39,927 nucleotides of DNA from Paludibacter jiangxiensis (lineage in GTDB: Bacteria > Bacteroidota > Bacteroidia > Bacteroidales > Paludibacteraceae): assembly GCA_945870155.1 (NCBI GenBank), contig CAMBSB010000032.1, positions 1 to 39,927 of the forward strand, given 5' to 3'. A program made the translations under genes and the position numbers. Positions 1 through 39,927 of this stretch are shown in pieces. Numbering within the stretch: the stretch's first letter is position 1; each line of letters opens with the position of its first letter. The notes beneath the pieces were generated by a model. It ran no database searches. It saw only the letters and a list, made by a program, of their open reading frames with translations, and was not told the DNA's origin.

Positions 1-108
1 GGATACCTTGATGAGTACCACTTTAGGTACAACAGGCGCTCAAATATGGAGACAATCTTCGATTTACTCATAAGAAAGATGGTTTTAAAAGAACCTATAC
101 GTTTATAA
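1..108 (+). CDS. IS1595-family transposase, C-terminal fragment
   Basis: An open frame enters from the left edge and stops at 106-108. Its 35 residues include YLDEYHFRYNRR, followed by a short helical stretch ending KMVLKEPIRL. This matches the usual C-terminus of ISXO2-like (IS1595 family) transposases, where Y-L-[DN]-E-[FY]-x-[FY]-[RQ]-[FY]-N-R closes the DDE-type catalytic domain. The corresponding stretch of the broken transposase at 12148-13158 reads YLNEFCYQFNRI, so the two are related but not identical copies. Only the tail is inside the window; whether the rest is intact cannot be seen. Confidence 0.75.
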   Translation, partial: GYLDEYHFRYNRRSNMETIFDLLIRKMVLKEPIRL

Positions 109-116
109 TCAATATA

Positions 117-902
117 TTAACTCGGGCGGTCTAAGCGCCTATACCAAAATTCATATTTATTTTTTCTACACATAATAGCCAATGAATCAACATAATCCGA
201 ATTCAGTGAGCTGGCATGTATAAGTAAAATCTGCTTAATATCTCTCCCAAACAAAATTCGGGCTTGAGATTCATAATACTTCAACTTTTTTTCCATATAT
301 CCAATATAGTCATGTCCAATTTTCAACATCAAATCAGTATCAGCTTTCACCTGGGCCCTTTTATATGCTAATGCAAATAAATAATCATCATTATCAATGC
401 TTACCGGTGCTACTTTATATCCCCTTTTTTTAAGAAAATTATCCAACGAGTCCGCTTTCGCTTTATTATTGCCCACATGCAGAAATGGATGCCTGAAATA
501 CTTCAAGGTTTTTCCATGGCTTTTAAGTATTTTTTTAGATATGATTTCACCTTTTATTAAATCATTTGTAAAATCCTTCAAACATACTGAATTATAGTCG
601 GGGTGTGAGAAAGTATGATTTCCTAAATCCAAACCATTTTCAACCCAGGTTTTCAGCAGCTTCACCTGAAATTGATTGACCTTTCCATCAGTATATAATT
701 TTTTCTCATTGACAAAACCAATTGCTGGTATTTGATTGTTTTTGAAAGAATGAACTAGCTTAGCAATTAATTTTTGCTGATATACAGTGTCGTTGATTCC
801 ATAACTTACAACAGGTAAATCATCCACTGAGAAACAAATCTGTTTAATTTGCCCAAATAATAAAACAGGTAGCAGGCAAACTATAAATGCAATTTTTTTC
901 AT
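117..902 (-). CDS. Secreted polysaccharide deacetylase-like protein (NodB/CE4 fold)
   Basis: About 261 residues with an N-terminal signal peptide (KKIAFIVCLLPVLLFGQ). The NodB-type motifs are visible in order (numbered from the upstream ATG): SVDD near residues 27-30 (the catalytic Asp pair), NHTFSH near 97-102 (the H-x3-H metal site), RHPF near 139-142, and LLIHAS near the C-terminus. In this family the enzyme is a metal-dependent hydrolase removing acetyl groups from glycans such as peptidoglycan or chitin-like polymers; the substrate here is unknown. Two in-frame ATGs occur (908 and 902). The second, giving MKKIAF, looks like the natural signal-peptide start. The gene is convergent with the transposase tail, only 8 bp away. 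Confidence 0.8.
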   Translation of the reverse strand: MKKIAFIVCLLPVLLFGQIKQICFSVDDLPVVSYGINDTVYQQKLIAKLVHSFKNNQIPAIGFVNEKKLYTDGKVNQFQVKLLKTWVENGLDLGNHTFSHPDYNSVCLKDFTNDLIKGEIISKKILKSHGKTLKYFRHPFLHVGNNKAKADSLDNFLKKRGYKVAPVSIDNDDYLFALAYKRAQVKADTDLMLKIGHDYIGYMEKKLKYYESQARILFGRDIKQILLIHASSLNSDYVDSLAIMCRKNKYEFWYRRLDRPS

Positions 903-908
903 GTGCAT

Positions 909-1430
909 GTTTTTTTTCAGTTATTTTTTAAATTGCTAAAGTATAAAATTTATAATAATGGTTGATCTGCAAAAACAATTATTAAATTGGATGCTTAAAT
1001 AAGTAATAAATAAATTTCAATAAACTAAACTATAAGTTCTGTTAGTTTGATAAATACGTTGATACCTAGTTACCAGGGTTTTTTGAGTTTTGTTTTTAAT
1101 ACTTAAACAATTTAACTTGCTTGAATATAATTACTTCCAAAAGAATTTATACTATATCGATGCACGAATTGTAAACTTAAAAGGGAAAAAACTAATTGGC
1201 ATAAGACTGATAATGAGTTTAATAAATAACAAAACAGTTGAACTTTGGAAATTTTTATATGATTATCCGCAATTAACCCTATTGGTTGCGGGAGCATTAG
1301 CTTCGCTGTTTTTCAATTCGCTGACGTGAAACAACAATGTGAATGCGGGTTTGCTTGCGACAGGCAGGAGTAAAACTGCCGGAATGCACGTCGGCCAACC
1401 AATGAAAAAGGCTTATTAGGCGGTCGTTTA
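909..1430. other. Long intergenic region, no convincing gene
   Basis: Mostly AT-rich spacer. A plus-strand open frame (1213-1329 from the nearest good ATG) would give a 38-residue peptide with a hydrophobic tail (LTLLVAGALASLFFNS). It has no homologue I recognise and no promoter. From about 1330 to 1425 the base composition becomes G/C-richer, next to the end of the CPBP gene, resembling the spacer on the other side of that gene (2281-2410). Confidence 0.4.
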
Positions 1431-2156
1431 TTATGTTTTAATCAAGTCTTTTCCTGTCGTTATTACTATACCAATTGCAGGTATCAGCCAAATAATTCCG
1501 TTTATAATCATTAGTTTCGAGTCAGTCAACGAGTTCTTGAAGAGTATGAGAAATCCCAAATTAATCGAAACGTGAAAAAGTACAGAGATTATTAAGTTGT
1601 ATTTCGTGTCTCGGAGCAACCAAGCTATAATAATGGAAGCCGAAATTGTAAACAACAGAAATCCAATCATAAAAAGTATTCCGTTCTTATAATGTCCAAT
1701 ATGCCATAAACCCCAAATTGTTCCAATGATAATTGAAGCCAATAGAGCTGTATTTTTCTTTTCAAGTGTCAGTTGTAAGAAACTTCTCCAACCGATTTCT
1801 TCTCCGACTGAACCAATTAAGATTCCGACAAACATGAGTGGAATTAAATTCCACAAGTCGTCTGTTAGCTTTACGCCGAGTCCAAATTGTTTCCCGACAA
1901 TAAAAGTTATAGTAAAGAGTAAAAATGGAATACCAAGAGCCAATAATGATTTTGTGACGATAAGTTTGTTAAAATCGAGATTTACAGAAAATCTTAAGTC
2001 GTTAAATGCCAATATCATTATTAGCATCCCAATAGTCGGGGCTAGTTGTGGAAGTACAATCTTTTCAAAGTTCAGGTTTACTTTTTGTTGAAATACAGCA
2101 AGCAATCCTGTGAATACTATTGTTATAAACACATATAAAATTATCTTCCAAATCAT
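1431..2156 (-). CDS. CPBP-family intramembrane glutamic protease
   Basis: A 241-residue, very hydrophobic protein with about seven or eight predicted membrane helices. It carries the CPBP (CAAX protease and bacteriocin-processing, Abi/Rce1) motifs: EE with a downstream R at 119-124 (GEEIGWRSF), WGLWH at about 148-152, and a final FHVSINLG near 193-200. In this family the Glu and His residues form an intramembrane endopeptidase site. Roles include bacteriocin self-immunity and protein processing, but the substrate cannot be told from sequence. It stands alone between two G/C-richer spacers, suggesting a mobile or cassette-like origin (inference). Confidence 0.85.
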   Translation of the reverse strand: MIWKIILYVFITIVFTGLLAVFQQKVNLNFEKIVLPQLAPTIGMLIMILAFNDLRFSVNLDFNKLIVTKSLLALGIPFLLFTITFIVGKQFGLGVKLTDDLWNLIPLMFVGILIGSVGEEIGWRSFLQLTLEKKNTALLASIIIGTIWGLWHIGHYKNGILFMIGFLLFTISASIIIAWLLRDTKYNLIISVLFHVSINLGFLILFKNSLTDSKLMIINGIIWLIPAIGIVITTGKDLIKT

Positions 2157-2457
2157 TTTTTTTGTTCTTGTTTTTTTTAGATTCTTTTTTCAATTTTTTC
2201 TGTCAAGCCGACTAAGTCCAAATTCGGGTTATTCAATTGTTGCTTGTCCCATTGGATAGACTTCTATTTATTTGTAGAAAGGTACGGAACGCTGTTGTTG
2301 GGAATCAGCGGTCTTGAGCTTGCGAAAAATTGCTGCTCGGCTCTGCCAAGAATTACTCCCTTTGGAAGTGACTGTTAGTTCCCACCCGGCGTGTACACCT
2401 CACATTTTGTGCAGAAATATAAATTAGATATATCCGCCAGGACAGGGGTTGTGAGCA
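2157..2457. other. Intergenic region with G/C-richer segment and dispersed repeat copy
   Basis: It contains copy 1 of a 62-nt dispersed repeat (2244-2305). It is followed by a G/C-richer stretch to about 2410, in which GTTGGGAA (2298-2305) can pair imperfectly with TTCCCACC about 85 nt further on. This faintly recalls an integron attC site, but the conserved R'/R'' core sequences are not clearly present. No gene is seen. Confidence 0.35.
2244..2305. repeat. Dispersed 62-nt repeat, copy 1
   Basis: An ungapped match of about 51/62 positions to 3770-3831, both copies in the same orientation. Shared landmarks are ATTGGATA, ACTTCTATTTA, AGAAAGG and GCTGTTG. Both copies lie in spacers flanking the rhomboid gene. 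Confidence 0.7.
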
Positions 2458-3582
2458 TTATAGTTGTCTTATTATCATTACAATTCCACTAATTAAAACT
2501 ATTGCTGAAACTATGCCAATAATATTAATTAAAATCGACGGTTTGTAAGGAATCAAATTATCACGTTTTCTAATTAAAATGAGACCTATTATGATCCCAC
2601 CTATCAATCCACCTCCATGAGCAGCATTATCAATCATATCAAAAGCTGAAATCCCCATGATCGCTGTCAACATTATTGTATTCAGCATTGTCTTTATGAT
2701 ATTTCGGGGAACACTATCTTTAAATTTCATACTAACAATTAGAACAAACCCAATAAGGCCCATTATTCCACCAGAGGCACCTACAGAAGTTTGTGTTGGT
2801 AAAAGAAATAAACTAAACAAGCTACCCATTAATCCTGAAAAAAGAAAGACAATAACAAAGTAAGAAAAACCTGTTATTCTTATCACCAGATGTCCGATTG
2901 CAAAGATTGCTAAACCATTAAAAAGAATATGCATCACACCTCCATGCATTAACATACATGTCAATAATCTCCAATATTCACCATTTAAAGTTTTCAACTT
3001 AACAAGACCAGCTAATTCTATTGAACCACCTAATCCGGTAATAAATTGAATTATTGTTATTATTAATAAAATCCCTGCAACAATGTAAATTGAATATATA
3101 TTCTTTTGATTTATCCAAAAAATAAATTTAATTTCAGAAGACTCTTTCTGAAAGTTTAATTCATTAATCCTACGGATTGAAATAAGTTCATACAATCCAT
3201 CTAAAACAGGGATTATCCCAAAAACTAAAATTAAAAATCTAAATGGACTGTCAGTCCAAAATCCCTTATTAGAATTTAAATTTAAAAGTAACATAAATCC
3301 ACCAAAGAAAACAGTATAACCAATTCCAAAATAAAGATTTGTTTTAATAGAACTCCTTTTTTTTCTTAATAATGGTTGCAAGGTTTCATAATCTGAACCG
3401 GGTATAATAAAGCTGCTGTTTTGAGGTGTTGTAACATAAACTACATTCATATCACTTTCAATGACATCATAAAGTTCATCTTTGGTGCATTTTACTGGCT
3501 CATCATCCGATTCTAGAATGTATCCATATTCTAATTCAGGGTCTTTTTTTGGTAATACAATTTGTTCTTCCCAATTTGTCAT
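2458..3582 (-). CDS. Rhomboid-family intramembrane serine protease
   Basis: Numbering below is from an upstream ATG at 3642; the preferred start is residue 21. After a cytosolic N-terminal region of about 80 residues come two membrane helices (about 102-155), then a six-helix rhomboid core. The family marks are all present: H-x3-N at 238-242 (HILFN), the catalytic Ser290 in VGASGGIMG, and the catalytic His342 in NAAHGGGLIGG. Such enzymes cleave transmembrane substrates within the bilayer. I prefer the ATG at 3582 because a good -7 element (TACTTTTG, 3651-3658, minus strand) lies only 9 bp upstream of the 3642 ATG, leaving no leader there, and the first 20 residues look unlike a protein N-terminus. 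Confidence 0.87.
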   Translation of the reverse strand: MTNWEEQIVLPKKDPELEYGYILESDDEPVKCTKDELYDVIESDMNVVYVTTPQNSSFIIPGSDYETLQPLLRKKRSSIKTNLYFGIGYTVFFGGFMLLLNLNSNKGFWTDSPFRFLILVFGIIPVLDGLYELISIRRINELNFQKESSEIKFIFWINQKNIYSIYIVAGILLIITIIQFITGLGGSIELAGLVKLKTLNGEYWRLLTCMLMHGGVMHILFNGLAIFAIGHLVIRITGFSYFVIVFLFSGLMGSLFSLFLLPTQTSVGASGGIMGLIGFVLIVSMKFKDSVPRNIIKTMLNTIMLTAIMGISAFDMIDNAAHGGGLIGGIIIGLILIRKRDNLIPYKPSILINIIGIVSAIVLISGIVMIIRQL

Positions 3583-3650
3583 ATTGTTGTTAGGTCTTGT
3601 TTTTTGAATTGATGCTAACGAGAGTCTGCGTAAAAACTTCAATTAATTTC

Positions 3651-3658
3651 CAAAAGTA
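3651..3658 (-). promoter_or_regulatory. Probable -7 element for the rhomboid gene
   Basis: On the minus strand this reads TACTTTTG, a full match to the Bacteroidota -7 consensus TAnnTTTG. No TTTG is visible 19-20 nt upstream, so this is half a promoter. If used, transcription would begin near 3644, which fits translation from 3582 rather than 3642. Confidence 0.4.
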
Positions 3659-3769
3659 GTAAATTTTTTAAAAATTTGGCTTGCATAGCAGCATAAATTT
3701 AAATTAAAATTTTACACTGAAAAACGTAGTTGAAAAAATTTGAAGTCGGAAAGCAGCTTAAAAAAAGCC

Positions 3770-3831
3770 TTGTCCTATTGGATATACTTCTATTTAATTG
3801 CAGAAAGGCTTGGAGAGCTGTTGATGGGATT
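3770..3831. repeat. Dispersed 62-nt repeat, copy 2
   Basis: Same-orientation partner of 2244-2305, about 82 percent identical without gaps. It sits between the rhomboid and archaemetzincin genes. Confidence 0.7.
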
Positions 3832-3912
3832 TGCTTAATAGAAATTTAATTTACAATATTTTTCCCACTATTCTACAAGCGAATGAAAAAATTAATGGAG
3901 GGAGCATGGTTT

Positions 3913-4557
3913 TCAATGCTTATATAAACCTTCAACCTGCTTGCTGCATTTTTTGCAGAAATACATCCCTTCTCTATCTACCTGACTGATAGTTCCATTG
4001 GCATCGTTCATCAAGCATGTTGGGTCGGCTTTGCAATGATCTAAGCCAAGGTTATGCCCAATTTCATGTATGCATATTTTGGTGAGTCTTTCTTTAAACA
4101 AAGCTTCATCGGCATTCCTTTTGATGCGAAAAGTAGACACAACACAGGTTTTTCCGGGACGATAACCCAAACCCATAATACCCCATTCGTCAGCATTATG
4201 TTTTTTGTACTTAATTGCAATGTCTTTTTCGGTAATTATCAGCAGATTTTTACCCGATTTGAATTTACTCAATATCTTATTGGCTTCGTATCGGGTTTTG
4301 CTTTTTGCCAATAAATCAGCTGTTATTGGCACTGCATTTTCAATTATGGGCGTAATCTTGTAAAACTGGGTAAGCCCGTTTTTTATATCCAATAATACCT
4401 TTGGGCTAACATCCCCCAGCGGTAAAATATAAATGGAGGTCAATGTTTTTTTAGCAAAAATTGCCACTTTGCGCTTTCCCGATTCTGTAGCCGGCTGACA
4501 AAAGCTTAAAGATAAAGCAAGTGAGATAAAAAGCAGCGATTGAAGAAGGTTTTTCAT
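3913..4557 (-). CDS. Archaemetzincin-like metalloprotease (M54), lipoprotein
   Basis: 214 residues. The C-terminal half carries the archaemetzincin signature: HEIGH at 164-168, G171, H174-C175, then C181-x-M183, and after exactly 17 residues C201-K-K-C204. The His residues bind the catalytic zinc and the four Cys a structural zinc. The C175-C181 gap is one residue longer than the usual motif. The N-terminus is a signal peptide ending in a lipobox-like LSFC (Cys20), so the protein is predicted to be a lipoprotein exported from the cytoplasm; most archaemetzincins I know of lack a signal. Substrate unknown. It starts 48 bp before the end of the 150-aa gene upstream and might be co-transcribed with it. 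Confidence 0.85.
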   Translation of the reverse strand: MKNLLQSLLFISLALSLSFCQPATESGKRKVAIFAKKTLTSIYILPLGDVSPKVLLDIKNGLTQFYKITPIIENAVPITADLLAKSKTRYEANKILSKFKSGKNLLIITEKDIAIKYKKHNADEWGIMGLGYRPGKTCVVSTFRIKRNADEALFKERLTKICIHEIGHNLGLDHCKADPTCLMNDANGTISQVDREGMYFCKKCSKQVEGLYKH

Positions 4558-4605
4558 GGATGTGATAATTTTGAAGAAATCAATAATACCAATAATGCTA
4601 AGTCT

Positions 4606-5058
4606 CTATTTTAACATTAATTTATCTACAAAAGCCTGATCTACATATTCATGGGCTGCCATCCAACCTGTTCCGTCTCCCGCAACATAAGGTTCGCGTA
4701 GCAGGAATAAATTTCCGACTACTTTCAATAGGTCAGAATCCTGCTCGTCTGTAACTAAAGTCCATAAAATATCTACTCTATCAGATCCACCATTAAAACT
4801 CATTTCCTCATCATATCGATAGTGAAAAAGGCGACCGTACATATCTTCAACAAGATACCTTTCGGAATGATTAGAGTCCCAATATTTTTTCTTTATACTC
4901 GAATCATTGAGCTGACTTAAAGAATATGTATTTCCTAAAAATTCAAATTTGGTATTACGATTTGTTTGAGTGGTCTTTTTGTAATATCCGTTGTTCAACT
5001 TAGTTAATGTTACTTTGTTGCCAAATTTATCGCTGGTAACTATATCATCTTTGCTCAT
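4606..5058 (-). CDS. Conserved hypothetical protein, 150 aa
   Basis: I do not recognise this family. The protein is soluble-looking, with no signal peptide or membrane segment and many Asp, Tyr and Lys residues. Its N-terminal part (DKFGNKVTLTKLNNGYY) reads like beta hairpins, and it has a central aromatic patch (DMYGRLFHYRYDEEMSF). It begins 22 bp after the stop of the transpeptidase-like lipoprotein gene, so the two are probably translated from one message with the WG-repeat gene upstream. Confidence 0.6.
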   Translation of the reverse strand: MSKDDIVTSDKFGNKVTLTKLNNGYYKKTTQTNRNTKFEFLGNTYSLSQLNDSSIKKKYWDSNHSERYLVEDMYGRLFHYRYDEEMSFNGGSDRVDILWTLVTDEQDSDLLKVVGNLFLLREPYVAGDGTGWMAAHEYVDQAFVDKLMLK

Positions 5059-5080
5059 ATCTATAAGGATTAAATTATTA

Positions 5081-6118
5081 TCAATTTGATTTTAAGCTTC
5101 CTGCTATCTGATTGACAACAGTTAGAATTGAATTTCTAATATTCAGTTCTTCTACATAATTGCGTTCAAGATAGAAGATTACCAAACATGTATATTCAGG
5201 TTTATTTGAAGGAAAATAGCTACAGCAATACTTAAAGTCGAAGATTTTGGGGGGCAGATTGTATTGTGAAGTACCACGGATACCTGCAATTTTATACGTA
5301 TTTACCTGATTATTATCTTTCAACATCATATCAGCTTTTTCACATAATGTTTGTTGAATAGCCTGAATAGTTTTATCTGAACAAATATGAGGATTAATAA
5401 TGCTATCCTGACCCGTTTTAAATATCGCTTTCATCATTCTTCCATTATTGGCAATGGCATTGTAACTGCTTAATAGTTGTAAAGGTGTCATTTTAAAGTT
5501 ATAACCAATGGACATCATACCCATTTGACTGATTGTGTGCGCTTTTACAGAATCGGATGTTACAATATCGTTCGAATGTAAAACAGACATTTTATCAAGT
5601 TGTGCTTCGAATTTATTCAGGTTGTCAAATGAGTTGAGCACCGTTTTTAAAACACCAATATTCGACGGAAATAATAAACTTTGACGGACTGTTATTTTTC
5701 CATATCCACCTTTATTTGAATTATTATCCTTAAAAATACCGGAATCAACAGCATAAATTCCATTTTCGGTTTCTACCGAGTCTTCAAGTGATATTTGACT
5801 ATTCTCCATGGCAGCCATTACTGAAAATGGTTGAAAAATAGAACCTGGCTCGCGAGGCAAATTCATTGATGCTTCTGTATACGTGGAACTATAGGTGGCA
5901 CTTTCCGTCTTGGTGATTTTTACCATAACTTTAATTTCACCGGTTTTTACTTCCATAACCAGCATAATTGCTGAGTCTACATGAGAACTTGCAGCTTCGG
6001 CACGTAAAACCTTTTCTGCTTTTTGCTGTAAGTCTTTATCTATGGTCGAGTAATTTTTTGCCTTACCGCACGAAGCCAGAAAAGCGATTATAATAATTAT
6101 TGAAATGTACTTTTTCAT
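5081..6118 (-). CDS. Catalytically degenerate FtsI/PBP2-like transpeptidase domain lipoprotein
   Basis: 345 residues: a lipoprotein signal (FLASC, Cys17) followed by a penicillin-binding transpeptidase fold. Family landmarks are clear: LPREPGSIFQPF at 88-98, corresponding to EPGSTFK in FtsI, and MTPLQLLSSYNAIANNG at 210-226. All three active-site motifs are damaged: S-x-x-K reads S93-I-F-Q96, S-x-N reads P151-S-N153, and K-T-G reads I280-R-G282. The fold is therefore probably kept for binding or scaffolding, not for peptidoglycan cross-linking (inference). It also lacks the N-terminal dimerisation domain of class B PBPs. Spacing to the WG-repeat gene upstream is 3 bp. Confidence 0.82.
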   Translation of the reverse strand: MKKYISIIIIIAFLASCGKAKNYSTIDKDLQQKAEKVLRAEAASSHVDSAIMLVMEVKTGEIKVMVKITKTESATYSSTYTEASMNLPREPGSIFQPFSVMAAMENSQISLEDSVETENGIYAVDSGIFKDNNSNKGGYGKITVRQSLLFPSNIGVLKTVLNSFDNLNKFEAQLDKMSVLHSNDIVTSDSVKAHTISQMGMMSIGYNFKMTPLQLLSSYNAIANNGRMMKAIFKTGQDSIINPHICSDKTIQAIQQTLCEKADMMLKDNNQVNTYKIAGIRGTSQYNLPPKIFDFKYCCSYFPSNKPEYTCLVIFYLERNYVEELNIRNSILTVVNQIAGSLKSN

Positions 6119-6121
6119 AAT

Positions 6122-7057
6122 TTAATTTTCTATTTGATTGTAAAAGTCTTTTATATCTATCTCTTTAAAGGGCAAAATAATTTCATTCTCCAGATTAATT
6201 AATCCATGCCTACCACTCAATTCAGCAACAAATAAACCTTTGTATTTTCCTCCTTCGATATTTGACAAAAAATTGTAAACCGGAGGAATTACAATATTGT
6301 TTTTTAAATCTACAATTCCACAAAGACCACTGTGCAACCTTACCCAAATGTGTTTTTTGTTGACACTATAAAGCATTTTGTATTCCAATGTGATGATTAT
6401 ATTCAGGTTTTTGTCTATTATGCCAACATTATTATCATGCTTCACCTCGAAAAATCCCGGAAGTTTATAAATCTTTTCAACCTGATCAAAAGGAAAGTTC
6501 TTGATTTTTCCATCTGAATCAAGCGGATTAGTCTCCAAAAGCATCCAGTATTTTATATGCATATTGACTTTACTTTCTTCTAATGCAACCGGTGATATAA
6601 ATTCCCCATCAAGACTCAGGTAGCCATTTACATAAGTATCGGGCTCAACTCCAAATCCATCTTCATCACCTCTACCACCATCTTTAATACAAGCAGTTAG
6701 CTTTACAAGATCGAACTGGATTCTTTCGGCTGATACATATAAAAAACCACTCTTTATCATTTTCGACCTCTCACCTGAAAATGTAAAATAATCATTCTGT
6801 GCCCGACTTCGATATTTGGGATTGCTCTCTTTTTCAAGCCTTTTACTTAATTCGCTATAGCTTTCAGTTGCTATAGTCGCTTCGGTAGCCGGAATAATAA
6901 GCCCGGAACGCTTCCCTGTTTCAGGTAAAAGCTTCCTTAACGAACCGTTTAATCTGGGTGTGTCCGGATAATTGGAAATGCTATCAACTTGTTCAGTTTT
7001 TTTATTATTATCCAGAAAATTGATTAGCTGATTGACAAAATTGCTTAGAATGGACAT
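6122..7057 (-). CDS. WG-repeat protein, cytoplasmic type
   Basis: 311 residues with no signal peptide. The C-terminal third holds three recognisable WG-type repeats, each a G-[ILV]-[IV]-[DN] core followed by a hydrophobic strand and a P-x-Y or similar turn: NVGIIDKNLNIIITLEY, LCGIVDLKNNIVIPPVY and RHGLINLENEIILPF. The N-terminal part is polar and of unknown function. WG repeats are a Bacteroidota-rich beta-repeat family of uncertain role, presumed to bind proteins. It is the first gene of a probable three-gene unit with the degenerate transpeptidase and the 150-aa protein. A second WG protein lies at 8464-9471. Confidence 0.75.
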   Translation of the reverse strand: MSILSNFVNQLINFLDNNKKTEQVDSISNYPDTPRLNGSLRKLLPETGKRSGLIIPATEATIATESYSELSKRLEKESNPKYRSRAQNDYFTFSGERSKMIKSGFLYVSAERIQFDLVKLTACIKDGGRGDEDGFGVEPDTYVNGYLSLDGEFISPVALEESKVNMHIKYWMLLETNPLDSDGKIKNFPFDQVEKIYKLPGFFEVKHDNNVGIIDKNLNIIITLEYKMLYSVNKKHIWVRLHSGLCGIVDLKNNIVIPPVYNFLSNIEGGKYKGLFVAELSGRHGLINLENEIILPFKEIDIKDFYNQIEN

Positions 7058-7200
7058 AAGTTTCTATATTAAATTGATTTACTCAACTTTAGCATATAGC
7101 TAATTTATTGACTAACTTATAATTGTTAAAGAATAGTAAATGATAATCAACTCGTTATACAAATATAGCTTTTGTGATTTACTTTCGTTCTACCTCACCC

Positions 7201-7232
7201 CCAGCCCCTCTCCTTGAGGAGAGGGGAGCTGG
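7201..7232. repeat. REP-like G/C-rich palindrome
   Basis: Near-perfect hairpin: CCAGCCCCTCTCC and its inverted copy around a TTGA loop. It belongs to the CCCC-rich palindromes scattered in this genome (also 34099-34126, 38224-38254 and 38306-38332). It sits in the 279-bp spacer upstream of the 6122-7057 gene and could also act as a transcription stop for the VWA gene. Confidence 0.6.
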
Positions 7233-7336
7233 TTACTACAAGTATTAAAATCACTTCATCCTTGTATGTGTTTGATATTATATCAGTTACAAATGCAAAA
7301 GTTGAGTTAATTTATTGTAATGTGAAATGGAAAAAA

Positions 7337-7975
7337 CTACTCTTCTTCACTAAAGAAACCGATATTAAGTGACTCACTGCCTAAACCATGCGACAAGCGG
7401 CTATATGCACGTGAACGTGTCTGACAGTTTTTTTCGTTCATTGTTGATGTCCCTTCGGCATTAGATGTAAATTCCATAAAACTTTCGATGGAAATTGACA
7501 TAGCAAATTTTTCAACATCATGATTGGCTCCTATATAAGTAAATATCCAACCCGCTTGCTTCAATTCATCTATCATATCACGTATCATTTCACCTTTGAA
7601 TTCTTTTGAATTATTTTCTTCTCCATCGGTTATTATAGTTACTAAAACTGTGTAATTCGATTGATCTGAAAGAAAACTTTTGAGACTGCTAACCGACATA
7701 CCGATAGCATCATACAGAGGTGTACTGCAATTTGGTTGGTATAATTTATCAGTTAACTCATTACATGTGTCGGATTTACATTTGTCATAAATGGTTTTAA
7801 TTTCATCCCCGTTAAACGTGATTAAAGATACAAAATGTTCCTGATTTTGATGTTTAATTTGAGCCGATTTAATAGTCTGAATAGTTTCATTAAAGCCATT
7901 GATAGTTTCTTGCTTTATCGAACTCATTGAACCGCTTTCGTCCAATATAATCAGGTTGTAAATTTTTGTTTTCAT
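7337..7975 (-). CDS. von Willebrand factor A (VWA) domain protein
   Basis: 212 residues, nearly all one VWA domain. The metal-ion-dependent adhesion site is complete: D12-E-S14-G-S16, a Thr in NCSTPLYDAIG, and a later Asp in IITDGEENNS. There is no signal peptide or membrane helix, so it is probably cytosolic. In bacteria such small VWA proteins often partner with MoxR-type ATPases, TerD-type or phosphatase modules, but none of these is in view. The last 40 residues are Ser-rich and end in an acidic tail (FFSEEE). It is separated on both sides by spacers holding palindromes, so it may be its own transcription unit. Confidence 0.85.
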   Translation of the reverse strand: MKTKIYNLIILDESGSMSSIKQETINGFNETIQTIKSAQIKHQNQEHFVSLITFNGDEIKTIYDKCKSDTCNELTDKLYQPNCSTPLYDAIGMSVSSLKSFLSDQSNYTVLVTIITDGEENNSKEFKGEMIRDMIDELKQAGWIFTYIGANHDVEKFAMSISIESFMEFTSNAEGTSTMNEKNCQTRSRAYSRLSHGLGSESLNIGFFSEEE

Positions 7976-8003
7976 TTTTGAAAGATTTTGATTTGTTGTT
8001 TAT

Positions 8004-8077
8004 CAGACCTTTCAGGTTTCAAAAACCTGAAAGATCTAAGCTGTAGAGGAAGTTTTATCAACCTGTTAGGTCTGGAA
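8004..8077. repeat. Palindromic repeat of the CAGGTTT family
   Basis: CTTTCAGGTTT (8009-8019) is followed after three bases by its inverted copy AAACCTGAAAG (8023-8033). A further half-like copy (AACCTGTTAGGTCTGG) follows around 8061-8077. It resembles the perfect 15-bp palindrome at 28265-28298. It lies between two minus-strand genes. Confidence 0.6.
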
Positions 8078-8103
8078 GCTATAAAAGTCTCCAGATTTAC
8101 ACA

Positions 8104-8442
8104 TTAACTCATACCTGATTCCCATTCAAATATAAGTATATTAACAAGGTCATTTTCAAACAGATTATCAATTAAGTCATCTATCTCAGCCTTTTTCTTA
8201 TTGTTTGTTTCTATCCAACCTTCATATTTAAATACTCCTTCAAACCTATGTTTTTCCTGAATATTTACAATATCAATAAAGGTTTGCCTATCAACGGTCA
8301 AGGTATAGTCCATATAGCAGCCACATTCCCATACTTCTTCGAAAGCATAAGCTTTTCTTAACTCATTAATACTCCACCATGTAGGTTCAATTTGCACCTT
8401 ATTATCATTAATTTTAGCAGAAACGCTTAAACTGTAAGCCAT
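8104..8442 (-). CDS. Conserved hypothetical protein, 112 aa
   Basis: Family not recognised. It is a soluble, acidic protein without signal peptide or membrane segment. It begins MAYSLSVSAKINDNKVQIEPTWWS and has a Cys pair in WECGCYMDYT, then a long polar segment and a hydrophobic C-terminal strand (VNILIFEW). The 21-bp spacer from the WG-repeat gene upstream suggests co-transcription with it. Confidence 0.55.
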   Translation of the reverse strand: MAYSLSVSAKINDNKVQIEPTWWSINELRKAYAFEEVWECGCYMDYTLTVDRQTFIDIVNIQEKHRFEGVFKYEGWIETNNKKKAEIDDLIDNLFENDLVNILIFEWESGMS

Positions 8443-8463
8443 ATTCTTTTATTTTTTAAATAT

Positions 8464-9471
8464 TTATTTCACATTTTCCCCTTTTTCATTTATCGTGAAC
8501 ATGTAATTCTCTATTGTACAGCTGAATAAATCTTTACTCATCCCGTCTATATCATCATATATTGCTTTTGTTATTACTGTGCCATCGCGTTTCATCAAAC
8601 CCCACTTAGTGAAAATATTGTAAGCAAAGCAATCCGTATTTTCCATAATTTCATCACCATTTGAATCAGTCTTTCCTGTTCCATATTGCAGTATGGTAAT
8701 TTCATCGTAGACAAAGGACTTTAATACTTTTTTTGCATCAAATGCTACAAGTTGCTGTTCCCCGTTTTTGGCAATACGAAATCCATCTTTTTGTATCTCA
8801 ATATTTTCGTATTCCACAGCTAATATCAGTTTTAAACTTTTGTCCAGCAAACCAAATTTGTTATTAAGTTTTAAAATTCGATAACCAAGTACAGGATTGT
8901 TGATATAATCATATCCTGGAGTTACTACCCAATCTCCTTTTTTGTTGATTAATCCGACTTTACCTGTTAAATCAACCGCTGAACAATATCCACCTCTGAA
9001 TACATAATCGATATGCTTATCTTTCTCAATGGAATAGATAAACTTAAATGGAATAATTATTTCATTCTTTGGATTAATAAAACCCAGTTTGCCATTTTTT
9101 ACCACGCAGGCCAAGCCTTCAGAAAATACCCAGGCATGGTTGTAAATAGCCGGAATAAATATTTTGCCAGTTAATTTATTCAGATAACCTCTTTTCTCAT
9201 CTTTCGAGAATACTGTCAGGCTATCTTTCTGATCAGAGTTCGATATCCAGTCAAGCTTGCCGGTAGTGGCTTTTCCGGTTTCTTTGCTTATTACTTTTAC
9301 CCGACCATTTTGATAATCCTTTTCTATGTAGTTTTCACTCAGATAGACCGTTCTCGGTTCAAACCTGTAATAGTAAAAATAATTATGGAAATATACATAG
9401 ATAAGTACTCCCATACATGCTAGCCCAATGATAAGGATTACCGCTTTCCAAAATTTGCTTAGTTTTTTCAT
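8464..9471 (-). CDS. Membrane-anchored WG-repeat protein
   Basis: 335 residues. A single N-terminal membrane helix (about 11-29, VILIIGLACMGVLIYVYF) is followed by an extracytoplasmic region with about six WG-like repeats. Examples are KRGYLNKLTGKIFIPAIY, KLGFINPKNEIIIPFKF, KVGLINKKGDWVVTPGY, KFGLLDKSLKLILAVEY and KWGLMKRDGTVITKAIY. These match the W/x-G-[LFY]-[IL]-[DN] pattern of the family. Function unknown; the repeats are thought to form a beta structure suited to protein or envelope interactions. It starts 14 bp downstream of the stop of the YbjN-like gene, so they are probably co-transcribed. Confidence 0.8.
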   Translation of the reverse strand: MKKLSKFWKAVILIIGLACMGVLIYVYFHNYFYYYRFEPRTVYLSENYIEKDYQNGRVKVISKETGKATTGKLDWISNSDQKDSLTVFSKDEKRGYLNKLTGKIFIPAIYNHAWVFSEGLACVVKNGKLGFINPKNEIIIPFKFIYSIEKDKHIDYVFRGGYCSAVDLTGKVGLINKKGDWVVTPGYDYINNPVLGYRILKLNNKFGLLDKSLKLILAVEYENIEIQKDGFRIAKNGEQQLVAFDAKKVLKSFVYDEITILQYGTGKTDSNGDEIMENTDCFAYNIFTKWGLMKRDGTVITKAIYDDIDGMSKDLFSCTIENYMFTINEKGENVK

Positions 9472-9485
9472 AAAGATGTTTTTAA

Positions 9486-9962
9486 TTAGTTTAACCCATT
9501 GATAACTTTTTGATTTGTAATGATTTCTTCAATAAACACTTGTGGTTCATCTTTGTAAATCAAACTTAGTATTTCATTTAAATTTAAATCAATAATATTT
9601 AAGCAACCATATATTAAGGCTATAACCACCGCCCTGTTTACAGCGCCTTCATCTGTATTCATACATGACCGGGCCATCAATTGCCCATCCAATTCATCAA
9701 GCGTTAAAGTAGCATGATAGTAATTATAGTTAATTACATTTATGGCTCTTAACACCGCTATATGTTTCACTTTCGGTATTTTTACAGGAAAATCAGCAAA
9801 ACATGAAATCATCTGTTGCGCATCATCACATCTAAGAACCAGATTAACATCTGAATTTTGCGTTTTTAAACGAAAAGAAAATAAAGATTGTTCCTCTGCA
9901 TACAAATACTTTAACTCAAGCTCTGCGAAAATATCTTTTATAATTTCTGTAAGTGCTTTCAT
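9486..9962 (-). CDS. YbjN-like / CesT-like fold protein
   Basis: 158 residues, soluble. The order of elements resembles YbjN/type III secretion chaperone-like proteins: an N-terminal helix, a beta sheet with F-x-F-R-L and LVLRCDDAQQMISCFADFP, a helix with LRAINVINYNYYHATLTLDEL, and a sheet strand GQLMARSCMNTDEG. In that family the domain commonly binds other proteins as a small chaperone or regulator. Identification rests on pattern rather than a diagnostic motif, hence moderate confidence. The spacer to the HD gene upstream is 28 bp, and the membrane WG-repeat gene follows 14 bp later. Confidence 0.5.
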   Translation of the reverse strand: MKALTEIIKDIFAELELKYLYAEEQSLFSFRLKTQNSDVNLVLRCDDAQQMISCFADFPVKIPKVKHIAVLRAINVINYNYYHATLTLDELDGQLMARSCMNTDEGAVNRAVVIALIYGCLNIIDLNLNEILSLIYKDEPQVFIEEIITNQKVINGLN

Positions 9963-9990
9963 AATTTTTTTAGCGTTTAAATTGTTAGTT

Positions 9991-10503
9991 TTAATTCAAA
10001 ATGGCATTCAGTTCAGCTATCATTTTGCTGTATGTAAACTTGTTGTTGTTATCAATCAGTGAATTTATGAAATGCTCATTTTCTGTACGGTAAACCTGTT
10101 TCATACGCGAATCTGTATCTGCAGCGTATTTTGCATTCGCTAATCTGTCACAGAGTTTTACAAAACTTGCAAAATCACAATTTTTAATGCCTTCATAATA
10201 CTTTTCATTTGCTCTGTCTTTGCGTGTTTTGCCTTTTTCATTCGTAACAGCATACACTATATCGGCAACTGTTGGATTTGCAACTTTAAGTATATCATTG
10301 TAAGTCATGCGTGTATCTTCAATGGTATCGTGCAGCCAACAAGCATCAATAACAACAGAATGATAAGACTCCGGAACTAAATGAATATATTTTTGTGCAA
10401 AACTTGCTGTTAATGCCAAATGCACTGAATAAGGTTTATTATCGTATAAATGGTTTACTATCTGATGTGCCTCTATGGCAAAAGCAATAATTTTTGAGTC
10501 CAT
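9991..10503 (-). CDS. Stand-alone HD hydrolase, SpoT/MESH1-like (small alarmone hydrolase candidate)
   Basis: 170 residues consisting of one HD domain. Motifs match the hydrolase half of RelA/SpoT proteins: KPYSVHLALT (His28), WLHDTIEDT (His58-Asp59, Glu62-Asp63), and VKLCDRLANAK (Asp119), equivalent to HP, HDxxEDT and KLADRLxNM in SpoT. No synthetase or TGS domain is attached, so it fits a Mn-dependent (p)ppGpp or related nucleotide hydrolase (inference). No partner synthetase gene is in this window. It opens a likely unit with the YbjN-like, membrane WG and 112-aa genes. Confidence 0.78.
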   Translation of the reverse strand: MDSKIIAFAIEAHQIVNHLYDNKPYSVHLALTASFAQKYIHLVPESYHSVVIDACWLHDTIEDTRMTYNDILKVANPTVADIVYAVTNEKGKTRKDRANEKYYEGIKNCDFASFVKLCDRLANAKYAADTDSRMKQVYRTENEHFINSLIDNNNKFTYSKMIAELNAILN

Positions 10504-10671
10504 AATTGTTGAGATTAAAAATATGATATATACAAAATCGAAATAGTCTTTTTTTTTGTTTGGCTTTTGAGGGTCTTATTCCTAACTTAATATGTAGATT
10601 AACTTATTTTTTATAATAACTGTTTTAACAGCATAACGCTCAAATGATTCATGAAGAATTGTTAAAGCCTT

Positions 10672-11025
10672 TTAGTCAAGAACTGAATGTTTTATCAAAC
10701 CCCATACTTGGGCAAGTGCTATTGGCCAAAAAATAGTATATGCTAAAATAGTAGGAATAACTTGTTGTCCAAAGATACCAACACTAACCTCGGCATGGAT
10801 GTGAGGTGGAGTTGGGGTTATTTTGATTTTCAAAGCTGTACTTAATCCAACAGCTGCTTCTATCCAAATCCCTTTATTGATGGAGATATCCCATTCGTCA
10901 TTGGCTAATTTTTGTCCTCTAACATTGTATCCTTCTTGTTGAAAGGAATCCCATAAGTCATTTGATGCTCTATCAAGAAATGGTAGTACATCAAGATAAA
11001 TCTGTGAAGTTTTAAAAAGCCCCAT
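10672..11025 (-). CDS. Conserved hypothetical protein, 117 aa, membrane-associated C-terminus
   Basis: I cannot name the family. The N-terminal 60 residues look like a small alpha/beta domain (LDRASNDLWDSF, then NDEWDISINKG), followed by strands with KIKITPTPPHIHAEVSVG. A hydrophobic segment follows at about 85-110 (VIPTILAYTIFWPIALAQVW), long enough to cross or bind the membrane. No signal peptide. It is separated from the HD gene by 168 bp and may be transcribed alone. Confidence 0.6.
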   Translation of the reverse strand: MGLFKTSQIYLDVLPFLDRASNDLWDSFQQEGYNVRGQKLANDEWDISINKGIWIEAAVGLSTALKIKITPTPPHIHAEVSVGIFGQQVIPTILAYTIFWPIALAQVWGLIKHSVLD

Positions 11026-11159
11026 ATTTTCTATTTTTATTATAGATGGTAAATGGAACTATTATCTATCTTTTTAGAGAAAAGAAGTTCGAAATATTAT
11101 TTAAAGAAATATATTTTCAAAACACTGGATTACACAATTTATACTAAATGCGCCTTACA

Positions 11160-11849
11160 TTACTCTAAAACAACCACATAAATTGCTATAAATATTTCCT
11201 TTAATTCCTTTATTGATTCTTTGTTTGATTTGATAAGTTCACAGACTTTGGTATCCAATATCTTATCAAATTCTTTATCGACTAAATCAAGTATTGTCTG
11301 ACTTGATCGTTCTGTTATGAGTTTGTCAATTATACCTGTTAAGGCTTTTCTAACCGGGGATGAATCAATGGCAGCTATTAAGGCTGGTCGCACTAATGGA
11401 GGCAAAGGGATTATTGTTGAACTTAATTTTTTTCCAAGTTCATCTGTTATTGAAATTGCTATATAGTTCGATGCGTTGGACTCTGTCAAACCTGATTTTA
11501 TGCGATGGTGACAATATTCTCTGAAATGATATATTCTGTTTTTTGCTTTATCATACCCTAATAAGTTGATTAAAACATCTTTTATTGTTTGTACATTTTG
11601 TTCTTGTTTAGCAAAAAAGCTATCAATACTTTTTTCCATGAACGAAATAGAAGTATCAGCTATCAGAATACTTTTAATGGACTTTGAACTTATGAGTTGT
11701 CTTATGATGAAACCCAATATTTTTTTTCTTAGAACCCATATAATCATAATGATTATACATAATATTAAAAGTAAAATAAGTATATGAATTGAGGGCATGG
11801 TAAGTAATATCTTAATTTTTCGTGTAGCATATATACATATTATGGGCAT
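11160..11849 (-). CDS. N-terminally anchored helical protein, unknown
   Basis: Up to 229 residues. A single strong membrane helix near the N-terminus (HILILLLILCIIIMIIWVL) is followed by an alpha-helical, charged cytoplasmic or periplasmic region. That region contains VQTIKDVLINLLGYDKAKN, a Pro-rich loop PLPPLVRPALIAAID and C-terminal amphipathic helices. An internal ATG at 11798 (MPSIHIL) would remove a 17-residue N-terminal extension and may be the true start. Family not recognised. It lies between the 117-aa gene and the broken transposase. Confidence 0.6.
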   Translation of the reverse strand: MPIICIYATRKIKILLTMPSIHILILLLILCIIIMIIWVLRKKILGFIIRQLISSKSIKSILIADTSISFMEKSIDSFFAKQEQNVQTIKDVLINLLGYDKAKNRIYHFREYCHHRIKSGLTESNASNYIAISITDELGKKLSSTIIPLPPLVRPALIAAIDSSPVRKALTGIIDKLITERSSQTILDLVDKEFDKILDTKVCELIKSNKESIKELKEIFIAIYVVVLE

Positions 11850-12147
11850 CTGTTTATTTCAATGCAATATTTAAACTTTTAAAATGGAGTGTTTATGTTA
11901 TCTAATCACACGATAAAATCTACCTGATTTTTAAATACCTGATTTTTATTTAGTTAATACTTAGTTAACATTAATCGGTATAACGAGTTGAATTTACTAA
12001 ATAAACTACCTAAAATCAGAATAAATTCTACAAAGATATTCTTATTAAGTTTTTGATTGTCAAAGATATTAAACTTTATGATTATCCGCAATAAACACAG
12101 TTCTCGATAATTTTTTAGTAACATTATAGTACCAAAACAACAATCAC
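11850..12147. other. Spacer between 229-aa gene and transposase
   Basis: 298 bp of AT-rich sequence containing the divergent upstream regions of both genes. I looked for terminal inverted repeats of the insertion sequence and could not define a left end. No gene is seen. Confidence 0.4.
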
Positions 12148-13158
12148 ATGAAACTATTAGATTTTGACAAACATTTCCCAAGTGAAGCTGTTTGTATCGA
12201 AAAATTCAAAGAACTTCGGAATAAATCCGGTATTGTATGCCCTCATTGCGGAAATAAAGAACATATATGGCTTCCTACCTCGATGCACTTTGAATGTAAA
12301 TCCTGTCACAGTAGCAGATCTTTAAGTTCAGGCACTTTTATGCACGGATCTAAATTGCCTTTTTTATATTGGTTTATAGCCATTCATTTGTTCAATAGCA
12401 CCAAAAAGACCTTTTCAGCCTCTGAGATGCAACGACAATTAGGTCATAAACGTTATCAACCCATTTGGGAGATGCTTCATAAAATCCGTAGTGTAATGGG
12501 ACAACGCGATGCCCAATATACTTTTTCGGGAATGTTTGAACTTGACGAAGGCTTTTTCTCTACCGAACGAGATGAAAATGAAAAAACCGAACCTTTGAAA
12601 CGTGGACGTGGTAGTCAGAAGAAAAGCAAAGTGCTTGTAATGGTCGAAAGTCAGCAGGTTGAAAACCCGAAAAATCCAAAGAAACCAAAACGGGTCAATC
12701 ATCTGAAAATGATAGTCATTCCTGATTTAAAAGCAAAAACGATATACCAAAAAGCAACCATATCGATAGATAAAGATGCCTGAATCACAACTGACGGTTC
12801 TAACTCGTACACGAATTTCAAAGACCATTTTGCTCAACACGATGCTTCGGTTGTTTTACCTGAAGAAATTGCGAAAGTTCATCCTTGGGTGCACATAGCC
12901 ATAAGTAATGCAAAATCTTTACTTACGGACATGTATCACGGCATAAAATCAGAATTCCGACAAGGGTATCTGAATGAATTTTGTTATCAATTCAATCGTA
13001 TCAAAATTCCATATGATCCATTTGATAGGCTACTCGCTGATACTGCTTCATATAAATCAAATTTTAAGCATATAACATACAGAAAAATTAAAATTGAAAA
13101 CTGCACACTTTGCGGAAAATCATTTAGTTTTTTTGTTTGGACTATGCCCGAATTATAA
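12148..13158 (+). pseudogene. IS1595-family (ISXO2-like) transposase, broken by one in-frame TGA
   Basis: A frame of 337 codons is open except for a TGA at 12781-12783 (codon 212). The N-terminus has the family zinc ribbon (C31, C34, C50, C53: CPHCGNKEHIW...FECKSCHSS). The catalytic triad is spread over both halves: D133 in FELDEGFF, D216 in TTDGS just after the stop, and N254 in WVHIAISNAK, the DDN(K) arrangement of this family. The C-terminal YLNEFCYQFNR also fits. Both halves read without frameshift, so a single nonsense change (for example CGA to TGA) is the simplest cause. The element sits between the two accessory gene blocks, in the opposite direction to them. Confidence 0.85.
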
Positions 13159-13457
13159 GTAGCTCAATACCAAGCCTTACTTTTTTTGAAATATTATAAT
13201 TTACTTTTTTAAATATTTTCGGGTCATTTATATCTATAATAATAAAAATTCAAATCGTCACGCAAAACATTTCCTTATCTATCCTTTGTTGATAAGGGTT
13301 TCAGAAGTAAGTTAATGATTTTTGTGGACACTAATGCTAGTATTTTGTCATTAGATAATTGATAATCTTACAGATGATTTAAACTTTAGTTAAATGCCTT
13401 ATTTTACATCCACTTGTAATTAAAGTAGTCAAGAATATTAAATGCCAATGAATCATC
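13159..13457. other. Spacer between transposase and dynamin operon end
   Basis: 299 bp, very AT-rich. There is a weak hairpin, CTTATC to GATAAG, around 13273-13298. The right end of the insertion sequence should lie here, but I could not fix it. No gene is seen. Confidence 0.35.
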
Positions 13458-14135
13458 TTATCTAAAGTTTCTGATTTTTAGATCAACGATTTCTTTTCTA
13501 TCAGAAAGAGCCTTAAACAATACTTTTTTGTGTGCAGCTAATTCTTCATCAGTTAAACATTGTCTAACCCTCTCCACATTGGTATCAAAACGTTCAAATA
13601 GATCATTCACTACATTCATTTGTTTTAATTCAATCAAAAGAACTACCTTGTCATATAAAGTAAAATCTAGAGTGTTTATTCCAATTCCACACTCTATAAG
13701 CTCCTCATCTACTATTGATTTAACGACTACCCTTTCTTCATTAATTCGTAATAATGAGGGGGAATAATGTTTAAATTCTATTAAATTTTGCCTATTATTT
13801 TTTTCAAACAATGAAACAATATTATCAGTTGCTTTAAAATTCTCAAACAACAAATTTATCAAACTAAACTCTGTATTCAATTCGATTTTTTGAATTAATC
13901 TAATAATACCCGAGTCAGTAGATAATCCATTTTCATTGAAATAACTATCCAATAATGAAATATTAAAATATTCATCAGAATTAGATTGCTCCACATTTCG
14001 TGTTCTCGTATCCTTAACTATAGATACTAAGTTGTCATTGGTTTCAGAAGAATCGGGGTACCACTCTTTAAGTCTGCATACACATCCTTCAAGAACTAGA
14101 ATCAAATGCTTTATTATTGACTTTCCAATATTCAT
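13458..14135 (-). CDS. Unknown last gene of the dynamin/M48 operon, 225 aa
   Basis: No family recognised. The protein is soluble and mostly helical, without signal peptide, membrane segment or P-loop. The middle part (about 60-125) is rich in Asn, Phe and Leu (LLDSYFNENG, LINLLFENF). The C-terminal 100 residues are charged helices (FTLYDKVVLLIELKQMNVVNDLFERF, then LTDEELAAHKKVLF) suggesting a coiled-coil or stalk-like bundle. It begins 2 bp after the stop of the 648-aa GTPase gene, so it is translationally coupled to it and probably works with it. Confidence 0.65.
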   Translation of the reverse strand: MNIGKSIIKHLILVLEGCVCRLKEWYPDSSETNDNLVSIVKDTRTRNVEQSNSDEYFNISLLDSYFNENGLSTDSGIIRLIQKIELNTEFSLINLLFENFKATDNIVSLFEKNNRQNLIEFKHYSPSLLRINEERVVVKSIVDEELIECGIGINTLDFTLYDKVVLLIELKQMNVVNDLFERFDTNVERVRQCLTDEELAAHKKVLFKALSDRKEIVDLKIRNFR

Positions 14136-14137
14136 GA

Positions 14138-16084
14138 CTAATTTATTTTGATTAGATTGTTAACATCGATAATCATACTTTCTACTTGAGGAATCAGTTT
14201 GTTAATCATATCGATTCTGTCTTCATTAGCTTTAATCTGCCTATCTATATCTTTGGCATTATTAGCATTAAACTGCTTTCTCGTATCCTCAATAATTTGA
14301 TCAATATCCTTTTCTATAAGTCCAACCAATTTGGTTTTAATATCTTCGTATTTTACAGTATTTGTATTGATATAATTGTTAGAGAAATCAGCCTCAATCA
14401 TTTCTCTAAAATATCTTCTAATTCCAAGTTCATATACATCTTGGCGTCCCCAATAATCTGGACATATAGCCTTTAACGATATATTGTCTCCAAGCGTCCT
14501 AGGGATATTAGAGTTTATAGTTTGAGCTATTCTCTTGATTACTATTTTATGAATTAATTCGGAATTTGACAAAACAATTTGATCTAACTGACGCTCTAGC
14601 TTAGCCACCTCAGAATGCAAAATCTCCGATATATTATTACCTAAATCTCTGAGTTTGTTACTAAATGTGATATTCAGTTCGCGGTATCTATTTTCAATAA
14701 TATCAAAACACAATCGGAGATATTTCTTTGAGTTTTTTTGTTCAAATTTTATGCTATTAATAACTTCATCTCTGTTATCTCTTAAACTGAACGTAGTGCT
14801 TCCAATGGACTCGGTTGTCCTCGCATCGCATGATGATGTAATCTCTGATGTGTAAATCACTGCTTTCTTCTCAAATTCGTGCAAATCGGCTAACACTGAA
14901 GCTAAGTCAATGCTTTTATCTGAAAGCAACTCGTTTGTTCCCTCTAAATGTTCCTTTTCTAAAGTACATTTGTTAGAATATGCATTCAAAAAAGCACTAA
15001 GTTTTATGATTGGAGCCCTAAGAATCAAATCTTTCTTTTGGTTCATCACAATGTCAGATACTGCTTGTTGCAAATTTAAGATTCCACTTTCGTTCAAATA
15101 ATCCTTTACAGCTAATGATGGATATTCATATTCAATTTGAGACTTTAAGAATTGAAGATTTTGATTATTATTAAATATATCCGGCGTAACTCTCGCAATC
15201 ATGGCCATAGCAGAAGAGACTAAAATAATCGAACAATTAGAAAGCAAATCTTTACATTCATCGTTGTTTGGATCATTCATCAACCTCGTCTTTTCATTCT
15301 CTGCTCTATTGATAATTTTCGTAAATTCTGTTTGATTTACAGAATCTTTTTTATTTATAGCAATAACTATTTTACCGATACCTGATTTGGGTATTTGTTC
15401 TTTTATCAGTGTAATATCTGATTTTGTAAACACGGACAACACTTCTTGAACGCAAATAATTACATTTGCTTGCGATAAGAATTTTTTAGTTGTCATGTCC
15501 CGAGATGATACAGGGTCATTATATCCAGGAGTATCAACAATATTAATTCCTTTTAGATTCTGATCCGGAACAAATAAAGATACAACCTTTGCCAATGGAG
15601 TGTACTCTCCTTCTGCTCCAATATATTTATCTATTTGCTCAGGATTTACTTCTATGGTTTTGCCAAAAAATTGTTTGTAATTTGGAACATTACAAATGAA
15701 TCCATACAACTCTTTTGCAGCTTTTATTTCTTCAATTTCGATATTTTCGCTGGGCTGCATATTTTTTTTTTCTGAAATCTCTTTGAAATCGGATTCAGAT
15801 ATCATTTCAACCTTTGCTGAAAATTTCTCGCCATAAGAGATATAGGTTAACGTTGCAGTCATTGGAATCTCAGATGTTGGAAGAATGTCATTACCAAATA
15901 CTAAGGAATTTAGCAGTGTTGACTTTCCAACTTTCATTTGACCCACCACGCCGATTGTTAATATATCATTATCAATCTGTTCTAATACTACAGCTGCCTC
16001 TTCATTGTTAATCCATTGTTGCTTTAAACAAGAATACACATAGCTCCTTACTTTATCTTTATATTCGTTAATTGACAGTTTCAT
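14138..16084 (-). CDS. Dynamin-family GTPase, 648 aa
   Basis: A large GTPase with all the motifs: G1 GQMKVGKS at 48-55, G2 threonine in IPMTATLTYI, G3 DTPGYND, G4 NKKD, and a VSSAM-type G5. After about residue 350 it becomes a long helical region with coiled-coil heptads, ending in KANEDRIDMINKLIPQVESM. This corresponds to the stalk and bundle-signalling element of bacterial dynamin-like proteins. I see no clear membrane helix, so any membrane contact would be through a paddle or a partner. Bacterial dynamins often act as pairs that assemble and deform or fuse membranes. It lies 10 bp downstream of the 443-aa GTPase gene. Confidence 0.88.
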   Translation of the reverse strand: MKLSINEYKDKVRSYVYSCLKQQWINNEEAAVVLEQIDNDILTIGVVGQMKVGKSTLLNSLVFGNDILPTSEIPMTATLTYISYGEKFSAKVEMISESDFKEISEKKNMQPSENIEIEEIKAAKELYGFICNVPNYKQFFGKTIEVNPEQIDKYIGAEGEYTPLAKVVSLFVPDQNLKGINIVDTPGYNDPVSSRDMTTKKFLSQANVIICVQEVLSVFTKSDITLIKEQIPKSGIGKIVIAINKKDSVNQTEFTKIINRAENEKTRLMNDPNNDECKDLLSNCSIILVSSAMAMIARVTPDIFNNNQNLQFLKSQIEYEYPSLAVKDYLNESGILNLQQAVSDIVMNQKKDLILRAPIIKLSAFLNAYSNKCTLEKEHLEGTNELLSDKSIDLASVLADLHEFEKKAVIYTSEITSSCDARTTESIGSTTFSLRDNRDEVINSIKFEQKNSKKYLRLCFDIIENRYRELNITFSNKLRDLGNNISEILHSEVAKLERQLDQIVLSNSELIHKIVIKRIAQTINSNIPRTLGDNISLKAICPDYWGRQDVYELGIRRYFREMIEADFSNNYINTNTVKYEDIKTKLVGLIEKDIDQIIEDTRKQFNANNAKDIDRQIKANEDRIDMINKLIPQVESMIIDVNNLIKIN

Positions 16085-16094
16085 TGCTTTATTT

Positions 16095-17426
16095 TTATTT
16101 TAATATTGAATTCGATTTCTTAATGAGTTGGACGCAATTATTTCTTGCTGCAGTATAATTGTCCAACATCTCAGTTATTCGCTCTAAATAACTAACTGTT
16201 TGTCCATAACTCACCATTTGATCCACATCAAAATCATTGAGGCTTTTTACCATTCTATTGTAACAGTCTACCATTGTATTGCTGTTATTTACCAGAGTTC
16301 CGTACGTACCTCCAAAGCAAGCATATGTATTTTGGCATTTGCTATTTATAGTACTCGTTAGACTGTTTATGCTATTGCGAAGAGTTTCTACGTTATCAAT
16401 CAATGATTTGTGAATTTTCTTTATAGATCGTTCAAAATCTCGACATTGAGAAGCTACATCGTTCTTTGTCTCTGTTACTTCATTTATTTTTTCATTAAGT
16501 GAATCTTGAATAAGTTTTAGGTAATGATTCAACATCTCTTGCGGTTGAAATTGCTGGAAGTTCTTTGATTCAATCCCAAACGTTTTGTTTATAGCTTGGA
16601 TCTGATTCTCCACACTAAACTCATGCGTATCTCTTAGCCCAAAATAGAAGGTGTCTTCTACTTTAATATCCTTGCTTTTTAGTTGATTCAAGACACTTGT
16701 TCTTATCTTCTCTATATTCGGCACACGATCGGCAAAGGAAAGTACTATATATAGTTTTTTCCCTTCTAAAAATTGCTGAATAAATTCGATTTCGAACTGA
16801 GTGATGGCACCAGATGTAGCCCTTACGACCCAAAGCACTATATCGCACTTATTTGCAGCATTAGCAGTTGTGGTATAGTCATATTCATTGTCGGTTGTAA
16901 TACCGGGTGTATCGAGAAAACTTATCTTCTTTAGCAGTTCGTTCTGTTTAAATAGAACAGTATTTTGTATTAACTTCCGCAAATTAAAACCTTGCGCCTC
17001 TTCGTGTGAAAGTCTTGGCTCAAGGTCTATAGGAATAATTTTAATATTATCGTCGTTATCCACCAAGCAATGTTTGGTATTCTGTCCATAAGCAATGTAA
17101 GTAGGGACAGCTGTAACAGGAATAATTCCTACTGGCAAGTTTATACCAAGCAAAGTGTTCAATAATGATGATTTACCAGCATTATAAGCACCCATTAATC
17201 CGACTATACATTTATCTTTTAGCCAAGGATTCTGTTGGAGCATATACCAATATGAGAATAATCCATTCATATTGTTAATAAAATCCACATTAAAGAGATT
17301 AAGATTATCAACATATTCGGTTATTTCATTTTTACATTCAACGACCTTTCGTATTTGTTGCTCATCTATGTTAGATTTTTCGCAAGGTAAGTCGTTTATT
17401 CGTTGTAGATCTTGAATCGTTAACAT
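16095..17426 (-). CDS. Dynamin-family GTPase, 443 aa, unusual G4 motif
   Basis: G1 is GAYNAGKS at 79-86, G2 threonine in PVTAVPTYI, and G3 DTPGITTD. Where N/T-K-x-D is expected after the hydrophobic strand (LYIVL), the sequence reads SFADRV. The Asp is kept but Asn and Lys are lost, so guanine recognition may be altered. The C-terminal 150 residues are predicted helices with coiled-coil character (NEKINEVTETKNDVASQCRD), shorter than a full dynamin stalk. No membrane helix is seen. It is 12 bp from the 346-aa GTPase gene upstream and 10 bp from the 648-aa GTPase gene downstream. Confidence 0.85.
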   Translation of the reverse strand: MLTIQDLQRINDLPCEKSNIDEQQIRKVVECKNEITEYVDNLNLFNVDFINNMNGLFSYWYMLQQNPWLKDKCIVGLMGAYNAGKSSLLNTLLGINLPVGIIPVTAVPTYIAYGQNTKHCLVDNDDNIKIIPIDLEPRLSHEEAQGFNLRKLIQNTVLFKQNELLKKISFLDTPGITTDNEYDYTTTANAANKCDIVLWVVRATSGAITQFEIEFIQQFLEGKKLYIVLSFADRVPNIEKIRTSVLNQLKSKDIKVEDTFYFGLRDTHEFSVENQIQAINKTFGIESKNFQQFQPQEMLNHYLKLIQDSLNEKINEVTETKNDVASQCRDFERSIKKIHKSLIDNVETLRNSINSLTSTINSKCQNTYACFGGTYGTLVNNSNTMVDCYNRMVKSLNDFDVDQMVSYGQTVSYLERITEMLDNYTAARNNCVQLIKKSNSILK

Positions 17427-17438
17427 TTCTATTATATT

Positions 17439-18479
17439 TTAATTGTTTATTTGTACGTCTTTCAGAGTGCCAATTAGATGTTGGATTAAATCACCTATTA
17501 TCTGTCTATCGTGTACTAATTTAGTACGTTGTTCTTTAATTGTTCTTTTTTCATCAACCGGACATATTTTGAGAAGATCATCACATTCGGCAATTTTACT
17601 TTTTAAACGTCTGTACACTTCATCGCACTCATATTTTATTATTGACATCCTTGATATTAGAGGAATCTTTGAAGAATTTTCTATCAAGTAATTTCTAAAA
17701 AAGTCCGAAAAAGCAATTACATCAGGGTCATCCTCATTGGCTGACACAAAGAAAAGACCTGTTGAAAATGATAGAGTGTTATAATATTCTGCAAAATACA
17801 CCTTTGATAATTCCTCGATAACTTTCTTATCACTTTCTTTTCTTATCATGTCCATTTTGTTAATAACAAACACTATGTTTTTGCCAAGGTAATTATAATA
17901 TCTTCCAATAAGATCTTCAATCTTTTGTAGTTCTAAAGCATCAATCACGAATACAATAAAATCACTTTTATCCATATGCCCAAAGGTGATTTTATCCATT
18001 TCAAGAGTATCATACAATCCCGGAGTATCAAATAATTCAACCCTATGCTTCAACAATTCATTAGGTATGCCAATTTCTACCTTAATTATGTCTTTAATAT
18101 TATCACCTTGTGTCGAATTATTCTTTACTGTGAACTGATTTATTTGTTCGTAACTAAAGACCGTTTCGTTCGACTGACCATTGATATCATGTATAACTTT
18201 ATATTTTGATAATTCAGAATGATAAATTCTTGTTACCACACCCGTTGCAGGGACTATTTTTGATATTACAACTTTCTCGTCCAATAAGGCATTGATAACT
18301 GCAGATTTACCCGCATTAAATCGACCACATAACGTTATTCTTACACAGTTACTTTCCCAAAGCTCAGACTTATTATTAATTATCTCAATAAGTTGCTCTT
18401 TAGATTCATTGTCATATAAACAATTGGTTGAATAATTTAACACCCGTAATATTTTTTCCTTTTCAAAACGGAATAACAT
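17439..18479 (-). CDS. Dynamin-like small GTPase, 346 aa
   Basis: G1 GRFNAGKS at 52-59, G2 in PATGVVTRI, G3 DTPGLYD, G4 NKMD: a complete GTP-binding site. Only about 80 residues follow the G domain, forming a helix pair (EVYRRLKSKIAECDDLL, then KLVHDRQIIGDLIQHLIG). It therefore lacks the long stalk of classical dynamins and resembles the shorter GTPases found next to them. No membrane segment. It follows the two-TM protein gene by 6 bp and precedes the 443-aa GTPase by 12 bp. A regulatory or nucleating subunit of a hetero-oligomer is one possibility (inference). Confidence 0.85.
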   Translation of the reverse strand: MLFRFEKEKILRVLNYSTNCLYDNESKEQLIEIINNKSELWESNCVRITLCGRFNAGKSAVINALLDEKVVISKIVPATGVVTRIYHSELSKYKVIHDINGQSNETVFSYEQINQFTVKNNSTQGDNIKDIIKVEIGIPNELLKHRVELFDTPGLYDTLEMDKITFGHMDKSDFIVFVIDALELQKIEDLIGRYYNYLGKNIVFVINKMDMIRKESDKKVIEELSKVYFAEYYNTLSFSTGLFFVSANEDDPDVIAFSDFFRNYLIENSSKIPLISRMSIIKYECDEVYRRLKSKIAECDDLLKICPVDEKRTIKEQRTKLVHDRQIIGDLIQHLIGTLKDVQINN

Positions 18480-18485
18480 TTGTTG

Positions 18486-19019
18486 CTACTTTGTATCAAT
18501 GTTATTTATAATAATATCTATCTGCTTCTTGTAGTTGAGAAGCTGCTTCTTATATTCATTTACATAATACTCCCGCTTCTTGTTGATCTTATCTGATTGG
18601 ATTGTTGACAAAATTGTCCACATAAGCATTGTTCCTATGATTGATATTCCGTATAATTTCCATCCTTGTATATTTATTAAATAGCCAAGAGATACGTAAA
18701 GTATTGCACCGAACATTACACAAATTGGTAACAATATCAACTTGGAAGGATAGACTTCCTTTATTTTAACTATTTTGATAATCATTACTTCTTGTAGAAG
18801 TCGGGCTTTAAGATTTTTGTTTTCAATGGTGTTAAACCATGTGTTTTCGTAAGAATTACCAAATCTCCATTTTTCAAAGCTTTTACTAATTACTTTATTG
18901 ACATCATCCATATTTGGAGTATTTCCTTCATTATATGCTTTGCGAATAGAAGAAACGGCAGAAGAAACAACAACCTCCCATTGTCTTTCAAATTCATTTT
19001 TGAATGTACTCATTTTCAT
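18486..19019 (-). CDS. Two-TM membrane protein in the dynamin operon, 177 aa
   Basis: Residues 1-95 are charged and helical (FKNEFERQWEVVVSSAVSSI). Two adjacent membrane helices follow (about 95-116 LILLPICVMFGAILYVSLGYL, and 122-142 LYGISIIGTMLMWTIL), then a Lys-rich coiled-coil tail (KINKKREYYVNEYKKQLLNY). Both ends are probably cytoplasmic, giving a hairpin anchor like that of membrane-docked dynamin partners. Family not recognised. Starts are possible at 19019 or at the ATG 6 bp later (MSTFK). A strong hairpin (19030-19088) lies directly upstream, inside the operon. Confidence 0.7.
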   Translation of the reverse strand: MKMSTFKNEFERQWEVVVSSAVSSIRKAYNEGNTPNMDDVNKVISKSFEKWRFGNSYENTWFNTIENKNLKARLLQEVMIIKIVKIKEVYPSKLILLPICVMFGAILYVSLGYLINIQGWKLYGISIIGTMLMWTILSTIQSDKINKKREYYVNEYKKQLLNYKKQIDIIINNIDTK

Positions 19020-19029
19020 TGTTTTATTG

Positions 19030-19088
19030 ATGCGACCACAGGCATAGTATTAATATGATTTATTATATACTATGCCATAAAGTCGCAT
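19030..19088 (-). promoter_or_regulatory. Large bipartite hairpin inside the dynamin operon
   Basis: ATGCGAC (19030-19036) pairs with GTCGCAT (19082-19088), and GGCATAGTAT (19041-19050) with ATACTATGCC (19067-19076). They are separated by a small internal loop and a 16-nt apical loop. It fills most of the longest spacer in the operon (84 bp), between the 706-aa GTPase stop and the two-TM protein start. No T-run follows, so it is not a typical terminator. An RNA-processing site, attenuator or small palindromic element is possible. Confidence 0.65.
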
Positions 19089-19103
19089 TAAGGTTTATTC
19101 TAT

Positions 19104-21224
19104 TTACATCACTTTTAGTTGTTCTAATGAAAGAGTTTTTCCGTCATATACAATTGAATATGATTTTTTAATAATTTCATATAGATGCTCTATGATGTAA
19201 TCGCATCGTTTCTTCTCTTGCTCGACATCAACACGTTTGCCAGCAATCTCAGATAGGAAATCCAACAATGACTTTTCTATAGATTTTAATTCATCAAATA
19301 ATGGCTTGCAATTTTTTGTTTTCAGTGCATCCATTTGAGACTCTAAAATATAATCATTTTCATTTCTTTTGTCATTGAGCATGGATATTAGCTCCTTTTG
19401 AAGAACCTCCTTTGCGTTATTAATAAAATTGAGTTTTGCCTTTTGCTTGTTTTTTAAAAACTGCCAAACTTCAATAGCGATTACAATTGGAATGCCAAAT
19501 CCTCCTGTTACATATATGATAGTCCCTTGCCATAGAGCATTAAAAACAGATTTTTTAAAGAACTCCATCCACTGAGATTTCCCTTGCGACATTCCCCTCG
19601 CAGCTTCGCTAAAATCGCCAAAATATAAAGAGATGATATTTTGAACAAAATTGGGATTGCTTACTTGAATAGCTGCATCAAGAGGATTGTCTACTTGACC
19701 TCGAATTTTATTTATTGCCTCAGTAATTTCTGAGATATTTTGGCCTGTTTCTTTCTCAAAGTTTTTAATATAATCTTTAATTCTATTTTGTTCTCTCGAA
19801 ATATATGAGTTAATCTTTATTGCAAAATGTTCGGCTACAGCATTTGAGAATGGTTTTAATAAATTGGCGGCCTTTTCAGCTCGTTCGTCTTTTGACTTAA
19901 ATATATTAATATTAGTTCCGATTAATTTCAGATATTGAACGATGTCAAAATTGGTCTCTTCACCAATTTGAATTGCATCATCCTCCCACGTTTGCAAAAC
20001 ATCATCAAAGCATCCATCAATAATGTTCTTCATATCTCGTTGAATCGTTACAGTGGCGATATCGTAATTTTTTTGCACAATAGATATTTTAGCTCGTTGT
20101 TTCTGCAATTCGCTTTCTATTTTATCTTGTTCCGGAAGTCTTCCATTAATGTAGTCTTCTCTAATTTTAATTTCATTATCAGCCACTATCTTTGCTTCTT
20201 TATAAACACTTGATAATTTCGAGAATGCTGATGAATACTCTGCTTTGCATTTCTCGTCTGTTGTTAGAAAGACCTCTAGCTCTTTTTCAAAACTATAAAA
20301 TTCATTAGATAATTTTTCACCTTTCAGTTTTGCATTTAAAGTGTTAAGTGCACTCAAATAAAAAACCCTGCGGCTATACAAATTCTCATCTATTACTCCA
20401 TCTTTGTCGTGAAAAATATCTCCCACAGATAACTTGATTGTTTCTTTAACATCATCTATCTCATGCTGTTGTACAAAATCCATTTTATTTACAAGAATAA
20501 ACACGTTATTATATCCCTTCTTGTAAAAGTTCTTCTCTAGATATTCTCTTTCATCAACATCGAATTGGCTAAGAGCAGATACAACATATATTATTGCCTT
20601 TGCTTCTTGAAATGAAGTTAGTGTAGTACGTGTGTCATTCGAGTTATTCTTTAATCCGGGACTGTCAATAATTTGTACTCCATTGTCCATTAAACTATTT
20701 TTAATATTAAGGATAGTATGATCTATTGAAGCAAATCTCTTTACACTTTTTGTCTCTTTATATTCTCTGTCATCAGCAAGTGTATAATAGAATTCTCTCT
20801 TAAAATCAACTATAGATATGTTCTTTTTTTCTTGTTGGGTTATATTCACTTCAGATATATTACCAGCTTCAGAACAAGATACAGTAGTATTCCTTTTATA
20901 TATGATGTCTGCGGTGTTCTCAGGCACTCCATTTCTAATATATGATAAAACCGCTGTACATGGCTTTATTGACTCAGGCAACAATTCTTGCCCTAAAATG
21001 GCATTGATCATTTTACTTTTCCCGGCACTAAAAACCCCCATTACTAGTATTTTAAAAATGCCTTCATTTAAGGATTTTGCCACATCATCACATATATTCT
21101 TTTCTTTAATCATATTTAATCCAAGGATTATACCATCTTTATTTTGAGTTTTTTCCCCAATTAAAGAAGATACTTCATTAAAAGCTATTTCTAAAGCTTT
21201 TGTTTTTTCTACATTGTAAGCCAT
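19104..21224 (-). CDS. Dynamin-family GTPase with membrane segment, 706 aa
   Basis: The largest GTPase of the cluster. G1 is GVFSAGKS at 63-70, G2 in PCTAVLSYI, G3 DSPGLKN, G4 NKMD. A long helical stalk follows (about 340-540), then a hydrophobic paddle-like segment (about 545-580, ALWQGTIIYVTGGFGIPIVI), then a helical return (KQKAKLNFINNAKEVLQKEL) and a C-terminal coiled coil. This order (G domain, stalk, membrane paddle, stalk) is that of bacterial dynamin-like proteins such as BDLP. It probably binds and reshapes the inner membrane. It is preceded 12 bp upstream by the P-loop-less paralogue. Confidence 0.9.
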   Translation of the reverse strand: MAYNVEKTKALEIAFNEVSSLIGEKTQNKDGIILGLNMIKEKNICDDVAKSLNEGIFKILVMGVFSAGKSKMINAILGQELLPESIKPCTAVLSYIRNGVPENTADIIYKRNTTVSCSEAGNISEVNITQQEKKNISIVDFKREFYYTLADDREYKETKSVKRFASIDHTILNIKNSLMDNGVQIIDSPGLKNNSNDTRTTLTSFQEAKAIIYVVSALSQFDVDEREYLEKNFYKKGYNNVFILVNKMDFVQQHEIDDVKETIKLSVGDIFHDKDGVIDENLYSRRVFYLSALNTLNAKLKGEKLSNEFYSFEKELEVFLTTDEKCKAEYSSAFSKLSSVYKEAKIVADNEIKIREDYINGRLPEQDKIESELQKQRAKISIVQKNYDIATVTIQRDMKNIIDGCFDDVLQTWEDDAIQIGEETNFDIVQYLKLIGTNINIFKSKDERAEKAANLLKPFSNAVAEHFAIKINSYISREQNRIKDYIKNFEKETGQNISEITEAINKIRGQVDNPLDAAIQVSNPNFVQNIISLYFGDFSEAARGMSQGKSQWMEFFKKSVFNALWQGTIIYVTGGFGIPIVIAIEVWQFLKNKQKAKLNFINNAKEVLQKELISMLNDKRNENDYILESQMDALKTKNCKPLFDELKSIEKSLLDFLSEIAGKRVDVEQEKKRCDYIIEHLYEIIKKSYSIVYDGKTLSLEQLKVM

Positions 21225-21236
21225 GATAAATTATTT

Positions 21237-22907
21237 TTATGATTTAAACGTTGGGATAATTTGTTCTTCTACTTCATTTAAATAAGACAATATTTCTGTC
21301 GAATTCTCTAGCTTATTTCTTTGGTTAATAAGCAAATCAAATAATTCTTTTAGTACATTATTATACATTATTTCTGTTTGCTCTTTCATCTTAGAGACTA
21401 TCATATCAAATTGTAAGGTCGCCTGTTTGGCAACCTGTTCTTTTAAATTATCAGACATTCTAGATACAGCCTGTTCAAGCTGGTCTTTCCTGTCTGAATG
21501 AATAGAATCTTTAAATAGTTTTTTGATTAATTGTGAACCGCCTAAAGTTAGTAGACCTGCTATTGGATTAAAAATAAATAAAACAACAGAACCAATATTC
21601 AAACACTTTGTTAGCTCTTCTACACCTGTCTTTTTTGACTTCTCAATTATAAATGATTTTGGGTCATATTTTTGAGATAAATATTCAGCAATTATTGATT
21701 GAGAATGTGAATCTAACTGTCCAACAATTTCAAGTAAATCGTTATTGATAATAGATTCAATTTGTGTAGCTTCTTCAAGAACTTTGTCTCTTAACCAAGG
21801 ATTTTGATTTTCCATGAATTTACTCCAAACAAAATCCATATACTTGTTTAAATATTTTGAATCTTCATCAATCTTTTCTGAGACATCAATGTCTCTGCAA
21901 ACTGATTTTATAAATTCTGCATTGAATTCATCTATTCTTCTAAAATACAAATTCAGCGCATATTCCTTGAAATATGACTCAATTTTTCTATTGATTTTGG
22001 TAAGACTAGATGTTACGATTTCATTATTATTAGTCAATAAATTAATGCTCTTATCAATATTCCCAATATTCCCCTTTAATGAATCCTTATAATCAGGCAA
22101 AATACTTAGTAATTCTGCTATTGAAAATGAAATAAGGTCTTCTTTTGTTTTTTTCCTTAATTGTAAAGTGTCTTTATCAATACCTTGAAGTCGATTAACA
22201 AAAGAGCTATTGTTATAGGTTGTAAGTAAATATTCAATTTTAGCTTTATCTTCAACAAAAATATGAACATAATCTTTGATTTCATTAAATTCTTTTTCAT
22301 CTAAAAATTCGATATTGCCAATAATAAAAGATAATCTATCATATGAAAAAACTTTTGATAGTAAATTATTGAAAAAATCTTTCTCTTTAGCATTAAATGC
22401 CTGCAGACCATCCAATAAATAAAATGCATAATCTGACCCTGTTAACTTTGAAACCCAGTCATAGTATGTTACATCTGAAAAATCCTTTACATACAAAAAA
22501 TTTAAAATGATATTATCGTATTTTAGGTTATTTTGATTTATGAATCCATTTGCTATTTGAGTTTGGCCAGTTGTGTTTTTATTTGACAGAGATTTTATAA
22601 AATTATTCTCAGTTACAAGTATAGTTTCATTATCAATTGTCAGCTTATATTGTGGTGAAACACTATTATAAATTTGAAGATCACAATTATTTAATCTGAA
22701 TGAGTCATTACATTCAAGACCAATTGTTTGTTTCAAAAAGTTTTTTGCAATATGACTATGTGTTGTTATAATTATAATTTCAATTTTTTCACCTAAGTTC
22801 CTTTGACCTTGTTCTATAACACCATTCAACTCGATTAAAGAATTAATATCTAATTTTGAATATATCTGGCTTAGTTGTTCTAACTTATGTTTCTCTTCTG
22901 ATTTCAT
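21237..22907 (-). CDS. Dynamin-like pseudo-GTPase with membrane segment, 556 aa
   Basis: It aligns by pattern with the 706-aa neighbour but without a nucleotide site. At the G1 position (about 41-64), where the neighbour has ILVMGVFSAGKSKMINAILG, it reads EIIIITTHSHIAKNFLKQTI. G3 is replaced by KDFSDVTYYD, and at the G4 strand (FIIGNIEFLDEKE) NKMD has become NIEF. The stalk-like helices and a hydrophobic paddle (about 455-480, IGSVVLFIFNPIAGLLTLGG) are kept, as is a C-terminal coiled coil. It is probably a non-catalytic partner of the active dynamins (inference). Spacing is 5 bp from the M48 gene upstream. Confidence 0.75.
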   Translation of the reverse strand: MKSEEKHKLEQLSQIYSKLDINSLIELNGVIEQGQRNLGEKIEIIIITTHSHIAKNFLKQTIGLECNDSFRLNNCDLQIYNSVSPQYKLTIDNETILVTENNFIKSLSNKNTTGQTQIANGFINQNNLKYDNIILNFLYVKDFSDVTYYDWVSKLTGSDYAFYLLDGLQAFNAKEKDFFNNLLSKVFSYDRLSFIIGNIEFLDEKEFNEIKDYVHIFVEDKAKIEYLLTTYNNSSFVNRLQGIDKDTLQLRKKTKEDLISFSIAELLSILPDYKDSLKGNIGNIDKSINLLTNNNEIVTSSLTKINRKIESYFKEYALNLYFRRIDEFNAEFIKSVCRDIDVSEKIDEDSKYLNKYMDFVWSKFMENQNPWLRDKVLEEATQIESIINNDLLEIVGQLDSHSQSIIAEYLSQKYDPKSFIIEKSKKTGVEELTKCLNIGSVVLFIFNPIAGLLTLGGSQLIKKLFKDSIHSDRKDQLEQAVSRMSDNLKEQVAKQATLQFDMIVSKMKEQTEIMYNNVLKELFDLLINQRNKLENSTEILSYLNEVEEQIIPTFKS

Positions 22908-22912
22908 ATCGC

Positions 22913-23836
22913 TTAGATTACTTTAATTAAATTGTTGACTAAATCATTTAATGCCTCGTCACTATAAAGATTTATATTGGATGGTATTGGCTTATTAGTG
23001 ACCCGATAGTATAGTTCCGATTTGGAAAAATACTCCAAGGATTTTAGTCTCTTAGGGATAAGCGGATGTGACATTAGGTATTCGTTAATTGCTCCTACTT
23101 TATGTTCTTCAAGTGAAGTCATACTTTTATCTATGTATGCATCGATATCAATAAGATGAGTGTCACTGAATCCTCCAACCAATCTCAGAAGTGCTCTCTG
23201 TGAAATATCAAGATTACCATCGCAACAAATAAATCCTGCTCTATCAGCTGAAATCTCAGAATAACGACTCCATCCATTAAGTGGGAGCATTACAGTGTTT
23301 GCCAAAATTGGTCCAATAACCGGCAAATAGGATCCAATTTGACCAATATACTGACCTATAGAATGATAAACAACATGTTCCAGTGCAATATGACCACATT
23401 CATGACCAATTATAAATTTTAATTGATCTTCTGGCAATAAGGCTTGTGCCAAATCGCTGATTACAATAAATGAAAATTCATTAGTGCCAGTTGCCATTGC
23501 ATTAATCCCAGACATTTCAGTTGAAATCACAGCTTGAGGTATTGTAATTCCCAAATTATCACAACAACTTTGTAAACTATTGTATATCTTCGGATAGTTA
23601 TATGGATTTACTGATAACCCCGTCGACAACATGATTCCTGATTGTTGTGAAACAAACACTTCTACTAGTTTATTTATGGCAGTTTTTACTGGCAGAGCCT
23701 CAAGTGCGCTAATTACTTTTCCATCTATTTTATGAGCAAAAGCTAATCGTTGAGAATATAAATTAACTTTCGTTTTTTCATCCTCAATAAACTCATTTAA
23801 GGATAGATAATTTTTATTTTGAAATTCAAATGACAT
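22913..23836 (-). CDS. M48-family metallopeptidase, copy 3 (307 aa)
   Basis: The zinc site HECGH is at 145-149, with the third ligand Glu in YSEISADRAGFICC about 50 residues later (E-x3-D motif). A moderately hydrophobic stretch lies between them (IGSYLPVIGPILANTVMLPL). Unlike HtpX there are no N-terminal membrane helices and no signal peptide, so it is probably a cytosolic or membrane-peripheral protease. The ADRAG-x-x-CC ending is shared by all three M48 proteins here. It lies 15 bp after the second M48 gene and 5 bp before the pseudo-GTPase. Confidence 0.88.
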   Translation of the reverse strand: MSFEFQNKNYLSLNEFIEDEKTKVNLYSQRLAFAHKIDGKVISALEALPVKTAINKLVEVFVSQQSGIMLSTGLSVNPYNYPKIYNSLQSCCDNLGITIPQAVISTEMSGINAMATGTNEFSFIVISDLAQALLPEDQLKFIIGHECGHIALEHVVYHSIGQYIGQIGSYLPVIGPILANTVMLPLNGWSRYSEISADRAGFICCDGNLDISQRALLRLVGGFSDTHLIDIDAYIDKSMTSLEEHKVGAINEYLMSHPLIPKRLKSLEYFSKSELYYRVTNKPIPSNINLYSDEALNDLVNNLIKVI

Positions 23837-23851
23837 AATATTATGCTTTAG

Positions 23852-24688
23852 TTAAATATTCCTTGAAATTATTTTATCGTAGTATTTCTCTTTCTCCCAA
23901 TTCAGCAGCTCAGCAGCTCTCATTACTGTCCACGGATGTGTTGAATCCATCACTGAAACAATTTTTATTAGTTTATTAAAACCATCATAATCTAATCTTT
24001 TAAATGTAGTAGCCTGCTCAATGAAAGTATCATGTACAATTTGATTATAATACTTAACGGGAGTACCAGCAATTTTCATCATGGCACCAATGGCTGCATT
24101 TAAATCCTGACAGCAAAGTAACCCCGCTCTGTCAGCAGTAAATTCTGACATCCTATACCAATACATTAAAGCAAACTGAATGGGTCTTGTTAATAATTTT
24201 CCAATACCAAGAGTAAAATCACCAATCAATTCAGCTATTTCATTGTATCCCTGCGCTAACATATGATAAAGCATATGTTTACTCTTAATATGACCTATTT
24301 CATGTCCTAACACAAAAAGCAGTTCGTTTTCACTACATAAATCAATAGCACCAGAGTTCAATACAATAAAAGGTTTTTCAGCACCGGTTGTAAACCCGTT
24401 AATATCATATCCCCATTGTAAATACAAATCAGGTATTTCGTTCAAATCAAGGATTGAACATGCCAATAACAACATTTTATAAATATCAGGAAAATTCCTT
24501 TTATCAACCCTAAGATTACTTCCCGTATACTGTATGGTGTAGTATCGTTCAATAGTATGTTTTACTATTAGCTTTGAAATCTTCTCTGATGCTGGATTAT
24601 TTTCTAATGTTTCAAGCGCTTTCCTGTCAAAAGGATGTTCGTAATCCTTATGATTTAATCCTCTCAGTATTTTACTACTCTCAATCAT
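23852..24688 (-). CDS. M48-family metallopeptidase, copy 2 (278 aa)
   Basis: HEIGH at 129-133 and YRMSEFTADRAGLLCC complete the zinc site. The segment before the HExxH (INGFTTGAEKPFIVLNSGAI) has the typical M48 pattern of a beta strand leading into the active-site helix. No signal peptide. The intervening region (LIGDFTLGIGKLLTRPIQFALMYW) could be an amphipathic or re-entrant hairpin. Its start codon overlaps the previous gene's stop (ATGA, 4-bp overlap), so the first two M48 genes are translationally coupled. Confidence 0.88.
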   Translation of the reverse strand: MIESSKILRGLNHKDYEHPFDRKALETLENNPASEKISKLIVKHTIERYYTIQYTGSNLRVDKRNFPDIYKMLLLACSILDLNEIPDLYLQWGYDINGFTTGAEKPFIVLNSGAIDLCSENELLFVLGHEIGHIKSKHMLYHMLAQGYNEIAELIGDFTLGIGKLLTRPIQFALMYWYRMSEFTADRAGLLCCQDLNAAIGAMMKIAGTPVKYYNQIVHDTFIEQATTFKRLDYDGFNKLIKIVSVMDSTHPWTVMRAAELLNWEKEKYYDKIISRNI

Positions 24689-25611
24689 ACATTTTCTTTA
24701 ACTAGAAGTTCAATTCTTTTATTTAAATCATTATCGATATTTAGTAGATGTATGTTTGTCCATATTTCTGTCTTTTTCAGACCCAAATTCATAAAATTCA
24801 TAAAAGTATCCAATGCCTCAACTCTTTTTGTAGTCATAGGATGTTTATTTCCTATTTCAAAATAATTTTGTTTTATATCATTTTTATGGTTATCAATATA
24901 TTTGCGACTATAATCATCCCAATTACTAATACTTTCAAAATCAAAACTAATATCCGCTCCAATTAACATCCTTTTTCCAGTTTCTAAATCTCTGCAACAT
25001 ATCAACCCGGCGCGGTCGGCTGTTATTTCTGAACACCTATGCCAATAATTGATAGGTACTTCAATCAAATCAGAAACCATACTACTTAATACAGGAGAGC
25101 TAATCTTTGAACTTTCCAATGTTCCATATATAGTATGTACACTCAGGTTGTTTTGTATAATATGTCCACACTCATGGCCTATCAGAAAAAGTAATTCCTG
25201 TTCGTTTAACCACACAGTTGCTCCCCTACTCAAAGCTATAAAGGAAAAATGATCTGAGCCCAATGTTAATGCATTGATTCCATGCAGTTCGTTAGTGATA
25301 ATTAAATTGGGTATTTCATTCAAATTTAATCTGTCGCTACAGGTTTTAAGAATGTGATATACAAAAGGGTGTGATTTAGATTTAATCTTTATTCCACCTG
25401 AATATAGTGCTTCAATTTTATCAGCATATTGTTTTTCAACTACTTTGTTTAAAACTGTCCGTAAATAGCTATTATTTAATAATTCAACAAATGACCCTTC
25501 CATAGGGTGTGAAAACGAACATTCATACTTTGGTAAAGTTTTCATTTCTCCGATTTTTGTAATTAAACCAGTGGCAGATTTATAAATTCCAGTATCAGAA
25601 AACTTTACCAT
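24685..25611 (-). CDS. M48-family metallopeptidase, copy 1 (308 aa)
   Basis: HECGH at 146-150 and HRCSEITADRAGLICC give a complete zinc site. The N-terminal 60 residues (CSFSHPMEGSFVELLNN) share a HP-[FM] segment with copy 2 (YEHPFDRKALETLENN), which may mark a common partner-binding region. A conserved GINALTLGSDHFSFIALS strand precedes the active-site helix. No signal peptide. It begins 6 bp after the stop of the 119-aa possible anti-sigma gene, placing three proteases directly behind the regulators. Confidence 0.88.
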   Translation of the reverse strand: MVKFSDTGIYKSATGLITKIGEMKTLPKYECSFSHPMEGSFVELLNNSYLRTVLNKVVEKQYADKIEALYSGGIKIKSKSHPFVYHILKTCSDRLNLNEIPNLIITNELHGINALTLGSDHFSFIALSRGATVWLNEQELLFLIGHECGHIIQNNLSVHTIYGTLESSKISSPVLSSMVSDLIEVPINYWHRCSEITADRAGLICCRDLETGKRMLIGADISFDFESISNWDDYSRKYIDNHKNDIKQNYFEIGNKHPMTTKRVEALDTFMNFMNLGLKKTEIWTNIHLLNIDNDLNKRIELLVKENV

Positions 25612-25617
25612 TTTGTT

Positions 25618-25977
25618 TTATTGTTTTTTTAATTCCTGTGATAAATTCTCAAGCCTTGCCCATATTGCCTCCGGATTCCTTTTCTTCAACTTTTCATGTT
25701 GTTTGTTTTCTTTCCCGGTAAGAGGTGCAAATGCAGCTGCTGAATAAATTATGTCATTTATTTTATATGTATTATTTCCTTCAGCAGAACTTAGATTAAA
25801 AGTCGGCTTTTGATCTTCATCATCCAGTAACATGGCATTAGTTTGTATTAGAATACTTTCAATTTCATCCGGGTTCTTCATTAAGTAGACCAAAACAAGT
25901 TTTCGTTCTTCAGCTGTCACCTTGTTTTCAATATACTTAGTTATCAATTCATCGGATATTTTCTGGTTATCGCTCAT
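25618..25977 (-). CDS. Small acidic protein, possible cytoplasmic anti-sigma factor, 119 aa
   Basis: No zinc-binding Cys/His cluster and no membrane helix are present. The N-terminal 40 residues (ISDELITKYIENKVTAEERK, then VLVYLMKNPDEI) follow the short helical pattern of Bacteroidota anti-sigma N-termini, such as those of FecR-type proteins, which bind the sigma factor. The remainder is polar with an Ala-rich patch (YSAAAFAPLTGKENKQ) and a charged C-terminal helix. The gene is 15 bp downstream of the sigma gene, which is the strongest argument for a regulatory role. Without a membrane segment it would respond to a cytoplasmic signal. The function remains a hypothesis. Confidence 0.5.
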   Translation of the reverse strand: MSDNQKISDELITKYIENKVTAEERKLVLVYLMKNPDEIESILIQTNAMLLDDEDQKPTFNLSSAEGNNTYKINDIIYSAAAFAPLTGKENKQHEKLKKRNPEAIWARLENLSQELKKQ

Positions 25978-25992
25978 GTTGTTTTATGGTTT

Positions 25993-26631
25993 TTAATTTC
26001 CAAGTAAATTTTTGATTTCTTTGATTGCCCTAGACCTAAGCGTATATACATAATCTTTAGATATTTTTTCATCTCTGTTTTCTATCTTATTACCATCTTT
26101 TTTTTCCTGTTTATGAATAATTTTTCTTTTAGTCAATTCCGTTGCAATCTCTTCATCGCTATATCCTTCGAGGTATAAGCTCATTACAATTTTGTAACTT
26201 TCCGGTTTAAGCCGATTAATAGCATCATAAATCTCTAACAATTGCATTCTTTTTTCCACAGAATTAACATTTTCGGGCTGTTCAATTGGTGTTACATCTA
26301 TATTGATTGTTTTTTCTGAAAAACCTATCAAATTTTTCCGTTTTTCGAGAATTAAATTTCGCCCGATTCTACATATATAGCTCTTTAATGATGATTCTCC
26401 CTTAAAATCTCTTACCGACTTCCAATTGTTTTTTTGCAAATTGATAAATAGCTCACTAATTAAATCATGCAATAATTCGTCATTCCCGTAATAATAATTG
26501 GTATAGTACTTAAGCTGATTCCAGCATTTATTATACAATAAATAGGATATAGCTTCTTCATTTCCATTGTCTACAATTAATGATATTAATTCTTTATCGT
26601 TATAATTTTTGTAAGTATCTAATAAGTTCAT
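25993..26631 (-). CDS. ECF-like sigma-70 family factor with Lys-rich insertion
   Basis: 212 residues. Region 2 spans about 30-100 (ELLHDLISELFINLQKN, then SLKSYICRIGRNLILEKRK). Region 4 spans about 133-208 (AINRLKPESYKIVMSLYLEG, YSDEEIATEL, YVYTLRSRAIKEIKNLL). Between the two helices of the region 4 DNA-binding motif there is a charged insertion of about 22 residues (168-190, KRKIIHKQEKKDGNKIENRD), which normal ECF factors lack. It is the first gene of the twelve-gene operon, so it probably activates the operon's own promoter together with an anti-sigma factor (inference). No convincing consensus promoter is visible upstream, which would fit self-activation. Confidence 0.82.
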   Translation of the reverse strand: MNLLDTYKNYNDKELISLIVDNGNEEAISYLLYNKCWNQLKYYTNYYYGNDELLHDLISELFINLQKNNWKSVRDFKGESSLKSYICRIGRNLILEKRKNLIGFSEKTINIDVTPIEQPENVNSVEKRMQLLEIYDAINRLKPESYKIVMSLYLEGYSDEEIATELTKRKIIHKQEKKDGNKIENRDEKISKDYVYTLRSRAIKEIKNLLGN

Positions 26632-26726
26632 ATGTTTAGTAATAAAGAAATAATATCCAAAATCTAAAAAAAATCAATATGTTGTATATAATATAAATTT
26701 TATAAATCTTTACGGTTATTTTAAAC

Positions 26727-26753
26727 CAATAGCCCCATTTACTGAGGCTATTG
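26727..26753 (-). terminator. Probable terminator of the 224-aa gene
   Basis: CAATAGCC (26727-26734) pairs with GGCTATTG (26746-26753). It lies 13 bp beyond the stop of the minus-strand gene at 26766, and a T-rich stretch (GGTTTAAAATAA on the minus strand) follows. It isolates the sigma/dynamin operon from upstream transcription. Confidence 0.6.
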
Positions 26754-26765
26754 TCATTCAATTGT

Positions 26766-27440
26766 TTATGGCACTATGGCCGTTACCATTCCGCTCCAGG
26801 GGCCTACTTTGCCGTTGCGGTTAACCCAGCGGCTGTAGGCATACACTGTTTTACCACGTTGCTCCGGTGTGAAAATTACCGCTTCGTGAGAGCGGGTAAT
26901 ATTGGCACGGTCGGGGCATTCGGCTGGTGTAACAGGTACAGGAGCATCAATTTTATGTACAATTTCGCAAAATGCCACGTTTGCCGGTTTTGAATGCGAG
27001 GCTGGTGTGGCTGAGTCGGAGAAAACCACGTGTAAAATGGAAATCTCTTCGGCTGTTAGCGATACCACCGGTGTGGTGGTGGGTGCAGGGGCGGATGTTC
27101 CTCCTCCTGTGCTTGTACGATGCACATGCAACATATCTTTCCCTTCGGCCGGAATGTCGTCGTTGTTCAGAATGTCATGATCATACAAATCAATAAGCGC
27201 AGCTCCATAGGGTAGCCAAGCAGCATCGCGTGCCGCCGTTGCAGCAGGGCTTTGGGTGCTCGGATTGTTAGTTACAGCATACTTCAATTCATAATCGGCA
27301 CGCAGTGGTGCGATTTTAGTCAACCTGTCGGTAGAAATTTTCCACAGACTGGCATTAGTTGTACACGCTTCAACGGCATTGCGTTGAAAATCGAAACGGG
27401 CTGATGGGCTCGTTGGGATACTGTAAGTTTCCTTGCTCAT
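26766..27440 (-). CDS. Hypothetical protein with FN3-like C-terminus, 224 aa
   Basis: Family not named by me, but the pattern is known from Bacteroidota. The N-terminus (MSKETYSIPTSPSARFDFQ) is followed by helical segments with many Ala and Thr. A low-complexity Gly/Pro/Thr linker follows at about 110-126 (TSTGGGTSAPAPTTTP). The C-terminus ends GKTVYAYSRWVNRNGKVGPW, typical of the last strands of a fibronectin type III-like domain. No signal peptide is seen. The gene is visibly richer in G and C than its neighbours, suggesting different origin or selection. It has its own terminator and lies next to the 21-nt repeat tract. Confidence 0.65.
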   Translation of the reverse strand: MSKETYSIPTSPSARFDFQRNAVEACTTNASLWKISTDRLTKIAPLRADYELKYAVTNNPSTQSPAATAARDAAWLPYGAALIDLYDHDILNNDDIPAEGKDMLHVHRTSTGGGTSAPAPTTTPVVSLTAEEISILHVVFSDSATPASHSKPANVAFCEIVHKIDAPVPVTPAECPDRANITRSHEAVIFTPEQRGKTVYAYSRWVNRNGKVGPWSGMVTAIVP

Positions 27441-27635
27441 AACGGGAAATTAACTTAAGTGAATAATTGGGTTTCGAAAATACATATTTAAAAAGAACGA
27501 GTCTTAGAAAATAATCAAACTCCTGTATTATTGACTTATAAAATGCGCTTAGGGCGGCTTAGACTAAGTGCATTTAAGTGTAAACAAGTATCAATGGATA
27601 GATTAACGGCACTTTTCACTTTAAAACTACAGTTT

Positions 27636-27880
27636 TTTGGTGATGCATTCGTCGCACTTGGTGACGCATTCGTCTCAGTTGGTGACAAAGTATGGGCAGT
27701 TTGTGATAAACTAGCGGCATTTTATGATAAAACGGTGGTAGTTTGTAACAAACTAAGGGTACTCCCTCACACAATACCACTGATTTGTGAAAAGCTAAGG
27801 GCATTTTATGATTAATCAGTGGTAGTTTACAATAAAATGTCGGTAGTTCGTAACGCAACAGTCGTAGTTTTTCATTAAAC
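27636..27880. repeat. Degenerate 21-nt tandem repeat tract (heptapeptide repeats)
   Basis: About eleven 21-nt units run from 27636. Read on the plus strand they give seven-residue units such as FGDAFVA, LGDAFVS, VGDKVWA, VCDKLAA, FYDKTVV, VCNKLRV. Read on the minus strand (frame 27616-27960, possible start near 27900) they give LPTFYCK, LPLINHK, MPLAFHK, VPLVCYK, LPPFYHK, MPLVYHK, LPILCHQ. The period is exactly seven codons throughout. The minus frame is open for 114 codons; the plus frame breaks after unit 8. Whether any peptide is made is unclear. Confidence 0.75.
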
Positions 27881-27960
27881 TTTAGCTTATTAATATCCAT
27901 TGGTTTCAGTAGGTGTAGCGCTCTACAATTACCATAATACACAACAAAAATAAACGACAA

Positions 27961-28632
27961 ATTTTATATAAACAAATGTAATTTTTCACAAATAGGTGCT
28001 AATTGCAGAAAACAGGACATAAGTTGCAAAATTAGTGTCTATGTGGTTGAAAATAGTGAATGAAAAAATGGGGAGGAGGGGAAGTTTTTATAATGTATGT
28101 AAGTACAAAAAGATGAGTTATGGGCTGTGTATTATGTGTTAAATTAAGTAATTTATAAGACACCAGATGAAATAAACATATACAAACAAGTGGAACATGA
28201 AAGCATCCTACCCTTACTTTTATTGTTTGATGTGTAAAAAAATGCTAAGCTTGTAATTAAAATCAAACCAGACAGGTTTCCAAAAACCTGTCTGGTTTAA
28301 TGCATTAAAATGAAATTATCTGCTTTATAATTTACTTCAAATACACGTTTCTCAGCAAATCAATTTTAGTTTTGTACAATGTTAAGACCAAATCTTAGGG
28401 CTTCCACTGTTTCACAGTGTGTACAATTTGCTAGAGCATACATTGTCGGGGAACGACAAGATGAGCGTGTGCGTAAAACCAGCTAAATGCAAGTCAGCCA
28501 ATTCATAACAGGATCAGCCAGCCAATAAACATAGAGCTTTTATAGGTTCTCGCTCATTTATTATTCTTGTTTCTCTAAGTCGTAAAAGGAGATGTTATTC
28601 TTCCTTACTCGTTTTTCGTATTCATTATCGAA
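27961..28632. other. Long gene-free region
   Basis: 672 bp with no convincing open frame on either strand. It contains the perfect palindrome at 28265-28298 and a slightly G/C-richer stretch at 28430-28520 without recognisable structure. No tRNA-like fold or riboswitch is seen. Confidence 0.5.
28265..28298. repeat. Perfect 15-bp palindrome with 4-nt loop
   Basis: AAACCAGACAGGTTT (28265-28279) and its exact inverted copy (28284-28298) surround CCAA. It is the same CAGGTTT/AAACCTG family as 8004-8077, a dispersed palindromic element. It could form a cruciform or an RNA hairpin. Confidence 0.8.
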
Positions 28633-31407
28633 TTATTTAATAATCACTTTGTCTGAATAATTATTAATACGGATCAAATATATTCCTTTTAATAAAGGTA
28701 TTTTCGTTTGATTACTCATAATGGTTTGTTCTATTATCTTTTTTCCTAACACATTGTAAATTTCAACTTTACTACCTTCTTTTACATGCTCAATATTAAG
28801 TTTTCCGTTTTCCGTTCTTAATTTAATATCGCTTTGTAAAATAGGCTGAATGGAAGTTGTCATTTCAATGATATTACCAAAATCTTTCCACTTATTTGCA
28901 TTTTGATAAGCTGTTTTAGAACCAACAGGTACATATAGGCTACAATTGTTTGTATTTGAGTTATAAAATACGGCAGAAGATATACTTATATCAATTGGAG
29001 AAGCTGAAAACACATAAACCGCCGACAACTTTTTGGATCCTGAAAATGATTGGTTTCCTATAGTTTGGACAGATAATGGTATGCTAATACTTTTTAAACT
29101 ATCACAAGCCATAAATGCGTAATTACCAATAGACCTAACAGTTGATGGTATTGTTACTGAAGTTATATTCCCGCACTCATTGAATGTGCTATTTTCAATA
29201 GTCAACAATGTTGTAGGAAGTTTTAAATCACCAGAAAGACTATGACAATTCCAAAATGCAAATTCACCAATTGTAGTCACTGCATCTGGAATAGATATGC
29301 TGCCAGTAAATCCTTTACAATTGTAAAAAGCGTATTTTCCAATAGCAGTAACGGAGCTTGGTATAGATAAATTACCCGAGAAATTAGTACAGTTATAAAA
29401 AACTCCTTGTCCAATATTACTTAAAGATTCAGATAAGAATAAATTGCCATTTAAAGCCGAGCAGTTGTTAAATGCGTAATTTCCTAATGATGAAACTGAG
29501 TTTGGAATACATAAAGTCCCTATTAAACTGGAACAGTTTTCAAAGGCATAATTACCTATCGAGATTAATCCATCTGGCAATTTAATAGAACTAATTTTAC
29601 TACAATTATCAAATGCATAATCGCCTATATTGGTCAAAGATGAAGGTAAATCTAACGAAGTAAGTTCGCTACACCCATAAAAAGCAGATTTACTAATTGT
29701 TGTTACAGATGGTGGAATATTTATGGTGATTAAGCCGTTACATCCATAAAATGCGACAGCACCAATTGAAGTCAAGTTTGTTGGCAAGATAACGGTTGCT
29801 AAAGTTGTTTTCCCTTTACCTGTATTATAATTGTAAAATGCTCTTTGAGGAATAGTCATTGCGTTGTAAGTTGTGCTCGCGGAAGAATAAGTTCCCTCTG
29901 TTCCTTCATAAGCTGCCACATTCGCTCCGCTTAAATCTAAAATTGCTAACATACTTAAACTATCACGTATAAATTTAAAATCGCGTGCATCGATTGTTCC
30001 AATTATCCTAAGGCTTGTAATGGTAGTTTTATCAACTTGGTTAAAGCTGTCAAGTAAACTTCCAGGAGTGTTTGCGTTAACATTGTGTATAATTGAATCT
30101 TGAAATACTTGAGTAATTTTAGTAATAGTACCATCAGTACTAATTATTTTCACAATGGCTGACCGAATTGATTTTGAAAGATTTTCTTGTGCTGCCAAAA
30201 TAAAAGATCCATTACCAGAACCAGTTGCCGGGTTCACAGACAACCAACTTTTATCTACAGAAACAATCCAGTTTGTATTCGAGATTATATCACATTTTGT
30301 TTTACAGCTTGTACTTGGTATTCGAATAGTGTCTGTCTTAATCGTATCGACATCGAATTTTTTGACGGTTATTCTTCCATTATATTGATAAAATGCAACA
30401 TAAGGAGTATTCTGTTCACTAATCGCTAATTCAAGACATGGGTACGCCGAACCACTTCCTCCAAATAGAGATATAGGGTTACCTATAGCTTTCCAATTGT
30501 TATCTTCATATTTTTGCATAACAACACTATTTTCTAAATGAAATAAAATACTAGGTAAACCATTTTTATCAATTGACATTGAAAGATTAGCAGTAATAAG
30601 ATTATTTAATATTTTTGTCCAACCCGAGCCATTAAATTTAATTATATTGTATCCATCTTCTAAATATACAATATATATTATTCCTGAATTATTTATAGTC
30701 ATAGTAGGGTTAGAAATTTCATTACTTGAAAAACGTGTTACTAACTCCCAATTACTGTTGTAATATTTCATTACTGTTAATATATCTGTCGTTGAACTAT
30801 CTTTCTGACATAATACATAGGGAACATCTTTATTGTCAAAAGCTATTGAATAAACATGACTATAAGTAAAGCCCTCAGGACCTACTAATTCCCAGTTGGT
30901 TCCATTGAATTTTTTCACAGTAGTTTTACTGTTATATGTTCCAGGCACTTGACCATAATACGCTACATACGGTGTATTCTTTTTATCTATGGCTAAAGAA
31001 GGTGTTAATGAAATGCCATAAGACATACTCTTATTTCCAATAACTTCCCAATTACTACCATTAAATTTTTGCACTGTTGCATAACGGTCTCCATCCAAAT
31101 ATAGAACATAAGGTATTCCATTATTATCGATTGAAATAGAGCTGGAACTTGGTCTTTCGCCTGAAAATCCCCTATCACCTAATGTAACCCAATTAGTACC
31201 ATTATATTTTTTCACTGTTGTTCCAATATAATTACTATCACAATATGCCACGTATGGTACACTGTTTTTGTCTAAAGCTATTGAGGGATATGAAATAAAC
31301 TTTGGTGTGAAGCTTTCATTTCCAACACTTATCCACTTCTGACACAAAACAGATTGTATTGTAACAAAAAAAATCAAAACGATTATAAAAACGACTACTT
31401 TTTTCAT
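28633..31407 (-). CDS. Type IX-secreted BACON / BspA leucine-rich repeat protein, 924 aa
   Basis: Signal peptide at 1-22 (VVVFIIVLIFFVTIQSVLC). Residues about 25-350 hold six to seven propeller-like repeats of about 45 residues, each with PYVAYxD-type strands and VKKYNGTNW-like ends. A BACON domain follows at about 352-436 (SNTNWIVSVDKSWLSVNP), a Bacteroidota glycan- or protein-binding module. Residues about 500-800 are BspA-type LRR_5 repeats (I-P-x-S-V-T-x-I-x-x-x-A-F-x-x-C). The last 70 residues are a T9SS sorting tail (VEIYNVLGKKIIEQ, then GIYLIRINNYSDKVIIK). It is probably a surface-attached or secreted adhesin-like protein; ligand unknown. Confidence 0.88.
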   Translation of the reverse strand: MKKVVVFIIVLIFFVTIQSVLCQKWISVGNESFTPKFISYPSIALDKNSVPYVAYCDSNYIGTTVKKYNGTNWVTLGDRGFSGERPSSSSISIDNNGIPYVLYLDGDRYATVQKFNGSNWEVIGNKSMSYGISLTPSLAIDKKNTPYVAYYGQVPGTYNSKTTVKKFNGTNWELVGPEGFTYSHVYSIAFDNKDVPYVLCQKDSSTTDILTVMKYYNSNWELVTRFSSNEISNPTMTINNSGIIYIVYLEDGYNIIKFNGSGWTKILNNLITANLSMSIDKNGLPSILFHLENSVVMQKYEDNNWKAIGNPISLFGGSGSAYPCLELAISEQNTPYVAFYQYNGRITVKKFDVDTIKTDTIRIPSTSCKTKCDIISNTNWIVSVDKSWLSVNPATGSGNGSFILAAQENLSKSIRSAIVKIISTDGTITKITQVFQDSIIHNVNANTPGSLLDSFNQVDKTTITSLRIIGTIDARDFKFIRDSLSMLAILDLSGANVAAYEGTEGTYSSASTTYNAMTIPQRAFYNYNTGKGKTTLATVILPTNLTSIGAVAFYGCNGLITINIPPSVTTISKSAFYGCSELTSLDLPSSLTNIGDYAFDNCSKISSIKLPDGLISIGNYAFENCSSLIGTLCIPNSVSSLGNYAFNNCSALNGNLFLSESLSNIGQGVFYNCTNFSGNLSIPSSVTAIGKYAFYNCKGFTGSISIPDAVTTIGEFAFWNCHSLSGDLKLPTTLLTIENSTFNECGNITSVTIPSTVRSIGNYAFMACDSLKSISIPLSVQTIGNQSFSGSKKLSAVYVFSASPIDISISSAVFYNSNTNNCSLYVPVGSKTAYQNANKWKDFGNIIEMTTSIQPILQSDIKLRTENGKLNIEHVKEGSKVEIYNVLGKKIIEQTIMSNQTKIPLLKGIYLIRINNYSDKVIIK

Positions 31408-31451
31408 TGTTTTATTATATTTTTAAAATTAAAGTATTCCGATTAATTGAT

Positions 31452-31931
31452 CTATTTGTATCTTTTTCCAGCACAAATTGGACACGTTTTATGATAATGA
31501 TTTTCAAAACCGCCACACATAGCACAAGGTGTTTCTTTGTAAGAATGACCTAATCCAAATTCGGCAGGGTATTCTTTTCTCGGATTTTGGCCTGTTCCAT
31601 GACAAAATGAACAGACTTGCTTTTGTTTAGTTATTGACGGTTTTGATGTCGTTATATTTGTTGAAGTCGTTGATTTGTAATTTGATGAATTACTATAATT
31701 TATTGAATTACTATATGCATTATTTAAACTGTTAGATACTATGCTTGCTAACTTACTTATAGCATTAAGGGTTCCCATCAATCTAGCACTTTTTATTGCT
31801 TTGCTTGCATCACTGTAGGTAGGGTCTATTGTTAGTGCTTGATTGAAATAATTTATAGTATCTACATAAAGTTCATTATTGTAGTAACAGTACCCAATAA
31901 GATAATATGGATATGGTTTAGTATTATCCAA
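31452..31931 (-). CDS. TPR plus DnaJ-like zinc-ribbon protein, 159 aa, possibly N-terminally truncated
   Basis: Residues 8-45 form one TPR hairpin (PYYLIGYCYYNNELYVDTIN, then FNQALTIDPTY). A Ser/Asn-rich linker follows, then a Cys-rich C-terminus: CSFCHGTGQNP and CAMCGG...CPICAGKRYK, the C-x2-C-x-G-x-G pattern of DnaJ-type zinc modules. The only usable start is TTG at 31929-31931, or a rarer codon just upstream, because a TGA lies a few codons before it in frame. A single TPR at the N-terminus also suggests that earlier repeats were lost. It lies 44 bp upstream of the T9SS protein gene. Confidence 0.6.
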   Translation of the reverse strand: MDNTKPYPYYLIGYCYYNNELYVDTINYFNQALTIDPTYSDASKAIKSARLMGTLNAISKLASIVSNSLNNAYSNSINYSNSSNYKSTTSTNITTSKPSITKQKQVCSFCHGTGQNPRKEYPAEFGLGHSYKETPCAMCGGFENHYHKTCPICAGKRYK

Positions 31932-32018
31932 TGAAATACTTCTTCAATAAGACACAACTTGTTTGAATGTAGAAAAATTTATAATTCCTGCAAAAAGACT
32001 CCAATGTATAAATTTATT

Positions 32019-32387
32019 TTATTCTGTAAATTCAATTACATAACCTGAGGCTGTAATTGTCTTTTTCATAAAGATTGGAAAAACAAATGAATAATGAGCA
32101 TCATAGGTTATATTTGCAATAGTCTTAGCACCACCTTTTAAATTTGCATTATCAAACATTTTACTTTTTGCATTTTCAAGTACAGAGGTATTTGATAAAC
32201 CTCCTATTCCGAATATATAAGTGTTCGATGATTTACCTGATACCTTATCAAGTATTTTGAAATTCTTTTTTGAGAGCTCTACTGTAGTTAATGTTGTAGT
32301 TCCATTTCCAACCACCGATGCACTTATACCACAACTTGTAAAAAGAATTGCAGAAAAAAATAGAATTAATAAAGTCTTTGTTTTCAT
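32019..32387 (-). CDS. Small lipoprotein, DUF6567-like
   Basis: 122 residues from the ATG at 32387. The signal peptide MKTKTLLILFFSAILFTSC ends in a lipobox (Cys19). A longer frame from 32432 would place 15 polar residues before the signal, so the internal start is chosen. The mature part has a repeated strand pattern (KNFKILDKVSGKSSNTYIFG, then AKSKMFDNANLKGGAKTIAN) and ends in ITASGYVIEF. This resembles small Bacteroidota lipoproteins of the DUF6567 type; function unknown. The assignment is from memory of the pattern, not from a search. Confidence 0.6.
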   Translation of the reverse strand: MKTKTLLILFFSAILFTSCGISASVVGNGTTTLTTVELSKKNFKILDKVSGKSSNTYIFGIGGLSNTSVLENAKSKMFDNANLKGGAKTIANITYDAHYSFVFPIFMKKTITASGYVIEFTE

Positions 32388-32564
32388 TTTTTTTGAATTA
32401 TTATTTTTGCCTACTCTTAAGCTTTTCGGCAACCGCTTATATAAAATCTTAAATCAAACTTTAGTTTAACTGATTTTAATTTTAAAATTACAACGCTTTG
32501 TCGATTGTGCTGATTTTATTTCCAAATGGATTAATTTATGATGAACTTAGTGTGTTATAATAAT

Positions 32565-33233
32565 TTACCTTTTTTGTTCTTTATCAATTATTTCTAACAT
32601 CGATTTTGCTGATATCGTAAAAACATCATCAAGTCCTGAGTTAGCAGCTTTTGTGTACCATTTTCTTGCCTCATTTTTGTTGATTTCAAAACCTTTTCCA
32701 AAATAATAAAAACTAGCTAAACAACATTGTGATCTATTATCATCTAATTCTGCACCTTTTCTATACCATTTCTCAGCCTCTACATAATTTTTATTTACTC
32801 CATTGCCATTTTCGTACATGCTTCCAATATATCCTAAAGCAATTGGATTGTTCTGTTCAGCAGCTTTTATATACCATTTCATAGCGTCTGAGTAGTTTTT
32901 ATTAACTACTTCTCCTTTTTCGTAATATTTACCTAGATTACTTTGAGCCATCGCATTTCCTTGTAATGCAGCCTGAGTCATCCATTTTACCGAAAGTTGA
33001 TTACTTTGCTTTACACCACGACCATTTAAATACATATCTGCAATAATTAATTGTGCCTTATCGAACCCTAATTCAGCTGCATTTATAAAATATTTTGCCG
33101 CTTCAGGAAAATTTCCTGTTTGGTAATATTCAACGCCTTTGTTAAAAATTTGAATTGTTTGGGCAGACTGTGCAAACAAAGAATTCTGAATAAAAATTGC
33201 AAAAACTACTGTAATAAAATATGTTTTATTCAT
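32565..33233 (-). CDS. Secreted Sel1-repeat protein, 222 aa
   Basis: A signal peptide (KTYFITVVFAIFIQNSLFA) is followed by five Sel1-like repeats of 36 residues from about residue 35. Examples are AELGFDKAQLIIADMYLNG, QGNAMAQSNLGKYYEKG and QNNPIALGYIGSMYENGNG; each unit has the A-x-x-L-G-x-[LM]-Y-x-x-G and A-x-K-W-Y/x core. Sel1 repeats form an alpha-solenoid for protein-protein contacts in the periplasm. Function beyond that is unknown. It appears to be transcribed alone, with spacers over 120 bp on both sides. Confidence 0.85.
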   Translation of the reverse strand: MNKTYFITVVFAIFIQNSLFAQSAQTIQIFNKGVEYYQTGNFPEAAKYFINAAELGFDKAQLIIADMYLNGRGVKQSNQLSVKWMTQAALQGNAMAQSNLGKYYEKGEVVNKNYSDAMKWYIKAAEQNNPIALGYIGSMYENGNGVNKNYVEAEKWYRKGAELDDNRSQCCLASFYYFGKGFEINKNEARKWYTKAANSGLDDVFTISAKSMLEIIDKEQKR

Positions 33234-33361
33234 ATTGTTTCGAGATAAAATTGTTAATTTTTAAATATCGTTTAATGTTAATCTATATAGTTTGTTTACT
33301 GAATATATATGAGTTTCCATTCTCTCCTAATCTATCATCCATTACATAATTTTTTCAAATT

Positions 33362-33943
33362 TTATATCACCCTCATTGTTTCTATCAAGTTTTTTAAATA
33401 ACTTCTGGTAACATTTAAATTGGCAGCAGTATTGGTTTGTACTGTCAACACGCATACATTCAAATCAATTTTTGATAAATAATTCAGGTTGATTATACAT
33501 TGCTGGTTGATGCGGATATAGGAATTGGAATATTCGAGTATGGAAAGCGCTGTTGTGTTGCTTTTCAGGATAATACAACTAAGATTAGTAAGCACGGCAA
33601 CCCAGTGTTTTTTGGCTTTTGAATACTCAAAATACAATATCTGGTTGCTGCGTATCAACTGAAAACCATTGGCTGAAGGCACTATATAGGTTTCATGGCG
33701 TTCGAAATAGCGTGAAAGTCCTTTGTGCGCAACTTTCAGTATCTTTAGTATTTCGGTATTTTGCATTTTATCCTGATTTATCTCGGCACTGTCTTCGAAA
33801 TTTGGATGATCCGATTCGTAAATTTTAAATTTGGAGAGTTGATCGGGCTGTGGTTGTGAGTCTGTTGGATATTGTTTTGGAACAATTTCCAAGCATTGTG
33901 AAGTGGATAAAGGCACTACAATTTTATAGTTTTTTGTACTCAT
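33362..33943 (-). CDS. Stand-alone LytTR DNA-binding regulator, 193 aa
   Basis: The C-terminal 100 residues are a LytTR domain: IRSNQILYFEYSKAKKHWVA, LKSNTTALSILEYS, then YIRINQQCIINLNYLSKI and VTRSYLKNL. It aligns well by eye with the end of the response regulator at 34345. The N-terminal 90 residues (polar, Pro/Gln-rich, QPQPDQLSKF) hold no receiver domain or phosphorylatable Asp. How it is switched is unknown; it may compete for the same sites or respond through the N-terminal part. A full consensus promoter lies 22 bp upstream of the ATG. Confidence 0.85.
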   Translation of the reverse strand: MSTKNYKIVVPLSTSQCLEIVPKQYPTDSQPQPDQLSKFKIYESDHPNFEDSAEINQDKMQNTEILKILKVAHKGLSRYFERHETYIVPSANGFQLIRSNQILYFEYSKAKKHWVAVLTNLSCIILKSNTTALSILEYSNSYIRINQQCIINLNYLSKIDLNVCVLTVQTNTAANLNVTRSYLKNLIETMRVI

Positions 33944-33964
33944 ATTTTACATTCTTAACGTTGA

Positions 33965-33996
33965 CAAAGTTAATGAATGCGTATGCTGAGACCAAA
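33965..33996 (-). promoter_or_regulatory. Bacteroidota-type promoter of the LytTR gene
   Basis: On the minus strand: TTTG (33996-33993), 20 nt, then TAACTTTG (33972-33965), an exact match to TTTG-N19/20-TAnnTTTG. Transcription should start near 33958, about 15 nt before the ATG at 33943. Confidence 0.75.
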
Positions 33997-34098
33997 TGTT
34001 AAATTGGCAAAATGGTTGGTTTTTGTCAAATTCGGTACATAAATGACAAAAATAGATACTATGTTGTAGAAAATAGCGATTAAAAAAAATAATGAGTT

Positions 34099-34126
34099 GC
34101 CCCCTAGCCCCCTAAAGGGGGGATTA
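34099..34126. repeat. REP-like CCCC/GGGG palindrome
   Basis: GCCCCCTAGCCCCCTAAAGGGGGGATT: a G/C-rich inverted repeat of the family seen at 7201 and 38224. It lies between the LytTR gene and the response regulator gene. Confidence 0.55.
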
Positions 34127-34167
34127 GACAGGTGCATTGAAGAGTAGTTGTTGTGTTGTTTTAAAAG

Positions 34168-34341
34168 AGTTTGAGGTTTGAGAGTTTGAAAATTTGAAAG
34201 TTTGAGGTTTGAGGTTTGAGGTTTGGTTTGTAAATCAACAATTCTTTTCAATCTTCATTTCTAAATTTTCTTTCCTTTGCCTTATTATCTTTGTTCTTTG
34301 CTCTTTGCTCTTTCATCTTTACTCTTTGTTCTTTGCTCTAT
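34168..34341. repeat. Two tracts of heptamer-like tandem repeats
   Basis: 34168-34230 consists of TTTGAGG/TTTGAAA-like units; 34266-34341 consists of CTTTGCT/CTTTGTT-like units. Both are imperfect simple repeats downstream of the response regulator gene (minus strand). They would shift readily in length; no coding role is seen. Confidence 0.65.
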
Positions 34342-34344
34342 TTC

Positions 34345-35109
34345 TCAAATTAACTCAAATTTTTTTTGCAATGAACTGATATAAGTTCGTGAAATCTTAA
34401 GTTCTATTTTGTCATAAGGCTCTATCATTATGCATTTGTCAAATTCTATATACGATAGATATTCAAAGTTAATCATGCAGTTTTGATTTATTCTCACAAA
34501 CGAAGGCGAATATTTTTCTATATCATCTGCTGTTGTTCCATTTTTTAAAGTAAGGTGAGTTGTATCGTTCAAAAATGCTTTCCATCTACGTGCTGATTTG
34601 TCATATTGAAAACAAACTACTTTTTCGACTTTTAGCACCTGATATCCCTTGGAAGTACTAGCAAGCAAGGTGTGATTATTGTTAATCTTTCCCAACAAGG
34701 AAGACATAAATAATTCCGGTTGAGTAACCGAGGCTTTTTGTTTTAAAAACCGTTTTATAATTTCGTCAAACTCCGCTTCGACATAAGGCTTCAATAGAAA
34801 ATCGAAAGCCGAATTGCGCAATGCATCCAATAAATAATTGTTGAAAGCGGTGTGAAATACCACCTGCATATTCCATGTAATACGATATTCGAGTTGATTA
34901 AGCATTTCAAAACCCGTCTGTTCGGGCATTTCCACATCCAAAAACAACAAATCGGGCTGATGAACCATAATAGCTTCAATACCTTCATTCGCATTTTTTG
35001 CGATGGCAAATATATGCATCTCGGGATATTTTTTCAGGGATTTAATAATATTGTCGACACAATAAGTCTCATCATCAACTATAACTACTTTATAAACCTT
35101 TCCCTTCAT
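34345..35109 (-). CDS. LytTR-family response regulator
   Basis: 254 residues. The receiver domain has the acidic pair VDDE at 11-14, the phospho-acceptor Asp58 in LLFLDVEMP, a switch Thr in FHTAFNNY, and the Lys in LLKPYVE. A linker leads to a LytTR DNA-binding domain (KVEKVVCFQYDKSARRWKAF, then SFVRINQNCMINFEYLSYIE and ISRTYISSL). In this family phosphorylation leads to dimer binding at direct repeats. It lies 27 bp downstream of the TPR-kinase gene, its evident partner. Confidence 0.92.
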   Translation of the reverse strand: MKGKVYKVVIVDDETYCVDNIIKSLKKYPEMHIFAIAKNANEGIEAIMVHQPDLLFLDVEMPEQTGFEMLNQLEYRITWNMQVVFHTAFNNYLLDALRNSAFDFLLKPYVEAEFDEIIKRFLKQKASVTQPELFMSSLLGKINNNHTLLASTSKGYQVLKVEKVVCFQYDKSARRWKAFLNDTTHLTLKNGTTADDIEKYSPSFVRINQNCMINFEYLSYIEFDKCIMIEPYDKIELKISRTYISSLQKKFELI

Positions 35110-35136
35110 ATTTTTTTAATGGTTTAATTTATTAAA

Positions 35137-37152
35137 TCACAAATCAAAATTAAATTTTTCTGGTATAATAATTTCAACATGCGTACCTGTATTAAAAACA
35201 CTTTTATTGTTCGAAATATTCAATTTTATTTTATTCTGATTATTGCGGTTCAAAATTTGAATGGTACTATAAATCACATTCAGTCCGGTTTTTGTTCCAC
35301 TCGTATTCGATTTGCTGTTAAGGTAATATCCTTTCCCATTATCAATAACTTCAATACATAAAAAATCTGCTTTTTTGTAAACATTTATATGTAATAATTT
35401 TTCGCCTTCTTTGTTTCGCAATGCATGTTTAATGGCATTCTCTACAGGTATTTGAATTATCATTGCAGGCACTTGCCATTCGTCTACATTCAGGTTTTCG
35501 TCAATTTGCCAATCCAGTTTAAACAAGTCGCCCAATCCGGATTTTTCAATTTCGATATAGGACAATACAAAATCCAACTCATCCTGCAATGCTACAGCAA
35601 CATGTTCGGTCATTTCCAGACTTTTACGCAGGAGTTTTACCAATTCTATCAATTCTGCATTTTTCTGTTTGTCTGCTTCATTGCTCATTTGCCTATTTAA
35701 AACATTAAAAACAAAATGGGGCGAAATACGATTTCGGATATTTTGTAATCTTATTTTCGAGATGCTTTCCAAATGCTTAAATTGGAGTAAATCTCTTCTG
35801 CGTTTGTAAATTAAATAAACAGAGATAGCTATTAAAATGGCACACAATGCAAGAAATATCCAAAACAAGTTAGTTGTTTTTAACTCCTTTAATTCTTTGT
35901 TTTTTGAGTGGATTGCATATTCCTTGTTTATTAATAAAGTATCCTGACTATACCGGGCATCAATTTCGGCAATAGCATTTTTTACCTGAACCGAACGGAT
36001 AGAATCGTTTAGTTGAATATATTTTGATTGATACCGGAAGGCATTTTTATAATCATTGGCTTTGGTATAAAAATCTTGCAAAGCTTTATATCTTAAACCT
36101 AAAATTTCGGGTTCAACTCCATTATAGATTGGATGTTTTGTGAGCATCTTTTGAGCCAAAATCAAGTTCTTTTCTTTAAATGCTAAATTGACTTTAACTG
36201 TAGCAATGTAAAATAGCAAGGTAGTATTGTTTGAAAGTTCAAAGAATTTATAACTTGCGTCGAGGCAATATTTTGCGGAGTCTAATAGATTGAGATTGTA
36301 ATAAATATCACCCAAATTAGCATTGCATAAATTGATATAATAATCAATTTTAGTGGGTGTAACGAGTGCTTTTGCTTTCAAAAACCAGGGTAAAGCCCGG
36401 GCGAATTCTTCTTTGTAATAATAGTAATTACCTCTGTTGTTACAATAAACGAATTTTTCGCTCAAGGTTCTGTTTTCAAAAAGTTTTTCGGCTTTTTTGT
36501 AATATATATCCGACAACTCAAAGTTGCGTAAACCCATGAAGTAAGCTTGTCCCAAACCAAAATAAATTGGGAATTTACTCTCTTCTTTCATTTTTAAAGA
36601 ATCGGATATTGATAAGGCTTGGCGATAAAAAGCGATCCCGTCAACATATTTACTTTGTCGGATATAAACATCTGCAATATTGATGCAAATATCTGTCATT
36701 TTCAATGGCTCTCGTAATTTTTTAACGCAACTCAGCGACTTTTGAAAGTTTATTAAGGCAGTATCCAGTATATTATTTTGCATATAGTATAAGCCAAGTG
36801 AGTTATATGCTGAGGTAAGATAAATATTCGACTTGTTTATATCCTTAATTTTTTCACCATATACCTTGAGTATCATTGACATGGGTTTAATGGTATCAAA
36901 CTCACCTACAGTAAAATAATATCGTATCTTGTTATCATACAACTGATAAAACTGATCACTATCTTTGACATAACTTTCAGCCATTTTGATAGTTTTAAAA
37001 GAATGTTCAGGGTTGATGGCAGTTGAATCTTCAATTACTAATATCAATGAGTCGAACTGAGTTATTTGATTCGATTCCCCAGTGTGTTTTTGACATGATA
37101 CGAATAGAATGCCAACCAGAAATACAATCGATATTTTATTTAAGCCTACCAT
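35137..37152 (-). CDS. TPR-containing LytS-type sensor histidine kinase, lipoprotein-like N-terminus
   Basis: 671 residues. The N-terminus is a signal with a lipobox-like FVSCQ (Cys20). A long extracytoplasmic region of TPR-like helical repeats follows, to about residue 400 (AYNSLGLYYMQNNILDTALI, YYYYKEEFARALPWFLKAKA). One membrane helix is at about 425-447 (FWIFLALCAILIAISVYLIY). Then comes the LytS-type His kinase domain, with phospho-acceptor His near 478 in SPHFVFNVLN, and an ATPase domain with VPVENAIKHAL-like N box and VIDNGKGYY. This type senses an envelope signal through the TPRs and phosphorylates the LytTR regulator encoded next to it. Confidence 0.9.
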   Translation of the reverse strand: MVGLNKISIVFLVGILFVSCQKHTGESNQITQFDSLILVIEDSTAINPEHSFKTIKMAESYVKDSDQFYQLYDNKIRYYFTVGEFDTIKPMSMILKVYGEKIKDINKSNIYLTSAYNSLGLYYMQNNILDTALINFQKSLSCVKKLREPLKMTDICINIADVYIRQSKYVDGIAFYRQALSISDSLKMKEESKFPIYFGLGQAYFMGLRNFELSDIYYKKAEKLFENRTLSEKFVYCNNRGNYYYYKEEFARALPWFLKAKALVTPTKIDYYINLCNANLGDIYYNLNLLDSAKYCLDASYKFFELSNNTTLLFYIATVKVNLAFKEKNLILAQKMLTKHPIYNGVEPEILGLRYKALQDFYTKANDYKNAFRYQSKYIQLNDSIRSVQVKNAIAEIDARYSQDTLLINKEYAIHSKNKELKELKTTNLFWIFLALCAILIAISVYLIYKRRRDLLQFKHLESISKIRLQNIRNRISPHFVFNVLNRQMSNEADKQKNAELIELVKLLRKSLEMTEHVAVALQDELDFVLSYIEIEKSGLGDLFKLDWQIDENLNVDEWQVPAMIIQIPVENAIKHALRNKEGEKLLHINVYKKADFLCIEVIDNGKGYYLNSKSNTSGTKTGLNVIYSTIQILNRNNQNKIKLNISNNKSVFNTGTHVEIIIPEKFNFDL

Positions 37153-37349
37153 AAGCTGATTATTTTCTTTGATTTAAACATATTAAACTACATTTCAACA
37201 CAAATAATTACATTTTGCAAATATAATAATATTATTTTAAAATTAAGCATTCAAATATTATATTTCTAAAGAAAGAGAAAACTTATAAAGAAATGAATCT
37301 CTAACTCTCATTATTGAAGTCATTAAATCTTCGCATAGATTTATAGTTA

Positions 37350-37419
37350 CATCATCTTATCACCACATCACCACATCATCATATCATCAAATCATCACAT
37401 CACCACATCACCACATCAA
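37350..37419. repeat. ATCACCAC/ATCATCAT tandem repeat
   Basis: A run of 8-10-nt units (ATCACCACATCACCACATC and variants) immediately upstream of the pyrH promoter. It ends 5 bp before the TTTG element, so length changes could alter the upstream promoter region. It is not a CRISPR: there are no spacers. Confidence 0.7.
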
Positions 37420-37423
37420 AAAA

Positions 37424-37455
37424 TTTGTACATCCCACGCAAATTATTTACTTTTG
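37424..37455 (+). promoter_or_regulatory. Bacteroidota-type promoter of pyrH
   Basis: TTTG (37424-37427), 20 nt, then TACTTTTG (37448-37455), an exact TAnnTTTG element. Transcription should begin near 37462, giving a leader of about 40 nt before the ATG at 37504. Confidence 0.8.
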
Positions 37456-37503
37456 CTTTGAAATCAATTATAGGGATTAATTAACTAATAGTAAATTATA
37501 CAA

Positions 37504-38214
37504 ATGGCAGCATTTAAAAGGATTTTACTCAAACTCAGTGGTGAATCGCTAATGGGCGAGAAACAATATGGCATAGATGAAAAACGACTTGGCGAGTATG
37601 CCGAACAGATTGCCGAAATTTCGGCTATGGGTGTGCAAGTAGGCATAGTGATTGGTGGTGGTAATATTTTTCGCGGCTTGAGTGGTGCTTCAAAAGGTTT
37701 TGACCGGGTACAAGGCGATCAAATGGGTATGTTGGCTACTGTTATCAATAGTTTAGCCTTAAATTCGGCTCTACAAGCTTCAGGAGTTAAGTCGCGCGTG
37801 CTAACTGCCATTCGCATGGAGCCTATAGGTGAGTTTTATTCCAAACAAAAAGCAGTACAAGCACTCGAAAATGGCGAAGTGGTTATCCTTTCGGGTGGAA
37901 CAGGAAATCCTTTTTTTACTACCGATACCGGTTCTTCGCTTCGTGCAATAGAGATTGAAGCTGATGTTATGTTGAAAGGTACGCGGGTTGATGGAATTTA
38001 CACCGCTGATCCTGAAAAAGATAAAACTGCAACAAAATTTGCTGAAATTACTTACGATGAAATTTACAATCGGAATCTTAAAGTGATGGACTTAACCGCT
38101 ACCACCATGTGCAAGGAGAATAATATGCCAATTTATGTTTTCGATATGGATACACCCGGCAACCTGAAAAAGGTAATGAGTGGCGAAAAAATTGGGACTT
38201 TGGTTAGAAATTAA
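37504..38214 (+). CDS. pyrH: UMP kinase
   Basis: 236 residues, the usual length for bacterial UMP kinase, which phosphorylates UMP to UDP with ATP in pyrimidine synthesis. Signature segments of the amino acid kinase fold are present: ILLKLSGESLMG at 8-19, VIGGGNIFRG at about 49-58, DQMGMLATVINSLAL, VILSGGTGNPFFTTDT, and GTRVDGIYTADP. Bacterial UMP kinases are hexamers controlled by GTP and UTP. It is the first gene after a consensus promoter; frr follows with an inserted MNT gene between. Confidence 0.98.
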   Translation: MAAFKRILLKLSGESLMGEKQYGIDEKRLGEYAEQIAEISAMGVQVGIVIGGGNIFRGLSGASKGFDRVQGDQMGMLATVINSLALNSALQASGVKSRVLTAIRMEPIGEFYSKQKAVQALENGEVVILSGGTGNPFFTTDTGSSLRAIEIEADVMLKGTRVDGIYTADPEKDKTATKFAEITYDEIYNRNLKVMDLTATTMCKENNMPIYVFDMDTPGNLKKVMSGEKIGTLVRN

Positions 38215-38223
38215 AAATATATC

Positions 38224-38332
38224 TGCCCCCAAACCCCCTGAAGGGGGCTTTAAGACAGGGTCTCTTCTATTTTAGAATATATTAATAAAACAGGAAATTT
38301 TTTCTGAAGCCCCCTTTGGGGGTTGGGGGGTC
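38224..38332. repeat. Inverted pair of REP-like elements
   Basis: 38224-38254 (GCCCCCAAACCCCCTGAAGG with a following GGGCTT) and 38306-38332 (GAAGCCCCCTTTGGGGGTTG, then GGGGGTC) are near-reverse complements. They form a BIME-like head-to-tail pair, each also a hairpin by itself. Placed between pyrH and the nucleotidyltransferase gene, they may slow transcription or protect the pyrH mRNA 3' end. Confidence 0.7.
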
Positions 38333-38457
38333 AAAACATAAAATGTATCATTTAATATTTTCAATTACTTATAAATCTTATTTCGTTTTATTCTCTTAGA
38401 AGTCTATAAATTTAAAAAGAATTAAGCATTTGTTCGCAAAATTAAAACCTTACGATT

Positions 38458-38763
38458 ATGGATAAAAGAGATGCAATAGATATTGCACACAAATATGCAT
38501 TAGCTATTAGAGGAAAGTATGATTGTGAGCAAATTTTTTTATTTGGATCTTATGCCAAAGGAAATTTTAATAAGGATAGTGATATAGATATTGCTGTTGT
38601 TTTAAATGACTTTGAAAATATTTTAGATATTCAATTTGAGTTAATGAAAATTAGAAGAAGTATTGATAGTAGAATTGAACCGCATCCTTTTAGATTAAAA
38701 GATTTTGAACTCTCTAATCCGGTTGTAAGCGAGATTATTAAATACGGTAGAATTATCGATTAA
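38458..38763 (+). CDS. Minimal nucleotidyltransferase (MNT) domain protein
   Basis: 101 residues with the nucleotidyltransferase signature [19 protein letters not shown] (G-S-x-x-x-G-x-N-x-x-S-D-I-D). The end [19 protein letters not shown] is typical of one Bacteroidota MNT group. MNT proteins often act as antitoxins that adenylylate a HEPN toxin encoded beside them, but no HEPN gene is present here; the neighbours are pyrH and frr. It may be an orphan or have its partner elsewhere. It begins 243 bp after pyrH, behind the REP pair, and ends 29 bp before frr. Confidence 0.85.
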
Positions 38764-38792
38764 AAAATTCAAACATAAAATTATTGTATATT

Positions 38793-39353
38793 ATGCAAGA
38801 CGTAAAACCAATTTTAACAGATGCTGAAGATAGCATGGAAGCTACTCTTTTGTTTTTAGATGAAGCCTTGGCACATATTCGCGCAGGAAAAGCCAATACG
38901 CGTATTTTAGATGGAATAAAAATAGATTATTACGGTTCGCATGTGCCAATTTCGACTGTTGCCACGGTTACAACTCCCGATGCCAAAACTATCAGCATTC
39001 AACCTTGGGAAAAAGGTTTGATTGGAGCAATAGAAAAGGCAATTATGAATTCGGATGTTGGTATAACTCCTATGAATAATGGCGAAGTGATTCGTTTGGG
39101 AATTCCACCATTAACCGAAGAAAGACGTAAACAACTGGCTAAACTGGTGCGACACGAAGGTGAAGAAGCGAAAATTTCGGTTCGCAACGCACGGCGTGAA
39201 GCCATAGACCATTTCAAAAAAATGGTAAAAGACGGTTTGCCTGAGGATGCCGAAAAAGATGCCGAAGCTAGCATACAAAAAATTCACGACAAGTACATCA
39301 AAAAAATTGATGATATGCTTGCTGCCAAAGAAAAAGAAATAATGACTGTTTAA
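38793..39353 (+). CDS. frr: Ribosome recycling factor
   Basis: 186 residues, matching the usual 185. RRF acts with EF-G and IF3 to split the post-termination ribosome. Characteristic segments are [44 protein letters not shown], the [29 protein letters not shown] block, and the C-terminal helix with [16 protein letters not shown]. The ATG at 38793 (MQDVK) is preferred over an in-frame TTG at 38784. It is downstream of pyrH as in most bacteria, with an MNT gene interposed. Confidence 0.97.
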
Positions 39354-39493
39354 ATCTTATTGTATAATACCTGTTTTCCGCAAAATCATTGTATGACTTA
39401 TTGATATTCATAAATTTACGATTTTAGCATAAATTTAGTCATGCTATGATTATCAGGTAATTACAAATTTATTGCGAACTTAAGGAAATAGAA

Positions 39494-39531
39494 AAAATCA
39501 GTCATTCCTCATATTGAAAATGACTGATTTT
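39494..39531 (+). terminator. Intrinsic terminator-like hairpin after frr
   Basis: AAAATCAGTCATT (39494-39506) pairs perfectly with AATGACTGATTTT (39519-39531) around a 12-nt loop, and a T-rich stretch follows. It lies 140 bp after frr and just before the next gene, closing the pyrH-frr unit. Confidence 0.75.
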
Positions 39532-39556
39532 ATACTATTTATTTATCTCTAAATTG

Positions 39557-39927
39557 ATGATTCTTAAAAAAATTCTGCTCCTGCTTTTATTATTTTTATC
39601 TATCATCTCTTTTGGTCAAAAGTCAGATTCTATTCTTTCGCGCAAGAGTTTGTTTCTGATTCCTAATGCCTCTTATCAACAAGAAACAAGTGTTGCTTTT
39701 GGTCTGGCCTTGGGTTATTATTTTAAAAGTAATCAAATTAACAGGATAAGTTCTATTTCGGGAAGTGCAACTTATACCGTTTTAAATCAATTTATATTCA
39801 ACATTACGCCAAAATTGTTTTTTGGAGATAAAAAATGGTATTTATATACAAATTTGAATTACAGAAATTTTCCCGATTATTATTATGGTATTTCGGCCAA
39901 TAGTACAAATTTAAAGCAAGCTTATAC
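39557..39927 (+). CDS. Probable outer-membrane beta-barrel protein (BamA/TamA-like), 5' part
   Basis: The frame opens at ATG 39557 and runs off the right edge (123 codons visible). A signal peptide (ILKKILLLLLLFLSIISFGQ) is followed by a stretch typical of alternating beta strands of a Bacteroidota outer-membrane barrel: SLFLIPNASYQQETSVAFG, LGYYFKS, ISSISGSATYTVLNQFIFN, WYLYTNLNYRNFPDYYYG. The F-L-x-P-x-x-x-Y-x-P/Q-E-T opening resembles surface antigen D15/BamA-family proteins lacking POTRA domains. Identification is partial because the C-terminus is not in the window. Confidence 0.6.
   Translation, partial: MILKKILLLLLLFLSIISFGQKSDSILSRKSLFLIPNASYQQETSVAFGLALGYYFKSNQINRISSISGSATYTVLNQFIFNITPKLFFGDKKWYLYTNLNYRNFPDYYYGISANSTNLKQAY

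What the first reader, a model, noticed from the sequence alone, without database searches (positions are those of the whole stretch)
13458..26631. Twelve-gene operon: sigma factor, possible anti-sigma, three M48 peptidases, five dynamin-like proteins, two unknown partners
Seen: twelve genes on one strand, most gaps 2-15 bp, one ATGA overlap, and only one spacer above 20 bp (84 bp). Order: sigma, small protein, M48 x3, pseudo-GTPase, 706-aa GTPase, two-TM protein, GTPases of 346, 443 and 648 aa, 225-aa protein. Known: bacterial dynamins work as hetero-oligomeric pairs in membrane fusion, repair and some anti-phage functions, and M48 enzymes such as HtpX do membrane-protein quality control. Inference: a self-regulated membrane repair or defence machine in which the proteases act with, or release, the dynamins. 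I know of no described system with this set.
Basis: partly seen in the sequence, partly recalled or inferred. Interest (0 to 1): 0.92.

Follow-up and report, generated by a model that had tools for sequence, protein, structure and literature searches.

The report
Bacterial dynamin operon with linked metalloproteases
A twelve-gene bacterial operon joins membrane-shaping dynamin proteins to zinc proteases, and the same protease-dynamin pairing recurs in distant bacteria, so it looks like a real and so far undescribed membrane machine.

Summary
It is not a chance cluster. In 38 of 80 M48-seeded loci, six phyla by record title, a dynamin frame lies within 500 bp of the M48 frame on the same strand. 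In 16 of these the order is M48, P-loop-less dynamin, BDLP-type dynamin; a Prevotella contig (L014) repeats sigma, anti-sigma-like protein, M48 x3, pseudo-dynamin, dynamin, two-TM protein. The P-loop-less protein has a mitofusin/BDLP fold. The 119-aa protein resembles anti-sigma N-terminal domains. The three M48s fall in three clades; one is dynamin-linked, two travel with the sigma module and other GTPase systems. Most likely: an inducible membrane-remodelling machine in which an M48 peptidase controls a dynamin/pseudo-dynamin pair, in logic like mitochondrial OMA1-OPA1. Function is inferred. A defence role is open: my flank test was inconclusive. I found no description in print.

The parts
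25993..26631 (-). ECF-type sigma factor, 212 aa, first gene of the operon
   Evidence: TIGR02937 54.1 bits (cut-off 42.9), Sigma70_r2 over cut-off, region 4 below cut-off; same position in L003, L009, L011, L013, L014, L022, L048
25618..25977 (-). 119-aa soluble anti-sigma-like protein; N-terminal domain of about 55 residues as in FecR/RskA/RseA-type anti-sigma factors, no TM segment
   Evidence: alignments A4, A5; profile hits in 21 of 296 Bacteroidota genomes, own copy included; sigma-profile frame (E under 0.01) in 12 of 19 fetched hit loci other than the own copy; FecR 3, RskA_C 3, zf-HC2 1 and RseA_N 1 (under its cut-off) among 10 of those 19 scanned; no hydrophobic segment over 1.4
24685..25611 (-). 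M48 peptidase a, 308 aa, intact HECGH and E...D motifs; clade tied to the sigma/anti-sigma module
   Evidence: Pfam M48 46.1 bits; alignment A1; tree
23852..24688 (-). M48 peptidase b, 278 aa, HEIGH; clade found beside GTPase modules in Bacteroidota
   Evidence: Pfam M48 83.5 bits; tree
22913..23836 (-). M48 peptidase c, 307 aa, HECGH; relatives lie directly upstream of the pseudo-dynamin in Bacteroidota, Bacillota, Chloroflexota, Pseudomonadota and cyanobacteria
21237..22907 (-). 556-aa P-loop-less dynamin (pseudo-GTPase) with a hydrophobic segment at residues 432-450
19104..21224 (-). 706-aa BDLP/mitofusin-type dynamin GTPase, P-loop GVFSAGKS, hydrophobic segment 564-582
   Evidence: Dynamin_N 72.8 bits; family profile matches BDLP 2j68 nearly end to end, E 6.9e-98
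19020..19103 (-). 84-bp spacer with one strong intercistronic hairpin, at the border of the widespread core and the downstream genes
   Evidence: -27.9 kcal/mol, z -7.35, 0 of 200 shuffles as low; no other match longer than 42 bases in the genome
18486..19019 (-). 177-aa protein with two TM segments; weak relatives follow the BDLP-type dynamin in other loci
17439..18479 (-). 346-aa dynamin-family GTPase, P-loop GRFNAGKS
   Evidence: Dynamin_N 70.8 bits
16095..17426 (-). 443-aa dynamin-family GTPase, P-loop GAYNAGKS
   Evidence: Dynamin_N 74.5 bits
14138..16084 (-). 648-aa dynamin-family GTPase, P-loop GQMKVGKS
   Evidence: Dynamin_N 88.1 bits
13458..14135 (-). 225-aa protein, last gene, no family
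   Evidence: no Pfam match at E 0.05; no relative at E 1e-3 among the 1104 frames called in the 81 loci then held

Best explanation
This is an inducible membrane-remodelling machine. Core (shown as a conserved genetic unit): a soluble M48 zinc peptidase, a dynamin that has lost its GTPase site, and an active BDLP/mitofusin-type dynamin, often followed by a small two-TM protein and further dynamins. Inferred working: the pseudo-dynamin and dynamin form a hetero-oligomer that tethers or reshapes the inner membrane, and the M48 peptidase switches it, most likely by cutting one dynamin or its membrane anchor when the membrane is disturbed, as OMA1 does to OPA1 in mitochondria. Inferred control: a sigma factor held by a soluble anti-sigma protein drives the operon, and peptidases a and b, which travel with that pair in Bacteroidota, are candidates for removing the anti-sigma. 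Shown: gene order, recurrence, predicted folds, intact peptidase motifs in nearly all copies, loss of the GTPase motifs. Not shown: contact, cleavage, signal, transcription.
Against: No cleavage, binding or expression data. The M48s here have no TM segment by hydropathy, whereas OMA1 sits in the inner membrane; the 706-aa family is nearer to BDLP and mitofusins than to OPA1 in the solved-structure list. Nostoc foliaceum L033 keeps the gene order with a peptidase whose first zinc histidine is Arg, so activity may not always be needed. In L008 the 706-type dynamin shows no P-loop by my pattern and its pseudo-dynamin frame carries a stop. The true BDLP orthologue of that Nostoc genome (L098, 1479.7 bits to 2j68), and the pseudo-dynamin in L133, have no M48 in the fetched 16-17 kb. 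Of eight ordinary-dynamin clusters fetched for comparison, three have an M48 beside them and five do not. M48a/M48b also occur with other GTPase systems, so their substrate need not be the anti-sigma. Foldseek gave no M48c match at E 0.001.
Confidence: 0.42

Rival explanations
1. Anti-phage or other self-sacrificing defence system: dynamins sense or seal membrane damage during infection and the M48 peptidases are the effectors that are released or activated.
For: Rare and patchy: no hit of the single-protein search in the other 148 relatives; near-full-length hits in 3 of 299, 1 of 249 and 3 of 192 genomes, each count including the centre genome chosen for having it. Window and Prevotella M48c group with a Clostridiales row (SH-aLRT 85), which suggests transfer. 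PADLOC matched 135 families in 80 flank proteins of M48-dynamin loci against 29 in 80 comparison proteins, though much of this is many models hitting one protein. B. subtilis DynA gives phage resistance (PMC8844932, abstract start in search listing). Weak LeoA/LeoBC (Eleos) similarity of three dynamins.
Against: In the 25 families shown per scan, all but mad3 (4 members against 2) and, in the comparison set, TRIP13 and IetA (2 each) hit one member, so no clear enrichment in proteins. No phage match for M48c or the 556-aa protein. Plasmids: 6 records for the 706-aa protein, none covering 80%; 12 for M48c, 3 covering 80% at 24-27% identity, contexts not looked at. Sigma/anti-sigma control is more usual for stress responses (own knowledge).
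Confidence: 0.32
2. Two independent modules placed in one operon: a sigma/anti-sigma/M48a/M48b stress regulon head, and a dynamin module whose M48c merely does quality control of misfolded dynamins, with no switching role.
For: Sigma and M48a occur without these dynamins in L003, L009, L011, L013, L022, L048 (L003 and L048 are cut by contig or locus ends), and M48c-pseudo-dynamin-dynamin without the sigma module in Bacillota, cyanobacteria and others. HtpX is the nearest solved M48 by sequence.
Against: Does not explain why the peptidase gene sits directly before dynamin genes in so many phyla, nor why a general quality-control peptidase would be bound to one membrane machine.
Confidence: 0.22
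3. The linkage is chance or an assembly artefact.
For: Most of the loci are from metagenome-assembled genomes; L061 is titled Klebsiella pneumoniae and L020 is flagged UNVERIFIED_CONTAM in its record title.
Against: 38 of 80 loci from separate records, some titled as strains (L025, L033, L050); clade-specific label; 0 of 40 other M48s near dynamins.
Confidence: 0.01

Closest known systems
OMA1-OPA1 of mitochondria (M48 peptidase acting on a dynamin-related fusion GTPase)
   Same: The same two protein families are functionally paired; membrane remodelling under stress (PMC8027119, passages).
   Different: Bacterial peptidases have no TM segment; the dynamin is of BDLP/mitofusin type; a P-loop-less dynamin, a two-TM protein and a sigma/anti-sigma pair are added; cleavage unproven.
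Bacterial dynamin-like pairs (N. punctiforme BDLP, C. jejuni DLP1/2, IniA)
   Same: Side-by-side dynamin genes in an operon; profile match of the 706-aa family to BDLP 2j68; fold of the 556-aa protein. Pairing in operons is stated as usual for bacterial DLPs in PMC6104087 (passages).
   Different: M48 peptidase gene directly upstream, one partner a pseudo-GTPase, up to five dynamins, own sigma/anti-sigma. The BDLP orthologue of a Nostoc genome has no M48 nearby. The BDLP tube paper has no 'operon', 'protease' or 'peptidase' in its main text (PMC2862293, term search).
Eleos / LeoA-LeoBC
   Same: Dynamin-like GTPases of a bacterial defence candidate.
   Different: Only weak profile matches for three of the four P-loop dynamins; LeoA NCBIfam 21.1 bits against a cut-off of 325 for the 346-aa protein; no M48 (own knowledge of Eleos).
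DO-GTPase conflict systems (Kaur et al. 2020)
   Same: In L013 (Pfam) and by my profile in L009 and L022 the same sigma/anti-sigma/M48a module stands beside DO-GTPase2 proteins.
   Different: No DO-GTPase among the twelve proteins; that paper has no 'dynamin', no 'M48' and no 'sigma factor' in its main text (PMC7159879, term search).
HtpX / BepA M48 peptidases
   Same: Fold and zinc motif.
   Different: HtpX NCBIfam scores far below cut-off; no TM segments; clades tied to dynamins.

Membership tests
Bacterial dynamin-like protein (BDLP) pair | Dynamin G domain with P-loop in at least one partner | tested here: met
   Dynamin_N over cut-off in four proteins
Bacterial dynamin-like protein (BDLP) pair | Full-length BDLP architecture | tested here: met
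   Family profile A3 aligns 3-695 of 711 to 2j68, E 6.9e-98; hydrophobic segment 564-582
Bacterial dynamin-like protein (BDLP) pair | Side-by-side dynamin genes | tested here: met
   556-aa and 706-aa genes, gap 12 bp; predicted fold of the first
Bacterial dynamin-like protein (BDLP) pair | Hetero-oligomer that binds membrane | not testable with these tools
   needs purified proteins
OMA1-OPA1-type pairing | M48 peptidase and dynamin-family protein encoded or acting together | tested here: met
   adjacency in 38 of 80 loci
OMA1-OPA1-type pairing | Membrane-anchored peptidase | tested here: not met
   no 19-residue segment with mean hydropathy 1.4 or more in M48a, b or c
OMA1-OPA1-type pairing | Dynamin partner of the OPA1/Mgm1 type | tested here: inconclusive
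   best solved relatives are BDLP, C. jejuni DLP and mitofusins; no OPA1/Mgm1 name among the 30 listed
OMA1-OPA1-type pairing | Stress-induced cleavage of the dynamin | not testable with these tools
   needs experiment
ECF sigma/anti-sigma pair | ECF sigma factor | tested here: met
   TIGR02937 over cut-off
ECF sigma/anti-sigma pair | Anti-sigma domain encoded next to the sigma gene | tested here: met
   similarity is mostly to the N-terminal part and weak for single hits (best other hit E 4.2e-7)
ECF sigma/anti-sigma pair | The small protein binds and inhibits the sigma factor | not testable with these tools
   needs experiment
Eleos (LeoA/LeoBC) | LeoA/HP0731 family dynamin | tested here: not met
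   NF041922 21.1 bits, cut-off 325, for the 346-aa protein; not listed for the other three P-loop dynamins
DO-GTPase conflict system | Double-GTPase (PF19993) in the operon | tested here: not met
   no PF19993 match in the twelve proteins at E 0.05
HtpX peptidase | HtpX equivalog score and TM segments | tested here: not met
   best 42.4 bits against 341; no TM
Anti-phage defence system | Enrichment beside known defence genes | tested here: inconclusive
   80 of 162 eligible flank proteins against 80 of 184 comparison ones; 135 against 29 PADLOC families matched, but only 25 shown per scan and mostly one protein each; number of proteins hit not given

The most novel reading that the evidence does not exclude
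M48 peptidase plus pseudo-dynamin plus dynamin is a distinct, horizontally spread class of bacterial membrane machine in which a soluble metalloprotease is a built-in switch of a mitofusin-like dynamin heteromer. The pairing of M48 peptidases with dynamins, known from mitochondria as OMA1-OPA1, would then exist as a bacterial genetic unit in six or more phyla, with its own sigma/anti-sigma trigger in some Bacteroidota.
Probability: 0.38. Interest if true: 0.92.

Novelty: new variant of a known kind. Interest (0 to 1): 0.8.

Why it matters
Bacterial dynamins have few known partners or regulators (own knowledge). A peptidase gene fixed beside dynamin genes across phyla names a partner, and makes the question 'how are bacterial dynamins switched?' directly testable with one active-site mutation. 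If the peptidase cuts a dynamin, the protease-dynamin control known from mitochondria has a bacterial counterpart, independent or ancestral. A pseudo-GTPase partner, with relatives that keep an eroded P-loop, also offers a natural test of what the second subunit of dynamin pairs is for.

Tried and rejected

Single-sequence matches missed M48 frames in GC-rich loci, so counts were redone on six-frame translations. Only M48 rows of 150 residues or more went into the tree (95 rows, quick method, SH-aLRT only). The dynamin profiles were built partly from these same loci. The 556-aa protein's database search scored 8000 candidates and returned one relative besides itself; the more distant relatives came from neighbourhoods.
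Full report
Observation. Family searches confirm four P-loop dynamins, three M48 peptidases with intact zinc motifs, an ECF-type sigma factor, and four proteins without a Pfam family above its cut-off. The window lies in an assembly of 5.79 Mb in 339 contigs; the four strong dynamin matches of that genome are in this operon, while two weak ones and its other three M48 matches lie on other contigs. A search of 5.8 billion proteins (8000 candidates scored) returned one relative of the 556-aa protein besides itself (51% identical, P0002); its longest contig has the same length, 13,473 bases, as that of an M48 relative, P0006. That these are one contig is inferred from the length.

Neighbourhoods. 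I seeded a scan of one genome for each of 84,980 species with an alignment of this M48 subfamily (A1) and got the best 80 loci. Profiles of the operon proteins were run on six-frame translations. In 38 of 80 loci a dynamin-family frame lies on the same strand within 500 bp of the M48 frame. Record titles put these in Bacillota (11), Myxococcota (7), Pseudomonadota (5), Cyanobacteriota (4), Bacteroidota (3), Chloroflexota (2) and six without a phylum in the look-up, among them Lujinxingia, a Bradymonadaceae MAG and a filamentous cyanobacterium. The layouts: M48 followed by a P-loop-less dynamin in 16 loci, and in all 16 a 706-aa-type dynamin frame comes next (in L008 without a P-loop by my pattern, in L002 cut by the contig end); M48 followed by a P-loop dynamin in 22 loci, 15 of them with P-loop GEFNHGK[ST], mostly Myxococcota and relatives; within these 22, M48 between two P-loop dynamins in 6 (L037, L050, L051, L056, L057, L061). 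Prevotella L014 has sigma, a 111-aa anti-sigma-like protein, M48a, M48b, M48c, pseudo-dynamin, dynamin, two-TM protein and a further dynamin, in the window's order.

Is the link specific? On a quick tree of 95 M48 rows the label 'dynamin directly adjacent' (39 rows, the window's M48c included) needs 6 changes, against a shuffled mean of 30.4 (0 of 500 as low); a 40-row clade (SH-aLRT 99), which holds M48b and the actinobacterial peptidases, has no such row, though four of its rows have a dynamin further off in the locus. In 15 of the 38 genomes, picked because they hold the pair, 17 of 57 M48 matches lie within 5 kb of one of 54 Dynamin_N matches (the 15 expected and two further M48s of the L014 operon) and 40 do not; one of the 40 has a dynamin on its contig, 49 kb off, the other 39 have none on their contig. 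The reverse search, seeded with the pseudo-dynamin alignment A2, gave eight near-full-length hits in four samples (1 of 395, 3 of 299, 1 of 249, 3 of 192 genomes, centre genomes included), of which seven have an M48 frame beside them (window).

The 706-aa dynamin. Its family profile matches BDLP (2j68) along nearly its whole length, E 6.9e-98, then C. jejuni DLP and mitofusins. It is not BDLP itself: in Nostoc foliaceum the M48-linked family member scores 155.2 bits to 2j68, while another dynamin of that genome scores 1479.7 bits and has no M48 nearby.

The sigma module. The 119-aa protein and seven relatives, all encoded right after a sigma gene, share an N-terminal region and a central AAF motif. 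A profile search of 296 Bacteroidota genomes found 21 genomes with hits at E 0.01, mostly to the first 60 positions and weak, the best apart from the own copy E 4.2e-7. Of the 19 other fetched loci, 12 have a frame matched by my sigma profile at E under 0.01; of 10 of these 19 hit proteins scanned, three are FecR, three RskA_C, one RseA_N just under its cut-off, one zf-HC2 (a usual anti-sigma zinc finger, own knowledge), two unnamed. So it is an anti-sigma-type protein without a TM segment. Sigma, anti-sigma-like protein and M48a also stand before a 768-791-aa P-loop protein and DO-GTPase2 proteins in L009, L013, L022 (Pfam run on L013 only: three DO-GTPase2 over cut-off, Dynamin_N on the 791-aa protein below cut-off), and before an 838-aa P-loop protein in L011; L055, cut at its start, has M48a-M48b before an 836-aa relative of that protein (Dynamin_N below cut-off).

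Mechanism. Shown: a conserved unit of M48 peptidase, pseudo-dynamin and dynamin; a sigma/anti-sigma-type head in the window and L014. Inferred: the two dynamins form a heteromer at the inner membrane; the peptidase is its switch. The precedent is OMA1, whose M48 domain carries out stress-sensitive processing of OPA1 (PMC8027119, passages); I use it as a likeness, not as membership, since the anchoring and the dynamin type differ. Pairing of bacterial dynamins in operons is known (PMC6104087, passages). A defence role is a serious rival because distribution is rare and patchy and DynA gives phage resistance (PMC8844932, abstract start); flank scans were inconclusive and phage and plasmid searches gave no match of the set.

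Literature. Full-text searches for dynamin with M48, metalloprotease, operon, conflict-system and BDLP terms listed no paper that by title and abstract start is on an M48-dynamin operon in bacteria; the library holds open-licence PMC papers only, so a description elsewhere is possible. The DO-GTPase paper has neither 'dynamin' nor 'M48' in its main text (term search). That OMA1 is an M48 peptidase and OPA1 a dynamin was my own recollection first and was then checked.

Noticed in passing
window 19020-19103 (-): Strong hairpin (-27.9 kcal/mol, z -7.35) in the only long spacer of the operon, between the widespread core and the downstream genes; no T run follows it, so perhaps a processing or dosage element.
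   Followed up: partly
L009:13943-18485, L013:10684-17391, L022:11705-18465: A second, related layout: sigma, anti-sigma-like protein and M48 peptidases beside a 768-791-aa P-loop protein and two or three DO-GTPase2-like proteins, followed by another M48.
   Followed up: partly
L003:861-2579: A UG39-type reverse transcriptase (PADLOC RT_UG39, E 3.4e-107) about 6 kb upstream of a sigma/anti-sigma/M48a/M48b set in an Alistipes contig.
   Followed up: no
L033:9923-10828: M48 of the conserved order with RECGH instead of HECGH: probably a dead peptidase kept in place in Nostoc foliaceum.
   Followed up: partly
L061: Record titled Klebsiella pneumoniae (a MAG) carries a dynamin-M48-dynamin cluster that groups with cyanobacterial and Bacillota rows; the label is doubtful.
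   Followed up: no
window 12148-12783 and 12889-13158 (+): IS1595-type transposase, apparently split into two frames, just downstream of the operon and on the opposite strand.
   Followed up: no
window 32408-32439 (-): Rfam DUF805b RNA motif, 39 bits against a gathering score of 35.6.
   Followed up: no
window 6122-10503 (-): Run of genes with two WG-repeat proteins, a VWA-like protein below its cut-off and an HD-domain protein, function unclear.
   Followed up: no
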